A stretch of 58,249 nucleotides of DNA from contig NZ_JAQTWM010000013.1 in the NCBI RefSeq assembly GCF_028689305.1, positions 1 to 58,249 of the forward strand, written 5' to 3'. Of the stretch, positions 1 through 58,249 are shown in pieces (position 1 is the stretch's first letter; the number at the start of each line of letters is the position of its first letter). This DNA is from Rhodoferax sp. (GTDB taxonomy: Bacteria > Pseudomonadota > Gammaproteobacteria > Burkholderiales > Burkholderiaceae_C). Position numbers and translations under genes: made by a program. Below the pieces are notes generated by a model. The model had not been told where the DNA came from and did no database searches. It was given only the letters and a program-made list of their open reading frames with translations.

Positions 1-152
1 CGCCAGCCCTGCGCCTGCAGGTACTGGCTGACCCGGTAACTCTCGCGGTGCGCCTTGGGGGACAACCCCACCACCGCGACGGTGCGGCAATGGCGCAGAA
101 TGTGGCTGATGGCTTGCTGCTCTGTCAACTCGGACGGTTTGGGGGTTGTCAT
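1..152 (-). CDS. CoA-binding (YccU-like) protein, 3' end outside window
   Basis: Only the first 50 codons lie in the window; the gene runs off the left edge. The protein begins MTTPKPSELTEQQAISHI and continues with VAVVGLSPKAHRESYRVSQYL. The strand-loop 'VAVVGLS' followed by a 'S-x-x-V-S-x-Y-L' helix is the start of the Rossmann-like CoA-binding domain found in small YccU-type proteins (about 140 aa in the family). A strong ribosome binding site (AGAGGAA) ends five bases before the ATG at 152, which fixes the start. The domain binds CoA in known relatives, but the cellular role of the family is unclear. An upstream gene remnant (194-310) ends 41 bases before it on the same strand. Confidence 0.8.
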   Translation of the reverse strand, partial: MTTPKPSELTEQQAISHILRHCRTVAVVGLSPKAHRESYRVSQYLQAQGW

Positions 153-193
153 GGGGTTCCTCTCAATGCTTGGGGGTTCATATTCTGCGCAAA

Positions 194-310
194 TCAAGCC
201 ATCAACAGTTTGACAGCTTTTGAGGCTGCCAGTTGGTTGGCTGGGGCACTGGCGCTGGTGTCCAGGCCGTAGTTGATGTCGCTCCACTGCGCGGCTTGGC
301 CGGAATTGGC
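194..310 (-). pseudogene. 3' remnant of an unidentified gene
   Basis: Reading the minus strand, about 38 codons that look like real coding sequence (ANSGQAAQWSDINYGL, then SASAPANQLAASKAVKLL, then MA and TGA) end at 194. There is no start codon or gene body. The frame runs upstream straight into an interspersed repeat (311-372), and 16 bases further on lies the left end of an insertion sequence. I do not recognise the parent protein. I read it as the tail of a gene whose front was lost during repeat or IS rearrangement. It could instead be a chance open stretch, although the residue composition argues against that. Confidence 0.4.
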
Positions 311-372
311 ATGAAATAAGCCGGTAGCCCGCACTAAATATCGGTTAGTAGCTATTGAATGAATAGCTAAAT
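311..372 (-). repeat. Interspersed repeat, copy 1
   Basis: On the minus strand this copy reads AGCTATTCATTCAATAGCT (short stem), a spacer, then GTGCGGGCTACCGGCTTATT. It matches the pattern shared by the other copies: GCTAT stem ATAGC, 12-17 nt, then CCGGGCTAGAGGCC and ATTT. It directly abuts the truncated gene remnant at 194-310. Confidence 0.6.
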
Positions 373-387
373 CGTTAAATCGCGTTA

Positions 388-420
388 AATCGAGCCAGGC
401 TCCAATGGCACTACCTTAAG
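388..420 (+). repeat. Left terminal inverted repeat of the IS
   Basis: This 33-bp sequence starts AATCGAGCCAGGCTCC and ends ACTACCTTAAG. It pairs with 1948-1980 with two mismatches. Confidence 0.85.
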
Positions 421-489
421 CCCAAGCGCCAGCGATCTTGCGTTCGCGCTGGGCCTGCAATTGTGCTTTGAGGACACCACGCGGCTGCG

Positions 490-1830
490 TCAAGAACGAC
501 TGATTCTTTGATCGTCGCTTGATCGCCCTGGGCTCCACCCGACCCGGGCGATGCGGTACTTCAGCTTTGCCACACCGGCGATCAATACCTCACACAACCA
601 AAGCACGCGGGTGTAAGCCCCGTGGCGCAACTGTTCCTCAAAAACACGCAGTTGCTGCAATGCCCCCTTGAAACTGAGCTGCCTGGGCAAGCCCCCAATC
701 TGGCTAGCTGATTGCGCCATCACCGAGCGCACCAGGTTGTACGCCAACAAGTGGGCTGCCACCTCCTTGGTCACCATCTCAGGTGTCTTGCAGCGCAATA
801 CATCCATCTGCATCACCGATTTGATGGCGCGAAAGTCCAGCTCCACATGCCAACGCCAGCAGTAGAGTTGGTTGAGTTCCTGACGATTCACCGCTTTGGC
901 ATCTTTGAGGCTGCTGATCAGAATCCACTGGCCTACGCGGGCCTCACGCACCTGCAGGCTCAAAGGGGTGCTGTCGTATTCCTCTGCCGTCATCCATTTC
1001 GGGCGCACCGGGCGGCTCCACACGGCCACATGATCGCCTTTACCCAGGCGCAGGCCTTTGCGCAAATCTGTATGGCGCAGTTGATGCTGGCGGCTGACAA
1101 AGTCGATGCCCTGGGCCAATAGTCTGGCCACCGTAAAGTAGCCCGTGTAGTAGCGATCCATCAGCACGATGTCGCCTGGACTCAAGGCTGCATCGAGCTG
1201 GCGCAGCATCGCCGTCTCGCCACTGAGCTTGCCGCTGCAAGCACCTTGCGCCCAGTCCAGCACGGCACCACAGCCCAGCGAGAGGATGCCCACGATGCGC
1301 ATGACAGGAAAGCCCAGGCCAGTTTTCTGCAAGGTGCTTTGCGGGTAGCTGGCTTGGTTGGGCGCGGTATCGGGCATGGTGACGGTGGTGCCGTCAATGA
1401 GTTTGACCTCTCGCCCACGCCAGCGCCATGGCTTTGACTGGGCATGGCATAGATGTTGTCCGAGTGTCTTGCCTAAGGCCGGCAGCAGGGTGGAGCTCAG
1501 GCGTTGGCGAGCCTTGCAGTAGGGGCCAGTGTTCAGGCTTGAGGTAGACAGGTTTTGCGCCACACGGTGGCTCAACCCCCGCGCTACAGCGTCCTGGCAA
1601 CTGTGGTCGGCACTGAGCACTTGTTCGAGAAACAAACCCACGGTGATCATGGGTGGGTAGGTGCGTTCACGCTGGTGTGCGCAGTGCAGGCGTATCAGGT
1701 GTTCGAGTTGTGTGGTGTCAAGCAGGCTGCTCAGGGCATCGGTGCCTGTTTGGGCAAATCGATCAAGAAACTGGCGGACTTGGTGCCGTAAAGATCCAAC
1801 ACCAGTGCTGTGTGCTTTGGTAGTATCCAT
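490..1830 (-). CDS. IS4-family DDE transposase
   Basis: Catalyses cut-and-paste transposition of the surrounding element. The DDE residues are visible: Asp in 'KLIDGTTV', Asp in 'IVLMDRYYTGY', and the IS4 signature Y-(2)-R-(3)-E-(6)-K in 'YCWRWHVELDFRAIK'. I chose the start MDTTKAHSTG at 1830 because AAAGGGA lies about ten bases upstream. An ATG at 1887 would add 19 residues but has no ribosome binding site. The product is 446 aa, normal for the family, with no internal stop or frameshift. The C-terminal arginine- and serine-rich tail reaches close to the left inverted repeat. Confidence 0.92.
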   Translation of the reverse strand: MDTTKAHSTGVGSLRHQVRQFLDRFAQTGTDALSSLLDTTQLEHLIRLHCAHQRERTYPPMITVGLFLEQVLSADHSCQDAVARGLSHRVAQNLSTSSLNTGPYCKARQRLSSTLLPALGKTLGQHLCHAQSKPWRWRGREVKLIDGTTVTMPDTAPNQASYPQSTLQKTGLGFPVMRIVGILSLGCGAVLDWAQGACSGKLSGETAMLRQLDAALSPGDIVLMDRYYTGYFTVARLLAQGIDFVSRQHQLRHTDLRKGLRLGKGDHVAVWSRPVRPKWMTAEEYDSTPLSLQVREARVGQWILISSLKDAKAVNRQELNQLYCWRWHVELDFRAIKSVMQMDVLRCKTPEMVTKEVAAHLLAYNLVRSVMAQSASQIGGLPRQLSFKGALQQLRVFEEQLRHGAYTRVLWLCEVLIAGVAKLKYRIARVGWSPGRSSDDQRISRS

Positions 1831-1947
1831 TTGGGCTGATTCCCTTTTTGGTACGTGTGACGGATTCGACACCCGCATGGTACCCATTTGGTGTTTTCAG
1901 CCCAACTTGTTTGGGGCTCTAAGTCGTTGTTTTTGTTGAACTATTGG

Positions 1948-1980
1948 CTTAAGGTAGTGCCATTGGGGCCAGGCTCGATT
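1948..1980 (-). repeat. Right terminal inverted repeat of the IS
   Basis: This 33-bp partner of 388-420 reads outward AATCGAGCCTGGCCCC and so on, with two mismatches to the left end. It lies 35 bp from the stop codon of the lipoprotein gene. Confidence 0.85.
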
Positions 1981-2015
1981 ATTATTCTCTGCTTGCTTTG
2001 GGAGCCTTGCATTTC

Positions 2016-2816
2016 TTATTCTTGTCCTGCGCAGGCCAACAATTCGCATGTGGCGAGGCAAGCCCACTTATCTTTATCAAATTGGCAATTAAATCTGCAG
2101 ATGTTGCATGCCGTCATCAGTTCAGACCCACCGCCCGCGGGCGCAAAAAACGCGTTGGTCAAAGCGCTCTTGAAGTCTGCACTCACTTGGCCATTGGCAC
2201 TGGCAAAGACCGTGCGCAAGCTGGCATGCGTGGTCTGCGTTTGTTGCGAAGCCGCTTGCAGCGCCGTCAGCAGGTCATCTGCCGGATTCCCTGGTTTGGC
2301 CTTGAAGGCGCTGCCCATGAAGTTGATCGCATCAATGCTTTGCAGGCCCAGCGCATCGAGCACCTGGGTTTGTGCGGCTTTGATGCGCTGGCTGTCCTGG
2401 TACAGGCGCAGCGTCTGGGGGGGGAGCGTGGCAAACCAGGCCGTGGGTTCTGCGCCAATCAGGCGGGTTACCACCAGATCGGTCAGCGGTGTGATGTTGA
2501 GCACGCCGCCGTCAGTGCTGGCGCTTAACGCGTGATAACGCAGGCCGTTGGCCAGAGGGTCGGCGTTGACCTGGGCGGCACAGGGTGCGCGTTGGGCGCT
2601 GAGGGTGAGCTGCCAGTCGCCCGCCGTGTTGGTGCGGGTCGTCAAGACCGGGCCGCTGGCGCAGACCAGGGACACTTGCGCATCCACCAGCGGCGCACCG
2701 GTGGCTGCCGTGCCGCGTAAGACCGTGGCATCACCCCCGCCGCAGGCGGCCAGCCCAAGCGCGACAGCGATGACCATGGCGGTGTTGCACCAGTCTTTGG
2801 GGGTTTGCGGTTTCAT
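2016..2816 (-). CDS. Putative lipoprotein, unknown function
   Basis: A 266-aa protein with a type II signal peptide: after MKPQTPKDW comes a hydrophobic stretch (MVIAVALGLAAC) ending in the lipobox LAAC, followed by GGG. It is therefore predicted to be lipidated and exported. The next section (GTAATGAPLVDAQVSL) resembles a carboxypeptidase-regulatory-like or Ig-like beta fold. The rest is alanine-rich, and the last 40 residues are unusually cysteine-rich (CNICRFNCQ ... CLATCELLAC). I chose the ATG at 2816 because AAGG lies seven bases before it; an ATG at 2831 would add five residues. The stop is only 35 bp from an IS end, so the C-terminus may have been altered by the insertion. I do not recognise a family. 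Confidence 0.6.
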   Translation of the reverse strand: MKPQTPKDWCNTAMVIAVALGLAACGGGDATVLRGTAATGAPLVDAQVSLVCASGPVLTTRTNTAGDWQLTLSAQRAPCAAQVNADPLANGLRYHALSASTDGGVLNITPLTDLVVTRLIGAEPTAWFATLPPQTLRLYQDSQRIKAAQTQVLDALGLQSIDAINFMGSAFKAKPGNPADDLLTALQAASQQTQTTHASLRTVFASANGQVSADFKSALTNAFFAPAGGGSELMTACNICRFNCQFDKDKWACLATCELLACAGQE

Positions 2817-2940
2817 GGCTGTGCCTTGCATGAAGGTTGCGATGCCGTGACTCTACCCCTAAGCCCACAACAAGTCTGCAACAAAACGAGGTTCTCGTGC
2901 TTGTCTGGGTGATGGGAATTGCAGCCCAAACTTTGGATAA

Positions 2941-2990
2941 AAAGTGCTTGTGGTGCTTGTTGAATATGCGCAAGCAGCTATTTATCTTGC
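2941..2990 (-). repeat. Interspersed repeat, diverged copy 2
   Basis: On the minus strand it reads AAATAGCTGCTTGCGCATAT followed by TCAACAAGC. This aligns with the middle of copy 3 (AGTAGCTTATTGCGCATATT), but the CCGGGCTAGAGGCC end is degraded. It occupies the place where the front of the DUF924 gene should be. Confidence 0.45.
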
Positions 2991-3364
2991 GCCGGCGCAT
3001 CCTGCGCGCCTTTGAGGCAAAAAAAGGGGCCGGGTTCGAATTTTCCGCCACGCCAGAGGGGCAGCTGGCCGAGATCATTGTGCTGGCGCAGGAGCTGGTG
3101 GCCAGCGGACAGGACCGCAGCCTGCCGGTGGAGCAACGCGTGTTTGCCTACATGCCCTACATGCACAGCGAGTCCGCGCTGGTGCATGTACAAGCCGCAG
3201 TGCTGTTTTCACAGCCGGGCATGGAAGGCAATCTGGACTACGAGCTGCGCCACCAGGCCATCATCAACCGCTTTGGCCGCTACCCCCACCGCAACGCCAT
3301 CTTGGGGCGAACGTCCACCGCTGAAGAGCTGGCATTCCTGAGCGAGCCCGGGTCTTCGTTCTAG
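2966..3364 (+). CDS. DUF924 family protein with internal deletion, probably non-functional
   Basis: The C-terminal half is a good DUF924 sequence: 'FAYMPYMHSES', 'ELRHQAIINRFGRYPHRNAI', 'LGRTSTAEELAFL', ending PGSSF. The usual central block with the invariant DQFxRN motif is absent. 'TPEGQLAEIIVL' is joined directly to 'AQELVASGQDRSLP', which in relatives lies about 27 residues later. The N-terminal part (WF...D..I..RF) is also unrecognisable and overlaps repeat copy 2. The open frame is 132 aa against about 185 in the family. Because the deletion stays in frame a short protein could be made, but loss of the most conserved motif suggests a dead gene. The start at 2966 is arbitrary. Confidence 0.6.
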   Translation: MRKQLFILRRRILRAFEAKKGAGFEFSATPEGQLAEIIVLAQELVASGQDRSLPVEQRVFAYMPYMHSESALVHVQAAVLFSQPGMEGNLDYELRHQAIINRFGRYPHRNAILGRTSTAEELAFLSEPGSSF

Positions 3365-3380
3365 CCTTGCCATGTCGCAC

Positions 3381-3440
3381 ATTTGCTACATATATAGTAG
3401 CTTATTGCGCATATTCCACGCGGGCTAGAGTCCAATTTCC
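3381..3440 (+). repeat. Interspersed repeat, copy 3
   Basis: A clear copy: TTGCTACATATATAGTAGC stem, spacer, then ATATTCCACGCGGGCTAGAG and TCCAATTT. It lies just after the DUF924 remnant, inverted relative to copy 2 on the other side. Confidence 0.7.
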
Positions 3441-3500
3441 CTTAAAGTTACACTGAGATCAACCCATAACCATAGTGGGCAGCAATAACGGGGGAAGCAG

Positions 3501-4418
3501 ATGGCACGTCCAAGGTCCGACAAGCGGCGGAGCCGCGCACTCAACACCCTGCAGGACAAGGGTTTGGGGCTTTGTGCTCTGGGCGTTGGGATGCTGGTTG
3601 TTCCGCTTTTCTTGGGCGCGTCACCCATGATGGCTGCCGTGGCTTCCGGCTTGCGCATGCCTGGCTGGATGGCATTGGCAGCCGGGGTGCTGCTCTTGGG
3701 CATCCACCACATCACCAAAGCCAAAGGCGAAAAGCTGGCTCACCAAGGCCCACGTGCATCAGAGCCCAAAGAGCAAGAGGCATTGCGCGACATTCGGGAG
3801 CCCAACCACATGGTCCGGAGAGAGCCCTATCTGCCGGCACCACAGATACATGAGGCCGCCACCAGCTGGAGCCCCGCCGTCTTTGCCGCCATTGAGTGGC
3901 GCCGGTTCGAAGCGGTGTGCGAGAAGCTGTTTGCACAGGCCGGGTTTGAAACCAGGTCCCAATCCCACGGTGCCGATGGCGGTGTGGACATCTGGCTGCA
4001 CAGCCGCAACGCCGAAGGGCCGGTCGCCATAGTGCAGTGCAAGCACTGGCAGGGAAAGCCCGTGGGCGTGAAAGAGATGCGCGAGTTCTTTGGTGTGATG
4101 AGTGCGCACCAGCTCAGGCGCGGCACCTACGCCACCACATCCACCTACACCGCGGACGCACGGCAGTTCGCCAAAGACAACGGCATCAACGCGCTGGACG
4201 GCCATGGCCTGCTGGCACTGATCGCCAAACGCACGCCTGAGCAACAGCGAGCGCTACTGGACGTCGCCTACGAGGGCGAGTACTGGCGCCCGACCTGCGC
4301 CAGCTGCGGCACCAAGATGCTGGAGCGCACACCTGCCAAAGGCCGCGCGCAGTTCTGGGGCTGCGGCAACTACCCCAACTGCAAGTCACGCTTGCCTATG
4401 GCGATGGCTGCGCAATGA
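3501..4418 (+). CDS. Membrane-anchored Mrr-like restriction endonuclease with C4 zinc finger
   Basis: 305 aa. After a basic start (MARPRSDKRRSR) come two hydrophobic segments (about 22-45 and 50-70), which anchor it in the inner membrane. Residues about 130-250 form an Mrr-type nuclease domain: 'FEAVCEKLFAQAGFETR', 'GADGGVDIWL' (catalytic Asp) and 'VAIVQCKHWQGK' (the Q-x-K pair). The C-terminus (CASCGTKM ... FWGCGNYPNC) is a four-cysteine zinc finger of the topoisomerase I type, which binds DNA. Mrr-like enzymes cut modified or foreign DNA. Members with membrane anchors are common in Proteobacteria and their substrate is unsettled. It stands alone between two repeats, with no methylase nearby. 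Confidence 0.82.
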   Translation: MARPRSDKRRSRALNTLQDKGLGLCALGVGMLVVPLFLGASPMMAAVASGLRMPGWMALAAGVLLLGIHHITKAKGEKLAHQGPRASEPKEQEALRDIREPNHMVRREPYLPAPQIHEAATSWSPAVFAAIEWRRFEAVCEKLFAQAGFETRSQSHGADGGVDIWLHSRNAEGPVAIVQCKHWQGKPVGVKEMREFFGVMSAHQLRRGTYATTSTYTADARQFAKDNGINALDGHGLLALIAKRTPEQQRALLDVAYEGEYWRPTCASCGTKMLERTPAKGRAQFWGCGNYPNCKSRLPMAMAAQ

Positions 4419-4420
4419 AG

Positions 4421-4480
4421 ACTGCTATCTTTTGAATATCTTGACAACCATATTCCACAAGGGTCAGGGAACCATTTGAC
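4421..4480 (+). repeat. Interspersed repeat, diverged copy 4
   Basis: GCTATCTTTTGAATATC stem-like start, then ATATTCCACAAGGGTCAGGG and ACCATTTGA. It has the spacing of the other copies but several changes in the GGGCTAGAGGCC block. An imperfect dyad (TTTGACACACG ... CGTGTGCCGTCAAA, 4475-4506) follows and could act as a terminator or operator ahead of the uridine kinase gene. Confidence 0.4.
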
Positions 4481-4579
4481 ACACGCCCCAACGTGTGCCG
4501 TCAAATTCCAGCCCATGTCTAACCCTGCTGTTCCAACTTGTAAGATGGCGTCTTTCACAGACTGGGTGCCAACACTGAC

Positions 4580-5221
4580 ATGACTTCCCCGCACTACAAA
4601 CCCTTCGTGATTGGTGTCGCCGGGGGCAGCGGCAGTGGCAAATCCACGGTCACGCGTGAGGTGCTGGCGTCCATCGGGCCGGACATGGCGACGGTGGTGA
4701 TGCAGGATGACTACTACCTCGACCAGACCCATTTGTCGCCAGAGGAGCGGCGCCAAACCAATTACGACCACCCGGATGCCTTTGACTGGCCTTTGATGGT
4801 GCAGCAGCTGCGGGCGCTGCGCCGTGGCGAGCCGATTGACATGCCCAGCTACGACTTCACGCTGGACAACCGCGCCAGCCGGACCATCACCGTCCAGCCC
4901 GCGCCGGTGATTGTGGTGGAAGGCCTGTTTGCGCTGTTTGACGCCCAGTTGCGCGAGATGATGTCCTTGAAGATTTTTGTCGACACCGCCGCCGACGTGC
5001 GCTTCATCCGCCGTCTGCAGCGCGATATTTCCGAGCGCGGGCGCAGCACCGACAGCGTGATCCGGCAATACCTGGAAACCGTGCGCCCCATGCACAAGCA
5101 GTTCATCGAACCGACCAAGCGCCACGCCGATGTGATCTTTCCCCATGGCGCCAACGAACCCGCGGTGGACATCATCATCACCAAGGTGGTGTCGCTGATT
5201 CGGGACATCAAAGGGGCCTGA
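4580..5221 (+). CDS. udk: Uridine kinase
   Basis: Phosphorylates uridine and cytidine in the cytoplasmic pyrimidine salvage pathway. The 213-aa length is typical. Visible motifs are the Walker A loop GGSGSGKST (residues 14-22), 'MQDDYYLD' with the substrate-side acidic residues, 'NYDHPDAFDWPL', 'MPSYDF' and 'VIVVEGLFAL' (Walker B region), and the lid 'FIRRLQRDISERGRS'. The start ATG at 4580 is the only sensible one, since the P-loop follows within 15 residues. The small downstream gene begins 23 bp later and is probably cotranscribed. Confidence 0.93.
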   Translation: MTSPHYKPFVIGVAGGSGSGKSTVTREVLASIGPDMATVVMQDDYYLDQTHLSPEERRQTNYDHPDAFDWPLMVQQLRALRRGEPIDMPSYDFTLDNRASRTITVQPAPVIVVEGLFALFDAQLREMMSLKIFVDTAADVRFIRRLQRDISERGRSTDSVIRQYLETVRPMHKQFIEPTKRHADVIFPHGANEPAVDIIITKVVSLIRDIKGA

Positions 5222-5244
5222 GGCCCACAGCGCGCTCCCCCACC

Positions 5245-5571
5245 ATGCCCCGGCGCCAGCACCACCACGTCTATGTGATTGAACTGTCCAAGGACGTGCT
5301 GCTGGAGCCGCGCTTTCGCAAGAACAACCCCAACTACATCGCTGGCAAGCCCTGCGTCTACGTCGGGCTGACCGGCCTGGACCCGGACCTGCGCTTTGAC
5401 AAACACAAGGCCGGCATCCAGGCCAACCGCTTTGTGCAGCACTACGGCCTGCGCCTGCTGCACGACCTGTACGAGGCCTTCAACCCCATGAGCTATCAGG
5501 AGGCGGTGGACAAGGAGATCGACGTCGGCATCGACCTGCGCTCCGCAGGGTTTGGGGTGTGGCAGGCTTGA
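5245..5571 (+). CDS. Small GIY-YIG-like protein, function unknown
   Basis: 108 aa. It has the outline of a GIY-YIG nuclease fold: 'HHVYVIEL' (first strand), 'PCVYVGLTGLDPDLRFDKH' (YVG in place of YIG, then the conserved Arg and His helix), and a late acidic helix 'EAVDKEIDVGIDLRSAGFGV'. The first motif is VYV rather than GIY and the insert between strands is long, so activity is uncertain. It sits directly behind udk with no promoter space, so it is probably a passenger of that transcript. Confidence 0.6.
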   Translation: MPRRQHHHVYVIELSKDVLLEPRFRKNNPNYIAGKPCVYVGLTGLDPDLRFDKHKAGIQANRFVQHYGLRLLHDLYEAFNPMSYQEAVDKEIDVGIDLRSAGFGVWQA

Positions 5572-5578
5572 ATATTGG

Positions 5579-5640
5579 CATATTTTGCTACTTTATTAGT
5601 AGCAATATATGCTTATTCCAACCGGGCTAGGGCCCAATTT
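5579..5640 (+). repeat. Interspersed repeat, copy 5
   Basis: TTGCTACTTTATTAGTAGC stem, then CTTATTCCAACCGGGCTAGG and GCCCAATTT. It ends one base before the stop codon of the convergent M14 peptidase gene and so fills the whole gap between two convergent genes. A transcription end point there is plausible. Confidence 0.7.
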
Positions 5641-5641
5641 A

Positions 5642-6562
5642 TTACACAGATTCAAGCACAAACGCCAGCCCGGCACACACCGCCGCCACCTGCGCAGCAA
5701 TGCATTGTTCGGGCGTAGCGCGGGGGCTGTCGGGGTAGACCTCGGTGGTGGTGGTGTAGCGTGCGCCGGTGATGCCCGCGCACAGGCCCAACGCCCGCAT
5801 GTCGTATTCGATGACCCCCGGCGCCACCAGTGGCGAGCCGATGATGCCGCCGTGTTCATCCGCCGGGGCAATGTGGGTCACTTGCTGCACCACCTGGATG
5901 ATGGCCTGCTGGAAGGCGGGCTGGGGGTTGGCCGTGTCATCCACCAGGTAGAAGCCGTCGGGAATGCTGTGGGCCTCCAGGGGTTTGCCGTCGCGTGCGG
6001 CCAGGGCGGGCATGAATTCCGTGGCGTCGCTGTCAGTGGTTTCGTGCAGGTCGATGTGGGCGGCAAACTGGCCATGTAGGGGTGCCACCAGACGCATCAA
6101 GGCCGCCGACTCCTGCGCCGGGCTGTCTGCGCGGAAAGAGCGGTTGGGGTCGAGCGCGTCATAGTTCCAGCGCTGGATGCGCTCGTAACCCCAGGGGCTG
6201 ACGCAGGGGACCACCAGCAGGTTGACCCGGCCCGCATACTTGGCGGCATGTTCCTCCACAAAGCGCAACGCACCGTGCACGCCGCTGGTCTCGTAGCCAT
6301 GTACACCACCGGTGACCAGCACGGTGGGCAGGTCGTTCCGCCAGCGGCGGCTGCGGATGGCCAGCAACGAAAAACACTCGTCGGCATAGACCAGCTCGCC
6401 ATAGGTGGCCACGTCAAAACGCTCACGCAGGCGCTCGATGCGGCTGAGCACCTCATCAGCATAACTGCGCTGGCGCCGTTGGCGTGCCCGCCACTGGACC
6501 AGTTCGGCTGGCCCCCAGGGTTGGCCCGGTGTGCCGATGGGGTAGAAATCAGGATGGTTCAT
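5642..6562 (-). CDS. M14 family metallopeptidase (zinc carboxypeptidase-like)
   Basis: 306 aa from the ATG at 6562. The zinc site is readable: 'VTGGVHGYETSG' supplies H-x-x-E and 'AAHIDLHETTDSD' the third ligand. 'SPWGYERIQRWNYDALDPNRSF' is the usual N-P-N-R-type substrate-binding section. 'APGVIEYDMRAL' and 'TTTTEVYPDS' towards the end fit the catalytic Glu region. Such enzymes remove C-terminal residues or deacylate amino acids; the substrate is not deducible. A GTG at 6607 would add 15 residues with an AAG nearby, but the conserved part starts at MNHPDFYPIG. There is no signal peptide, so it should be cytoplasmic. Confidence 0.8.
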   Translation of the reverse strand: MNHPDFYPIGTPGQPWGPAELVQWRARQRRQRSYADEVLSRIERLRERFDVATYGELVYADECFSLLAIRSRRWRNDLPTVLVTGGVHGYETSGVHGALRFVEEHAAKYAGRVNLLVVPCVSPWGYERIQRWNYDALDPNRSFRADSPAQESAALMRLVAPLHGQFAAHIDLHETTDSDATEFMPALAARDGKPLEAHSIPDGFYLVDDTANPQPAFQQAIIQVVQQVTHIAPADEHGGIIGSPLVAPGVIEYDMRALGLCAGITGARYTTTTEVYPDSPRATPEQCIAAQVAAVCAGLAFVLESV

Positions 6563-6634
6563 GGCCTGTGGGTGCGGTTGGTCAGGGTTGGAGGCCGGTC
6601 TGGCCACCTTGTGCAGACTGGATCGTACAAATTT

Positions 6635-6696
6635 TTTTGCTATAAATTCAATAGCTATTCAAGCAGGTTATATCCGGGCTGGAGGTCAATTTTTCT
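6635..6696 (+). repeat. Interspersed repeat, copy 6
   Basis: TTGCTATAAATTCAATAGC stem, then GGTTATATCCGGGCTGGAGG and TCAATTTTT. It lies upstream of the M14 gene start and ahead of the DUF427 remnant. Confidence 0.65.
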
Positions 6697-6753
6697 CACA
6701 AAACTCCGCAGGTATCTTCCCCCCACCTGCGAACCGTTGAGAAGCGCAGCCCC

Positions 6754-6866
6754 ATGAAAGCAAGCTGGAACGCCATCGTCATCACCGAAAGTGATGACAC
6801 CATCCTGGTAACGCCGAAATGGTGCGTGGCCGCGTGGCATTTGGCAACGCCGTCAAGGTGGCGTGA
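6754..6866 (+). pseudogene. DUF427 family gene, internally deleted and frameshifted
   Basis: The first 19 codons, MKASWNAIVITESDDTILV, are a textbook DUF427 N-terminus. About three bases later a different frame resumes with AEMVRGRVAFGNAVKVA and TGA at 6864, which is the usual DUF427 C-terminus (VAFxxxVxV). The middle, about 50 residues including the tryptophan-rich 'CPWKG' core, is gone and the two halves are out of frame by two bases. The N-terminal frame would otherwise run to 6903, overlapping the next gene. This is a clear deletion scar. Confidence 0.75.
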
Positions 6867-6899
6867 CAATCAGCACCTGCCATCCAACAAGGAAACCTC

Positions 6900-7148
6900 A
6901 TGAAAAAGCTCAACGTCACCATCCAGCTGGAAATGTCCGTCCCTGACGACTGGGAGCTGGCCCGCACCTCGGAAGGTGGCCATGTGCTCAAGCTGCCCAA
7001 TGGCCAGTATCTGGACATTGCCATCGAACCGCTGTTTGCCAGCAACCCCGAAGAAACCTGGTCCAGCACCGAAGACGATGACGTGCTTAACGACCTGCTG
7101 GACATGGTTGACAGTGAAGAAGTGACCTACGAGTTTGTCACCCACTAG
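6900..7148 (+). CDS. Small acidic hypothetical protein
   Basis: 82 aa. It starts MKKLNVTIQLEMSVPDDWEL, is rich in Asp and Glu in its last third (STEDDDVLNDLLDMVDSEE), and has no cysteines or membrane segment. An excellent ribosome binding site (AAGGAA) six bases upstream supports the ATG at 6900. I do not recognise a family. It is convergent with the following gene, seven bases apart, and follows a degraded DUF427 gene whose promoter may now drive it. Confidence 0.65.
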   Translation: MKKLNVTIQLEMSVPDDWELARTSEGGHVLKLPNGQYLDIAIEPLFASNPEETWSSTEDDDVLNDLLDMVDSEEVTYEFVTH

Positions 7149-7154
7149 ACCAAG

Positions 7155-8540
7155 TCACCCGGCCAGCGCCACGATCCGGTGCGCCTTGCCGCTGCGCCCG
7201 CGCGGCATGGTTTGCCCCAGCTCCGCCAGCAGCTTGATGGGTTGGAGTTCCTGCGCGGTGGCCAGCTGTTTCAGCGCAGCGCGGCAGCGTTTCACGGCGG
7301 CGGCCCCCTCCGGTCCCTGGAGCGGCAGCCGCAGCAACAGTGTCTGGGCGTCCTGCTGGCGCAACTGGAAGTCACACACCCCGGCCTCTTCCAGCACCGT
7401 GGTCAGTGCCAGCGGCAGCAGCGTCACCAGGCGGCCGCTCTGGCCCGCCATGCGCAGCGGGTCGTCACGGCGGCCGCGCACCTCCAGCACCGGCAGGGTG
7501 CAGCCACAGGTGCAGGGTTCGCGGTGCAGCGTGATCTGGTCGCCCAGGTCGTAACGGATCAGCGGCTGCACATGGTTGGCCAGGTTGGTCAGCAGCGTGG
7601 AGTAGGACAGCACCCCGGGCGGCACGGGTCGCCCGCGCTCGTCCACCGACTCCAGGATCACCCAGTCGGCGTTGACATGCAGCTGCCCATGACCACACTC
7701 CCAGGCGATGGACAAGAACTCCGACGCACCATAACTGTTGCGCACGGTACAGCCCAGTGCCCGTGTGACACAACGGCGCACGGTCGCGCTCAGGGTCTCG
7801 CCACCGGTCCAGACCTCCTGCGGCGCAAACTGCAGCGCACCGTGGTTGGCCTCGTCGCTCAGCATGGCGGCAACGGTGGGATAGGTGGCGATCACGGTGG
7901 GCCGGAAAGCATTGAGCCCGTCCACCAATGCCCGGGTGGACTGCATGATCGAAAAACAGCGCACCGGCAACGGCAGCCACGGGTTGAGCCGCTGCAGTCG
8001 CTGCATGGTCACAAAGCTGGCGAAATGCCCGTTGGTCACGCCGACAAAAGCGATGCGCTCGGTCAGCATCATGGGGTCCAGCCAGCGCTGCGTGGGGCGG
8101 GGTGAATGGCGCCGCAACATCTCCAGCGCGTCATACACGGCCATGGCCCGCGCGTCCTGCACAAAAATGCCCGGCTGGTGGCTGCTGCCTGAGCTCTCCC
8201 ACACCAGGTATTGGCCCAGATAAGGCTCACCGACGCGCTGCGCATCGGCGGTGAAGGCCTGCAAGCCGGCCAGGGTGAGCCGCGGGTCTGTCACCCAGTC
8301 ATCAAACCGGGCCATCAGCTGATGCCGGGTCACTGGCGGCAACAAGCCCAGCGGCGTGACGCCGGGCAGGATAGCGCGCAAGTGCTCGCGGTAAAAGCGG
8401 GAGTCACGCCGCGCCGTCAGCAGCAGCGCCTCCAGCCGCTCACGCTGACGCACCGCCAACGCCAGCGCCGTGGTGCGTGCGCTGACCAGAACGTCCAGCG
8501 ATGTGGTACCTAAACGCAGCGGGTCAAACACAGGCATCAT
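7155..8540 (-). CDS. PaaK/F390-synthetase-like adenylate-forming enzyme
   Basis: 461 aa from the double ATG at 8540/8537. The protein resembles phenylacetate-CoA ligase and coenzyme F390 synthetase relatives, which activate a carboxylate with ATP. Visible features are a Ser/Gly-rich nucleotide loop 'VWESSGSSHQPGIF', 'VWTGGETLSATVRR', 'VRNSYGASEFLSIAWEC' (the YGxxE adenine-binding motif), 'PLIRYDLGDQI' (the Asp that contacts ribose), and a CTCGC cluster just after. The substrate is unknown. It is transcribed away from phaC, with 90 bp between the two starts, so a shared control region is possible. No partner carrier protein or reductase lies beside it. Confidence 0.75.
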   Translation of the reverse strand: MMPVFDPLRLGTTSLDVLVSARTTALALAVRQRERLEALLLTARRDSRFYREHLRAILPGVTPLGLLPPVTRHQLMARFDDWVTDPRLTLAGLQAFTADAQRVGEPYLGQYLVWESSGSSHQPGIFVQDARAMAVYDALEMLRRHSPRPTQRWLDPMMLTERIAFVGVTNGHFASFVTMQRLQRLNPWLPLPVRCFSIMQSTRALVDGLNAFRPTVIATYPTVAAMLSDEANHGALQFAPQEVWTGGETLSATVRRCVTRALGCTVRNSYGASEFLSIAWECGHGQLHVNADWVILESVDERGRPVPPGVLSYSTLLTNLANHVQPLIRYDLGDQITLHREPCTCGCTLPVLEVRGRRDDPLRMAGQSGRLVTLLPLALTTVLEEAGVCDFQLRQQDAQTLLLRLPLQGPEGAAAVKRCRAALKQLATAQELQPIKLLAELGQTMPRGRSGKAHRIVALAG

Positions 8541-8630
8541 AAGGCGCCAAAAAACATGACATTGGTCAATATAGAAATGGGCACAACCGATAGGATAGAT
8601 GCCATCAGTTTTACTCCACAAGGACGCGCC

Positions 8631-10397
8631 ATGTCCACCACAAATGACAAAGCCATCGCAGTCAACACCCCTGCGCTTGCCAGCGAAACGCCCACCCAGC
8701 ATCTGGACCGGCTGGTGCACGCGGCCATCGCCCCCGTCTCAGGCGGACTGTCCCCCGTCGCCCTGGCCCTGGCCACTGTCGACTGGGCCTGGCACCTGGG
8801 GGTGTCGCCCGGGCGCCAGCTTGAGTTGACCGCCTTGGCCTGGCGCCTGGGTCAGGACACGCTGCAACACGATGCCTCGCCAGACGATGCCAGCCATCCT
8901 GATGACGACCCGCGTTTTCGCCACGAAGCCTGGGCCAACTGGCCCTTCAGCCAGATCCGCACCGGTTTTCGCAATACCGAAACCTTCTGGCGCGAAGCCG
9001 CCACGGTACCCGGCATGACCGCCCACCATGCCCACATGACCCAGTTCTTTGCCAAGCAGTGGCTGGGCATGCTGGCGCCCGCCAACTGGCTGCCCACCAA
9101 CCCGGTGGTGCTGCAGGACGTGGCCGAGTCCAACGGCGCGCACCTGCTTAAAGGCCTGCAAAACTGGTTCAGTGATGTCTCGGGCGTGCCCGCCCCCGAG
9201 GCCGACGCACCGGCGCAGCAGTATCTGGTGGGCCGCGACGTGGCCATCACGCCGGGTAAGGTGGTGTTTCGCAACCACCTGATCGAATTGCTCCGTTATG
9301 AAGCGCAGACCGACAAGGTTCACCCCGAGCCGGTGCTGATCGTGCCGTCCTGGATCATGAAGTACTACATCCTGGACCTGTCGCCCCACAACTCGCTGGT
9401 GCGTTACCTGGTTGAACAGGGCCACACGGTGTACATGCTGTCGTGGCGCAACCCCGACGCCTCGGACCATGACCTGACCATGGACGATTACCTGCGCCTG
9501 GGCATCATTGACGCGCTGCACACCGTGGGGGAACTCAGCGGCATGCAGCATGGTGTCCATGCCATGGGCTACTGCCTGGGCGGCACGCTGATGGCCATAG
9601 CCGCCACACTGGGCCGGCGCGGCGGCATGTCGGACTACGCCAGGATGCCCGAGATCGCCACCCTGTCCCTGCTGGCCGCGCAGACCGATTTCTCCCAGCC
9701 AGGCGAGCTGGGTCTGTTCATCGATGAGAGTCAGCTGGCCTTCCTGGAAGACGTGACCCGCGCCAAGGGTTACCTCACCGGCAAACAGATGGCAGGTTCG
9801 TTCCAGTTTCTGCACTCCCGCGACCTGGTCTGGACCCGGCGCATGAACGAGTACCTGATGGGCGAACGCGAGCATCCCAACGACCTGATGGCCTGGAACG
9901 CCGACACCACCCGCCTGCCGGCCCGCATGCACCGCGAGTACCTGACCTCGCTCTACCTCAACAACGCCCTGGCCAGCAGCGCCTACCAGGTCAGGGGCCG
10001 CGGCGTGTCCCTGTCCGACATCCGCATGCCGGTGTTCATGGTTGGCACCCAGCGTGACCACGTCTCGCCCTGGCAGTCGGTCTACAAGCTGCACCACCTG
10101 TGTGACGCCGAGATCACTTTTGTGCTGACCAGCGGCGGCCACAACGCCGGCATCATCTCCGAGCCCGGCCACAAGAATCGCAGCTACCAGATGCAGACCC
10201 GTGCCGCCCACAGCGCCTGGGTCGGGCATCAGGAATGGGCGCAGCAGGCCCCCCGGTTTGAAGGTTCATGGTGGCCGGCCTGGCAACAATGGCTGGCAGC
10301 CCACTCAGGCCGCAAGGTCGCGGCGCGGCCCATTCCGGCCAAAGCCGTGTTGTGCGACGCCCCCGGCACCTACGTGCTGCAACGTTATCAGGACTGA
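8631..10397 (+). CDS. phaC: Class I-type poly(3-hydroxyalkanoate) synthase
   Basis: Polymerises (R)-3-hydroxyacyl-CoA into storage granules and acts at the granule surface. 588 aa, the usual class I length. The lipase-like box is 'HAMGYCLGGTLM' with nucleophile Cys at about residue 315. The catalytic Asp lies in 'GTQRDHVSPW' and the His in 'TSGGHNAGI'. The N-terminal PhaC domain (NWLPTNPVVLQ, VVFRN-LIELLRY) precedes the alpha/beta hydrolase core. The start at 8631 has AAGGA six bases upstream; an earlier in-frame ATG at 8556 does not. No phaA, phaB or phasin gene is next to it. Its end overlaps the convergent tautomerase gene by 10 bp. Confidence 0.93.
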   Translation: MSTTNDKAIAVNTPALASETPTQHLDRLVHAAIAPVSGGLSPVALALATVDWAWHLGVSPGRQLELTALAWRLGQDTLQHDASPDDASHPDDDPRFRHEAWANWPFSQIRTGFRNTETFWREAATVPGMTAHHAHMTQFFAKQWLGMLAPANWLPTNPVVLQDVAESNGAHLLKGLQNWFSDVSGVPAPEADAPAQQYLVGRDVAITPGKVVFRNHLIELLRYEAQTDKVHPEPVLIVPSWIMKYYILDLSPHNSLVRYLVEQGHTVYMLSWRNPDASDHDLTMDDYLRLGIIDALHTVGELSGMQHGVHAMGYCLGGTLMAIAATLGRRGGMSDYARMPEIATLSLLAAQTDFSQPGELGLFIDESQLAFLEDVTRAKGYLTGKQMAGSFQFLHSRDLVWTRRMNEYLMGEREHPNDLMAWNADTTRLPARMHREYLTSLYLNNALASSAYQVRGRGVSLSDIRMPVFMVGTQRDHVSPWQSVYKLHHLCDAEITFVLTSGGHNAGIISEPGHKNRSYQMQTRAAHSAWVGHQEWAQQAPRFEGSWWPAWQQWLAAHSGRKVAARPIPAKAVLCDAPGTYVLQRYQD

Positions 10398-10609
10398 GCG
10401 GGCACCGGGCTGCCCAAACGGCGCCGCTCTGTGACCGTCTCGCCACCGATGCCCCAGTTGTCGGTGTCCACCTCATCAATCACCACCACCGTGGTCTGCG
10501 GGTTCTTGCCCAGGACGTCAACCAGCAAGCGGGTCGCACCCGCGATGAGGGCCGCCTTCTGCTGCGGCGTTACAGCTTCGCGGGTGATTTTGATATTGAC
10601 GTAAGGCAT
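10388..10609 (-). CDS. 4-oxalocrotonate tautomerase family protein
   Basis: 73 aa. It begins MPYVNIKIT, so after methionine removal Pro1 is the catalytic base typical of these tautomerases. Later 'VVVIDEVDTDNWGIGGE' matches the family's active-site strand and C-terminal hairpin. Such enzymes form small oligomers and isomerise unsaturated keto acids or related compounds; the substrate is not deducible here. The start lies inside the 3' end of the EamA transporter gene (40-bp overlap), so translation is probably coupled. Confidence 0.85.
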   Translation of the reverse strand: MPYVNIKITREAVTPQQKAALIAGATRLLVDVLGKNPQTTVVVIDEVDTDNWGIGGETVTERRRLGSPVPAQS

Positions 10610-11517
10610 GACGGATTTCCTGGTTTGACAACAGGTTTGCGGTTGCCCAGCCACGCCCCGAGGCAAACCAGCCCCAGACCAGCCAGCACCCAAAGGGACA
10701 GTGCTTCCCCCAGCAGCGGCACGGCGGCGATGCCGGCCAGCGCCGGCACCAAGGCCATCAACATGCCCAGACGTGTCGGGCCGATGAGTGCCACGGTACG
10801 CACATACAGCAGCATCTGGAGGATGGTGACCACCAGGCCCTGGTAGACCGACTGCAGGGCAATATCCCCCCACGGGGCCAGCGCCAGTTGTTTGGGCAGC
10901 GCCAGCAGGTAAATCGGCAGATACACCAGGGCGGTCAGCAGCGTCACCCCCAGCGTGGCGTCCCAGGGCGACACCGCCCAGCGCCGCAACAGCACCGAGT
11001 AACAGGCCCAGCAGGCGGCAGCGCCCACCATCAGCAAGTCACCCTGAAACACGGCGCGGTTGCCCAGGAAAACATCCACCGCCAGACAGGCCACCCCACC
11101 GGCAATGATGGCCAGGCCGCGCTGGCGTGTGGCATGAGGCACCTCGCCCAGCAGCCACCACGCCACCAGGGCGACGGCAAAAGGCTGCAAGCCCGGCAGC
11201 AGCACAGCGGCATGGGCGGCCGGCGCCAGCTTGAAACTGGCAAAGGCCAGCACCGCATAAGCCAGCCCGCCCATGGCAGCCAGCAACCACAGCCGCCGAT
11301 CCATCAAAACCACCCGGCGTCGGAACCACCAGAACGGCAACAACACACCGGCAGCCGTCAGGTAGCGGATGGCAATGACGTCCCATGATGTCAGCTGGCT
11401 GACGCCACCGACCCGCGAGACCAGGATGAAGCCGGTCCAGATCGCCACCACCAGCGCCGCATAAAGGTAGCCCTTCAGGGGTGGATGGTGCGCGTGGTGG
11501 TGTGTGGCAGAACTCAT
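10570..11517 (-). CDS. EamA/DMT family membrane transporter
   Basis: 315 aa with about ten hydrophobic helices in two homologous halves, the DMT fold. The first helix is 'YLYAALVVAIWTGFILVSR', where the W-x-x-x-F/x-x-R signature of EamA proteins is visible. A His-rich N-terminal tail (THHHAHHPP) could bind metal or be incidental. It probably exports an amino acid or metabolite. The gene is divergent from a LysR gene 73 bp away, the usual arrangement for a regulator and its target, and shares a transcript with the tautomerase gene. Confidence 0.85.
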   Translation of the reverse strand: MSSATHHHAHHPPLKGYLYAALVVAIWTGFILVSRVGGVSQLTSWDVIAIRYLTAAGVLLPFWWFRRRVVLMDRRLWLLAAMGGLAYAVLAFASFKLAPAAHAAVLLPGLQPFAVALVAWWLLGEVPHATRQRGLAIIAGGVACLAVDVFLGNRAVFQGDLLMVGAAACWACYSVLLRRWAVSPWDATLGVTLLTALVYLPIYLLALPKQLALAPWGDIALQSVYQGLVVTILQMLLYVRTVALIGPTRLGMLMALVPALAGIAAVPLLGEALSLWVLAGLGLVCLGAWLGNRKPVVKPGNPSCLTSISKSPAKL

Positions 11518-11590
11518 GCGTCAACTGTAGAGTTGCTTTTCATTCTTGTAAACTGAATAATCATGAACATGTTGTTTTGTTTTAGAGAAC

Positions 11591-12448
11591 ATGAATTTTT
11601 CTGACCTGAAGGTGTTTCGTGCCGTGGCCCTGGCCGGCGGCATCACACGGGCCGCCGAGCAGCTGCACCGTGTGCCCTCGAACGTGACCACCCGGCTGCG
11701 CCTGCTGGAGGCTGATCTCGGCACCCCGCTTTTTCTGCGCCACAACAAGCGCCTGTCGATCACGCCGGCCGGTCAGTTGTTGCTGGGCTACGCCGAGCGC
11801 ATCCTCAGCCTGGCACAGGAAGCCCGCGACGCCATGCAGGACCCCGCGCCGCGCGGGGCGCTGCGGGTTGGCACCATGGAAAGCACGGCGGCCACCCGGC
11901 TGCCCGGTCCGCTGGCCGAATTCCACCGGCTCTACCCACAGGTGACGCTGGAACTCAGCACCGGCCCAACGCGGCCACTGGTGGCGCAGGTGCTCGCTGG
12001 TGAGCTGGACGCGGCGTTGGTGGCCGACCCCGCCACCGACGAGCGGCTGGCGTCGCTCCAGGTGTTTACCGAGGAACTGGTGCTGGTGGCCGAAGCCGGC
12101 CAACCCGCCATCCGGTCGCCCAAGGACGTACGGCAGTCCACCATGCTGGCCTTTGGCAGCGGCTGCACATACCGGCGCCGGCTGGAGGCGTGGTTCGCAG
12201 CCGGCGGGGTCAACCCGCAGAGAATTGTCGAGCTGTCTTCTTACCATGCCATCCTGGGCTGTGCCGTGGCCGGCATGGGTGTGGCGCTGCTGCCACGCGG
12301 TCTGCTGGAGATCTTTCCGCAGCGTGAACGCCTCAGCGTTCACGCCTTGCCCGCCGCCTTGGGGCGCACCCACACGCAGCTGGTGTGGCGCAAGGGTGCA
12401 CCATCGAGCAATGTGGTGGCGCTGGCGCAAATCCTGCAGGCGCCCTGA
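11591..12448 (+). CDS. LysR family transcriptional regulator
   Basis: 285 aa. The N-terminal winged helix is MNFSDLKVFRAVALAGG, ITRAAEQLHRVPSNVTTRLR and LLEADLGTPLF; the effector domain follows from about residue 88 (GALRVGTMESTAATRLPGPL). The sequence resembles PtrR/CysB-like regulators of exporters, in which the recognition helix reads 'VPSNVTTRI'. The divergent EamA gene is the likely target. The 73-bp gap is AT-rich and contains TTCATTCTTGTAAACTGAA, a dyad with a LysR-like T-N-A spacing. Confidence 0.9.
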   Translation: MNFSDLKVFRAVALAGGITRAAEQLHRVPSNVTTRLRLLEADLGTPLFLRHNKRLSITPAGQLLLGYAERILSLAQEARDAMQDPAPRGALRVGTMESTAATRLPGPLAEFHRLYPQVTLELSTGPTRPLVAQVLAGELDAALVADPATDERLASLQVFTEELVLVAEAGQPAIRSPKDVRQSTMLAFGSGCTYRRRLEAWFAAGGVNPQRIVELSSYHAILGCAVAGMGVALLPRGLLEIFPQRERLSVHALPAALGRTHTQLVWRKGAPSSNVVALAQILQAP

Positions 12449-12480
12449 ACCCATCGGCCGCCAGCCATCACTCGTTCGCA

Positions 12481-12541
12481 TTCGCTATATTTAATATAGC
12501 AACATCTGCTGATTTGATCCGGGCTGAGGCCTGATTTTCTG
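12481..12541 (+). repeat. Interspersed repeat, copy 7
   Basis: TTCGCTATATTTAATATAGC stem, then GATTTGATCCGGGCTGAGGC and CTGATTTTC. It lies 33 bp after the LysR stop, between that gene and the TetR operon. Confidence 0.65.
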
Positions 12542-12632
12542 ATGAAATCCCCCCATCTGCCCGGTCAGACGGCGCCAACCAGATCGCGCGGCACCATGGT
12601 CGTTGGATGACTGTTGGGTTTCATAAAGAATA

Positions 12633-12679
12633 TTTACTATCTTTTAAAATGATTGAAATTAAATTTAAAAGATAGTAAA
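12633..12679 (+). promoter_or_regulatory. Long perfect inverted repeat upstream of tetR-type gene (probable operator)
   Basis: Two 16-bp arms, TTTACTATCTTTTAAA at 12633-12648 and its exact complement at 12664-12679, are separated by 15 AT-rich bases and end eight bases before the regulator's ATG. Each arm carries ACTATCTTTT. The position over the start of transcription or translation fits an autoregulatory TetR operator. A hairpin in the leader RNA is possible as well. It does not end in a T-run after the second arm, so a simple terminator is less likely. Confidence 0.6.
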
Positions 12680-12687
12680 GTTCGTTT

Positions 12688-13443
12688 ATGCGCACCACCA
12701 AAACCCAACAAGCCCAAAACCAGCGCCTGCTGATCCGCACTGCGGTTGACCTGATGACCCAGCAGGGGTTTGACGGCACCACCATGAAACAGATCGCCCG
12801 CACCGCCGGGCTGGGTGATGCCACCATCTACAAATACTTTCCCACCAAAGAAAAACTGGTGCTGGCCTACTTTGAGCAAGCCATTGGTGATGCCCTCACC
12901 CGCATGGCCAAAACCAAGGGGCTGGCGGGTTTTGGCCTGCAAGAACGTATGCAGTTGCTGATGGACTGCGTTCTGGATGAGTTGCTGGCCGACCGTGAAT
13001 TTGTCGCCCTGGTTTATCAGCTGGTCGGGCGTTTGCCGCTGTCGCTGCTCAGTGAGGCCCTGCCCGGCAAAGCCGCGCTGCAAACCGCTTATGCCGAGAT
13101 GTTGGACGCCGCAGAAGCTTCTGGCGAGATCCCTCCTTGCGGCTTCAAGGGCAGCCTGGCGGGTTTGCTGGCCGACTCGGTCTACGCCGTCATCAGCCAC
13201 TGGCTGCGCGACAGTTCCGACCAATTTGCCCACACCACGCAGCTGGTCGACATGGGCCTGGGGGTGCTGGTGCTGGCGCTGCGCAGCGGTCTGATCGACA
13301 AGCTGCTGGCGCTGGGTGGTTTTGTGCTGCGCAGCCAGCTCACCCGTCTGCTGCAAGACGGCAACGGCCTGACCAGCCTGATGCAACTGGCGCGCCAGGG
13401 TCTGCAAAACGCCGCCAATGCCACGCCAAAGGCCCCAGCATGA
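12688..13443 (+). CDS. TetR family transcriptional regulator
   Basis: 251 aa, somewhat long for the family. The N-terminal helix-turn-helix is clear: 'LLIRTAVDLMTQQGFDGTT', 'MKQIARTAGLGDATIYKYF', 'PTKEKLVLAYF'. The C-terminal ligand domain ends in a stretch rich in Leu and Gln (VLRSQLTRLLQDGNGL). It is the first gene of a three-gene operon, with its stop overlapping the next start (ATGA), and it probably controls that operon through the 16-bp inverted repeat just upstream. Confidence 0.9.
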   Translation: MRTTKTQQAQNQRLLIRTAVDLMTQQGFDGTTMKQIARTAGLGDATIYKYFPTKEKLVLAYFEQAIGDALTRMAKTKGLAGFGLQERMQLLMDCVLDELLADREFVALVYQLVGRLPLSLLSEALPGKAALQTAYAEMLDAAEASGEIPPCGFKGSLAGLLADSVYAVISHWLRDSSDQFAHTTQLVDMGLGVLVLALRSGLIDKLLALGGFVLRSQLTRLLQDGNGLTSLMQLARQGLQNAANATPKAPA

Positions 13444-13979
13444 ACACCACCAACATCGCCCGGCAAGCCCTGCCCGAGCACAGCCACATTGCCAGCCAGA
13501 CCCCAGGCGCTGACTTTGCCGACTGTTATTGTTTTGCCGACCCCTGCCCCGACGCCAGCGCCATGGCCACCTACCTGGCCGTCATGGGCCGCACCCCGCG
13601 CTGGATGGATTTTTTGATGGCCGTGCGCAACCGGGTGGTGCGGCTGGCGGGGCTGAAACACCTGGACGCAGACCAAGCCTCCCTCAGCGCCAAACCCGCC
13701 AGCAGCTATCGGGTCGGTGAACGGGTGGGCATTTTCAGCCTGATCCACATGGCCGAAGACGAGGTGATCGTCTGCGACGACGACAAGCACCTGCGTGTGC
13801 AGCTGTCGGTCTACAAACACAAGGTGCAGGACCGGCCCATGGTCTCGGTCAGCACCGTGGTGCACAACCACAACCGGCTGGGCCGTCTCTACATGGCGGT
13901 GGTTGGGCCGGTGCACCAGCGCATTGTGCCGATCATGCTCAAGCAGGTGTTGCATGCCCCAAGCACCACGCACCGGTAA
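13440..13979 (+). CDS. DUF2867 family protein
   Basis: 179 aa. The start ATG overlaps the tetR-type stop codon. The sequence has the DUF2867 pattern: 'HSHIASQTPGADFADCYCF' near the front, 'WMDFLMAVRNRVVRLAGLK', 'ERVGIFSLIHMAEDEVIVCD', 'DKHLRVQLSVYK', and the closing 'VVHNHNRLGRLYMAVVGPVH' with 'RIVPIMLKQVL'. Such proteins have a START-like beta-rich fold and unknown ligands. Its partner in this operon is a UbiB-like kinase, which would suit a lipid or quinone-related role, but that is inference only. Confidence 0.75.
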   Translation: MNTTNIARQALPEHSHIASQTPGADFADCYCFADPCPDASAMATYLAVMGRTPRWMDFLMAVRNRVVRLAGLKHLDADQASLSAKPASSYRVGERVGIFSLIHMAEDEVIVCDDDKHLRVQLSVYKHKVQDRPMVSVSTVVHNHNRLGRLYMAVVGPVHQRIVPIMLKQVLHAPSTTHR

Positions 13980-15378
13980 GCTGGCCCGCAGCGCCGTGGT
14001 CGGCGTAGCGGTGGCGCGTGCCGGTGTGGCGCAGCTGGCACATTCAGCCCGGCAACGGGTGCAAGCCACCCCGACCAACACCGAAGCGCACGATGAGGCG
14101 CTGGGCCGCATTGCCTTTCAGGCGCTCAACCAGCTCAAAGGTGTGGCGCTGAAAGCCTCACAGCTGCTGAGCATGGACATCGGGCTGCTGCCCGAAGCCA
14201 TGCGCCAGCAACTGGCCCGTGCCCACTACCAGGCCACGCCGCTGAACCGGGCACTGGTGCTCAAGCTGCTGCGCCAGGAGTTTGGCCAGGGGCCGGACGA
14301 CTTGTTTGCCCAGTTCGAGCCCCAGGCCTTTGCCGCCGCCAGCCTGGGCCAGGTGCACGCCGCCACGCTGCACACGGGGGAAGACGTGGCCGTCAAGCTG
14401 CAATACCCCGGCATGGCGGCCACCCTGCAAAGCGACCTGCAGTTGCTGCGCTTATTGCTCAGCAGCCTGGGCCAGCACACCACCGCCATGCCCAGCCCGC
14501 AGGTGCTGGAACGCACCCTGGCCGACATCAGCACCACCCTGGCGCAGGAGCTGGACTATGTGCAAGAAGCCAGGCAACTGCAATGGTTTGCCCAACACCT
14601 GCCCAGCCCCTGGCTGGTGGTGCCGCAGCCGGTGCCCAGCCACAGCACGGCGCGGGTGCTCACCATGCACAAGCTGGGCGGTTTGCACCTGGAGGCCTGG
14701 CTGGCCACCCACCCCAGCCAAGCCGAGCGTGACCACTACGGTCAACTGCTGTTTGACTTGTTTCTACACAGCTGCTTCTGTCTGCAACACCTGCAAACCG
14801 ACCCACACCCCGGCAATTTTTTGTTCATGCCCGGTGGCCGGCTCGGTCTGCTTGACTTTGGTTGCACCCGCACGCTTGAGCCGGCGTTTTGCCAGGGCCT
14901 GACCCGCGCCTGGTGCGCCGTGCTGCGCCGCCCCAAAGACACCGCCGCGCTGCAAGCCGCGTACAGCCAGCTCGGCCTGATCGACCCGGCCATGAGCGAG
15001 GCCGTGTTTCTTACCGAGCTGCTGCCCGCGCTGCAAGCCATGCAAGACTGGCAGTGCCTGCCGTTTCGCAGCGCGGTGTATGACTTTGGCCAACTGCCGC
15101 TGCCGCCGCGCCCGGGTGCAGAGCATCGCCAAGTGATGCAACACCTGCAAGCCGTGCCACCCGACCTGCCCTACTTTGACCGGGCGCACCTGGGGCTGGT
15201 TCAGATGCTGCGCAGCATGGGGGCACGGGTGCGCACCGGCAATGCCTGGATTTTTCAGGAGCCAGGCACAAATCCAGTCAACACGACGCCAGCAGCGCCG
15301 GCAAGCGCTGCACCAGGCGGTCAATCACCACCCGCAGGCGCTGGGGCATCACCCGGGCTTGTGGCCAGATGGCGTTGA
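13954..15378 (+). CDS. ABC1/ADCK/UbiB-like atypical kinase
   Basis: 474 aa from the ATG at 13954, inside the end of the DUF2867 gene. The family's marks are present in order: 'LKGVALKASQLLSMD' (the KxGQ motif, here KASQ), 'AAASLGQVHAA' (alanine-rich loop), 'VAVKLQYPG' (ATP-binding Lys), 'DPHPGNFLF' (catalytic loop) and 'LLDFGCT' (metal Asp). Relatives support ubiquinone synthesis or lipid handling through ATPase activity. The last 35 or so residues are a Pro/Ala/Gly-rich tail that lies antisense to the end of the next gene. The natural stop seems to have been lost near 15260. Confidence 0.83.
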   Translation: MPQAPRTGKLARSAVVGVAVARAGVAQLAHSARQRVQATPTNTEAHDEALGRIAFQALNQLKGVALKASQLLSMDIGLLPEAMRQQLARAHYQATPLNRALVLKLLRQEFGQGPDDLFAQFEPQAFAAASLGQVHAATLHTGEDVAVKLQYPGMAATLQSDLQLLRLLLSSLGQHTTAMPSPQVLERTLADISTTLAQELDYVQEARQLQWFAQHLPSPWLVVPQPVPSHSTARVLTMHKLGGLHLEAWLATHPSQAERDHYGQLLFDLFLHSCFCLQHLQTDPHPGNFLFMPGGRLGLLDFGCTRTLEPAFCQGLTRAWCAVLRRPKDTAALQAAYSQLGLIDPAMSEAVFLTELLPALQAMQDWQCLPFRSAVYDFGQLPLPPRPGAEHRQVMQHLQAVPPDLPYFDRAHLGLVQMLRSMGARVRTGNAWIFQEPGTNPVNTTPAAPASAAPGGQSPPAGAGASPGLVARWR

Positions 15379-16198
15379 TCTCATAACCGTAGGGGTACGG
15401 CTCGTCAAATACCCGTACCAGCGCGCCGCTGCGCAGCGCCGGGGCGGCCAGCCAGGTGGGTAGGCGCACCAGCCCCAGTCCGGCCACGCCGGCTTCGGCC
15501 ACCACCTCCAGGCTGTCGCAGGCAAAACGGCTGGTGACCTCGAAGCTCGTGGTTCGCCCAGCCTCATCGGTAAACAACCAGGGCTTGAAGCCGCCATCAC
15601 GTGCGTAGACGATGTAGTTGTGTTGGTCACGCTGGGTCTGCAGTTCGTCCAGGTTGTGCGGATGCGGATGGGCGGCCAGATAAGCGGCTGTCGCGTAGAC
15701 CCCCATCCATTGCCGTCCCAGGGGCCGCGCCGCCAGCAGGCCACTGTCGGCCAACGGGCCGATGCGCAAGGCCAGATCAATACGCTCTTCCAGCAAGTCG
15801 ATACGACGGTCGGTGAACGCCACTTCGACCGACAGTCCCGCATGCTCACGCCCCAATTCCAGCAGCAATGGTGCCACGCAGCGGCGGCCCAGCAGCTCCG
15901 GCATCGACAGGCGCAAATGCCCCACCGGCTCGCTGCGGCCCGCCTCCAGCGCGACGCTGGCTTCGTCCAGTTCGACCAGTGCACGCCGGCAGCGTTCGTA
16001 ATACATCTGGCCATCTTCGGTCAGGCGCTGGCTGCGGGTGGTGCGGTGGAACAGCCGCACACCCAGCCGTGTTTCCAACCTGGCAATGGCCTTGCCCACC
16101 GCTGAGCGACTCAGTTGCAGGCGCTCGCCAGCAGCAGAAAAGCTCCCAGCCTCGACGGTCGCCACAAAGGTGGCAATGCCTTGTAAACGTTCACTCAT
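15278..16198 (-). CDS. LysR family transcriptional regulator
   Basis: 306 aa from MSERLQGIATFV. The winged helix is 'FVATVEAGSFSAAGERLQLS' then 'RSAVGKAIARLETRLGVRLF', and the effector-binding domain follows. It belongs to the common LysR type in which an oxidoreductase is the neighbour: the MDR-family gene at 16300 is divergent, with about 100 bp between them. An upstream GTG at 16240 is open but would add an unlikely leader. The 3' end overlaps the UbiB-like gene by 101 bp tail to tail; the LysR C-terminus looks natural throughout. Confidence 0.9.
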   Translation of the reverse strand: MSERLQGIATFVATVEAGSFSAAGERLQLSRSAVGKAIARLETRLGVRLFHRTTRSQRLTEDGQMYYERCRRALVELDEASVALEAGRSEPVGHLRLSMPELLGRRCVAPLLLELGREHAGLSVEVAFTDRRIDLLEERIDLALRIGPLADSGLLAARPLGRQWMGVYATAAYLAAHPHPHNLDELQTQRDQHNYIVYARDGGFKPWLFTDEAGRTTSFEVTSRFACDSLEVVAEAGVAGLGLVRLPTWLAAPALRSGALVRVFDEPYPYGYEINAIWPQARVMPQRLRVVIDRLVQRLPALLASC

Positions 16199-16299
16199 TG
16201 GTGATATTTTCTCTACATTGAGTTGAATTATTGATGTCACACGGGACTAATTTGCGACATTAGCATAACGTTTCTCCAAAACTTCCACAAGGATCCACC

Positions 16300-17313
16300 A
16301 TGACACTCCCACTGCCCCACCAATGGCAACTCACTGCTTTTGGACCAGAAAACTTGCGCTACGTTCCAGCCACACTGCCCCCGTTGGCACCCCATCAGGT
16401 TCTGGTTCGGGTGGAGGCGGTGGCGCTCAATTACCGCGACCTGATGCTGATTGAAAACCACTACGGCATGGCACCCATGCCGCCATTCACTCCAGGCTCG
16501 GACATGGCAGGCACGGTGCTCGAAGTGGGTTCCGCGGTCACACGCTGGCGTGGCGGCGAGCGCGTGATCAGCACCTTTGTAGCGGGCTGGCTGGACGGTG
16601 TTGCCCCCCCCGATACCGTGTCACTGGGCGGCCGCGGTCCCGGCATGCTGGCCACACATGTGGTCATGGACGCGCATTGGCTGGTGGCCGCACCGAGCAC
16701 ACTCACGGCTGCGGCAGCCAGCACCTTGCCGTGCGCGGCGCTGACCGCCTGGACCGGGTTGGTGGAAAACGGTCGGCTGCACGCCGGCCAGACCGTTCTC
16801 ATCCATGGCACCGGCGGCGTTGCGTTGTTCGGGCTGCAAATTGCCCGCCTGCACGGCGCACGGGTGATTGTGATCTCTGGCGACGCCGACAAGCGCGCTC
16901 AAGCCCTGGCGCTGGGTGCCAACCATGTGCTGGACCGCGCCAGCGACTGGCCCGCCACCGTGCTGACCCTGACCCAGGGACGCGGCGCGGACCTGGTGCT
17001 GGAGACGGTGGGTGGTGTCAACCTGGGGCGTTCACTGCAGGCGCTGGCCATGGGCGGACATGTGGCGTTCATTGGGGTGCTCGACGGTAGCGAACTCGCA
17101 GGCTCCGGCTTCGACCTGATACACAAACGCGCCGTGATACAGAGTGTGAACGTGGGCCACCGCCGCGCGCTGGAAGCCTTGGTGCAGGCAGTGGACGCCA
17201 ATACCCTGCAACCGGTGATTGCCGCCGAATATCCGGCGAATGATCTGCCTGCCGCATTCGAACACCTGGCACGCGGCGCGTTTGGCAAGGTGGTACTCAC
17301 CTTCACACACTGA
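16300..17313 (+). CDS. MDR-family zinc-independent alcohol dehydrogenase / quinone oxidoreductase-like
   Basis: 337 aa. The N-terminal GroES-like domain (VLVRVEAVALNYRDLMLIE, 'FTPGSDMAGTV') is followed by the NAD(P) Rossmann domain with 'TVLIHGTGGVALFGLQIA'. The catalytic zinc ligands of true alcohol dehydrogenases are missing (NYRD where a Cys would stand), as in quinone oxidoreductases and related NAD(P)H-dependent enzymes. The ribosome binding site AAGGA sits before the ATG at 16300. It is divergent from a LysR gene that probably controls it. Confidence 0.87.
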   Translation: MTLPLPHQWQLTAFGPENLRYVPATLPPLAPHQVLVRVEAVALNYRDLMLIENHYGMAPMPPFTPGSDMAGTVLEVGSAVTRWRGGERVISTFVAGWLDGVAPPDTVSLGGRGPGMLATHVVMDAHWLVAAPSTLTAAAASTLPCAALTAWTGLVENGRLHAGQTVLIHGTGGVALFGLQIARLHGARVIVISGDADKRAQALALGANHVLDRASDWPATVLTLTQGRGADLVLETVGGVNLGRSLQALAMGGHVAFIGVLDGSELAGSGFDLIHKRAVIQSVNVGHRRALEALVQAVDANTLQPVIAAEYPANDLPAAFEHLARGAFGKVVLTFTH

Positions 17314-17343
17314 TGGCTGGTGTCTGCGCTGGCCATCCTGGCG

Positions 17344-17405
17344 GAGTCTGGCCATGGATGCCGTGTATTTATTGTCTATAAAACTACTATTTTTATAGCA
17401 ATCAG
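17344..17405 (-). repeat. Interspersed repeat, diverged copy 8
   Basis: On the minus strand it starts ATTGCTATAAAAATAGTAG, the usual stem, but the GGGCTAGAGGCC end is poorly kept (CACGGCATCCATGGCCAG). It lies between two convergent genes and overlaps the VOC gene's stop. Confidence 0.4.
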
Positions 17406-17785
17406 ACCTCCATGGGTGTGCAGATTTCCACCAGAAAACCGTCCAGGTCCGCCACATAGGCCACGGTCTGGCCCCAGGGCATCTGCTCGGGCGGTTGCAT
17501 CAGCGGCGCGCCGGCTGCCACAGCGCGGGTCACGGCAGCCGCCACGTCGTCGGTGGTGAAGGCGATCTCGAAACTCGGGGCTTTGGCGTCGGCAGGCTTG
17601 GGGTTCTTCTGCAACTGCGCCATCAACTGGCGCGAGGAGAACGCCAAGGTGGTGCTGCCGGTGTCGAGCTCGCCAAAATCACCGCTGTCGTGCAGGAATT
17701 TGACCGTCAGGCCAAAGGCCTGGGCATAAAAGTCCAGGCTGCGCCGGACATCGTCAACATACAAAATGGTGTAGCCGAGTTTCAT
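17402..17785 (-). CDS. VOC (glyoxalase/bleomycin-resistance fold) protein
   Basis: 127 aa. It begins MKLGYTILYVDDVRRSLDFY, the first beta-alpha-beta unit of the vicinal-oxygen-chelate fold. The second module has 'FEIAFTTDDVAAAVTRAVAA' and ends with 'AYVADLDGFLVEICTP', which holds the usual metal-ligand Glu. AAGGA seven bases before the ATG at 17785 fixes the start; longer in-frame starts have none. The substrate is unknown; relatives bind or modify small electrophiles and antibiotics. Confidence 0.87.
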   Translation of the reverse strand: MKLGYTILYVDDVRRSLDFYAQAFGLTVKFLHDSGDFGELDTGSTTLAFSSRQLMAQLQKNPKPADAKAPSFEIAFTTDDVAAAVTRAVAAGAPLMQPPEQMPWGQTVAYVADLDGFLVEICTPMEV

Positions 17786-18089
17786 GGAAGGCTCCTTGGT
17801 TTCAGACAGATCAGGCTGCCAGGATAAGGCGAACGCGCCCCTTTGTCTTGAATAAAACCGACCAACCGGTGGTCGCTGCCGGCCCCGGGTCACGAGGCAT
17901 CCAACAGGTCATCAGCCCGCATAAAGGTTCATTATCTAACTATTCATTAGATAGCAAAACGGCCCCAGACAGGTAATGATCAAAAATCGCCAGCACGGGT
18001 TTTCAATGGCAGAATGGTGCCGCTGTGCGCCCCTGTGGAGAGTGCCAATTCCCTCGGGGGCCATCATCCAACACGGGAGTGACATCACC
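17786..18089. other. 304-bp intergenic region between divergent genes
   Basis: I find no gene here. It contains two dyads: ACCAACCGGTGGT near 17860, of a type often bound by TetR-like regulators, and TATCTAA (17933-17939) mirrored by TTAGATA (17947-17953). Promoters for both the VOC gene and the DUF4139 gene must lie within it, but I cannot place them with confidence. Confidence 0.4.
17933..17953. promoter_or_regulatory. Inverted repeat, possible operator
   Basis: Perfect 7-bp arms TATCTAA and TTAGATA with a 7-nt spacer in an AT-rich patch, about 140 bp ahead of the DUF4139 gene. A regulator site is plausible; no regulator gene adjoins it. Confidence 0.3.
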
Positions 18090-19745
18090 ATGAAAACCAA
18101 TTTTGCTTTTAACCTGGTGGACTGGCGTGGCCCGCATCAGGCTGCCGCGCGCAAGCTGCCCCTGACCACAGCGCTACTGTGCGGCGTGTTGTGCGGCCTG
18201 CCCAGCTGGGCCCAGCCAGCGGGCGCATCCGAGTCGCGCATTGCCCAGGTCACGCTCTACCCTGGCAGCGCCACCGTCGAGCGGGTGGCCAAAGTGGCGG
18301 CGGGTACCCGGAAGTTCACCTTCACCTGCCTGCCCGCCGGCCTGGATGTACCCAGCCTGAGCGTGACCGCCGACCCCTCGGTTCGCCTGGGCGAGCTCGC
18401 CACCCTGAATGAAGAGCGCGAGGCCAACCCGGCCTGCGCCGGCACGATGCTCGATGCCCGCATTCGCGAGCTGGAAGACAAAAAAGCCCTGCTGGCCGCC
18501 GAGACCGACGCCCTCACCCTGGTCACGGGTTACCTCAAGGGTCTGAGCCCGACCGACGACACGGCCAGTGGCGCCCGCGTCGGCACCGACCCGAAAAACC
18601 TGGCCGCCGTGAGTGATGTGCTGCGCCGCACCGGGCAAGACGCCCTGACGCGCCAGCACCAGCTCAAGCGCCAGCAGGAAGAGCTGGATCGCACCCTCAA
18701 ACCGCTGCTGGCCGAACGCAGCCGGGTGCTGGCTGGCCGGACCAGGGTGGTGTCGGTCAGCGTCACGCTGGACGCCCCGCGCGAGGCCGAGCTGCGGCTG
18801 AGCTACCAGATCAACGGCCCCGGCTGGGCGCCCAGCTACCGTGCCCTGCTCGACAGCCGCAACAACACCCTCAAACTGGAGCGCCAGGCACAGGTGGCGC
18901 AAACCACGGGGGAAGACTGGCTGGGGGTGCCGATGCGCCTGTCCACCGGGCAGCCGCGCCGTGGCACCACCGGGCCACAGCCCTACCCCTGGCGCATTGG
19001 CATTGCCGAGCCGCAGCCGGTGGCGCTGGCCAAGATGCAGGCCCGGCCTGCCGCCGCCCCGGCACCGATGCGCAAGCTCGAAGCCCAGGACGGCGCAGCC
19101 CAGGCGCCGTCGTTTGACGTGAGTGTCTTCAACAGCACCTTTGCCACCGAATTTGCGGTGCCGCAGCGCATTGACGTGCCGTCCAGCGGCCAGCGCGTCA
19201 CCTTGGCACTGGGGGCGCAGGAGGCCGCCGTGACCCTGCTGACGCGTACCAGCCCGTTGCAGGACGCCAGCGCCTGGCTGGTGGCCGAACTGCCCCAGCC
19301 CGACGGGGTGTGGCCCAGCGGCGCCCTGCAGCTGTACCGCGACGGTGCCTATGTCGGGGCCGACACTCTGCGCAGCGCCACCAAGGGCACCCTGGCACTG
19401 TCGTTTGGCCGTGACGAACTGGTTTCGGTGCGGGTCGAGCCACAGAAGGACATGCGCGGCAGCACCGGCTTTGTCGGTACCCGCGCCGAACGCACGGTGG
19501 AGCGCGCCTATACCGTGGAAAACCGCCACCACACCCCGATCAACCTGCAGGTGCTGGAAGCCTCACCGGTGTCCATCGACGAGAAGGTCACGGTGGACAA
19601 CAAGTTCGCGCCCCCACCTGAAACCGCCCTCTGGAACGAACAGCCCGGCGTGGTGCAGTGGCGTACCCGGCTGGACGCCGGCAAGACGGCACGCTTCACG
19701 GCCCATTACGCCATCAGCTACCCCAAGGACGCCCAGCTTCAGTAA
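18090..19745 (+). CDS. DUF4139 domain protein (mucoidy inhibitor MuiA-like)
   Basis: 551 aa. The start at 18090 is preceded by GGAG at nine bases. The N-terminus has a cleavable signal (LPLTTALLCGVLCGLPSWAQ), so the protein is exported. A short DUF4140-like segment (RIAQVTLYPGSATVERVAKV) is followed by a coiled coil (ARIRELEDKKALLAAETDAL; HQLKRQQEELDRTL) and then the large beta-rich DUF4139 domain from about residue 225 (LRLSYQINGPGWAPSYRALL) to the end (ARFTAHYAISYP). The family name comes from a suppressor of mucoidy; its biochemical role is unknown. It stands alone between oppositely oriented genes. Confidence 0.85.
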   Translation: MKTNFAFNLVDWRGPHQAAARKLPLTTALLCGVLCGLPSWAQPAGASESRIAQVTLYPGSATVERVAKVAAGTRKFTFTCLPAGLDVPSLSVTADPSVRLGELATLNEEREANPACAGTMLDARIRELEDKKALLAAETDALTLVTGYLKGLSPTDDTASGARVGTDPKNLAAVSDVLRRTGQDALTRQHQLKRQQEELDRTLKPLLAERSRVLAGRTRVVSVSVTLDAPREAELRLSYQINGPGWAPSYRALLDSRNNTLKLERQAQVAQTTGEDWLGVPMRLSTGQPRRGTTGPQPYPWRIGIAEPQPVALAKMQARPAAAPAPMRKLEAQDGAAQAPSFDVSVFNSTFATEFAVPQRIDVPSSGQRVTLALGAQEAAVTLLTRTSPLQDASAWLVAELPQPDGVWPSGALQLYRDGAYVGADTLRSATKGTLALSFGRDELVSVRVEPQKDMRGSTGFVGTRAERTVERAYTVENRHHTPINLQVLEASPVSIDEKVTVDNKFAPPPETALWNEQPGVVQWRTRLDAGKTARFTAHYAISYPKDAQLQ

Positions 19746-19754
19746 GACCGTCGT

Positions 19755-20063
19755 TCACGGGCCATCAGCCGGCTGAATCTGGCCGTCATTCCGAGGCGGC
19801 GTCAGACCGGCTTGACCCCGGGGTGCCACCAGCACAAAACGCTGCACCATGCCCTCGGGGGTGGCCACCTGGTCCTGAAACTCGGCCATTGGCCGCATCC
19901 AGGTGATGTCCTGGCTGTCACCCTGCATTGGTTTGTAAAGCACCCCGGGCTTCAGGGTGGCTTCAATCAGGCAGGTGCCCACCACGGTGTAGAGCCCACC
20001 CTTGTAATGCCGCAGTTGGGTTCCGGGCGTGAACTGGTGGACATTGGGAGCGCGAAAGGGCAT
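19755..20063 (-). CDS. DUF1653 family protein
   Basis: 102 aa. 'FTPGTQLRHYKGGLYTVVGT' near the front and 'VLYKPMQGDSQDITWMRPMAEF' in the middle are the DUF1653 pattern (HYKG-x-x-Y, then W-x-R-P-x-x-x-F). It is a small beta-rich domain of unknown function. The C-terminal 25 residues are likely disordered. It follows the TfoX-like gene by six bases on the same strand, so the two form a small operon. Confidence 0.82.
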   Translation of the reverse strand: MPFRAPNVHQFTPGTQLRHYKGGLYTVVGTCLIEATLKPGVLYKPMQGDSQDITWMRPMAEFQDQVATPEGMVQRFVLVAPRGQAGLTPPRNDGQIQPADGP

Positions 20064-20069
20064 GGGAGA

Positions 20070-20438
20070 TCACCTTTTTTTGGAACGTTTGGGCTGCCGC
20101 GCGGCCAGTGCGGCCTCCAGCGCCAAACGCGCCCACGGCGCCATCTCGGGCGGCGACTCCATGGCTTCGTCAGGCGCGCTGTAGTAGTTCATGCTCTTGG
20201 GTTGCCCCTTGACCAGGTAGGTAAAACGCTCACAGCCTGCGGCCTCGAACCGGGCCCGGGTCTCGGGGCTGGCCTTGAGCCAGAGCCGCTCGCCACCACC
20301 CAGGTCGGCCAGCAGGGCCAGTGTCAGCCCATCGGTGCTGATGCCATAACCGCCAAACATCCGGCGTGCCACACACGGCCCGACCGTGGACAACAGTTCA
20401 CAGCAGTATTGGGCAAATTCGTTGGCATGGGTGCTCAT
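20070..20438 (-). CDS. TfoX N-terminal domain protein
   Basis: 122 aa. '[20 protein letters not shown]' is the hallmark of the TfoX N-terminal domain, followed by '[17 protein letters not shown]' and 'YYSAPDEAM'. Only this domain is present; the C-terminal TfoX domain of competence regulators is absent and is replaced by a basic tail (RQPKRSKKR). Single-domain members are common and their role is unknown, so this should not be read as evidence of competence. Confidence 0.85.
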
Positions 20439-20524
20439 GGCAAAAGTTTAACCGTCTGAACCCGGTATCCGGGTGCAAAATCAGGCACTTGCTCATTGGT
20501 CTGTTGACCCCGCCGAGATCACCC

Positions 20525-21529
20525 ATGCCTTCACTTCAAAACCTTGCCCTGTCCATGCTGGACCTGGTGGCCGTGCGCGAGGGCGGCAGCGTCGCCGACG
20601 CGCTGGCCATTGCGCTGCGCACTGCCCAACACGCCGAAGCTCTGGGCTTCAGACGCTACTGGCTGGCCGAACACCACAATATGGAGGGTATTGCCAGTTC
20701 GGCCACCGCCGTGCTGGTGGGACACATCGCTGCGGGCACGCAGCATCTTCGCGTTGGCGCCGGCGGCATCATGCTGCCCAACCACGCCCCGCTGGTGGTG
20801 GCCGAGGCGTTTGGCACGCTGGCCGAGCTGTACCCCGGGCGCATTGACCTGGGCCTGGGGCGCGCGCCCGGCACCGACCGTCTCACCATGCACGCCCTGC
20901 GCCGTGACCGCCTGGCCGAAACCGAACACGACTTCCCGCGTGACGTGGCGGAACTGCAAACCCTGCTGGGGCCGATACAGCCCGGGCAGCAGATCGTGGC
21001 CATGCCGGGCGCGGGCACCCAGGTGCCGATCTGGCTGCTCGGCTCCAGCCTGTATTCGGCCCAGCTGGCGGCTGAACGCGGTCTGCCCTACGCCTTTGCC
21101 TCCCACTTTGCCCCTCGGCTGCTGCACCCGGCCGTGGACATGTACCGCGCCCGGTTTCGCCCCTCCGACGTCCTGGCCAAGCCCTACGTCATGATCGGTG
21201 TGCCACTGATTGCCGCCGCCAGCGACGACGAAGCCGAACTGCTGGCCAGCAGCACGTATCAGCGCGTCCACGGTATCCTGAGCGGGCACCGCTCCCGCCT
21301 GCAGCCGCCGGCGCCGCATTTCATGGACCAACTGCTGCCACAGCAGCGCGCCGCCATTGGCGACTTCCTCGGTGCGGCTGTCATTGGCGGCCCGGACAAG
21401 GTGCGCCGGGGCCTGAACGCGCTGCTGCAGGACAGCCAGGCCGACGAATTCATGCTGGTGTGTGACATCTATGACCCGGCGCTGCGCCTGCGTTCGCTGG
21501 ACATCGCGGCAGCGGCTTGTGCCGCCTGA
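20525..21529 (+). CDS. LLM class flavin-dependent oxidoreductase (luciferase-like)
   Basis: 334 aa. A bacterial luciferase-like TIM barrel: '[18 protein letters not shown]' at the N-terminus, '[20 protein letters not shown]', '[20 protein letters not shown]' and '[14 protein letters not shown]'. These blocks match the MsnO8/YhbW subgroup of FMNH2-dependent monooxygenases. It probably oxidises a small substrate in the cytoplasm. No flavin reductase lies beside it. The start [10 protein letters not shown] at 20525 was chosen because the upstream in-frame extension is antisense to the TfoX-like gene. Confidence 0.9.
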
Positions 21530-21558
21530 TCGGCACGTTTTGTGCTTGCTTTTGATAC

Positions 21559-22173
21559 ATGTCCACCAGCACACTCACCACCGCACCCCATACCGCGTTT
21601 GAAGACACCCAGGCGGTTTTCACCGGCACGCTGTTTGTCTCGCTGGCCCTGATTCTTTTCAACCAGTCCGGCCTGATCACGGGCGGCACCGCAGGGGTGG
21701 CGTTTGTGCTGCACCACCTCACCGGCATCAGCTTTGGCAAGCTGTTTTTTGCCGTGAATCTGCCGTTTTACGGCTTTGCCTGGCGCCGCATGGGGCGGGA
21801 ATTCACCCTCAAGACACTCGCCGCCGTGAGCTTGTTGACCTTGATGACCGAGTGGTCGCCAGCGCTGTTTGCCATTGAACGCCTGCACCCGGCTTATGCC
21901 GCCATGCTTGGCGGTTTGTTGCTGGGCGCCGGCTGCCTGTTCTTGGCCCGGCACCGCGCCAGTCTCGGGGGCGCCACCGTGGTTTCACTGTATCTGCAGC
22001 AAACCCGCGGCTGGCGCGCCGGCAAGGTGCAGGTGGTGATCGATGTCACGGTGCTGGCCCTGGCCACCCTGCTGCTGCCGCTGCCGCAGGCCTTGTACTC
22101 CGTGCTGGGGGCGCTGGTGATGAGCCTGTTTCTGGCCATCAACCACCGGCCAGGACGCTACACCGGCAGCTGA
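21559..22173 (+). CDS. YitT family membrane protein
   Basis: 204 aa with five to six hydrophobic helices. The YitT/DUF161 signature is visible in 'LFNQSGLITGGTAGVAFVLH', 'ISFGKLFFAVNLPFYGFAWR' and 'AMLGGLLLGAGCLFLARHRA'. The family's C-terminal cytoplasmic DUF2179 domain is absent, giving a short version that is frequent in Proteobacteria. Transport function is suspected but unproven. It lies 29 bp behind the luciferase-like gene, so the two may be cotranscribed. Confidence 0.82.
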   Translation: MSTSTLTTAPHTAFEDTQAVFTGTLFVSLALILFNQSGLITGGTAGVAFVLHHLTGISFGKLFFAVNLPFYGFAWRRMGREFTLKTLAAVSLLTLMTEWSPALFAIERLHPAYAAMLGGLLLGAGCLFLARHRASLGGATVVSLYLQQTRGWRAGKVQVVIDVTVLALATLLLPLPQALYSVLGALVMSLFLAINHRPGRYTGS

Positions 22174-22192
22174 TCCTGACCCGGTTTGCAAG

Positions 22193-22252
22193 CAAAATAG
22201 GGCTCCAGCCCGGATATAGCATACTTATACAGCTATCATATTAATAGCAAAT
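22193..22252 (-). repeat. Interspersed repeat, copy 9
   Basis: On the minus strand: TTGCTATTAATATGATAGC stem, spacer, then GCTATATCCGGGCTGGAGCC and CTATTTT. A good copy, immediately upstream of direct repeat DR1. Confidence 0.7.
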
Positions 22253-22264
22253 AGCCCAACCAAG

Positions 22265-22334
22265 TTACCCCAAGCTACTGTGGGCAGTGTTGTGGATAAG
22301 CGTGTTCACAAGCCGCCAAACCCGCGCCAGCATT
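22265..22334 (+). repeat. 70-bp direct repeat DR1 with DnaA box
   Basis: Matches 23155-23224 at 67 of 70 positions; 22289-22331 is identical for 43 bases. It contains TGTGGATAA (22291-22299), the complement of the perfect DnaA box TTATCCACA, next to CACTGTGGGCAG-like sequence. It lies about 80 bp before the start of the 4Fe-4S gene. Confidence 0.8.
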
Positions 22335-22413
22335 GGTTTTGCCCGGACTGCCTGATTTTTAGGCACCTCCTCTGCCCGTAAACTCGCAGGCACTGTTCTC
22401 AAACCACACCCCC

Positions 22414-23142
22414 ATGTCCACCACCTTGCCATTTGCCGACTTCCTCAACCAGGCCGGGCTAAACCGCCAGCATGTGTTCGATCTGGCCGCCCTGCCGCCA
22501 GACCTGGTCGCCCCGCTGGAACCCACACCGCACGAACGCCAGTTGATCCTGTTTGGCCACGCGGGCCGGCGTCTGTGGGAATGTGTGCAGGCCGAAGGCA
22601 TTCACAGCGCCCACCCGATTGACGACTACAGTGTGCGCACCGTCCAGGCCTGGCTGGCCCAGGCGCTGCCGCAGGCGCGGGCCAGGGTGTTATTTCCTGG
22701 CGCCGGACGCATTGGTCTGCAGCGGCTGGGCGCCATCGCTGGCTGGCATCGCGCTGCCCCCTTCATGGTCGGCATCGACTCGGTATGGGGCAGCTGGTTT
22801 GCCTACCGCTGCGCGATCCTGACCGACACAACGCTGCCCGCATCGGCCCCGGTAGACAACGGTTACCCCTGCGACAGCTGTGTGGATAAACCCTGCATCA
22901 GCGCCTGCCCAGCGGGTGCCCTGGCCAGCGGCAAGTTTGATTTGCCAGCCTGCAACGCCGGCCGGCTGGCCGAAGGCTCCACCTGCGCTCTGGGCTGCCT
23001 GGCGCGGCGCGCCTGCCCGGTCGGTGCGCAACACCGCTACGAAGACAACCAGATCCGCCACAGCGCCGCCGGCTCACTGGCAGCCATCCGCCATTATTCA
23101 GCCACCGGTCAGGCCCCGGGTCAGGCGACCCGCACCGCCTAA
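22414..23142 (+). CDS. 4Fe-4S ferredoxin-type iron-sulfur protein (QueG-like C-terminal region)
   Basis: 242 aa. The C-terminal part has the cluster motif 'CDSCVDKPCISACPAGAL' (C-x2-C-x3-C-x3-C-P) and a second set 'STCALGCLARRACPVG', together suggesting two clusters. The first half ('HERQLILFGHAGRRLWECV', 'VLFPGAGRIGLQRLGAIAGW') resembles the lead-in seen in epoxyqueuosine reductase relatives, but the cobalamin-binding domain is not present. It is therefore a stand-alone ferredoxin-like protein of unknown partner. The gene is flanked by two near-identical 70-bp direct repeats. Confidence 0.72.
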   Translation: MSTTLPFADFLNQAGLNRQHVFDLAALPPDLVAPLEPTPHERQLILFGHAGRRLWECVQAEGIHSAHPIDDYSVRTVQAWLAQALPQARARVLFPGAGRIGLQRLGAIAGWHRAAPFMVGIDSVWGSWFAYRCAILTDTTLPASAPVDNGYPCDSCVDKPCISACPAGALASGKFDLPACNAGRLAEGSTCALGCLARRACPVGAQHRYEDNQIRHSAAGSLAAIRHYSATGQAPGQATRTA

Positions 23143-23154
23143 GCCCCAAAAAAC

Positions 23155-23224
23155 TTACCCCAAGCCACTGTGGGCAGCGTTGTGGATAAGCGTGTTCACA
23201 AGCCGCCAAACCCGCGCCAGCCTT
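23155..23224 (+). repeat. 70-bp direct repeat DR2 with DnaA box
   Basis: Second copy of DR1, 890 bp downstream, in the gap between the convergent 4Fe-4S and regulator genes. The DnaA-box sequence TGTGGATAA is at 23181-23189. It is not in a promoter position, unlike DR1. Confidence 0.8.
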
Positions 23225-23273
23225 GGCTTTGATCAGATTGCCTTGTTTTTGAGCACGGTTGCGCTGTTGTCGT

Positions 23274-26200
23274 CTACCGCACCACCTCGGACCGACAACG
23301 ACGCCACAAGCACTGCGCGTCCTGATAGTCTGGCGTGTCCAGGCCCTCAGTAAACCAGCAGCTGACGGCCCCCAGCAGCTGTTGGGCCTGCGCCTGCTTG
23401 CCCTGGCTGAGCCACAGCCGCCCCAGGCTGGTGGCCACACGCAGCTCCAGCGATTTCGCCCCCTGCTGCTGGCAAATCGTCAGAGCCTGACCAAAGCAGG
23501 CTTCGGCCGCGGCAACATCAGGCAGCCACTGTCCCAGCAGGCATTCGCCCTGGAGCCGCAGGATCTCGCTTTCCTGAAAACGGTCATCCCTGGCCTGGGC
23601 CACAGCGAGCGCCGTGGTCGCCGTGGAAAGGGCCTCCTGCCACTGGCCCAAACGCATCTGGGCTTCAAGCAATGGCACCAGGAAAAACGCCTCGACCCCG
23701 CCCATCGCGGCACGCACCGTTGCCACACCCGATTGCAGTTGGGCAACCCCGTGGCCTTGCCCCTGCATGGTCACGGCCCAGCCCTGAAACGCGGTCCCCG
23801 TCAGCAACCACAACGGAAAGCCATGCTGGTGGGCCTGAACCATGGTGTCCTCGGCCATTTGCCGTGTGGTGCCGATCTGTCTCAGCCAACGCTGAAGCAC
23901 CATGACGTGAGCGCAGGCATAACACTGGCTGTAGGGGTGATTGACTTCACGCGCCAGAGCCAGTGTCTTTTCACCAACCACCCGTGCCTGGTCAGGAAAC
24001 CCCTGCAGCCATAACACCCAGGTCAACTGAGAGCCGGTGGAGACACAGATGTTTTCGCCCAATTCACGCACCATGATGTCGTGGTGCGCCGTCTGGTACA
24101 GCGCCATGCCTTGCTCCTGATGACGGCGCGCCTGACTCAGGCGACCGGTCCAGAGCAAGCTGTTGCCCATGGCGTAATGTGCCTTTTGCAGGTGCAGCGG
24201 ATCTTGATCCCGCTGCGCCAGTTGCAACAGTTTCTTGGCCAGCTGCAGGGCATGGCCGTGCCCGGCACATGAACTTGCCCCCAGCCACAGGCCCCAGGTG
24301 GCCCTGAACAGTCCGGACCGCTCACCCAGCGCCTCGGCCAGTTGCGTGGCCTGTGTGTACTCGGCGCCGGCCTCCACCGAGCCATAACCCTGGACGGCGA
24401 TCAGGATCGCCCCCAGGCGGGTGCGCGTCGTCAACACCAGTCGATCACGTTCTGCCGAAGGTGGCAGCGCCAACAGAAGTTGCAAACCGGTGTTGAGATG
24501 ATCCAGGGCTTCCAGATGGGCCGAACTCAGCACCGCGCGTTGCCCGGCCTTGAGCCAGTAGTCGACCGCTTGCCGTGTGTCACCGCCTGCAGACAAATGG
24601 CGCGCCAACAATTCAGGCTGGACCGCGATCACGTCCGGGAAATGACTGAGCAGCGTTTGCGCAATACGTTGATGCGAAGCCTGCCGCACCAGCCTGGTTT
24701 GTGATTGATAGGCCGCCTCCTGAATCAAGGCATGCCTGAATTGGCAGGATGCCCCATCCACCCTGACGATCAGCCCCGCCTCCTCCAAGGTGCGCAAGCT
24801 GCGCGCCAGTTCGTTCGGTGCCGTGGCGGCAATGTGCGTCAACACAGCCAGATTGAACTGGCGCCCGATGGTGGCGGCAAGCTGTGCCGTGGTTTTGGCG
24901 TCTCCCAGACTGTCAATACGGCTGGCCAGCAAGTCGTGCAGCGTGGCCGGAATACTGGCCGGATTGCCGGACGAGGCCATTTTGGCCATCTCTTCCACAA
25001 ACAGCGGCACACCATCGGCGCGCCCCACAATGCGGCGCCTGGTGACAACCGGCATGTCGGGCCGAAGGGCAGCCATCATGCGCATCATCTCGTCCACCCC
25101 CAGCGGGGCCAACACCAGGGTGCGCTCCAGCGATGACGGCCACGGTGGATCAAAGTCAGGGCGCGCGGTCAATATCGCCAAAATCGCCTGGGAACCTTTC
25201 TGCTCAATGAACAGTGTCAACCATTCCAGTGTGGACGGGTCCATCCAATGCAGGTCCTCCACGAGGAACAATACCGGTCGTTGCACCGCCAACGCATGAA
25301 CCATCTCCATCAGCATACGGTTGATCTGCTCCTTCTGCTTTGACGGTGAGGAACCAAGCAGGGCGTACCGCTGATCCAGCGGCAGCGAAAAAAGACCTGT
25401 CAACAAGGGCACCGCCGTCGCCACCGAAGCCGGGAACCGGGTTTCAAGGTATGCAACCAGCTTGCCCGAGCGCACCGCAGCCGAATCGCCGGGCACAAAA
25501 TCCAACAGCCGCTCCAGCATCACCAGCAGCGGGTGAAAAGGTGATTGGCTGAATTCCGGAAAACAACGCAACTCGCAAACAACATGCGGCTGGTCTGCCA
25601 GGCGCTGCTTCAGGGTGTGCAACAAGCGGGATTTGCCAATACCGGCCTCACCCTCAAGCAGTACCACGTGGCACGCGCCTTGCGTTGACGCTTGCCACAA
25701 ACCGACCAGTTCCATGATTTCTGCCTTGCGGCCAATCAACGGCGTGAGTTGCGCGGCGGCGTCCAGTCGGGTGCGCACCCCATTTTCCCGGACCACTTCG
25801 AATATGTCCTGCTCGTGTCCACCACCAGGCAGCGTCTGTGCGCCCAGGCTGTGGCAATCGAAATATCCGGCCACCAGGTGGTGGGTGTCCTGACTGATCA
25901 CCACCGGGTGCTGTGCTGGCCTGTGGCTCAACGCCATGGCGATACGGGTTGTTCTGCCGGACGTATCCGGCATGGATGAGTCTCTGCCGGTCATGATCAG
26001 ACCCGTGTGCACACCGGCGCGGATGCCGACACCTGGAGCCGCCTCGCCCGTCAGCGCCAGCGCCGCCAGCACGGCGCGGTGGGCGACCTCTTCATGGGCC
26101 TGCGGATACCCAAAATATGCCAGCAGTCCCCCGCCATGCGCCTGGACAACATGTCCAGAAAACTGCGCCATGATCTCCACACAGCGCGCCTGGGGGGCGC

Positions 26201-27185
26201 GTAGCAGGGCCATGACCTCATCAGGATCGTCCATCACGGCGTGCACCAACTCGCAGTACACCACTGTCACCTGCCGCGACTGGGCCGGCTCGCCTGCCGG
26301 GCCGTGGCGCCGCGGCCTTGTCCCGTGCCACCCCTTAACGGGTGCGCCAAGACGAATCTGCTCAGCCAATTGCCGGGTTTCCTCGCTGGGCAGCACACCC
26401 AGTTCCTGCTTCAGCAAGCTGCAGCAACATGCATACTGACTCAGCGCTGCACCGCTGTGCCCCATTGACGCGTAATCACGCATGACCCGGCGGTGGCCCT
26501 CTTCGTCCCAGGGCGCCAATTCGGTGTACCTCAAGGCCGCCTGCAAAACCTTGTGCTGCTGCCCCATGGGCCCATAACGCGTGTAGAGCTGATCGAGCAA
26601 AGTCAAGGCCTGCCGATGCAGGATTTCCCGCTGGCGCTGGAGCCAGTCATTCAACTCCGGGCAGTCCGGGATGAACAGGCCGGCCAGGAACTCCCCCCGA
26701 TAGAGCGCCATGCGCTGCTCCAGCCGATGGAGCTCAGCTGCCGGCGTAGCCGCTGATGCCGCATCGGTTCCCAGGAAATCCATCACATCCACATGGTGGG
26801 CCAGGGAGGCCGGAAAGCGCAGTGCTTTCGGGGAGCGGTCAACCGAGCTGGCCGCCGACTTGCCGCCTGTGTCTGCTGCACCAAGCTCGGCCAACGCGGC
26901 ACGCAGGTCAAACAGGCAACGCCGCAGATTGCCCCGTGCCGTCGTTGCCGGGACCGTTGGCCAGAACAACTTCGCCAAATGTTCACGGCGTTGTTCCTGC
27001 GGCTGCATCACCAGATAGGCCAACAACACGCGCAATTTGTCATAAGAAAATTTCCGCAGCGCCACCCCCCCGACACTGACAGAGAAGCCTCCAAAAAATC
27101 TCACTTGCAACAACTGTTGTTGTGGCGCTGCCTTCTCGGCTGCTTTGGCATTCATGTCGTTGTCATGCGGGAACGAGCGCCCCAT
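23274..27185 (-). CDS. Giant SARP-BTAD-cyclase-like-AAA-TPR regulator, paralogue 2
   Basis: 1303 aa, the last gene of a four-gene operon. Domain order: OmpR/SARP-type winged helix (25-105, 'LLQVRFFGGFSVSVGG', 'KLRVLLAYLV'); BTAD (about 130-280); class III nucleotide-cyclase homology domain (303-445); AAA ATPase with Walker A EGEAGIGKS (511-519) and Walker B VLFLVEDLHW (638-647); helical TPR-like repeats to the end. There is no C-terminal LuxR helix-turn-helix, so it is not a classical LAL regulator. The cyclase domain has Glu312 where the first metal Asp belongs and GGG (351-353) where 'GDG' belongs, so it should not make a cyclic nucleotide. The start overlaps the upstream gene by 23 bp; a later ATG at 27155 is an alternative. 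Confidence 0.85.
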   Translation of the reverse strand: MGRSFPHDNDMNAKAAEKAAPQQQLLQVRFFGGFSVSVGGVALRKFSYDKLRVLLAYLVMQPQEQRREHLAKLFWPTVPATTARGNLRRCLFDLRAALAELGAADTGGKSAASSVDRSPKALRFPASLAHHVDVMDFLGTDAASAATPAAELHRLEQRMALYRGEFLAGLFIPDCPELNDWLQRQREILHRQALTLLDQLYTRYGPMGQQHKVLQAALRYTELAPWDEEGHRRVMRDYASMGHSGAALSQYACCCSLLKQELGVLPSEETRQLAEQIRLGAPVKGWHGTRPRRHGPAGEPAQSRQVTVVYCELVHAVMDDPDEVMALLRAPQARCVEIMAQFSGHVVQAHGGGLLAYFGYPQAHEEVAHRAVLAALALTGEAAPGVGIRAGVHTGLIMTGRDSSMPDTSGRTTRIAMALSHRPAQHPVVISQDTHHLVAGYFDCHSLGAQTLPGGGHEQDIFEVVRENGVRTRLDAAAQLTPLIGRKAEIMELVGLWQASTQGACHVVLLEGEAGIGKSRLLHTLKQRLADQPHVVCELRCFPEFSQSPFHPLLVMLERLLDFVPGDSAAVRSGKLVAYLETRFPASVATAVPLLTGLFSLPLDQRYALLGSSPSKQKEQINRMLMEMVHALAVQRPVLFLVEDLHWMDPSTLEWLTLFIEQKGSQAILAILTARPDFDPPWPSSLERTLVLAPLGVDEMMRMMAALRPDMPVVTRRRIVGRADGVPLFVEEMAKMASSGNPASIPATLHDLLASRIDSLGDAKTTAQLAATIGRQFNLAVLTHIAATAPNELARSLRTLEEAGLIVRVDGASCQFRHALIQEAAYQSQTRLVRQASHQRIAQTLLSHFPDVIAVQPELLARHLSAGGDTRQAVDYWLKAGQRAVLSSAHLEALDHLNTGLQLLLALPPSAERDRLVLTTRTRLGAILIAVQGYGSVEAGAEYTQATQLAEALGERSGLFRATWGLWLGASSCAGHGHALQLAKKLLQLAQRDQDPLHLQKAHYAMGNSLLWTGRLSQARRHQEQGMALYQTAHHDIMVRELGENICVSTGSQLTWVLWLQGFPDQARVVGEKTLALAREVNHPYSQCYACAHVMVLQRWLRQIGTTRQMAEDTMVQAHQHGFPLWLLTGTAFQGWAVTMQGQGHGVAQLQSGVATVRAAMGGVEAFFLVPLLEAQMRLGQWQEALSTATTALAVAQARDDRFQESEILRLQGECLLGQWLPDVAAAEACFGQALTICQQQGAKSLELRVATSLGRLWLSQGKQAQAQQLLGAVSCWFTEGLDTPDYQDAQCLWRRCRSEVVR

Positions 27186-30100
27186 TCAAAACGCGCAGCA
27201 ATTCCAGCGCCGCCTGAAAGTCACGCGTGTCTCGGCCCTGCGCAAACCAGCGGCAAACCTCTTCCAGCAAATGCCGCGCCTGGGCAGACTGGCCTTGTGA
27301 TTGCCAAAGACGCGCCAGGCTGATCGCAGCACGCAACTCCAAAGATCTGGCCTGTTGTCGGCGGCTGACCGCCAGCGCCTGGGCAAAGCAGGCTTCGGCC
27401 TGGGCGACGCTGGCGGTGGACAGCCCGAGCAAACACACGCCCTGGAGCCGGTACAACTCAGCGGTGAAATGGCCATCACCACAACGCTGCGCGTCCGCCT
27501 GGGTCTGCACCAACAGGCAGTGCGCCTCTTCGTACCGGCGCAAATGCACATAGGCCTCCACCAGGGGGACCAAAAATGCCACCGAGATGCCCCCCATCGC
27601 CTGCCGCATTCGGCTCACACTTGACTGGAGTTCGGCAATACCTTCGTCGTGCTGCCCGTGCATCACCATGGCCCAGCCGTGCGACATTTCACCCACCGTC
27701 AACCAGACCGAAAGACCATGCTGGCGCGCCAGGGAAATCGTTTCGGCAGACAGGGACAACGCTTGAGCAGACAGGCCCATCCAGCGATAGAGTGCCAGCG
27801 CAAAACTCATGGCTGAGGCCAGCGTCTGCGGACGGTCTGAGCACGCTCGCGCCTGGTTCAGCATGCGATCACACACCGCCAGCGCCTGATCCGCAAACCC
27901 AAGCAAATACAACGCCCACGACATGTAGGCCATGGGCCCGGACTGATCCTGATTAAATCGCGCCAGCAACTCCTGGCTGTGCTCTGGCTGATACAGCGCC
28001 AGCGCCTGCCTGGCATGGGTACAGGTGGTTTCAAAGTCACCCAGCCAGTAAGCCGCATTGGCCACGACATAGTGCGCCGCCTGCAGTCTCAGGGGATCAC
28101 CATGTGCCATGCCCAACAACTGCCTGGCTGACTTCAGCACCTCACGCTTGTGTGAGCCCACAACGGTCAGGGTGTTGATCACCAGCGCCCATCTCGCCTG
28201 AAACAGTTCCGGGCTGTCCCCCACCTGGTCACACAACACCGAAATGCGTGCATTCGCCTGTGACGCCTCCAGCGAGCCATACCCTTTTGCGCTGTAGAGC
28301 ACCGGGCACAGGTTGACCAGAATTCTGAATTCGGACTGATCCCGGTTCAAACCGGTCGGCAGCGCCTCCACCAGCTTCAGGGCGGCATGCAAATGGCCGA
28401 TGGCCTCCTGATTGGACGAGCGCTGAGCGGCATGGCGAGCAGCCGTCATCCAGCAGTCCATGGCAGGACAGATTTCCCCAGCCGCGGACAAGTGTTGTGC
28501 CAGAAGTTCTGGCTGCTGCGCAATGAATTCCTGGAAATCGCTTTGCAGCACCTGCGCGATCCGTCGGTGTGCGGCCTGCCGATCTGGTGTTGATTGGGAT
28601 TGATAAGCGGCCTCCTGAATCAACGCGTGTTTGAATTGGCCTGTGGTGTCACTCACGTTCAAAATCAGGCCAGCATCACGCAAAGCGTCCAGTTGGGTTA
28701 CCAATTCGCCGGCACTGGAGGGGTGGATTTTCCGCAGCAAAGCCAAGTCGAACTCGCGCCCCAGCGTGGCTGCCAGCTGGGCGGCGTGTCTGGCCGAACC
28801 CAGCATGTCCATGCGCGCGGCCAGCAAATCCTGCAGTGTGGCCGGTATCCCCGCCGGGTTGCCAGACGCAGCGATTTTGGTCATCTCCTCAACATACAAC
28901 GGCACCCCGTCGGCGCGTTCCACAATGCCATGAACCGCTTCCGGCATCATGTCGGCACGGATGGCGGCGACCATGGAGGTCACCTCGTTTTTTGTCAACG
29001 GACGCAAGTCCAAGGCCTTCATCAAGGCGGGCGGCCAGGGTGCGATGAATTCAGGCCGGGCCGTCAGCACCACCAAAACCGGGCTTTTGGCCGTCTGGCG
29101 AATCAACCGCGTCAACAGTTCCAATGTGGAAGGGTCGATCCAGTGCAGGTCTTCCACCACCAGCAACGTGGCTTGCCGTGTTGTCAGGCTGCTCAACAAT
29201 GCCAGAAGAACCGCCAGTATCTGCTCCTGCTGTTGGGGCGCCGCAAGCACAGGTGCCGCACTGGGCGCCAGCGGCAGGGAAAACCATTGCGCCAGCAGCC
29301 CGACCATGTCGAGGCCCGGCGTCCAGTCGTGCCTGGCCAGAGACGCCTGAAGTTTGTCAAATTTGGCCTTGGGCGTGTCCCCCGTGGCAAAACCCAAGGT
29401 CCCCTCCAGCATCACCAGGAGTGGGTGAAACGGCGACTGGGCATACTCCGGGAAGCAACGCCATTCACACAGTGCAAAAGCTGACCCCGCCAGTCGCGCT
29501 TTCAGAGCATGCAGCAAACGCGATTTACCCATGCCCGCCTCGGCTTGTAGCATCACCACCTGGCGTTCACCCCGCATCCCCTGGCGCCACCACGACAACA
29601 GCTGTGCCATTTCCGCCTCACGCCCGATCAAAGGTGTGAGCTGCGCTGCGGCATCCAGCCGGTGCTGCGCGCCACTTCTCCCGAACACACGCACCGCTTC
29701 ACCACCGTCACACGGCAGCGGTTCATCTGCGGCAGCACAATCAAAATACCCTGCCACGATGTGATGCGTCGCCCGGCTGATCAGCACCTCCCGGGGCGCC
29801 GCCTGTTGGCACAGGCCCATGGCCACCTTCGTGGTCTGACCCGAGGTGTCGGGCATGACCGAAGACCCGCCGGTCACCACCAGACCGGTGTGAATGCCCA
29901 CCCGCAGGTCAACACCGCAGCACACCTCATCCACCACGGCCAAAGCCGCCTGCACAGCCTGGCGGGCAGCATCCTCGCGGGCGCAGGGGAAACCGAAATA
30001 GGCCAACAAACCACCCCCGTGGGTTTGTACGACATGCCCTGAAAACTGCCGCAGAATATCCACGCAACGCGCCTGCCGGGGACCGAGCGCCGCCACCATC

Positions 30101-30999
30101 TCCTCCAGATCCTCGACACCCGCCAGGCCCAATTCGCAACACAACACGGTCACCTGGCGGCGCTGCGGCAACAGCGGCTCCCCAATGGACCATCCTTCCT
30201 CCCACACCGTGCCTGGAGGCATCGTCAACAAGGTGCCGCCGCGAATCTGCTCTGCCAGTTGCCTGGTTCTTTCCTCAGGTTGCGCACCCAGCAGACTCTT
30301 CAGCTGGCTGCTGCAAAGCTCATACTGACGCAGGGCCGCGCCACTTTGACCGCTCAAGGTATACAAACGCATGGCCCGGCGCTGGGCCGTCTCGTCACAC
30401 GGCTCCAGCTCGGCATAACGCAAGGCAAATGGCAAAGCCTGACGGTAGCGGCCGCGTTGCTCATACCAACTGCTCAGCTTTTCCAGCAAAAACAAGGCGC
30501 GACGATGCAAGGCAGCGCGCTGTTTTTGCAGCCAGTCCTGAAAACCGGGACAGTCAGGCAAGGACATGCCGGCCAGGAACTGGCCCCGATAAAGGGCCAG
30601 GATGCGTTCCTCATGCTCAATCGCAAGGACACTGTCTGGCGCATGGGGGGCGTCTGCGACAAAATCCATCACATCCACAGACCCTTTTGCGATGAACTGC
30701 AAGCTCACTTTGCTGGCTGAAAGCACGGCCGCCCCGCAAGGACGCTCAAGCGCCTGACGCAAATCGGTCAGGGTTCGGCGCAAGTTGCCACGCGCAGTGG
30801 TGGCATCGCTGCCGCACCACAACAAGCCGGCCAATACTTCCCGTTTGTGATGTTGCTCCCGTCCCATGACCAGGTAGGCCAACAAGGCGCGCATCTTCTG
30901 ATAAGACAAGCCGGTGACTGGATGGCCATTGAGCCGTGCCTCAAACCCGCCCAAAAAAAACCACTGGAAGTCAGGGCCTGGAGAAGACCATGCGGTCAT
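27163..30999 (-). CDS. Giant SARP-BTAD-cyclase-like-AAA-TPR regulator, paralogue 1
   Basis: 1278 aa and clearly a tandem paralogue of the next gene along its whole length. Winged helix at 11-85 ('FFLGGFEARLNG', 'MRALLAYLVMG'), BTAD to about 255, cyclase-like domain 281-425, AAA ATPase with Walker A AEAGMGKS (486-493) and Walker B 'LLVVEDLHWID', TPR-like helices to the end. The cyclase domain has the same two losses: Glu289 for Asp, and GGG at 328-330 for GDG. The ATG at 30999 lies three bases after the kinase stop, so translation is probably coupled. By analogy with SARP/AfsR proteins I infer an ATP-dependent transcription activator whose cyclase-like domain senses a ligand. The target genes are unknown. 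Confidence 0.85.
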   Translation of the reverse strand: MTAWSSPGPDFQWFFLGGFEARLNGHPVTGLSYQKMRALLAYLVMGREQHHKREVLAGLLWCGSDATTARGNLRRTLTDLRQALERPCGAAVLSASKVSLQFIAKGSVDVMDFVADAPHAPDSVLAIEHEERILALYRGQFLAGMSLPDCPGFQDWLQKQRAALHRRALFLLEKLSSWYEQRGRYRQALPFALRYAELEPCDETAQRRAMRLYTLSGQSGAALRQYELCSSQLKSLLGAQPEERTRQLAEQIRGGTLLTMPPGTVWEEGWSIGEPLLPQRRQVTVLCCELGLAGVEDLEEMVAALGPRQARCVDILRQFSGHVVQTHGGGLLAYFGFPCAREDAARQAVQAALAVVDEVCCGVDLRVGIHTGLVVTGGSSVMPDTSGQTTKVAMGLCQQAAPREVLISRATHHIVAGYFDCAAADEPLPCDGGEAVRVFGRSGAQHRLDAAAQLTPLIGREAEMAQLLSWWRQGMRGERQVVMLQAEAGMGKSRLLHALKARLAGSAFALCEWRCFPEYAQSPFHPLLVMLEGTLGFATGDTPKAKFDKLQASLARHDWTPGLDMVGLLAQWFSLPLAPSAAPVLAAPQQQEQILAVLLALLSSLTTRQATLLVVEDLHWIDPSTLELLTRLIRQTAKSPVLVVLTARPEFIAPWPPALMKALDLRPLTKNEVTSMVAAIRADMMPEAVHGIVERADGVPLYVEEMTKIAASGNPAGIPATLQDLLAARMDMLGSARHAAQLAATLGREFDLALLRKIHPSSAGELVTQLDALRDAGLILNVSDTTGQFKHALIQEAAYQSQSTPDRQAAHRRIAQVLQSDFQEFIAQQPELLAQHLSAAGEICPAMDCWMTAARHAAQRSSNQEAIGHLHAALKLVEALPTGLNRDQSEFRILVNLCPVLYSAKGYGSLEASQANARISVLCDQVGDSPELFQARWALVINTLTVVGSHKREVLKSARQLLGMAHGDPLRLQAAHYVVANAAYWLGDFETTCTHARQALALYQPEHSQELLARFNQDQSGPMAYMSWALYLLGFADQALAVCDRMLNQARACSDRPQTLASAMSFALALYRWMGLSAQALSLSAETISLARQHGLSVWLTVGEMSHGWAMVMHGQHDEGIAELQSSVSRMRQAMGGISVAFLVPLVEAYVHLRRYEEAHCLLVQTQADAQRCGDGHFTAELYRLQGVCLLGLSTASVAQAEACFAQALAVSRRQQARSLELRAAISLARLWQSQGQSAQARHLLEEVCRWFAQGRDTRDFQAALELLRVLNGALVPA

Positions 31000-31002
31000 G
31001 GC

Positions 31003-32760
31003 CTAGACCAGCGCCGTCTGGCAGCCCGACATGACCCGCTGCAGGGCGGCGCGCAATTCATCGGGTTGCAAGGGCTTGTGCAACACGGGAAAGCCGCCTT
31101 CACGGATTTCAAGAATCCGGTCCGGTGCGGTGTCCCCGGTCACCAGCAAGGCAGGCACATCCACACAAAACTCCATGCGCACCTTGTCAATGGCGTCCAG
31201 CCCGTTTTCCGTGCCGCGTAACCGGTAATCACACACCAGGACATCGGGCGGCGTGGGGTAGGCCGCCAATTGCTCCACCGCATCGTCCCCGGTAGCTGCT
31301 GTCACCACCACACAACCCCACTGTCTGAGCAACATGCCAATGGCGGCGCGAATCGCTGCCTCATCATCAATCACCACAATCAGTCGCCCGACCAGGCTGC
31401 CCGCGCCAACTTCGGGTTTGTCAGCCGGCTCCGGCGCGTGCTCAAACGTGTCTTCACATTCAAAATCCACGGCAAACATCGAGCCCCGCCCGGGCTCGGA
31501 CTGCAGGTGAATCGGCGCACCCAGCAGGTTGGACACCCGGTTGACAATGGCCAGCCCCAGACCCAGCCCCTTGGTGCGGTCACGCTCGGGGTTGGACAAC
31601 TGGAAATACTCCTCAAACACGGCTTGCTGTTTGTCCTGCGGAATACCGGTCCCGGTGTCAAAAACGGCCAACCGCAACAGCTGGCCGCGCCGGCGGCAAG
31701 CGACCAGAATTTTGCCCTGGTGGGTGTAGCGCACCGCGTTGGATACCAGATTACGCACGATGCGCTCGGCCAACGCCGGGTCCGTGCGGATGAACCGACT
31801 TGACTTGACCACCCGCAAATCCAGCCCTTTTTCCCTGGCCGGGGGTTCGAACTCCACCCGGATGCGCTCCAGCAGCTGGCTGACCGGAAAGATGGTCAGG
31901 TTCGGTGTCACGGCACCAGCATCCAGACGCGACATGTCCAGCAACACGCTGAACATGTCGTCCATGGCCACGGCGCACTGCCGGGCGTAAGACAACAACA
32001 GCTGCGCCTCCGAAGACAGCTCGACATTCTCCATGGCACCGTGGTACAGGTTCAGGGCGTGCATGGGCTGGCGCAAATCATGGCTGGCCGCTGCCAGAAA
32101 ACGCGACTTGGCCAGGTTGGCGTTTTCCGCCGCTTCTTTCTGCAAAGTCAACTCACGCACCAGGTCCAGGTTCTGGAAACGCAACAGCAGAGAGTCAATA
32201 TAACTGCGGTTGAACCGTTGGCCGGACCACAACATGAACAGCAGATACAGAAAGGTGGCCACGCCCATCCCGCCGTGCAGCATCGTTCCCTGCCCCATCA
32301 ATGCCGCAATGGTGAGTGTCATCAACACCAGGAAAAAGCCACGAAAAGACGGGAAATAGGCCCCCAGGCTGAACATGCCCCCCACCGTCAGGATGGCCAT
32401 CCCGGCCAGCATCGCAAACTGGTACGTTGGCACCCCGGCAGAAATCACCACCGCCGACATGACACCCCAAAGCAGGCCCAGCAAAATGTTGCCAATCACA
32501 TTCCAATGAAACCATTGGCGCATCAACCTGGGGTCACCCAGACTCGCACGCGGATAACGCCGACGCAAGCCGAAGGTCCAGGCCATGTTGCCGACAAACA
32601 GCAACAGCCATACCGACAGAAAGAGCTGCAGTGCCCCCAGCCCGAGGAACACAATCACAAAGGCACACAAGGCACCACCAAAATTGCCCCATAACACCAA
32701 AGGGCTGCCATCATGCAGGTTACGCGCCTGTTCGAGCCGGACCGCCTCGTCTCTACTCAT
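31003..32760 (-). CDS. Hybrid sensor histidine kinase with C-terminal receiver
   Basis: 585 aa. Five to six membrane helices fill residues about 25-180. The HisKA domain carries the phosphorylated His227 in 'AAASHDLRQP'. The ATPase domain has N341 ('NLVSNAVRYT'), DTGTGIP (368-374) and the G-box GLGLGLAIV. A receiver domain follows from about 460 with acceptor Asp511 ('LVCDYRLR') and 'LHKPLQPDEL'. The 'SHDLRQPMHALNLY' form is typical of kinases paired with NarL-type regulators in Burkholderiales. GGGGA precedes the ATG at 32760. Gene order (regulator, kinase, two SARP-type activators) suggests one signalling unit. No extracellular sensor domain is obvious, so the membrane helices themselves may sense the signal. 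Confidence 0.9.
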   Translation of the reverse strand: MSRDEAVRLEQARNLHDGSPLVLWGNFGGALCAFVIVFLGLGALQLFLSVWLLLFVGNMAWTFGLRRRYPRASLGDPRLMRQWFHWNVIGNILLGLLWGVMSAVVISAGVPTYQFAMLAGMAILTVGGMFSLGAYFPSFRGFFLVLMTLTIAALMGQGTMLHGGMGVATFLYLLFMLWSGQRFNRSYIDSLLLRFQNLDLVRELTLQKEAAENANLAKSRFLAAASHDLRQPMHALNLYHGAMENVELSSEAQLLLSYARQCAVAMDDMFSVLLDMSRLDAGAVTPNLTIFPVSQLLERIRVEFEPPAREKGLDLRVVKSSRFIRTDPALAERIVRNLVSNAVRYTHQGKILVACRRRGQLLRLAVFDTGTGIPQDKQQAVFEEYFQLSNPERDRTKGLGLGLAIVNRVSNLLGAPIHLQSEPGRGSMFAVDFECEDTFEHAPEPADKPEVGAGSLVGRLIVVIDDEAAIRAAIGMLLRQWGCVVVTAATGDDAVEQLAAYPTPPDVLVCDYRLRGTENGLDAIDKVRMEFCVDVPALLVTGDTAPDRILEIREGGFPVLHKPLQPDELRAALQRVMSGCQTALV

Positions 32761-32795
32761 CAGATTCCCCGATGTCTTGATGGCACATCGCCCGC

Positions 32796-33416
32796 TCAGG
32801 CCAGCAACTTCAAATTGCGGGCCTGCCGGACCGCCTGCAGACGGCTCACCACACCCAGGGCCTGAAACAGCGCCGTGATATGGTTTTTGACCGTCTTCTC
32901 GGACAACCCCAGCTGCAGGGCAATATCCTTGTTGGTCAGGCCCTGGTCAAACATCAGCAAGATGTCAAGCTGGCGTGCGGTGAGCTGGGGCGCTACGGCC
33001 TGAGCCGCCTGGGCGGCCACAGGCGCTGGCAGGCTGGCACTGCTGCCGTGTGCCAGCGCCACCTTCACCGCATTGAGAATGGAGGCGGAAGCCTTGCTCT
33101 TGGGCACAAAGGCGCAGGCCCCCAGGCTGAGCATACGCTCGGGAATCCCATCAAACTCGTTGGCTGAAACCACAATCACCGGTGCCCCACCACTGCGCGT
33201 TTGCAAGGCCTTGATCAAACCGCCGCCATCCGCGTCAGGCAAACCACAATCCAGCAACACCACATCCAATGGCGTGTGAAATTCGGCCTGCTCCAACGCC
33301 TGCGCGGCTGTGGCCGCTTTGAAAATTTCCACACCACCAGGCAAGGAGGACACCAGCATTGCCAGACCATCACGCACCAGCGGATGGTCATCCACGATCA
33401 GAATTTTGTACGGCAC
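32796..33416 (-). CDS. NarL/FixJ-type response regulator
   Basis: 206 aa. The receiver domain has 'ILIVDDHPLVRDGL' and the acceptor Asp56 in 'VVLLDCGLPD'; Lys in 'FVPKSKAS' completes the site. The C-terminal LuxR-type helix-turn-helix is 'LTARQLDILLMFDQGLTNKD', then 'IALQLGLSEKTVKNHITALF'. The start codon is GTG at 33416 with a strong GGGGGAG site seven bases upstream. It is the first gene of the operon and divergent from the exported-protein gene at 33664, so its binding site may lie in the 247-bp gap. Confidence 0.93.
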   Translation of the reverse strand: MPYKILIVDDHPLVRDGLAMLVSSLPGGVEIFKAATAAQALEQAEFHTPLDVVLLDCGLPDADGGGLIKALQTRSGGAPVIVVSANEFDGIPERMLSLGACAFVPKSKASASILNAVKVALAHGSSASLPAPVAAQAAQAVAPQLTARQLDILLMFDQGLTNKDIALQLGLSEKTVKNHITALFQALGVVSRLQAVRQARNLKLLA

Positions 33417-33663
33417 GTTATCTCCCCCGGTATTTGACTTTGCAACCCGCTGTTCCTGAATGGACCTTGAGCATCATGGGTTGCCTCACGTTAACACCAT
33501 CACTCTGAACACTCGCGCAACCGGGACCTTTGTCCCACCAGGGCACAGCGTAGTGCATTGCGAACGTTTGGTGAACGCCTGCGCCATAGCATCCGCCAAC
33601 AATTCCCGTTTTGGGTCGTCTGATCGGCCCACCACACACCCATCTCCACCGCCAATACAAACC

Positions 33664-34242
33664 ATGAAAACTCAGAAGCCATTCCTTTGTGCAGTCCTCC
33701 TGCTCGCCGCCACAGCGGCGCACGACGCCTCCGCACAAGTCATTCTTGGGTTCAGCACAACCACCGTCAGCCCGGTGCCACTGTCGCCCTGGCTGACAGC
33801 GACCATGACTTTGATGCTGGCAGTGATGGGCCTGGTGTTTATCCGCCGGAAAACCGGGCGCGGGTTGTTTCTGTTGACGCTGTCGATGCTGACCGGCGCT
33901 ACCACGCTGCTGCAGACGAACAACGGCTACGCCTATGGCGCCCCCATACTGCAGGCACTGGGCATCAGCGGCCATGAACTGACCGGAACCGATGTGGCGT
34001 GGATGACGCCCGGGCCAGTGTGCGGCCCGATTGGTTATGTCTGGATCAAGAGTGGTGCGGGCACAGCCGCCATTTCCTCGATCAGTTACCGTGCCGGTTA
34101 TTCAGCCCTTGATCCGAGCAGCCCCCCGGCGCCAACCGATGTGGCACTGCCAACCCCGGCAACGCCGGTCTGCAGCATCGGAACCAGCTTGACAGGACCT
34201 GACTCCTGCATCGTCTGGTACCAGAAAGCGGGCCCGTGTTAA
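33664..34242 (+). CDS. Exported protein with internal IPTL-like sorting signal (midcut-by-XrtH type)
   Basis: 192 aa. A signal peptide (MKTQKPFLCAVLLLAATAAH, cleavage near 'ASA-Q') is followed within 15 residues by 'VSPVPLSPWLTATMTLML', a hydrophobic span, and a basic stop 'FIRRKTGRG'. This motif-helix-basic layout is the IPTL-type exosortase recognition signal, which usually sits at the C-terminus. Here a further 120 residues follow, with a second hydrophobic stretch and a cysteine-containing tail (GPVCGPIGYVWIK, 'TPVCSIGTS', 'PDSCIVWY'). I recall this layout as NCBI's 'midcut-by-XrtH' family. No exosortase gene is in the window. It is divergent from the two-component operon and may be its target. 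Confidence 0.68.
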   Translation: MKTQKPFLCAVLLLAATAAHDASAQVILGFSTTTVSPVPLSPWLTATMTLMLAVMGLVFIRRKTGRGLFLLTLSMLTGATTLLQTNNGYAYGAPILQALGISGHELTGTDVAWMTPGPVCGPIGYVWIKSGAGTAAISSISYRAGYSALDPSSPPAPTDVALPTPATPVCSIGTSLTGPDSCIVWYQKAGPC

Positions 34243-34244
34243 TG

Positions 34245-34308
34245 GCATTTTTGCCACATAGCCCGCGTACACAAACAATATATAGCTATTGAATTTATAG
34301 CAATCACC
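34245..34308 (-). repeat. Interspersed repeat, copy 10
   Basis: On the minus strand: ATTGCTATAAATTCAATAGC stem, spacer, then GTACGCGGGCTATGTGGC. It follows the stop of the exported-protein gene directly. Confidence 0.6.
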
Positions 34309-34347
34309 AACCAGAGACTGACCAGGCTGGGTGAATAGGCTGCGGCC

Positions 34348-34378
34348 TTGACCCTGACCTTACGTCAGGGTTGATACT
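34348..34378 (+). promoter_or_regulatory. MerR-type promoter/operator for the regulator gene
   Basis: -35 element TTGACC (34348-34353) and -10 element GATACT (34373-34378) are separated by 19 bp, the overlong spacing typical of MerR-activated promoters. The spacer is filled by a dyad: ACCCTGAC (34351-34358), 5 nt, GTCAGGGT (34364-34371), perfect over 8 bp. A second, near-identical arrangement lies at 35458. Confidence 0.75.
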
Positions 34379-34432
34379 GTGACCTCCGGTGGCGCCACGG
34401 TGGCCTGCCCCATCACGTCAAGGAGCCCTGTC

Positions 34433-35461
34433 GTGCACCTCAAAGTTGGCGAACTGGCCAAGCGCACCGGCCTGACGGTGCGCACCCTGCACCACTATGA
34501 CAGCATTGGCCTGCTGACACCTTCGGCCCGCTCCGAGGCAGGCTACCGGCTCTACAACCAGGCCGACGTCGGCCGCCTGCACAGCATCCAGGCACTGCGC
34601 CACCTGGGCTTGCCGCTGGCCGACATTGCCAGCATGCTGGCGCGCGGTGGTGAAGGCCTGAGCGACACCATTGCCCGACAAATCCGCGCCCTGGACCATG
34701 AAATCACCCAAGCTACCGAACTGCGCGCGCGGCTGCACCTGCTGCAAGACCGCCTGGCCGCGGGCAGCGAGCCCGACATGAGTGACTGGCTGTCCACCCT
34801 GTCGCTGATGAGCACCTATGCCAAGTATTTCAGTAGTGATGAAATCCGGCTGATCCTGGACAACCGCAAAGCCCAAAGCGCCAGCTGGGAGCGCCTGATT
34901 GGCGAGGTTCGGCAGGCCATGCAACAGCAACAAGCCGCTGACAGCCAGCCGGTGCAGTCACTGGCCCTGCGCTGGATGAACCTGACGCTGGCGATGATGA
35001 ACGACAACTTTCATCTGATTGACCGCTGGGGCCAGATGTACAACACTGAACCCAAGGGCCAGTTCAAGAACGGCCCCGGCCCTGAAGTGATCAGCTACAT
35101 CAGTGCCGCCATCACCTTGCGCATGGCGGCCATGCAGCGCCACATGACCCCGGCGGAATTGCGCACGCTGCGTACCATCCCGGAAACGGTCATCACTCAA
35201 CTGACACAAGAGGCCCATACGCTGCATACCAGCCGGGCTGACCCGACCTCTACCGCCGCCAGGGCTTTCGTCGCGCACTGGGAACAGGTGATGCTGAACC
35301 TGTGTGGCGGCCAGCCCGCGCTGTTGCGCAAGTTGATCGCGGCCTTCAACGCCGAACCTCTGTTGCAAGGCACCACGGTGTTTGACGACATCACCCTGGA
35401 CGTGATCCAGCGCACCCTGGCCGCGCAAGGTCATCCTTTGAGTGCACCAAAAAGTGCTTGA
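34433..35461 (+). CDS. MerR family regulator with TipA-S-like effector domain
   Basis: 342 aa from a GTG at 34433, chosen because AAGGAG lies five bases after its core ahead of this codon; an in-frame GTG at 34379 would start inside the promoter. The helix-turn-helix is 'LKVGELAKRTGLTVRTLHHY', then 'DSIGLLTPSARSEAGYRLY'. A dimerisation helix follows, and the C-terminal 200 residues form a helical TipA-S-like domain (the drug-binding module of multidrug regulators). It probably activates its own promoter and that of the MFS pump behind it in response to a bound compound. Confidence 0.88.
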   Translation: MHLKVGELAKRTGLTVRTLHHYDSIGLLTPSARSEAGYRLYNQADVGRLHSIQALRHLGLPLADIASMLARGGEGLSDTIARQIRALDHEITQATELRARLHLLQDRLAAGSEPDMSDWLSTLSLMSTYAKYFSSDEIRLILDNRKAQSASWERLIGEVRQAMQQQQAADSQPVQSLALRWMNLTLAMMNDNFHLIDRWGQMYNTEPKGQFKNGPGPEVISYISAAITLRMAAMQRHMTPAELRTLRTIPETVITQLTQEAHTLHTSRADPTSTAARAFVAHWEQVMLNLCGGQPALLRKLIAAFNAEPLLQGTTVFDDITLDVIQRTLAAQGHPLSAPKSA

Positions 35462-35488
35462 CCCTCACCTTGCGTGAGGGCTGAACAT
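35458..35488 (+). promoter_or_regulatory. MerR-type promoter/operator for the MFS gene
   Basis: TTGACC (35458-35463) overlaps the stop codon of the regulator gene. GAACAT (35483-35488) follows after 19 bp. The dyad ACCCTCAC, 5 nt, GTGAGGGC lies in the spacer and matches 7 of 8 pairs. It has the same geometry as the site at 34348, so the same regulator should bind both. Confidence 0.72.
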
Positions 35489-35523
35489 TCGGGTCTTGAC
35501 AACGCTTCTCAGGAGGACAAGCC

Positions 35524-36837
35524 ATGCACCCACACCCGACCGACCCCGCCCGCGCAACGCTGATGCGCGACAAAAACTTTCGCTGGCTGATGAGCGGCGC
35601 CGTGATTTCCATGCTGGGCGACCAGTTCACGCTGGTGGCACTACCCTGGCTGGTGCTGCGTTTGACCGGCGACACACTGGTGCTGGGCACCGTGCTGGGG
35701 CTGATGAGCCTGCCACGCGCGCTGTTCATCCTGATTGGCGGCGCGGTGGTGGACCGCTACTCACCCAAGCGCGTGCTGATGCTCACCAAATACGTCAACA
35801 CCCTGCTGCTGGCGGCCCTGGCCGGGCTGGTGCTGACCGGAGGCCTGGCACTGTGGACGGTGTACACGCTGGCCTTGGCCATCGGGCTGGCCACGGCGTT
35901 CAGCATTCCCTCGGCCACCTCGATGCTGCCGCATGTGATGGCGCGCGCGCAGCTGCCCGCCGCCAACAGCCTGATGATGGGCTTGCGCCAGCTGTCGATG
36001 TTTGTCGGCCCGCTGCTGGCCGGGGTGCTGATTGCGCTGTTTGGCGATGGTGCTTCAGGCAACGCGTCTGGCACGGTGCCCGATGCGCTTGGCCTGGGCG
36101 TGGCTTTTGGCCTGGACGCCTTGAGTTTTGCCGTCTCGGCCTGGACGCTGGCGCAGGTGCGCCTGCACCCGGCCAGCCCGGCGGCGCAGGGGGCTGGACC
36201 AGCCGCCCATGAACCGGTGTTCCACGCGGTCAAGACCGGCCTGCGCCACCTGTGGCAGGACCAGGACCTGCGCCGGTGTTTCATCTACTGGGCTGCGGTG
36301 GCGGTGCTGATCACCGGACCGGTGCAGATTGCCATGCCGGTGCTGGCCAGCACCCTGCAGCTCGGCGCGGCGGCGCTGGGCATCCTGCTCGGCGCCCATG
36401 GCGCCGGCACGCTGGTGGGCATGGCGGTGTCCGGCGCCCGGCCGGGCCTGCGCCTGGGCACGCTGGGCCTGACCATGCTGAGCATCGACGCGTTGGTGGG
36501 CCTGCTGTTCATGCCCATGGGGCTGATCACAGCCACCTGGCAGGGCGCCACACTGCTGGGGGCCATTGGCGTGTTGGGCGGCTTCATGCAGGTGGCAATC
36601 TTCAGCTGGCTGCAGCAACGCACCCCGGCGGCGCTGATGGGCCGGGTGATGAGCATGTTCATGTTCATCTTTCTGGGGTTGGCCCCGCTGTCGGGGGCGG
36701 TCACCGGCTGGGCGATGCGTGCCATCACCCTGCCCCAGCTGTTTCTGGGCTGCGGCGGCCTGCTGCTGTGTCTGGCGCTGGGTGCCATGCTGACTTCCCC
36801 CCTGCGGCAGGTCACCGATGCCATCACGCAGCCCTGA
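35524..36837 (+). CDS. MFS transporter (probable drug exporter)
   Basis: 437 aa with about twelve membrane helices. The N-terminal half has 'FRWLMSGAVISMLGDQFTLV' and the loop 'GGAVVDRYSPKRVLMLT', a version of the MFS G-x-x-x-D-R-x-x-R/K motif, in the manner of MefA-like or enterobactin-exporter-like proteins. AGGAGG seven bases before the ATG gives strong translation. Placed behind a MerR/TipA-type regulator with a matching operator, it is most likely an inducible efflux pump. Confidence 0.88.
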   Translation: MHPHPTDPARATLMRDKNFRWLMSGAVISMLGDQFTLVALPWLVLRLTGDTLVLGTVLGLMSLPRALFILIGGAVVDRYSPKRVLMLTKYVNTLLLAALAGLVLTGGLALWTVYTLALAIGLATAFSIPSATSMLPHVMARAQLPAANSLMMGLRQLSMFVGPLLAGVLIALFGDGASGNASGTVPDALGLGVAFGLDALSFAVSAWTLAQVRLHPASPAAQGAGPAAHEPVFHAVKTGLRHLWQDQDLRRCFIYWAAVAVLITGPVQIAMPVLASTLQLGAAALGILLGAHGAGTLVGMAVSGARPGLRLGTLGLTMLSIDALVGLLFMPMGLITATWQGATLLGAIGVLGGFMQVAIFSWLQQRTPAALMGRVMSMFMFIFLGLAPLSGAVTGWAMRAITLPQLFLGCGGLLLCLALGAMLTSPLRQVTDAITQP

Positions 36838-36878
36838 CGGCGTCATGGACGCAGGCCACATGGGGATAATCCACCCCC

Positions 36879-37352
36879 ATGAATCTGACACTTACTCTCT
36901 TTCCCCTGGGCTGGCAGCACTATCTGCTGGGCGGGGTCGCCATTGGTGCCGGGGTGGCGCTGCTGTTTGTGCTCACCGGCCTGGTCGGTGGCATGAGCAC
37001 GGTGTTTTCCAGCACCTGGTCATTTGTGCTGCACCAGCGGTTTTTCCAGCAGGCCCGCTTCACCGATTCACGCGCCTGGCGCCTGGTCTACGCGCTGGGC
37101 CTGATTCTGGGCGCGCTGGTGTGGTGGCTGGGTTTTGCGGGCGCTGCCCCCCAAGTCACCCAGGTGCCGGTGTGGCAGCTGGTGCTGGGCGGCTTCCTGG
37201 TGGGTTACGGCGCCCGCCTGGGTAATGGCTGCACCTCGGGCCACGGCATTTGTGGCCTGGGGTCGCTGCAGTGGCCGTCGCTGCTGGCGGTGTTGACCTT
37301 CATGGCCACCGCCTTCCTGACGGCCAATCTGGCTGCGAGGTGGCTGGCATGA
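36879..37352 (+). CDS. YeeE/YedE family membrane protein, first half
   Basis: 157 aa with four hydrophobic helices. The conserved 'GARLGNGCTSGHGICGLG' motif, with its two cysteines, is the mark of the YeeE/YedE (DUF395) fold that carries thiosulfate or other sulfur compounds across the inner membrane. Here the transporter is split in two genes (PmpA/PmpB-like); this is the first half. Its stop overlaps the start of the second half (ATGA). Confidence 0.87.
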   Translation: MNLTLTLFPLGWQHYLLGGVAIGAGVALLFVLTGLVGGMSTVFSSTWSFVLHQRFFQQARFTDSRAWRLVYALGLILGALVWWLGFAGAAPQVTQVPVWQLVLGGFLVGYGARLGNGCTSGHGICGLGSLQWPSLLAVLTFMATAFLTANLAARWLA

Positions 37353-37774
37353 GCGCCCAGCGGCTGACCCCCGGGCGCTTTCTGGCCGTGCTGGCCGCGG
37401 GCGGGCTGTTTGGTTTTGGCCTGGCGCTGTCAACCATGATCCGCCCCGAAGTGGTGCTGAGTTTTCTGCGCCTGCAGGACTTTGGCCTGATGCTGGTGAT
37501 GGGCGGCGCGGTGATGGTGACCCTGCTGGTCTACAAACTGGCGCCGCGCCTGCTGGGCAAACCGCTGCTGGGCGACTACTTTCACCAGCACGTGAGCCAG
37601 TGGAACCGCGACACCGCCGCCGGTGCGGCGCTGTTTGGCGTGGGCTGGGGCCTGTGCGGCGTCTGCCCCGGGCCGGCCATTGCCGGACTGGGTGCCGGCA
37701 ACTGGACCCTGCTGTGGGCATTGGGCGGCATGGCCCTGGGCGCTTTGGTCCAGGGCCTGCGCGCCAAGGGCTGA
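37349..37774 (+). CDS. YeeE/YedE family membrane protein, second half (DUF6691-like)
   Basis: 141 aa with about four helices. '[20 protein letters not shown]' opens the module and '[19 protein letters not shown]' is the second cysteine motif. It pairs with the preceding gene to form the full channel. Both genes are translationally coupled and lead into miaA with only 16 bp between them. Confidence 0.87.
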
Positions 37775-37790
37775 GCACCGCCGCCAGCGC

Positions 37791-38810
37791 ATGACCACAT
37801 CCTCACCCTCCCTGCCGGCCCCGGCCGCCGCGCTGCCGCGTTATCTGGCGCTGGCGGGGCCCACGGCTTCGGGCAAGACCGCGGCGGCCCTGGCGCTGGC
37901 CCAACACCACGCGCTGGAGATCATCAGCGTCGATTCCGCGCTGGTCTACCGGGGCATGGACATTGGCACGGCCAAGCCCAGCGCCGCCGAGCTGGCTGCC
38001 GTGCCGCACCACCTGATCAACATCCGCGACCCGCTGCAGGCCTACAGCGCCGCCGAGTTTGTGGCTGACGCCCGGGCGCTGATCCTGGACATCACGGCGC
38101 GTGGCAAGCTGCCGCTGCTGGTGGGCGGCACCATGCTGTATTTCAAGGCGCTGCGCCAGGGCCTGGACGACATGCCCAAGGCCGACGCCGCCGTGCGCCT
38201 GGTGATCGAACAGGAAGCCGCGCAAAAGGGCTGGCCCGCCCTGCACGCCGAACTGGCGCAGGTGGACCCGGTCACCGCCGCCCGGCTGGCACCAGCCGAC
38301 TCGCAGCGCATTGCCCGCGCGCTGGAGGTGTACCGCCTCTCCGGTCGGCCGATGGCCAGCTTCCATACTACAAAATTGATAGCTAATGAGGCAGATTCCA
38401 CCCGGGCTAACGGCCTATTTGATGCCCAAACACCGGGCGATTCGCTGCTGATCTCGCTGGAGCCGCAGGACCGGGCCTGGCTGCATCAACGCATCGCCCA
38501 GCGCTTTGACGCCATGCTGGCGGGCGGATTGCTGGAAGAAGTGCTGGCCCTGCGTGCGCGCGGCGACCTGCACCCCGACCTGCCGTCGATGCGCTGCGTC
38601 GGTTACCGCCAGGCCTGGGAGGCGCTGGACGGCCAATGGCCGCTGGCTGAGCTGCGCGACCGCGGCATTTTTGCCACCCGCCAGCTGGCCAAACGGCAGA
38701 TCACCTGGCTGCGCAGCATGCCCGAGCGCCGCGTGGTGGCCTGTGACGCGCCCGATGCGCTGGCGCAGGTGCTGGCGCTGGCCCGCCAGTTCGTGGACAA
38801 CACGGCATGA
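37791..38810 (+). CDS. miaA: tRNA dimethylallyltransferase
   Basis: Adds a dimethylallyl group to A37 of tRNAs reading UNN codons. 339 aa, slightly long. Motifs: P-loop '[10 protein letters not shown]', '[20 protein letters not shown]', '[18 protein letters not shown]', '[15 protein letters not shown]', and '[14 protein letters not shown]' near the end. Between 'RPMASF' and '[14 protein letters not shown]' about 24 extra residues ([20 protein letters not shown] and a few more) are encoded by an in-frame copy of the interspersed repeat. They fall in a surface loop, so the enzyme is probably still active. The stop overlaps the ABC ATPase start. Confidence 0.94.
38365..38424 (+). repeat. Interspersed repeat, copy 11, inside miaA
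   Basis: ACTACAAAATTGATAGCT stem, then GCAGATTCCACCCGGGCTAA and CGGCCTATTTGATGCC. The copy is open in the miaA frame and supplies about 20 codons. Its tail (TATTTGATGCC) matches the tail of copy 1. Confidence 0.75.
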
Positions 38811-39469
38811 TCCTGGTGGCCGAACACCTGGGCAAGCACTACGGCGACACACCGGTGTTCCGCCACGTTTCGCTGCGCCTGGCGGCAGGTGAGTTCGTCG
38901 CCATCATCGGTGAATCGGGTGTGGGCAAGTCCACCCTGCTCAACTGCCTGGCCGGGCTGGACAGCTGGAACTACGGCACGGTGCGGCTGGACGGACTTGA
39001 TCTGAACACCCTCAACGACGACCAACTGGCGCAGCTGCGGCGCGAGAAAACCGGTTTTGTGTTCCAGGCCTTCCACGTGCTGCCCCACCTGAGCGTGGCG
39101 CAAAACGTGGCGCTGCCGCTGATGCTGCTGGGCCAGTCTGATGACGCCCGCGTGCAGGCCATGCTGGCCGAAGTCGGGCTCGACGGCCTGGGCGAACGCC
39201 TGCCGCAGCAGCTCAGCGGCGGGCAATTGCAGCGGGTGGCGATCGCCCGCGCGCTGGTGCACCGCCCGAAACTGCTGCTGGCCGACGAGCCCACCGGCAA
39301 CCTGGACCCGCGCACCGCTGAACGTGTTTTGGACGCGCTGGTGAGCCAGACCCGCGCCCACGGTGCCGCCATGGTGCTGGTGACCCACTCGGCCACCGCT
39401 GCGGCCCGCGCCGACCGGGTGTTGCAACTCACCGCTGATGGACTGATGCCCCATGCCGATCCGGATTGA
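38807..39469 (+). CDS. ABC transporter ATP-binding protein (LolD/MacB type)
   Basis: 220 aa. Walker A 'GESGVGKST', Q-loop '[12 protein letters not shown]', signature 'LSGGQLQRV', Walker B '[12 protein letters not shown]' and the H-loop 'VTHS' are all present. 'EPTGNLD' is typical of the LolD/FtsE/MacB subfamily that works with FtsX-like permeases. The matching permease is two genes down (41180). It overlaps miaA by four bases and pabB by 17. Confidence 0.92.
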
Positions 39470-41183
39470 TTTTGCCGACCCGCACGGCGGTGCGGCGCTG
39501 CGCTGTGCCTTTGACCCGCCGCAACACACACTGGTGGCGCACACGGTGGCGCAAGTCCGCCCGCTGCTTGACGCGGTGGCCGCCTGGGCGCAACAAGGCC
39601 GCTGGTGTGTCGGCTACCTGCGGTATGAAGCCGCCAGCGCCTTTGATGCGGCCCTGCAGACCCACACCGCCGACGGCCCGCTGGCCTGGTTTGGCGTGTT
39701 TGACCAGGCCCGACCCTGGCCCGACGCGGCCACCACCGACGACGACCCCGGCGCGCTGAGCTGGCACGACCCGCTGAGCCAGCCGCAGTTTGCCACCAAC
39801 ATGGCCGCCATTCACCAGGCCATCGCCGCCGGAGAGCTGTACCAGGTCAACTACACCACCATGCTGCAGGCCGGGTTCAGCGGCAGCACCGCGGCGCTGT
39901 TTGCCCGCCTGCAACGCGCCCAGCCTGGTGGTTATGCCGCCTGTATCGACAGCGGTTTCGAGCAAGTGCTGTCGGTCTCCCCCGAGCTGTTCTTTGACTG
40001 GAAAGACGGCACCATCCTGACCCGCCCGATGAAAGGCACGGCCGCGCGTGGCCACAGTGCCGAGGAAGACACAGCTCGGGCCGCCGCGCTGACCCAGTCG
40101 CCCAAGGAACGCGCCGAAAACGTGATGATCGTGGACCTGCTGCGCAATGACCTGTCTCGCATCGCCGAGCCGCATTCGGTCAAGGTGCCGGCGTTGTTTG
40201 CGGTGCAGACCCTGCCCACCGTGCACCAGATGGTGTCGGACGTGCGCGCCCGCACCCGGCCCGGCACCACGCTGGCTGACGTGTTTGCCGCCCTGTTTCC
40301 ATGCGGCTCGATCACCGGCGCGCCCAAGGTGCGCGCCATGCAGCTGATCAAGTCGCTGGAGCCGCAGCCCCGCGGCGTCTACTGCGGCGCCATCGGGGTG
40401 GTGCGCCCAGGCGGCCACGCCACCTTCAGCGTGGCGATCCGCACCGTCACCCGCCAGGGCCAGCTGCTGCGCTGCGGCATCGGCAGCGGCATCACCGCCG
40501 ACGCCAGCGCCGACGCCGAGTGGCAGGAGTGGCAGCACAAGCGCCGCTTTCTGGAGCGCGCCAGCCAGCGCTTCACCCTGCTGGAAACCCTGCGCCTGCA
40601 AGGCGGCGAGTTTCATCTGCTGGACTGGCATCTGGCGCGGCTGCAAGCGGCCGCCCGCCACTTTGGCTACCCGTTTGACTTGCGTCAGGTCGACGCCGCG
40701 CTGCGCGCGCTGGTGCCACCCACCCCTGATGAACGGGTCTGGCGGGTGCGCCTGCAGCTGGACGCCAGCGGCACGCCCAGCGCCGAAAAATTTGAACAAA
40801 ACAGCACGCCAGCCCGCGTCAAAATTGCCCTGGCAGCTACACCTTTTGAAGCATTCGAGAGTGAATTCACCCGTTTCAAAACCAGCCGCCGCGCGCATTA
40901 CGAGGCCTTCGCCCCAACCGACCCGGCGCTGTTTGACACCCTGCTCTACAACCCGCGTGGTGAATTGACCGAATGCACCCGCGGCAACATCGCCGTGCTG
41001 CTGGACGGCCAGTGGTGCACCCCGGCGCTGCATTGCGGCCTGCTCGCTGGCGTCGGTCGTGCCCACCATCTGGCCGAGGGCCGCCTGCGCGAGGCAGTGA
41101 TCACCCTGGCCGACCTGCCCCGGGTGCAGGCCTGGGCCTTCATCAACAGCCTGCGTGGCTGGGTGGATGCCGAATTGGTGTGA
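39453..41183 (+). CDS. pabB: Aminodeoxychorismate synthase component I fused to class IV lyase domain
   Basis: 576 aa, two folate-pathway steps in one chain. Residues about 1-345 form the PabB chorismate-binding domain ('ELYQVNYTTML', 'LSVSPELFFDWKDG', 'PKERAENVMIVDLLRNDLSR', 'GSITGAPKVRAMQLI'), which makes aminodeoxychorismate. The remainder is a PabC-like aminotransferase class IV domain ('EFHLLDWHLARLQAAARHFG', 'YNPRGELTECTRGNIAVL'), which would release 4-aminobenzoate. Such fusions are frequent in Burkholderiales. It sits between the ATPase and permease genes of one ABC system and overlaps both. Confidence 0.92.
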   Translation: MPIRIDFADPHGGAALRCAFDPPQHTLVAHTVAQVRPLLDAVAAWAQQGRWCVGYLRYEAASAFDAALQTHTADGPLAWFGVFDQARPWPDAATTDDDPGALSWHDPLSQPQFATNMAAIHQAIAAGELYQVNYTTMLQAGFSGSTAALFARLQRAQPGGYAACIDSGFEQVLSVSPELFFDWKDGTILTRPMKGTAARGHSAEEDTARAAALTQSPKERAENVMIVDLLRNDLSRIAEPHSVKVPALFAVQTLPTVHQMVSDVRARTRPGTTLADVFAALFPCGSITGAPKVRAMQLIKSLEPQPRGVYCGAIGVVRPGGHATFSVAIRTVTRQGQLLRCGIGSGITADASADAEWQEWQHKRRFLERASQRFTLLETLRLQGGEFHLLDWHLARLQAAARHFGYPFDLRQVDAALRALVPPTPDERVWRVRLQLDASGTPSAEKFEQNSTPARVKIALAATPFEAFESEFTRFKTSRRAHYEAFAPTDPALFDTLLYNPRGELTECTRGNIAVLLDGQWCTPALHCGLLAGVGRAHHLAEGRLREAVITLADLPRVQAWAFINSLRGWVDAELV

Positions 41184-43732
41184 AGCGCGTGTTATCCCTG
41201 CTCTGCACCTTCTCCTGGCAGGAGCTGCGCCAGCACCCGTGGCGCCATGGTGCCGCGGTGCTGGCGGTGATGCTGGGGGTGGCGCTGGCGTTTGCGGTGC
41301 ACCTGATCAACAACTCGGCGCTGGACGAGTTTGCCCAGGCGGCGCGTTCGGTCGGCGGCCAGAGTGACCTGGAGCTGCGCGCCGTGCAGGGATCGTTTGA
41401 CGAGGCGCTGTTTGCGCGGGTGGCGCGCACCCCCGGCGTGGCGCTGGCGGCGCCGGTGCTGGACATCGGCAGCGCCATCCAGACGCCGCAAGGCCTGCGG
41501 CCGCTGCGCGTGCTGGGCGTGGATGCCCTGGTGCTGCCGGCGCTGGCCCCGGACCTGATGCCGCAGCCGTCCGCCGCCCACGCCAGCCGCTGGGCTCTGC
41601 TGAGCCCGGGGCAGGTGTTTCTGAACCCCGCGGCCCAGCGCCTGACGGCCGCTGCCCCCACGCTGCAACTGCAAAGCGGCCGGCAATGGCACAGCGTGGT
41701 GGTGGCCGGCAGCGTGCGGGCCAGCGGGCCAGCGCTGGCGGTGATGGACATAGGTGCCGCCCAGGAGCTGTTTGACCGGCAGGGCCAGCTCAGCCGCATC
41801 GACCTGCGGCTGCAGCCCGGGGTGTCGCGCGAGGCGCTGGCACGCACCCTGCAGGCCGCACCCGACTGGCCGCAAGGGGTGACAGTGGCCGTGCCCGACA
41901 ACAGCCCAGCCCAGATCGGCAACCTGTCCCGCGCCTACCGTGTCAACCTGACGGTGCTGGCGCTGATGGCCCTGTTCACCGGCGCGTTTCTGGTGTTTTC
42001 GGTGCTGTCGCTCAGTGTCGCCAAACGCGCGCAGCAATTCGCCCTGCTGGGGGTGCTGGGCCTGGGCGCGCGGGCGCGGCTGGCGCTGGTGCTGTGGGAG
42101 TCGCTGGCGCTGGGCCTGGTCGGCAGCGGCGCCGGGCTGGCGCTGGGCACGGCACTGGCGGCGCTGGCCTTGCGCCTGCTCGGGGGCGATCTGGGCGGCG
42201 GCTTTTTTGCCGGGGCGGCACCCGACCTGCAGTTCAGCGCCGGCGCGGCGCTGGTTTATGGCGCGCTTGGTGTGGCCGCCGCCCTGGCCGGTGGCTGGTG
42301 GCCGGCGCGCCGGGCGCAGCAATTGCCGCCCGCCCAGACGCTCAAGGGCCTGGGCAGCCAGGGACCGCAGCGCAGCGGGCCGGGGCTGAGTCTGGTGTTG
42401 ATCGTGGCCGGCGCGGCGCTGACGCAGGCACCGCCGGTGGCTGGCATCCCGCTGGCGGCTTATGTGGCCATTGGCCTGCTGCTGGTGGGCGGCATCACGG
42501 CGCTGCCGGGGCTGATTGGTCTGCTGCTGGGCCAACTGGCGCCGCGGCTGGCGCGCCAGACCCTGCCGCTGCTGGCGCTGGAGCGCGCGCGCCGCCAGCG
42601 CGACACCGCGGCTGTGGCGGTCAGCGGCGTGGTGGCATCCCTGAGCCTGGCGGTGGCGCTGACGGTGATGGTGGCGAGTTTTCGGGATTCGGTCAGCCAG
42701 TGGCTGGACCAGCTGCTGCCAGCCGACCTGTATGTGCGCAGCGCCGTCCTCTCAAGCAGCCACGACCCGGTGTTTTTCAGCCCGCAGCTGGTCGAGGCCG
42801 CGACCCAGCTGCCCGGGGTGCGACAGGTGCAGGCCCAGCGCTGGGTGCCTCTGCCCTTGCAGGCCAGTCTGCCGCCGGTGGCGCTGCTGGCGCGTGAACT
42901 GGGTGACCCGGCGCGCAGCCTGCCACTGACCACAACCGCGCTGCCGGTGCCGCCAGGCCAGATCGGCCTGTTTGTCAGTGAGGCGGTGGTCGATCTGCAT
43001 GGCGCCCGGGTGGGTCAGCCTTTCCCCTTGTTTGACCAGGCTTTTAGGCCTCTAGCCCGGAAGGAATATGCCTCATCAGCTACGTTTTTTGTAGCTGGCG
43101 TGTGGCGTGATTACGCCCGCCAGAGTGGCGCCATCGCGATGGATCTGGCCGCCTTCCAGCGTCTGACGGGGGATGGGCGCACCAATGATCTGGCCTTGTG
43201 GCTGACGCAGCCCGACACCGCGCCAGCCGTCCAGCAGGCGCTGCAGGCCCTGGCCCCGGAGCTGGCGCTGGAGTTTGGCAGCGCAGCGCAGATCCGCGCC
43301 CGCTCGCTGAAGATCTTTGACCGCAGCTTTGCCGTCACCACCTGGCTGCAGGCGGTGGCGATCGCGATTGGCCTGTTTGGCGTGGCGGCCAGCTTCAGCG
43401 CCCAGGTGCTGGCGCGGCGCAAGGAGTTCGGTCTGCTGGCGCACCTGGGGCTGACGCGCCGCCAGATCCAGACGGTGGTGGCGCTGGAGGGGCTGGCCTG
43501 GACCACCCTGGGTGCGCTGGCCGGTCTGGGCCTGGGGCTGCTGGTGTCGGTGGTGCTGGTGCATGTGGTCAACCCGCAGAGTTTTCACTGGACCATGACG
43601 CTGATGGTGCCCTGGCTCAAATTGCTGGCACTGTGCCTGGCGGTGGTGCTGGCCGGCACCGTCACGGCCTGGCTGGCGGCCCGTGCGGCAGCGGCTCAGG
43701 ATGCGGTGCTGGCGGTCAAGGAAGACTGGTAG
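41180..43732 (+). CDS. FtsX-like ABC transporter permease
   Basis: 850 aa from a GTG at 41180 that overlaps the pabB stop. It has one N-terminal helix ('AAVLAVMLGVALAFAVHLIN'), a periplasmic domain, three helices around 250-400, a second pair of helices and soluble domain, and three C-terminal helices ('EFGLLAHLGLTRRQIQTVVA' is the usual cytoplasmic loop). This double-FtsX layout belongs to the lipoprotein/lipid export type (YbbP-like), partner of LolD-type ATPases. A 20-residue section in the second periplasmic domain (FRPLARKEYASSATFFV) is encoded by an in-frame interspersed repeat. Its last 17 bases overlap the convergent GGDEF-EAL gene. Confidence 0.88.
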   Translation: MKRVLSLLCTFSWQELRQHPWRHGAAVLAVMLGVALAFAVHLINNSALDEFAQAARSVGGQSDLELRAVQGSFDEALFARVARTPGVALAAPVLDIGSAIQTPQGLRPLRVLGVDALVLPALAPDLMPQPSAAHASRWALLSPGQVFLNPAAQRLTAAAPTLQLQSGRQWHSVVVAGSVRASGPALAVMDIGAAQELFDRQGQLSRIDLRLQPGVSREALARTLQAAPDWPQGVTVAVPDNSPAQIGNLSRAYRVNLTVLALMALFTGAFLVFSVLSLSVAKRAQQFALLGVLGLGARARLALVLWESLALGLVGSGAGLALGTALAALALRLLGGDLGGGFFAGAAPDLQFSAGAALVYGALGVAAALAGGWWPARRAQQLPPAQTLKGLGSQGPQRSGPGLSLVLIVAGAALTQAPPVAGIPLAAYVAIGLLLVGGITALPGLIGLLLGQLAPRLARQTLPLLALERARRQRDTAAVAVSGVVASLSLAVALTVMVASFRDSVSQWLDQLLPADLYVRSAVLSSSHDPVFFSPQLVEAATQLPGVRQVQAQRWVPLPLQASLPPVALLARELGDPARSLPLTTTALPVPPGQIGLFVSEAVVDLHGARVGQPFPLFDQAFRPLARKEYASSATFFVAGVWRDYARQSGAIAMDLAAFQRLTGDGRTNDLALWLTQPDTAPAVQQALQALAPELALEFGSAAQIRARSLKIFDRSFAVTTWLQAVAIAIGLFGVAASFSAQVLARRKEFGLLAHLGLTRRQIQTVVALEGLAWTTLGALAGLGLGLLVSVVLVHVVNPQSFHWTMTLMVPWLKLLALCLAVVLAGTVTAWLAARAAAAQDAVLAVKEDW
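43041..43099 (-). repeat. Interspersed repeat, copy 12, inside the ABC permease gene
   Basis: On the minus strand: AGCTACAAAAAACGTAGCT stem, then GCATATTCCTTCCGGGCTAG and AGGCCTAAAAGCC. It is close to the miaA copy (both have AGCT-ATGAGGCA after the stem) but lies in the opposite orientation relative to the gene. It keeps the reading frame open. Confidence 0.75.
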
Positions 43733-46700
43733 GCGCCACCCCGGCCCAGGCCGGATCGGGGTGCCAGCTGGCCAGCCAGCCGGGCAGTTCGCTGGCCGGC
43801 ATCGGGCGGGCAATGCCGTAGCCCTGCGCCAGATGGCAGCCCAGCCGCAGCAGCAGGGTGCCGTGCGCCACGGTTTCGACACCTTCGGCAATCACCTGAC
43901 GCTTGAAGGCACGCGCCAGACCGATCACCCCTTCCATGATGGCCAGATCGTCTGCATCTGCCAGCATGCCGCGCACAAAACTCTGGTCGATCTTGATCAC
44001 CTCGACCGGCAGGTACTTCAGGTAGGTCAGGGAGGAATAACCGGTGCCGAAGTCATCCAGCGCAAACCCCACCCCGAGCTGCTGGCAGTCATGGATCACC
44101 CGGGCGGTGCGCTCCAGGTCATGCAGCGCGCTGGTTTCCAGCACTTCGAGCTGCAACAAGGTGGTATCGACGCCGGGGAACCGGGCCAGCATCTCGGCCA
44201 GACGCTGGACAAAATTTTCCTCCTGCAGCTGGCGGGCGCCGACGTTCACACTCACCTGGAACACCAGGCCCTGGGCCTGCCACTGCTGCATCTGTGTCAG
44301 GGCGGCGCGGATCACCCATTCCCCCAGGCTGACCGCCAGCGCATGGTCTTCCACCACCGGTAAAAAGTCGGCCGGCGACAGCCGCCCCTTGGTCGGGTGC
44401 TGCCAACGGATCAGCGCTTCGGCACCGATCACCACACCGGTTTGCAGGTTGACCTTGGGCTGGTAATACAGCTCAAATTCCGCGTGTTCAAGGGCGCGGG
44501 CGATTTCATCCAGGCTTTCGTGCAGCCCGCGCACGCTGCGGTCATGCGCCGCATCAAAGGCGTGGTAACGGTTCTTGCCCGACACCTTGGCCTGGTACAT
44601 GGCCTGATCGGCCTGGCGCATGAGCTGGTCGGCATCCACCGGCTCGGCCTGCGGATAAAAGGTCACACCCAGGCTGGCCGACACCTGCAGCCGCACATCA
44701 CCAAACGGCATGGACAGGGCGGCGGCGGCCAGCAGCCGTTTCAGGGTTCCGGCGCAGTCATTGGCATCGGACAGGTCGGCCAGCACCGCCACAAACTCGT
44801 CGCCGCCCAGGCGCGCCAGGGTGTCGCCCTCACGCAGGGCGTTGCGCATGTTGCCGGCCACGCCGACGAGCAGCTGGTCACCGGCTTCGTGGCCATAGGT
44901 GTCGTTGATCTGTTTGAAGCCATCCAGGTCCAGATAGGCCACGGCCACCAGCTGGCCCCGGCGCTGTGCCTGGGCCATGGCCTGCTTGAGCCGGTCGGCC
45001 AACAACACCCGGTTGGGCAGGTTGGTCAGCGCGTCAAAGTGGGCAATGTGTTCCAGCTGCTGCTGGTGTTCCTTGTTGGCCGTGATGTCGAAAAACATGG
45101 CCACATAGTGCTGGACCGATTGCGCGGCATCACGGACCGCACTGATGGTGAGCAGTTCGGCGTACACCTCGCCGTCCTTGCGCCGGTTCCAGAGTTCACC
45201 TTGCCAGTGGCCGACTGACTTCAGTTCGGCAAACATGGCCTGGTAAAACTCGTGGCTTTGCCGACCCGAACTCAGGATCCGGGGGTTGCGGCCCAGCACC
45301 TCTTCGCGGCGGTAGCCGGTGATGGTGGCGAAGGCGGCATTGGCGTCAACGATGTTGGCGTCGGCATCGGTGATGCAAATGCCTTCGCGGGCGTGTTCAA
45401 ACACGCTGGCGGCCAGCCGCAGCTGGTCTTCGGTCTGGCGCCGCTCGGTGATGTCGGTGTCAATGCCGATCATGCGCAGGGCTTTGCCATGGGCATCACG
45501 GCTGACAATCTGCCCCTGCTCCAGCATCCACTTGTAGCTGCCGTCCTTGCAGCGCACACGGTTTTCATGGCGATAACGCGGCGTCTCACCGCGCAGACAT
45601 TGGTTAAGCGCCGCCAGCGTCGAGGCGCGGTCGTCCGGATGCAGGCGCGACTCCCACTCGTTGGTGTTTTGGCCCAGTTCATGGTCCTGGTAACCGAGTG
45701 TGGCTTTCCAGCTTTCCGACAGGAACAGCGTGCCCGCTGGAATATTCCAGTCCCACAAGCCGCCGCCAGAGGCCTCGACCGCAAACTTCCAGCGAAATTC
45801 ACTCTCCGCCAGCGCCTGCCGCTGGCGCAGCACCTGGTTCTGGCGCGAGCGCAATTGCTGCCCGGTCATCCACAGGCGCGCGCCGAGCAACAGGATCAAC
45901 AGCAGGGCCACACCGGCCCCCATCAGCTCGGTGCGGTAACGCAGCACCACATCACGCAGGGTGAACGCCGGCTCGACGTCAAACGGCGGCATGCGCAAGG
46001 CCCGCAGCACGTCGGCCACACGCGAATAGTCGTCCGGCACCGAGAACCCGCGGATACCCATGGCCTGGGCGCTGGCGGAATCCGCCTGGATCGAGAACAA
46101 CGCGGCAGTCACGCGCCGAGCCAGATGTTCATCCACATGACCGAGATAGGAAAACGGCCATTCCGGGTACAACGGGGTCGACGACAACACCGGAAAACCG
46201 GTGAGCTGCTGCGCATTGAGCACCCGCACCTGCGCCAGATCGAGTTTGCCTTCGCGCTGCATGGCTTCGAGCAGGCCGGTGCGGACAAAACCAACGTCCG
46301 CCTTGCCTTGCAAGACGGCCGCCACCACCCGGTCCTGCGGCACCCCGGTGAACATCAGCTTGCTGGACGCATTCAGCACCACACCCACGCGCAGCAGCTC
46401 AAAGGCCTGCATCTGGTAGCCCCCGAGAGAGTCGCTGCCAACCGCCGCCATCGTCATGTTCTTGAGTTCGGACAGTGACACCGGCTCGGGCCGATCGGAG
46501 CGGGTGAACATGACGCCGCCAAAGCCGGCCACCTCCACGCCACTTTCATTCACCAGCAGGGTGGCCAGCGGCGCCTTCAGGTCGGTCAGCCGGGCCAGCT
46601 TCACATAGTGTCCCGGGTTGGTCAGGACAAATTCCACCTCCTGCCGGGCCACCACCGCCTCCATTTCTGCGAGGGTGTAGGCCCGCACCTCAAAGTCGTA

Positions 46701-46937
46701 ATCCGGGACACTGGCTTTGAGCACCTTCACCAAGGGCTGCCACTGTGCCAGGGTTTGCGCCTTGGGCCGAAACGCCAGCACAGCGATCTTGACCGTATCC
46801 AACGCATGGCTTGGCCACGCCGCCAGCAGCAGGGCCAGGCCCAGAACCCACAACACCAGGCTCCGTTGGGGCTTGCGGCACCCCCCAACGCGAACCAAAT
46901 CGCCACCTGGGGGCTGAAAACGGAAGAAGGTATGCAT
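43716..46937 (-). CDS. PhnD-like sensor, PAS-PAS-GGDEF-EAL cyclic-di-GMP protein
   Basis: 1073 aa from the ATG at 46937. Signal/anchor helix about 27-46; a periplasmic PhnD-type binding domain about 47-300 ('DTVKIAVLAFRPKAQTLAQW', 'LTNPGHYVKLARL'); a membrane helix about 338-357; two PAS domains; GGDEF (LARLGGDEF) with an inhibitory RxxD site (REGD) five residues upstream; EAL domain with 'AEALIRWQHP', 'LDDFGTGYSSL' and 'IAEGVET'. Both catalytic motifs are intact, so it could make or break cyclic-di-GMP. The binding domain suggests it senses a phosphonate, phosphite or similar oxyanion, or an amino-acid-like ligand. It is divergent from the amino-acid uptake operon. Confidence 0.9.
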   Translation of the reverse strand: MHTFFRFQPPGGDLVRVGGCRKPQRSLVLWVLGLALLLAAWPSHALDTVKIAVLAFRPKAQTLAQWQPLVKVLKASVPDYDFEVRAYTLAEMEAVVARQEVEFVLTNPGHYVKLARLTDLKAPLATLLVNESGVEVAGFGGVMFTRSDRPEPVSLSELKNMTMAAVGSDSLGGYQMQAFELLRVGVVLNASSKLMFTGVPQDRVVAAVLQGKADVGFVRTGLLEAMQREGKLDLAQVRVLNAQQLTGFPVLSSTPLYPEWPFSYLGHVDEHLARRVTAALFSIQADSASAQAMGIRGFSVPDDYSRVADVLRALRMPPFDVEPAFTLRDVVLRYRTELMGAGVALLLILLLGARLWMTGQQLRSRQNQVLRQRQALAESEFRWKFAVEASGGGLWDWNIPAGTLFLSESWKATLGYQDHELGQNTNEWESRLHPDDRASTLAALNQCLRGETPRYRHENRVRCKDGSYKWMLEQGQIVSRDAHGKALRMIGIDTDITERRQTEDQLRLAASVFEHAREGICITDADANIVDANAAFATITGYRREEVLGRNPRILSSGRQSHEFYQAMFAELKSVGHWQGELWNRRKDGEVYAELLTISAVRDAAQSVQHYVAMFFDITANKEHQQQLEHIAHFDALTNLPNRVLLADRLKQAMAQAQRRGQLVAVAYLDLDGFKQINDTYGHEAGDQLLVGVAGNMRNALREGDTLARLGGDEFVAVLADLSDANDCAGTLKRLLAAAALSMPFGDVRLQVSASLGVTFYPQAEPVDADQLMRQADQAMYQAKVSGKNRYHAFDAAHDRSVRGLHESLDEIARALEHAEFELYYQPKVNLQTGVVIGAEALIRWQHPTKGRLSPADFLPVVEDHALAVSLGEWVIRAALTQMQQWQAQGLVFQVSVNVGARQLQEENFVQRLAEMLARFPGVDTTLLQLEVLETSALHDLERTARVIHDCQQLGVGFALDDFGTGYSSLTYLKYLPVEVIKIDQSFVRGMLADADDLAIMEGVIGLARAFKRQVIAEGVETVAHGTLLLRLGCHLAQGYGIARPMPASELPGWLASWHPDPAWAGVAPTSLP

Positions 46938-47109
46938 AAGCAAGTCAAATCATAAGTCACTGATATGGTGTGAAACTTGCTTGGGAAAGTGGCTCCGATG
47001 GCTAGGTAAAAACCTGCACCATCCGGACGCGGGGCTGGCCATAGAATCAGCTTTTCATTTTTTATTAACCTGCCGGGCTTGTGCCTGCATTCCTGAAGAA
47101 AGTCACAGT

Positions 47110-47877
47110 ATGAAGAAACTCCTGCTTGCTGCTGCTATCAGCGCCTTGTGCGCCTCGGCTTTTGCCCAGAACAAAGACCTCAAGGTGGCGATTGATGCCA
47201 CTTACGAACCTTTCACCTTCAAGACCGCAGACGGCAAACCCACCGGTTTTGACGTGGATATTGCCAATGCCCTGTGTGAACAGATCAAGCGCAAATGCGT
47301 GTTTGTCGAACAGGCCTGGGACGGCATGATTCCCGGCCTGCTGGCCAAAAAATACGACGTGATCATCAGCTCGATGTCGATCACCGAAGAACGCCTGAAA
47401 CAGGTGGACTTCACCGACAAGTACTACAACACCCCCAGCAAGATCGTCCTGAAAAAAGACATCAAGTTTGACGGCCCGGCCTCGATCAAGGGCAAGAAGA
47501 TCGGTGTGTTGAAGGCCTCCACCCAGGAGAAATACGCCCTGGGCGAACTCAAGACCAAGGGTGTGGAAGTGGTGTCTTATGATGCCCAGGACCAGGTTTA
47601 CCTGGACATCAAGGCCGGCCGTCTGGACGGCACGGTGGCCGACACCATGGAAGTCACCGGTGGCTTTCTGAGCAAGCCGGGCGGTGAGAACTACCAGTTC
47701 GTCGGCACCGAGCTGTTCATCCCCAAATACTTCGGCGTGGGTGCCGGTGTGGCGCTGCGCAAGGGTCAGGCTGACCTGAAGAAGGAAATCAATGCGGCCA
47801 TCAAGACCATTCGCGCCAATGGCAAGTACAAGGCCATCAACGACAAGTACTTCAAGTTCGACGTTTACGGCAAGTAA
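47110..47877 (+). CDS. Amino-acid ABC transporter, periplasmic binding protein
   Basis: 255 aa. Signal peptide MKKLLLAAAISALCASAFAQ. The mature protein starts 'NKDLKVAIDATYEPFTFKTA', then 'GFDVDIANALCEQ' and 'WDGMIPGLLAKKYDVIISSM', the pattern of lysine/arginine/ornithine-type polar amino-acid binding proteins (SBP_bac_3). It is the first gene of a seven-gene operon. The 170-bp gap to the divergent GGDEF-EAL gene should contain promoters for both. Confidence 0.92.
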   Translation: MKKLLLAAAISALCASAFAQNKDLKVAIDATYEPFTFKTADGKPTGFDVDIANALCEQIKRKCVFVEQAWDGMIPGLLAKKYDVIISSMSITEERLKQVDFTDKYYNTPSKIVLKKDIKFDGPASIKGKKIGVLKASTQEKYALGELKTKGVEVVSYDAQDQVYLDIKAGRLDGTVADTMEVTGGFLSKPGGENYQFVGTELFIPKYFGVGAGVALRKGQADLKKEINAAIKTIRANGKYKAINDKYFKFDVYGK

Positions 47878-47907
47878 TCCGACCCCACGGCCAGCGATCC
47901 ACCTCTG

Positions 47908-48594
47908 ATGCAATCGTACTTCTGGGTCATCCTGCACGGTTCCCTACTGACGATCGGGGTGTCCCTGCTGGCCTTGCTGGTGGCCATTCTGTTTGGCCTG
48001 GCCGGTGCCGCGGCCAAACTCTCGGGCCGGCCCATTCTGGTGGGGCTGGCCACTTTTTACACCACCATCATCCGTGGCATTCCTGATCTGGTGTTGATGC
48101 TGCTGGTGTTTTATGGCGGCACGATTGGCATCAATACCCTGCTGGAAAAACTCGGCAGCGAAGCCACCGTCGACATCGAACCGTTCACCGCCGGGGTACT
48201 GACCATTGGTTTCATCTACGGCGCCTACATGACCGAAACCTTTCGCGGCGCCATTCTGAGCATCCCCAAAGGCCAGATGGAGGCCGCCTGGGCATTTGGC
48301 ATGTCGCGCCTGCAGACCTTTCTGCGCATCACCTTGCCGCAGATGGTGCGTTACGCGCTGCCCGGCTTCACCAATAACTGGCTGGTGCTGATCAAGGCCA
48401 CCGCGCTGGTGAGCCTGATTGGCCTGCAGGAGATGACCTATCTGGCCAAACAGGCCAGCGCCGCCACCCGCTCACCGTTCATGTTTTTTCTGTTCACCGG
48501 CGCGCTGTTCCTGATTTACACCTCGATTTCCCTGGCAGTGCTCAGACGGGTCAATGCCCGTTACAGCCTGGGCGCCAAGCGGGGGACCTTGTGA
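47908..48594 (+). CDS. Amino-acid ABC transporter permease (HisQ type)
   Basis: 228 aa with five membrane helices. The cytoplasmic coupling loop 'EAAWAFGMSRLQTFLRITLP' carries the EAA-x3-G motif. 'YTTIIRGIPDLVLMLLVFYG' is typical of HisQ/ArgQ permeases. Its end overlaps the next start at TGATG. Confidence 0.92.
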   Translation: MQSYFWVILHGSLLTIGVSLLALLVAILFGLAGAAAKLSGRPILVGLATFYTTIIRGIPDLVLMLLVFYGGTIGINTLLEKLGSEATVDIEPFTAGVLTIGFIYGAYMTETFRGAILSIPKGQMEAAWAFGMSRLQTFLRITLPQMVRYALPGFTNNWLVLIKATALVSLIGLQEMTYLAKQASAATRSPFMFFLFTGALFLIYTSISLAVLRRVNARYSLGAKRGTL

Positions 48595-49307
48595 TGGAGT
48601 GGGCGGTCATTTTTGAGCCCGACAACTTGGCGCTGTTTGGCAACGGTATTGTGATCACGCTGTGGTTGCTGGCCTCGTCACTGGCGGTTGGCGCCGTGCT
48701 GGCACTGGTCTTTGCCTTGATCCTGACCGGCCCTTGGGCGCCGTTACGCTGGCTGGTGGGTGCCTACACCTTTGTCATCCGCGGCACGCCGCTGCTGATT
48801 CAGGTTTATCTGATCTATTACGGCCTGGGCCAGCTGGAGTGGATTCAGGCCCGCTGGGACTCGGTTTGGCCCTGGACCCATTTCAAAGAGCCTTTCTTTT
48901 GTGCCCTGCTGGCGTTCAGCCTGAACACAGCGGGCTACACCGCCGAAATGCTGGCTGGCGCCATCCGAGAAACCAGTGCTGGCGAGATCGAAGCCGCGCA
49001 GGCGTATGGCATGAGCCGCTTCCAGACCATGCTGCGCGTCGTGCTGCCCAGCGCCCTGCGCCGTACCCTGCCAGCCTACAGCAACGAAGTGGTGATGATG
49101 TTGCACAGCACCAGCCTGGCCAGTGCGGTGCCCAATATGCTGGACGTGACTTCAGCCGCCAGCCGCATCTATGCCACCTATTACCTGCCGTTCGAAGCTT
49201 ACCTGGCTGCCGCCGCCATCTACCTGGCGGCCTCGTTTTGCCTGATCGGCTTTTTCCGCTTCAGCGAGGGGCGGCTTCTGGCTTACCTGGCCCCGCGCAA
49301 AACCTAA
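48594..49307 (+). CDS. Amino-acid ABC transporter permease (HisM type)
   Basis: 237 aa from the ATG at 48594, seven bases after GGGGGA; a GTG one codon earlier is a less likely start. The coupling loop is 'EAAQAYGMSRFQTMLRVVLP'. 'YTFVIRGTPLLIQVYLIYYG' matches HisM. It forms the membrane heterodimer with the preceding gene product. Confidence 0.92.
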   Translation: MEWAVIFEPDNLALFGNGIVITLWLLASSLAVGAVLALVFALILTGPWAPLRWLVGAYTFVIRGTPLLIQVYLIYYGLGQLEWIQARWDSVWPWTHFKEPFFCALLAFSLNTAGYTAEMLAGAIRETSAGEIEAAQAYGMSRFQTMLRVVLPSALRRTLPAYSNEVVMMLHSTSLASAVPNMLDVTSAASRIYATYYLPFEAYLAAAAIYLAASFCLIGFFRFSEGRLLAYLAPRKT

Positions 49308-49324
49308 CCGGATGACCTGTTGCC

Positions 49325-50455
49325 ATGCAGCGCTTTGACCACCCCCTGTTATCCCCCAGCCTGGGCAGCCACAAAACCCTCACCAGTTTTCATTTTGGCC
49401 AGCCTGGCAGCGGGCGGAAAATCTACATTCAAGCCAGCCTGCACGCCGAAGAATTGCCCGGCATGCTAACGGCGCATCACCTGCGCGCACAGCTGGAGGC
49501 CGCCGAGGCTGCCGGTCTGATCCGGGGCGAGATTGTGCTGGTGCCGGTGGCCAACCCGATTGGCCTGGCGCAACGGCTGGACCATAAACCGATGGGCCGG
49601 TTTGAGCTTGACACCTCGGAAAACTTCAACCGCTTTTACCCCGACCTGGCCAGCGCCATTGTTGAGGTGGTCTCGGGCGCGCTGACCGACGACGCCAGCG
49701 CCAACGTGCAGCTGGTGCGCCGCGCTATCGGGGACTACCTGCAAAGCTGGACTCCCAATACCGAGCTGCAAAGCTTGCGCCGCACCCTGCTGACACTGTC
49801 ACACGATGCTGACTACATGCTCGACCTGCACTGCGACTGTGAAGCCGTGTTGCATTTCTACACCGAAGAGCCGTGCTGGCCCCAATTGGCCCCGCTGGCG
49901 CATTTCCTGGGCAGCCGGGCGACATTGCTGGCGCGCAATTCGGGCAATCGCCCGATCGACGAATGCCTGTCCAGCGCCTGGTGGCAGTTGTCCGAAAAAC
50001 TCGCTGCCGCCGGCAACTCCAAACCACTGCCGCAGGGCTGCTGCAGCACCACCATTGAGCTGCGTGGCGAACTCGATGTCAGCCACGCCTGGGCGCAGCA
50101 GGATGCCCAGGCCATCGTCAACTGGCTGCAATACATCGGGGTCTGGACCTGTGTCACCGCACCCGCGGTGCCGGCCGCGTTGTGTGAAGCCACACCACTG
50201 GCAGGCTCCGAAACCCTGTATGCCCGCAGCCCCGGTATGGTGGTCTTTGCCGCGGTGCCCGGCCAGACCCTGAAAAAAGGTGACCTGGTGGCCGAGATCA
50301 TCGACCCGATTGCCAAACACACGGCGCCGGTGCTGGCCGGGGTTGACGGCGTGTTTTATGCCCGCATCCGGGATCGTTACATCACCACCGGCGGGGAGCT
50401 GGGCAAAATCGCCGGTGCCAAGGCCTTCCGTACCGGCACCTTGTTAGGTGACTGA
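49325..50455 (+). CDS. AstE/AspA-type deacylase (M14-like, zinc)
   Basis: 376 aa. The zinc site is visible in '[15 protein letters not shown]' (H-x-x-E) and '[16 protein letters not shown]' (third ligand His). '[12 protein letters not shown]' is the substrate-binding section. The C-terminal part ('[20 protein letters not shown]', 'IIDP') is a small barrel-sandwich domain also found in N-acyl-diaminobutyrate deacetylases. It lies between the permease and ATPase genes, so the imported compound is probably an N-acyl or amide-linked amino acid that is cleaved inside the cell. Confidence 0.83.
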
Positions 50456-50463
50456 AGACGTCC

Positions 50464-51264
50464 ATGCGCCCTACTGAACCCATCGACATGACCACCACGC
50501 CTCTCAAACTCCAGGTTGAAAACATCCACAAGCGCTTTGGCGCCAATGAGGTGCTCAAAGGTGTGTCTCTGACCGCCCACGCCGGCGACGTGATCAGCAT
50601 CATTGGCAGCTCAGGTTCTGGCAAAAGCACGTTCCTGCGCTGCATCAACCTGCTGGAAAAGCCGCATCAGGGACGGATCAACGTGGCGGGTGAAGAACTG
50701 CACCTGACTGCCGCCTCAAACGGCGAACTGCATGCGGCCAACCCCGCCCAACTGGCGCGCCTGCGGACCAAGCTGGCCATGGTGTTCCAGCATTTCAACC
50801 TGTGGGCCCACATGACGGTGCTGCAAAACATCATTGAGGCCCCGGTGCATGTGATGAAGGTGCCACGCGACCAGGCGATAGACACCGCCCGCAAGTACCT
50901 GGCCAAGGTGGGGCTTGAAGGCAAGGAGGACAGCTACCCGGCCCATTTGAGTGGTGGCCAGCAGCAGCGTGTGGCCATTGCCCGGGCGCTGGCCATGGAG
51001 CCCGAGGTGATGCTGTTCGACGAACCCACCAGCGCCCTCGACCCGGAACTGGTGTCCGAGGTGCTCAAGGTCATGAAAAACCTGGCGCTGGAAGGGCGCA
51101 CCATGGTGGTGGTGACACACGAGATGGGTTTTGCCCGCGAGGTCTCCAATCACCTGATCTTTTTGCACCGCGGCCTGATTGAAGAGCAGGGTAACCCGGC
51201 CCAGGTGTTGGCCAGTCCGAAGAGTGTGCGCCTGGCTCAATTCCTGTCAGGCAGCCTCAAATAA
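50464..51264 (+). CDS. Amino-acid ABC transporter ATP-binding protein (HisP type)
   Basis: 266 aa. Walker A 'GSSGSGKST', Q-loop '[12 protein letters not shown]', signature 'LSGGQQQRV', Walker B '[15 protein letters not shown]' and H-loop '[11 protein letters not shown]' are all typical of polar amino-acid importers. '[20 protein letters not shown]' is a HisP hallmark. An internal ATG at 50488 could be the true start; the one at 50464 has AAGACG nearby. Confidence 0.92.
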
Positions 51265-51265
51265 C

Positions 51266-52309
51266 ATGAACTGGCTGCACCACGCGATAGCCCAGATCGA
51301 GGCCGACTACCAGCGCAGTGCGGACACCCACCTGATCGCCCTGCCGCTGCCCGGTTTTGCCCGGCACGGCATTGACCTGTACCTGAAAGACGAATCCACC
51401 CACCCCACCGGCAGCCTGAAACACCGGCTGGCGCGTTCGCTGTTTCTCTACAGCCTGTGTAATGGCTGGCTGCACGAGGGGTCCACCGTGGTGGAGTCCT
51501 CCAGCGGCTCCACCGCCGTGAGCGAGGCCTACTTTGCCCGCCTGCTGGGCCTGCCCTTCATTGCGGTCATGCCCAAAAGCACCTCGGCAGAAAAAATTGC
51601 GCAAATCACGTTTTACGGCGGTCGCTGTCACCTGGTGGACAGTGCCTCAGCGGTTTACGACGAGGCCCGGGCGCTGGCCACCCAGACCGGCGGGCACTAC
51701 ATGGACCAGTTCACCTATGCCGAACGCGCCACCGACTGGCGCAGCAACAACAACATTGCGCAGAGCATGTTCAGCCAGATGGCGCGCGAACGGTTTCCGG
51801 TGCCCCGCTGGATTGTGGTGGGAGCTGGCACCGGCGGAACCAGCGCCACCATTGGCCGTTATGTGCGCTACCAGCGGCACGCCACCCAGGTCTGTGTGCC
51901 TGACCCGGTGGGCTCGGTGTTTGGCGCGTATTACCGCAGCGGCGATGCCAGTCTGACCGGCCCGGGCTCACGCATCGAAGGGATTGGCCGCCCCCGAGTG
52001 GAGGCCAGTTTCATCCGCACCCTGGTTGACCGGATGATCGACGTCGCGGATGTGGACTCGGTGGCGGCCATGCACATCCTCACCGATTTGCTGGGACGCA
52101 AGGTCGGGCCGTCCACCGGCACCAACTTTGTCGGCATGCTGGCACTGGCCTGCGAGATGCGCCACAAAGGGGAACGTGGCTCGATCCTGTCGCTGCTGTG
52201 TGACTCCGGAGAACGTTATCTGGGGTCGTACTTCGACCCGGTATGGGCACTGAACCACATTGGTGACAGCGGTGCCGCGCAGGCGCGGCTACGGGAACAA
52301 CTGACCTGA
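51266..52309 (+). CDS. Fold-type II PLP enzyme (cysteine synthase / desulfhydrase-like)
   Basis: 347 aa. '[20 protein letters not shown]' contains the PLP lysine (S-L-K-H-R), '[20 protein letters not shown]' the substrate loop, and '[20 protein letters not shown]' the phosphate-binding glycine loop. It resembles Cds1-type L-cysteine desulfhydrases and cysteine synthases. As the sixth gene of an uptake operon it more likely performs an elimination on the released amino acid than a biosynthetic step. The ATG at 51266 starts one base after the ATPase stop. Confidence 0.85.
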
Positions 52310-52326
52310 TTGACCATCATCACACC

Positions 52327-53232
52327 ATGACCCCAACCCAATTTCCCGACGGCATGGCCTTTGTCCAAGGGCGTTATGTCCCCATTGCCGAGGCCGCCAT
52401 TCCCATCACTGACTGGGGGTTCCTGCGCTCCGACGCCACTTACGACGTAGTGACGGTCTGGGACGGCGCTTTTTTCCGTCTGGAGGCCCATCTGGAGCGC
52501 TTTCTCCACAGTTGCCAGCGCTGGCGCCTCGACCCGGGCCTGAATGCCCAGCAGATCACCGAGGTGCTGTCGCAATGTGTGCGTCTGAGCGGCTTGCGCT
52601 CGTCTTATGTCGAAATGATCTGCACCCGTGGCCAACCCGCCTGGGGGTCGCGTGACCCACGCCAGGCGGTCAACCAGTTTTATGCCTTTGCCGTGCCCTA
52701 TGTCTGGATCGCCAATGCCGAACAACGCGACCAGGGCCTGCATCTGAAGATCAGCGAGGTGCAGCGGATTCCGTCCACCTCGGTAGACCCACGGGCCAAG
52801 AACTACCACTGGAACGACCTGACCATGGGGCTGCTTGATGCCCTGGACGCCGGCGCTGACAGCGTGCTGCTGGTGGATGCGCAGGGTAACGTGGTGGAAG
52901 GCCCGGGATTCAACGTGTTCTGCCTCCGTCACGGCGCCCTGATCACGCCGGATGCCGGCATGCTTGAAGGCATCACCCGCCGCACCGTGATTGAAATCGC
53001 CCAGTCACGGGGCATGACCCCGCAGCTGCGCCCGCTGCCGGCTGACGAATTAAGACATGCCGACGAGGTTTTCATCACCACCTCGGGCGGTGGCATCCTG
53101 CCGGTGACCAGGGTCGACCAGTGCCAGATTGGTGACGGCCGCCCAGGCCCGATCACTCGCCAGCTGATCCAGACCTACTGGGACTGGCACCAAAACCCGG
53201 CCTACAGCCTGGCGATTGATTATTCGCGCTAA
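52327..53232 (+). CDS. Class IV aminotransferase
   Basis: 301 aa. It resembles branched-chain and D-amino-acid aminotransferases: 'AAIPITDWGFLRSDATYDVV', 'RLEAHLERFLHSC', the PLP lysine in 'DPRAKNYHWNDLTMGLLDA', 'VVEGPGFNVFCLRHG' and 'GMLEGITRRTVIEIA'. It would convert an amino acid to its keto acid at the end of the pathway encoded by this operon. The substrate side (L or D) cannot be told. Confidence 0.86.
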   Translation: MTPTQFPDGMAFVQGRYVPIAEAAIPITDWGFLRSDATYDVVTVWDGAFFRLEAHLERFLHSCQRWRLDPGLNAQQITEVLSQCVRLSGLRSSYVEMICTRGQPAWGSRDPRQAVNQFYAFAVPYVWIANAEQRDQGLHLKISEVQRIPSTSVDPRAKNYHWNDLTMGLLDALDAGADSVLLVDAQGNVVEGPGFNVFCLRHGALITPDAGMLEGITRRTVIEIAQSRGMTPQLRPLPADELRHADEVFITTSGGGILPVTRVDQCQIGDGRPGPITRQLIQTYWDWHQNPAYSLAIDYSR

Positions 53233-53281
53233 GGCCGGGACAACCTGGACAGATGGATGACCACACCCGTCAGACGGTGAA

Positions 53282-53647
53282 TCAATCCGTCTGACATTCA
53301 CGCCGTTGCAGTGCCGGCAAGCCGATCCTGGCGCGCATATCAAGACAATCCGGATTCGGCGAGCCGTCGGCCAGCCAGGTCACAAACTCCCGGCAGGTCG
53401 ACGGCCGGTTGGCATAGATGCTGCAACGGATACCCGGCTGGCCCAGTTGGCCCTGCAAGGCAAGACAGCGCCCGCCACCACGCTCGGTGCCTTTCATGCA
53501 GGCCATCACGTCATTGACCTTGCTGGCCAGCTCGGCAGGCACCCACCCGCCCGAGCCGTCAGACAACTCACCGCAATAAAAAGACACCCGGTAATAGGCA
53601 CAACAGGCACCGCAGGAGACACAGGGATTGTCGATGTGGTCAGACAT
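53282..53647 (-). CDS. YkgJ family cysteine-cluster protein
   Basis: 121 aa from MSDHIDNP. The cysteine pattern 'CVSCGACCAYYRVSFYCGE' and the later 'CSIYANRPSTCREF' define the YkgJ/CxxCxxCC family, thought to bind zinc or an iron-sulfur cluster; function unknown. The start lies only 17 bases beyond a strong hairpin with T-runs (53664-53690), so there is no room for a normal promoter between them. Either the gene is expressed by read-through or its promoter was displaced when the mobile element inserted. Confidence 0.83.
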   Translation of the reverse strand: MSDHIDNPCVSCGACCAYYRVSFYCGELSDGSGGWVPAELASKVNDVMACMKGTERGGGRCLALQGQLGQPGIRCSIYANRPSTCREFVTWLADGSPNPDCLDMRARIGLPALQRRECQTD

Positions 53648-53663
53648 GGCATGCGTCAGAAAC

Positions 53664-53690
53664 AAAAAAGCGCCTCAAGAGGCGCTTTTT
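53664..53690 (-). terminator. Rho-independent terminator hairpin
   Basis: Stem AAAAAGCGCCTC / GAGGCGCTTTTT with a two-base loop and T-runs on both strands, so it can act in both directions. On the minus strand it would end transcripts coming from the right, just before the YkgJ gene. It follows a tRNA-3'-end-like sequence by four bases, the position a tRNA terminator would take. Confidence 0.8.
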
Positions 53691-53693
53691 ATA

Positions 53694-53760
53694 TTGGCGG
53701 AACGGAGTCGTTCGAAAGATGGCAGAAAACCCGCATGAATGCTGGGTTTTGATTTTCAAA
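53694..53760 (-). other. Probable left boundary / attachment site of the mobile element
   Basis: On the minus strand the sequence TTCGAACGACTCCGTTCCGCCA-like ends with CCA four bases before the terminator. This resembles the T-loop and acceptor end of a tRNA, but the 5' half does not pair and one base is missing, so it is not a tRNA gene. To its right comes a second small hairpin (AAAACCC ... GGGTTTT, 53726-53750) and then element sequence. A tRNA-derived att site is plausible but not proven; no integrase gene is in view. Confidence 0.35.
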
Positions 53761-53775
53761 ATTTAAAAAGTACCC

Positions 53776-53817
53776 CCAGAAATACCCCCAGGCTACAACC
53801 GCTGGGGGTATTTCTGG
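53776..53817. repeat. Perfect 16-bp inverted repeat near the element's left end
   Basis: Arms CCAGAAATACCCCCAG (53776-53791) and its exact complement (53802-53817), with a 10-nt loop. A further TACCCCCAG lies just outside the left arm. Repeated TACCCCCAG units close to an element end suggest recombinase arm sites. Confidence 0.6.
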
Positions 53818-53908
53818 TGATCGGCGGTAGTGTCCGGTTGCTGGATACACCTGTATCGTGTATCGGGTGACTACCCAAGCCAAACATGTGCGCACGCACG
53901 GACGACGT

Positions 53909-53963
53909 GGGTCGAATTACCCCCGAAGGGTTTTGGTGTGGGAGTACCTATAGGGGGGTGTCA
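53909..53963 (-). repeat. Direct repeat encoding a 'VTPPxRYS' peptide, copy A
   Basis: Shares GTCGAATTACCC and GGAGTACCTATAGGGGGGTG with copy B at 54270. On the minus strand it reads ATG-VTPPYRYSHTKTLRG-stop, only 16 codons. I take it as the surviving 3' end of a lost gene related to the small gene at 54279. Confidence 0.55.
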
Positions 53964-54049
53964 CCATGTCATGTCAGATCAGCGAACCCCATCCAACCCG
54001 GCAGGATTTGAGGTGATTTGTGCGTATTTCATCGGAGAGGCGCCCAAAA

Positions 54050-54170
54050 AAGTTGGGGGCACTGGGGGCAACTGTGGATAACTGCCCTAAGTCATTGTCG
54101 CCATTGATGAAATCTGCCCCCAAAATTTTGGGGGCAAATCGTTTTTGTTTGGGGGCACTGGGGGCAAATC
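54050..54170. other. Origin-like cluster: G-rich direct repeats, DnaA box and palindrome
   Basis: TTGGGGGCACTGGGGGCAA occurs exactly at 54053-54071 and 54149-54167. A perfect 22-bp palindrome with half-site TGCCCCCAAAA lies at 54115-54136, and its right half leads into a further GGGGGCAAATCGTTT unit also seen at 54161. A perfect DnaA box (TGTGGATAA, complement of TTATCCACA) is at 54073-54081. Repeats, box and palindrome in 120 bp, 300 bp from a primase/helicase gene, fit the replication origin of the mobile element. Confidence 0.5.
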
Positions 54171-54269
54171 GTTCCGTTGTCGTTCGCTGACGTTCAGAAA
54201 CCGGACAACGGGCAAGAAATAGGACCAAAAACCGGACTTTTCCACGCCACAGCAGCTAGCGGAAGCACG

Positions 54270-54328
54270 GGGGTCGAATTACCCGGATGGCGTTTTGCTC
54301 CAGGAGTACCTATGGGGGGGTGTCACCC
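54270..54328 (-). repeat. Direct repeat encoding a 'VTPPxRYS' peptide, copy B
   Basis: Shares GTCGAATTACCC and GGAGTACCTAT-GGGGGG-TGTCACC with copy A. On the minus strand it encodes the end of the small gene (GVTPPHRYSWSKTPSG and stop). Confidence 0.55.
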
Positions 54329-54488
54329 CCACCTTGGTGCTGGAATCAAGCAGCGCCAGGCTTTTGCAGCGCGGGTAGAACTCCACCACGCCGCCGCCCA
54401 CACGCGGACCGGTACACGCTGACGCAGTGGCCACGCTGGCACTGTTGGCCAGGTGGGCAATGGCATTGGTCTGGTGCTTACAGCTCAA
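54279..54488 (-). CDS. Possible small gene downstream of the primase
   Basis: An open frame of 69 codons if it begins at the TTG at 54488, overlapping the primase stop by 11 bases. The peptide (HQTNAIAHLANSASVATASA, VVEFYPRCKSLALLDSSTKV, GVTPPHRYSWSKTPSG) looks protein-like, and its last 16 residues recur in the nearby direct repeat at 53909, which supports translation. No ATG is available outside the primase gene, and no family is recognised. Confidence 0.3.
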   Translation of the reverse strand: MSCKHQTNAIAHLANSASVATASACTGPRVGGGVVEFYPRCKSLALLDSSTKVGVTPPHRYSWSKTPSG

Positions 54489-57417
54489 GCTCAAAGATGG
54501 CAGGCGGGATGCGATAGCACCACGTATTGCCAAGGCCAGGCAGACGGGCCTTGCAGTCATGTAGGCGGCCCTTGTCGGGCAACAGGCACCCATGATTAAG
54601 CAGCACGCTGGCCACGGCCTTGTAGTCAAACCCTTGGCACACCTCACCCCTGAAGGTTTCAGCCAGGATGAAGTATTCAAAGCTCACACCTTCACCCAGG
54701 GCTGCGGGCATGCGGTCGCCAAACTCTGCACCGTGCTGGCTGTTGGTCTTGATGGGTTCACCTTGATCGTTGAGCATGCGCCGCACCCCGGCCCGCTGCA
54801 AGGTCTTGGGGGCGTGATCATCACTGCCACGGTGCCACATGGCAAAGCGGCCTTCACCGTGGGTTTCCAGAAAGCGGCGCACTTGCCGCAGCATGGCTGT
54901 CACCTCACTACTGCCAGCGCCGCCGCGTGAGCTTATCCAGGCATCAAAGCAAATCTTTGCCGCCCTGGTAGCCTCACCTTCAGGCCAGCCCGTTAAGCCC
55001 GCTTGCGTAGCCAGCTCACCCGCTGCGGCTATCAATGCAAAGCGCCGCGCCCCACGCTTGACCTGCCCGGCTGCACCGCTGGGCAACAGCATCGCCTCGG
55101 TCGCGTCGATGCGCTCACGCATCAGCGCCGCCAGGCCATCGGTGTGACTGACCAAGTATTCAAGCCAGGCCCGCCCTGGTGTGCCATAGCAGCGGCCCGC
55201 GTGTTGCATCACCCAGCCCGATAGCTCGTGCCCACTGGCGAATTCATGGAGTGTCTCAAGCGCTGACTCTGGAGCTACCTCGGTAGGGATGGGGATCATC
55301 CGCACTTCTTGCCCGCCCTTCATCTTGCCGCCCACGCTTTCCATGTGCTGGGACAACGTGACTTCACCACTACTCAGGAACAGCAGCCGCCAGGTGGCTT
55401 TAGGGCGTAAGCCGCCTGCCCCTTTGCTGCGGGTTTTGCCCATTCCGTCAGCCAACATATAGGCCGACTGCCCCGCGTCTGACGCATCCATTTGCCCCAG
55501 CTCGTCAAGGATTAGCGTGCAGTCATTGTGCTGTTCGCCCTGGTACTCAAGGCCGTTTGAGCTGGCCCGCCACTTTTGCATGTAGCTGTCAGGGTCTTTT
55601 TCTGTGCCCTTGCCCCACACGCTAGCGGCCAACAGAAAGCATGTGGTTTTACCAATACTGCTTTTCCCTGTGTAGTGCACCCCGCCGCCTGTGGTGCCCG
55701 GTGCCCACACCAACAGCGGCCCGGCAAAGGCCGTGGCCACCGCAAACGCAGCCCGGCTATTGCCAATGCACAGCCGCCCAAGGTCTTGCTGCCATTGATC
55801 CAGATGGCCGCGCTGGTTGAAGTTGGCTTCAATGCCCGCCTCACTGTGAAAAATCACCCGCTCCCCGGAGGGGTTGGTTCCCAGTGTTTCGTTGGGCAAA
55901 ACGTAGCAGCGGCCATGCCAGCCCACACGGGGCACGTGCCGCACCAGCTCCAAAGTGGCAGGGTTACGACTTTGAAAATATTCGGTCAGCCAGCCCCTGC
56001 GCTTGGCATCGGTGGGGGTCATGAAGCCCTGACTGAGCAACGCGGCGCGGTAGGCCGTGCCATCGCCTGACAGCATGGTCAAGGGCATCAACCAGCAGCG
56101 GCCCTTCTTGAACGGGGTGTCAAACTCCAGCAGCAGCGCGGCCTGGTTGTCTTGCGCATCGCGTGCCAGCCCGGTGACGCGAAGCGGGCCGCACACCCTG
56201 CGCGGTGTGCCGCCATCGTCGCCGGGTGGTGTGAACCACAGGCCATCATTATTGACTTGGAAACGATCAAAAGCGCCAGCACTTGCAGCGTTTTCGGGCG
56301 GTGCTGATTTGGGGCCGCTGGGCTTGCGTGGTGTGGCCTTGGTGGGGTTGCTTGTCTTTTCTGATGGCGGGGCGCTTGGGGTCATTGGGTAGGGTTCGCG
56401 GGTGTCTATGGCGTGATGCAGCACCAGGCGCACGGCTTCAATGCCTGCGGCTGCCGCCATGTCGTTGAAGTCGCTACCGACCTCGGGCAAACCTTCGGGA
56501 AAAACTGCCAGGCCACCCACTGCCTTGGCCGCTGCTTCGGCCTTGGTGCGTCCGGGGTTGTGGCCTTTTTCTGCAAAGGTCTGACGATCATCGTCACCAC
56601 ACAGCACCAGCAAGGCTGCGGGGTAGAGTTGGCGCAGGGCTTTGGCCACGTGGATCAGGTTGCCCGCGTCAAAGGCCACAGCCACCGGGTAGCCCGTGGC
56701 CTGGTGCACGCTGGCGCAAGTGGCGTAGCCCTCCCCAATCATCAGCACAGCAGGCCCGGCGGGGTCGGTGCCCAGATCACCAATCAAGTGCCACAGGCCC
56801 GACTTGCGGCCACCCTTCAAAAACAGTTTGTCAGTGCCACCACTGGCAGGCCTGTCGGGGGCGATGCGTTGCACGTTCCACAGCTTGCCGTCAGCGTCAC
56901 GCAGGGGCACCAGCACCCGACCATCGGCGGCAAAGCGCACACCGTAGGGCTGCACTGCCTTGCGGGTCAGGTAGGCGCTGGTGCCTGACTCGCTGGCGCT
57001 GTCCCAAAGCAATGCAGCCTCGGCAGCAGCGTGGTCGTGGGCGGCTTGTTCTTTGGCGGCATCGGCTTGCTGGCGCTGGGCACGCTCACGGGCCAGGCGT
57101 GCCACGGCTTCGGGGTCTGGCTTGGCTGGCGCTTGGTCAGGCTGGGGCAGCACAAAGCCGTTTTGTTTGGCCAGGTGCAGCAGCGTGCCAATGCCCACGC
57201 CGCCACCTGCCTTGACGCTGTTCCAGGTGGAGCGGGTGGCCTTGATGTCGTAGCCTTTAGCCGAAGCGCTCCAGTCGGTGAACAGGTCGCGGCCTGTTTC
57301 GTCTGGGTATTCGCTCTTGATGGCCATGGCCACCCGTGCCCATTCATCACGCGGCAGGTTCGGCGGGATGTGAGCCAGGGCGGCGCGGATCAGGTCGGGG
57401 GTTGGACTTGTTTTCAT
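54478..57417 (-). CDS. Mobile-element primase/helicase (PriCT-2, Toprim, DUF927)
   Basis: 979 aa from the ATG at 57417, which has AAGGGAA in front; a GTG seven codons earlier is less likely. Residues about 8-80 are a PriCT-2 primase C-terminal-type domain ('IRAALAHIPPNLPRDEWARV'). A Toprim domain spans about 220-325 ('VLMIGEGYATCASVHQATG', 'LLVLCGDDDRQ'). The DUF927 superfamily 2/3-like helicase follows from about 385, with Walker A 'GKSSIGKTT' (584-592) and Walker B 'CTLILDELGQMD'. Such fused enzymes start replication of phage satellites, prophages and integrative elements. The origin-like cluster lies just downstream. Confidence 0.87.
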   Translation of the reverse strand: MKTSPTPDLIRAALAHIPPNLPRDEWARVAMAIKSEYPDETGRDLFTDWSASAKGYDIKATRSTWNSVKAGGGVGIGTLLHLAKQNGFVLPQPDQAPAKPDPEAVARLARERAQRQQADAAKEQAAHDHAAAEAALLWDSASESGTSAYLTRKAVQPYGVRFAADGRVLVPLRDADGKLWNVQRIAPDRPASGGTDKLFLKGGRKSGLWHLIGDLGTDPAGPAVLMIGEGYATCASVHQATGYPVAVAFDAGNLIHVAKALRQLYPAALLVLCGDDDRQTFAEKGHNPGRTKAEAAAKAVGGLAVFPEGLPEVGSDFNDMAAAAGIEAVRLVLHHAIDTREPYPMTPSAPPSEKTSNPTKATPRKPSGPKSAPPENAASAGAFDRFQVNNDGLWFTPPGDDGGTPRRVCGPLRVTGLARDAQDNQAALLLEFDTPFKKGRCWLMPLTMLSGDGTAYRAALLSQGFMTPTDAKRRGWLTEYFQSRNPATLELVRHVPRVGWHGRCYVLPNETLGTNPSGERVIFHSEAGIEANFNQRGHLDQWQQDLGRLCIGNSRAAFAVATAFAGPLLVWAPGTTGGGVHYTGKSSIGKTTCFLLAASVWGKGTEKDPDSYMQKWRASSNGLEYQGEQHNDCTLILDELGQMDASDAGQSAYMLADGMGKTRSKGAGGLRPKATWRLLFLSSGEVTLSQHMESVGGKMKGGQEVRMIPIPTEVAPESALETLHEFASGHELSGWVMQHAGRCYGTPGRAWLEYLVSHTDGLAALMRERIDATEAMLLPSGAAGQVKRGARRFALIAAAGELATQAGLTGWPEGEATRAAKICFDAWISSRGGAGSSEVTAMLRQVRRFLETHGEGRFAMWHRGSDDHAPKTLQRAGVRRMLNDQGEPIKTNSQHGAEFGDRMPAALGEGVSFEYFILAETFRGEVCQGFDYKAVASVLLNHGCLLPDKGRLHDCKARLPGLGNTWCYRIPPAIFELEL

Positions 57418-57434
57418 GTTCCCTTGTGAGCGGG

Positions 57435-58249
57435 TCACATGCCTGCTGATCTCTGAGCCCGCTGCAGCGCGGCGATCAAGTTCTTGGCGTCAGTGTCACT
57501 GGCCGCATTGATGGCCGTGTTGCGGCCATCAATGTTGAGATTGACGGTGTAGATGTGTTTGGTGGGAGTGTTGCCACCAGCGTCAGTACCCGCCTGATCA
57601 TCAATGGCCTGGGCGCGTTTCTGGCCTTTGAGGCGGTTGACCTGGGCACGGTACTCGGATTCTGTCCAGGAGTCCACGGCCTGTGCCAGGCCAGAGCCAT
57701 CAGGCATGCTGGTGGCGTAGGCTTGGCGCTGCTGCTGTTTCCAGTTCTCGTACCAAACTTGCGCCTCTCCCAAGCTTGTGAAATTGGGCACGATGTCCAT
57801 CTGACTGCGGCTGTTTTTAAGCCACGTCTCTTGATCGGTTTTGCTTTGCTGGCTGGCGTCGGCCCATTTGGCCTGCTCTTGGGCAAAGCCTGCGGCCAGG
57901 TGCTGGCCGTCCTTGCGCAATGCCGTTGATTCCTGCATCAGAGCCTTGCCTTTGTCGCTGGTGGCCTCGTAGGCAGCGTTCTTGAGGGCCAGATAAGCGC
58001 CCGTGGCGGCTTCCAGGTTGCGGGTCAGGCCGCTGACTGATCCTGCGGCATCCGTCATGCCACTGACGATGCTGTCGCCCGTGGCGCTGCTTTGCACTTG
58101 CAGACCCCGCATGGCGGCCTGCGCCTTGAGGGTGTCAGTGGCTACACCGTTGTTGGCTGCTATGGCTGATTCAGCGTAGGTTGTAAATGCTTTTTGCATG
58201 TCAGCCGTGCTTACACGCGTATCAGCACTCACACGATCCCATGCCGCCT
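57435..58249 (-). CDS. Phage tail tape-measure protein, C-terminal part (5' end outside window)
   Basis: The frame is open to the right edge, so only the last 271 or so codons are visible. 'AFTTYAESAIAANNGVATDT', 'LKAQAAMRGLQVQSSATGDS', a long glutamine- and lysine-rich helical stretch, and the closing 'YTVNLNIDGRNTAINAASDT', 'DAKNLIAALQRAQRSAG' match the end of lambda-like tape-measure proteins, which set tail length and line the tail tube. The stop is 17 bp from the primase start. That neighbour is odd: tape-measure genes are normally followed by minor tail genes. Confidence 0.72.
   Translation of the reverse strand, partial: AAWDRVSADTRVSTADMQKAFTTYAESAIAANNGVATDTLKAQAAMRGLQVQSSATGDSIVSGMTDAAGSVSGLTRNLEAATGAYLALKNAAYEATSDKGKALMQESTALRKDGQHLAAGFAQEQAKWADASQQSKTDQETWLKNSRSQMDIVPNFTSLGEAQVWYENWKQQQRQAYATSMPDGSGLAQAVDSWTESEYRAQVNRLKGQKRAQAIDDQAGTDAGGNTPTKHIYTVNLNIDGRNTAINAASDTDAKNLIAALQRAQRSAGM

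Follow-up and report, generated by a model that had tools for sequence, protein, structure and literature searches.

The window, a stretch of 58,249 nucleotides from a Rhodoferax genome (contig NZ_JAQTWM010000013.1), carries four minus-strand open reading frames, encoding a response regulator, a hybrid histidine kinase and two very large proteins, here called giants A and B (Table 1). Their coordinates, sizes and spacings of 35, 3 and -23 bp agree with the sequence-only reading of this DNA, which also placed the host correctly among the betaproteobacteria; in the protein-database call for the window (P0005, 1293 aa) giant B starts 10 codons later, leaving a 7-base gap and no overlap. Judged by this tight spacing alone, the four genes are probably co-transcribed, while scans for operon promoters and terminators stayed near shuffle level (3 promoters versus 1.8, and 14 terminators versus 11.8). 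The NarL-type regulator and hybrid kinase named in that reading were both borne out by their Pfam domains. ErdR, the best NCBIfam match of the regulator, scored 106 bits, below the cut-off of 390, and the C-terminal part of the kinase is nearest the NahK/ErcS type (NF041832, 367.8 bits, cut-off 400); its N-terminal part looks hydrophobic by eye.

Table 1. Genes, domains and predicted promoter elements at the locus, in window coordinates.
Feature	Position	Strand	Basis
Response regulator, NarL/FixJ-type (receiver + GerE HTH), 206 aa, GTG start, operon gene 1	32796..33416	-	Pfam
Hybrid histidine kinase, 585 aa: HisKA + HATPase_c + receiver	31003..32760	-	Pfam
Giant A, 1278 aa: SARP (1-265) + degenerate cyclase + AAA/STAND + TPR	27163..30999	-	Pfam, profile matches, residue check
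Giant B, 1303 aa: SARP + degenerate cyclase + AAA/STAND + TPR	23274..27185	-	Pfam, residue check
SARP domain of giant A (winged helix + BTAD), presumed recognition helix TARGNLRRTLTDLR	30205..30999	-	Profile, AF2
Presumed recognition helix of giant B, TARGNLRRCLFDLR	within 23274..27185	-	Sequence-inferred
Degenerate class III cyclase domain, giant A (aa 301-421)	29737..30099	-	Pfam; residues E, G, K, G
Degenerate class III cyclase domain, giant B (aa 319-455, below cut-off)	25821..26231	-	Pfam; residues E, G, R, A
AAA_16 ATPase, giant A; Walker A AGMGKS, Walker B VVEDLHW	29068..29634	-	Pfam, residue check
Predicted SARP operator GCGAACG-TTTG-GTGAACG, two heptamers, 11-bp period	33560..33577	+	Box comparison, counts, matrix
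Predicted -10 element TAGCAT of gene X, 9 bp past second heptamer	33587..33592	+	Spacing in other boxes
Gene X, 192 aa, exported-protein-like, predicted target	33664..34242	+	Relatives, features, NCBIfam

The order of domains that had been read from the giants, a SARP/BTAD front followed by cyclase-like, AAA and TPR parts, proved correct. Pfam BTAD (E = 1.8e-19 in B, 1.4e-18 in A) and AAA_16 (E = 1.5e-18 in B, 1.3e-20 in A) match both proteins, and TPR_12 lies at its cut-off or just below. An OmpR-type winged helix followed by BTAD was found by Pfam, by profile and in an AF2 model: the profile of the giant A SARP domain (A4) matches EmbR (2fez, E = 9.2e-14) and AfsR (8hvr, E = 2.9e-13) end to end, and the best model of that domain reached pLDDT 91 and pTM 0.84. 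PDB searches with whole proteins or single sequences returned TPR proteins only, and engineered TPR proteins also head the PDB profile search. Pfam found no GerE domain in either giant, so that both combine SARP, cyclase-like and AAA parts without a LuxR-type helix-turn-helix, as SARP-LAL regulators do. The Guanylate_cyc match is weak (E = 1.3e-5 in A, over the cut-off; 0.0096 in B, under it), and all four catalytic residues of a class III cyclase (D, D, N, R), which we take to be the two metal-binding Asp and the transition-state Asn and Arg, are replaced in both giants (Table 1). This quartet is intact in 0 of 168 giant homologues (167 with a SARP match; some proteins, such as L054 and P0026, are the same one present twice) versus 34 of 56 BTAD-less relatives, which suggests that the domain is a dead, structural module. 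An active cyclase was dropped as a candidate because these residues are absent; a defence system was dropped as well, PADLOC giving no defence-system match for the giants.

Giants A and B share 47% identity (598 of 1279 aligned positions) and are the sole two matches at E <= 0.001 in this genome (3.83 Mb, 86.5% complete). They had been taken for a tandem duplication, but their common ancestor includes 156 of the 168 sampled homologues, which rules out a recent duplication and points to deep paralogues. Related proteins occur widely among Proteobacteria (Gallionella, Methylobacter, Sulfuritalea, Propionivibrio, a Zetaproteobacterium and others): an alignment-based scan gave at least 79 loci, a single-protein scan of genome contigs gave no match, and a full-length giant is present in 4 of 89 genomes of the genus. 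In a survey that detects only relatives of the window's own kinase and regulator, four of the 37 loci, each of them in the genus Rhodoferax, had a match to the kinase core near the giant, and two of the 37 had a NarL-type regulator with a kinase. The sequence-only reading had held that wide occurrence of the giants without this pair would refute a constant four-gene unit, and such occurrence is what the survey found. At one locus (L170) a further protein reads kinase-like by eye.

Just beyond the interval covered by that reading lie a predicted SARP-type operator and a divergent candidate target gene, X, both newly recognised here. The full predicted element, GCGAACG-TTTG-GTGAACG-N9-TAGCAT (33560-33592), precedes gene X and consists of a 7-4-7 repeat followed, after 9 bp, by TANNAT; moving the frame of the repeat by one makes this distance 8 bp. 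According to excerpts of PMC10936776, published SARP promoters have repeats 11 or 22 bp apart, with the 3' repeat 8 bp from the -10 element; the window's 11-bp direct repeats, about 8 bp before the -10, correspond to this at the level of sequence. Boxes of the form GYGAACG-N4-GYGAACG were found at giant loci. Of 16 such boxes inspected, 15 are followed at 9 bp by TANN(A/C)T, the exception being a box without a -10 at 11688 in L039. Flanks and spacer vary across genera, and the spacing to the -10 is mostly kept. The sequence of the box also tracks that of the presumed recognition helix, TAR[GA]N occurring with GAACG and AARDN with GGACG (L055, L066), except that one L162 box has a GGACG half although its giant reads TARGN. 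The window's own box, with spacer TTTG, is among the weaker ones by matrix, and a look at repeats in the X promoter region gave nothing telling.

In the genomes searched, exact boxes are confined to the neighbourhood of giants. Among 60 genomes, the exact pattern GYGAACGWTTGGYGAACG has 8 matches (one each in G000, G215 and G249, five in G446), all at most about 8 kb from a giant or its operon, and the 38 genomes that lack a full-length giant have no match; this genome, at 86.5% completeness, has a single copy, beside gene X. Counted by locus, there are 8 in 37 SARP-giant loci versus 0 in 61 control loci, and in the same loci the reversed pattern and each of 200 column-permuted patterns gave 0. 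When only the 7-4-7 repeat, N9 and TA....T were prescribed, a geometry picked after the first boxes had been seen, 9 of 36 giant 5' regions matched versus 0.62 expected in shuffles, all nine with NYGRACG-type repeats, compared with 1 of 51 for BTAD-less relatives; the strict box is absent from the 5' region of the other 27 giants. L044 is missing from this set and from the spacing counts because an antisense ORF had been selected there, and L056 and L059 were omitted from the 5' tests because their sequence ends at the giant's 5' side. Locus-wide, with place and sequence ignored, N9 is unremarkable (22 matches versus 11-24 at other spacings from N5 to N13), and control loci hold 19 N9 matches in 1132 kb. 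A leave-one-locus-out matrix scored the boxes at 22.7-44.5 (window 24.9) versus at most 18.6 in the 61 control loci (1.13 Mb). Specificity fades with mismatches: one-mismatch matches also occur in control loci and within other genes, 4 of 8 of those in the genomes lie away from giants, and with up to two mismatches the pattern had 69 matches versus 93 for the reversed control (60 genomes, hand-summed). Boxes of other sequence at L046, L047, L058 and L064, and weak matrix matches at L047 and L057, are compatible with background.

The product of gene X, whose start was set at the ATG at 33664 as in its relatives (the longest ORF begins at 33460), has a signal-peptide-like N-terminus and, mid-protein, VPLSPW followed by a hydrophobic stretch and RRK. 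It scored 17.8 bits (E = 0.0026) against the midcut-by-XrtH model, under the curated cut-off of 45, and 9 of 11 family members match at E <= 0.1 (best 2e-7), which suggests that X is a divergent relative of these proteins. The exosortase XrtH that such proteins call for is encoded in this genome (192.3 bits, cut-off 86), together with 6 IPTL-CTERM matches; no MshL-type secretin there exceeded its cut-off. Of the 89 genomes of the genus, two carry gene X; they are among the four with a full-length giant, and in each X adjoins it, an overlap with a chance of 6/3916 = 0.0015 (by hand). A third X relative (P0160) and the giant P0023 are each on an 81033-base contig.

We consider it probable that the giants are a pair of SARP activators dedicated to the neighbouring exported-protein gene X, possibly gated by the two-component pair; they look dedicated because the only exact copy of the box in the genome sits before X. 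As PimR-type transcription activators, they would bind the two heptamers as a side-by-side pair through their SARP domains, with either A or B as a possible binder. The heptamers occupy the -35 position, and the bound SARPs would bring RNA polymerase to the -10 element at 33587 and switch on X, a small protein that is presumably exported. The STAND ATPase and TPR half would act as an ATP-dependent, ligand-controlled switch, with the cyclase-like domain as a dead structural module, and the upstream kinase and regulator may set the level of the giants. In the open-licence PMC literature searched, we found no paper on how exported proteins of the XrtH type are regulated; if true, this model would give a handle on the control of one.

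Possibly, though we doubt it, neither giant can work without the other and the two heptamers are bound by an A:B heteromer, under control of the two-component pair. Two heptamers and two SARP proteins in one operon would fit such a complex, as would the division of ancestral features: compared with three single-copy relatives, A is the more similar in the winged helix (60-61%, B 42-47%), and B in the AAA domain (55-71%, A 48-51%) and TPR region (60-73%, A 44-45%), and the difference between the A and B helices recurs in two further contigs inferred to carry both A and B. No such partner is needed, however, by the single-copy relatives that have this box (L053, L039, L054), and because B shares the core TARGNLRR residues, A and B could each bind alone. 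It is very unlikely that the giants signal through an active cyclase or belong to the TOMM-type kinase/cyclases, since the TIGR03903 scores of 442 and 456 bits across their cyclase-AAA-TPR part stay below the cut-off of 705.75, a kinase domain is lacking, and the catalytic quartet is intact in none of the 168 sampled homologues.

Pleiotropy occurs among STAND/TPR SARPs, for example in AfsR, and the giants might likewise be broad trans regulators for which the X box is one of many sites. Two-mismatch sites do occur elsewhere in G000 (C173, C174), and further sites may be missing because the genome is only 86.5% complete, but we think this unlikely given the single exact box here, the clustering of exact boxes elsewhere at giant loci and, in excerpts of PMC3367932, the binding of the PimR SARP domain to one target, a divergent promoter region. 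It is more improbable still that the box serves a different regulator of SARP type, or is a repeat that moves about, while the adjacent giants do something else. The recognition helices are presumed, and two G446 boxes precede small look-alike ORFs, as a repeat might; against this stand the differing flanks and spacers across genera around a mostly constant -10 spacing, the absence of exact boxes from the 38 genomes without a full-length giant, and the agreement of box with helix, one L162 box excepted. By supplying a predicted binding site, naming a target and correlating helix with box, the dedicated-activator model makes the function of a large, little-studied protein family directly testable.

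Most of what is known about SARP regulators concerns antibiotic switches of actinobacteria. EmbR of Mycobacterium tuberculosis shares the winged helix and BTAD (the 2fez profile match) but has a C-terminal FHA domain where the giants have STAND-TPR. Ser/Thr kinases act upstream of AfsR of Streptomyces coelicolor, whereas here a hybrid histidine kinase adjoins the giants. As far as excerpts describe it, AfsR also combines SARP, NOD/STAND and TPR parts, in line with the profile match to the giant A SARP domain, but it is without the cyclase-like domain; its 11-bp direct repeats overlap the -35, near the -10 (excerpts of PMC10936776). The fusion had been thought undescribed, yet SARP with cyclase-like and AAA parts is the PimR or SARP-LAL class, whose archetype is PimR of Streptomyces natalensis and whose other members are PteR, SanG and PolR (excerpts of PMC3367932, PMC5930380). 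On the same sources, PimR resembles the giants in its N-terminal SARP, its cyclase/LAL-like half with AAA and no LuxR-type helix-turn-helix, and its intergenic heptamers with 4-bp spacers directed toward a single divergent target gene. It differs in its operator, three CGGCAAG heptamers not overlapping the -35 compared with two GYGAACG at the -35 position here, and in its target, an antibiotic-gene regulator rather than a predicted exported protein in a proteobacterium; the giants also have an upstream two-component pair and a second paralogue. Because the heptamer varies among SARPs (excerpts of PMC3367932), the first difference argues against close kinship in target, not in class. The TOMM kinase/cyclase fusion (TIGR03903) and the BTAD-less cyclase-AAA-TPR proteins have a homologous half without the SARP front, and the latter often keep the cyclase residues. 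The excerpts of open-licence PMC literature that we searched describe no such regulator in Proteobacteria.

At other loci the boxes face prepilin, YadA, cadherin/Big, tectonin and peptide-exporter genes, besides a hybrid kinase (L054), a PAS chemoreceptor (L162, two boxes) and an AMP-ligase/condensation gene (L161); some precede small or unclear ORFs (L042, L060, L162). These Pfam and NCBIfam labels come from hand-picked ORFs and so serve as examples, not as a rate. The SARP operator grammar, heptamers at 11 bp and a fixed distance to the -10, would extend to Beta-, Gamma- and Zetaproteobacteria, where the genes that it faces often have to do with the surface, pili or secretion. We think it possible, though less likely than not, that there is a Proteobacteria-wide class of PimR-like SARP-STAND proteins with a dead cyclase, each dedicated through a private heptamer-pair operator to a single gene for a surface or secretion function beside it (adhesin, pilus, RTX, XrtH substrate, peptide exporter). 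In this Rhodoferax the regulator may have split into two co-operonic paralogues, one with the ancestral DNA-binding end and the other with the ancestral sensor end, as a heteromeric two-input switch for one exported protein under the two-component pair. In a composition test, divergent surface-like genes numbered 5 of 33 versus 0 of 51 (p = 0.008), a weak and threshold-dependent result; the 5' versus 3' comparison gave p = 0.43, and the window itself did not pass. A simple pattern for IPTL-type C-termini had no match among giant neighbours, where Pfam gave one, in L164.

The four minus-strand ORFs that the sequence-only reading had described as a signalling operon with two giant paralogues are present, with the coordinates and spacings that it gave, and that observation is real. 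The unit is better described in other terms: it is probably a pair of PimR-like SARP regulators that has an operator of its own and targets a divergently encoded exported protein, possibly under gating by the two-component pair; binding and function are inferred. The genome, of which the window is contig C14, is a draft of 3.83 Mb in 187 contigs (86.5% complete), in which no third giant copy was found; other members of its genus include genomes recorded as Rhodoferax.

Operon genes of the window, and genes faced by predicted SARP boxes at giant loci (L numbers)
Locus	Feature	Position	Strand	Reading
Window	Response regulator	32796–33416	−	ORF read
Window	Hybrid histidine kinase	31003–32760	−	ORF read
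Window	Giant A	27163–30999	−	ORF read
Window	Giant B	23274–27185	−	ORF read
L053	Boxes			Face X and a 128-aa ORF
L039	Box			Faces operon whose first gene is a relative of the prepilin-type ORF of L053
L055	Box			Faces YadA
L063	Box			Faces cadherin/Big protein
L065	Box			Faces tectonin protein
L066	Box			Faces RTX/DUF4347 gene behind small ORF
L161 (genome G446, 600–8628)	Back-to-back boxes			Between C39-peptidase ABC exporter and divergent ORF (no Pfam match, incomplete in stretch)
L161	Third box			Faces AMP-ligase/condensation gene ahead of giant
L054	Box			Faces hybrid kinase
L162	Box			Faces PAS chemoreceptor
L042, L060, L162	Boxes			Face small or unclear ORFs

Giants A and B, which are 47% identical, have the architecture of PimR, a SARP-LAL regulator described from Streptomyces (PMC3367932, PMC5930380). 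BTAD and AAA_16 are clear in both and the Walker motifs are intact; the remainder is cyclase-like plus TPR, with weak matches. A profile built from 13 N-terminal SARP domains aligned along the full domain with EmbR (E 9.2e-14) and AfsR (E 2.9e-13). Engineered TPR proteins outscored both, but through the last helices only, and a TPR protein was the sole match when a single sequence was searched. Residues 1–265 of giant A were modelled with AlphaFold2 (best model pLDDT 91, pTM 0.84; remaining four models 75–81). The catalytic quartet of the cyclase is intact in none of 168 homologues (167 with a SARP match) versus 34 of 56 relatives found without a SARP front; thus, a dead cyclase accompanies the SARP fusion.

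In the window and in L053, the promoter of gene X carries GYGAACG heptamers with a 4-bp spacer. When 182 partly overlapping sequences (2.43 Mb; minimum length 3 kb) were scanned with at most one mismatch, boxes were found at the giants of the window, L039, L042, L053, L054, L063, L065, L161 and L162, the last two from the same genome. One-mismatch matches of different make-up occurred in eleven further loci (L044, L083, L090, L097, L100, L110, L114, L118, L127, L128 and L168), for which no promoter role was seen. TANN(A/C)T lies exactly 9 bp 3' of the box in 15 of the 16 boxes displayed from giant loci, near the 8 bp spacing to the −10 described for SARP promoters (PMC10936776). The exact pattern occurs eight times in 37 SARP-giant loci versus never in 61 control loci, and neither the reversed pattern nor any of 200 column-permuted patterns occurred in this locus set. 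Of the 60 genomes searched, 22 have a SARP giant and 38 lack a full-length one; all eight exact sites lie within ~8 kb of a giant or its operon and none in the 38, the chance expectation of exact matches being ~0.06 at 60% G+C (hand calculation). There were also eight one-mismatch sites, four of them at giants; with up to two mismatches, 69 matches were found versus 93 for the reversed control.

Geometry alone (7-4-7, N9, TA....T), picked after the first boxes had been seen, was present in 9 of 36 giant 5' regions versus 0.62 in base shuffles, and in 1 of 51 BTAD-less relatives; it brings in two loci with an NTGGACG heptamer, L055 and L066. When position within the loci is disregarded, N9 gave 22 matches (15 NYGRACG), not above the other spacings tried (11–24). 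Leave-one-locus-out matrix scores were 22.7–44.5 versus at most 18.6 in the 61 control loci, and the L060 box was picked up at 35.8. A similar TCAACG-type 7-4-7 repeat was seen at the giant 3' end in two genomes of one genus (L046, 6523; L047, 13235), the L046 copy reading into an ORF that contains a stretch resembling a signal peptide.

The L161 stretch resembles a secreted-peptide or lipopeptide locus. At L162, boxes at 2613 and 12285 are followed almost directly by small ORFs with a common KG.AVHEKGNFS stretch, which may be a peptide or a repeat. Near giants with no claimed box are TPS/FHA-type adhesins (L057, L058, L061, L062), an autotransporter (L041), an InlB-repeat IPTL-CTERM protein (L164) and, in an Anaerolineae bin, a laminin-G/cadherin protein (L092). 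An MSHA-type pilus operon lies near the giant of L053 (MshL over cut-off), with homologues likewise close to the giants of L039, L064 and L114.

The ORF of gene X, divergent from the operon, opens at 33460, and its relatives begin at ATG 33664. The protein has a signal-peptide-like N-terminus and, mid-protein, a VPLSPW-hydrophobic-RRK stretch. Against the midcut-by-XrtH model, nine of eleven family members score E ≤ 0.1, the best value being 2e-7, and X has 17.8 bits, under the cut-off of 45; the same genome encodes XrtH (192 bits) and has six IPTL-CTERM matches. In the genus, 2 of 89 genomes have X, both copies adjoining a giant; in the family, one of 399 genomes has it, that of the window. 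Among the ten other relatives listed, one is that of L053 and one is on a contig sized like a giant's contig; no giant link was seen for the rest among the matches listed.

With 8000 candidates scored per giant, homologues at E 0.001 number at least 1527 for B and at least 3905 for A, the 120 listed for each including Rhodoferax, Gallionella, Methylobacter, Variovorax and Nitrosomonadales. Full-length giants occur in 4 of 89 genomes of the genus, that of the window and three others (G215, G249, G258), which have a single copy each (55–66% identity to B, 48–49% to A); a fifth, G263, has only a fragment near a contig end. At order level, a threshold of 1e-120 is passed by 17 of 399 genomes, and in 10 of these the match covers just what follows the SARP part. 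The tree, rooted on L104, places A and B as deep paralogues, their common ancestor spanning 156 of 168 tips. Identical contig sizes suggest a second A+B pair on an 11006-base contig (P0006, 71% to B; P0147, 68% to A, only 834 aa) and a third on a 22865-base contig (P0008, 62% to B; P0103, 66% to A). At L057 (7283–15065) in Gallionella, a tandem pair of SARP giants is separated by 26 bp; they are somewhat nearer A (52%) than B (48%), and no kinase match lies nearby.

In the three single-copy relatives, the winged helix is 60–61% identical to A versus 42–47% to B, and the AAA and TPR parts are nearer B than A. The B helix variant CLF occurs in 4 of the 109 homologues with a pattern-fitting helix (P0001, P0006, P0008, L043; 59 of 168 did not fit), including all three B copies with an A partner, the window's and those of the two inferred pairs. 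Together, these likenesses and the CLF distribution suggest that the ancestral DNA contact persists in A and the ancestral sensor in B. Both giants may nonetheless bind DNA, because TARGN is kept in B. In L055 and L066, a recognition helix reading AARDN is paired with heptamers of the GGACG type; loci with GAACG boxes have TAR[GA]N. This pairing, two loci versus the rest, might be a specificity code of SARPs.

The two-component pair is a local, rather than general, partner of the giants, since the kinase core was matched in only 4 of 37 giant loci (window, L039, L053, L054), all of this genus, in neighbourhoods mostly of ~10 kb, some cut by contig ends, where only relatives of this kinase are detectable. 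Beyond these four, a protein in L170 reads as a kinase by eye. A NarL-type regulator adjoins the match in the window and L053 only, among the 37 loci, and in L053 the two genes and the giant are convergently oriented. Elsewhere in the window, a protein with a phosphonate-binding-type sensor, PAS, GGDEF and EAL is encoded at 43716–46943 (−), with a TTG start.
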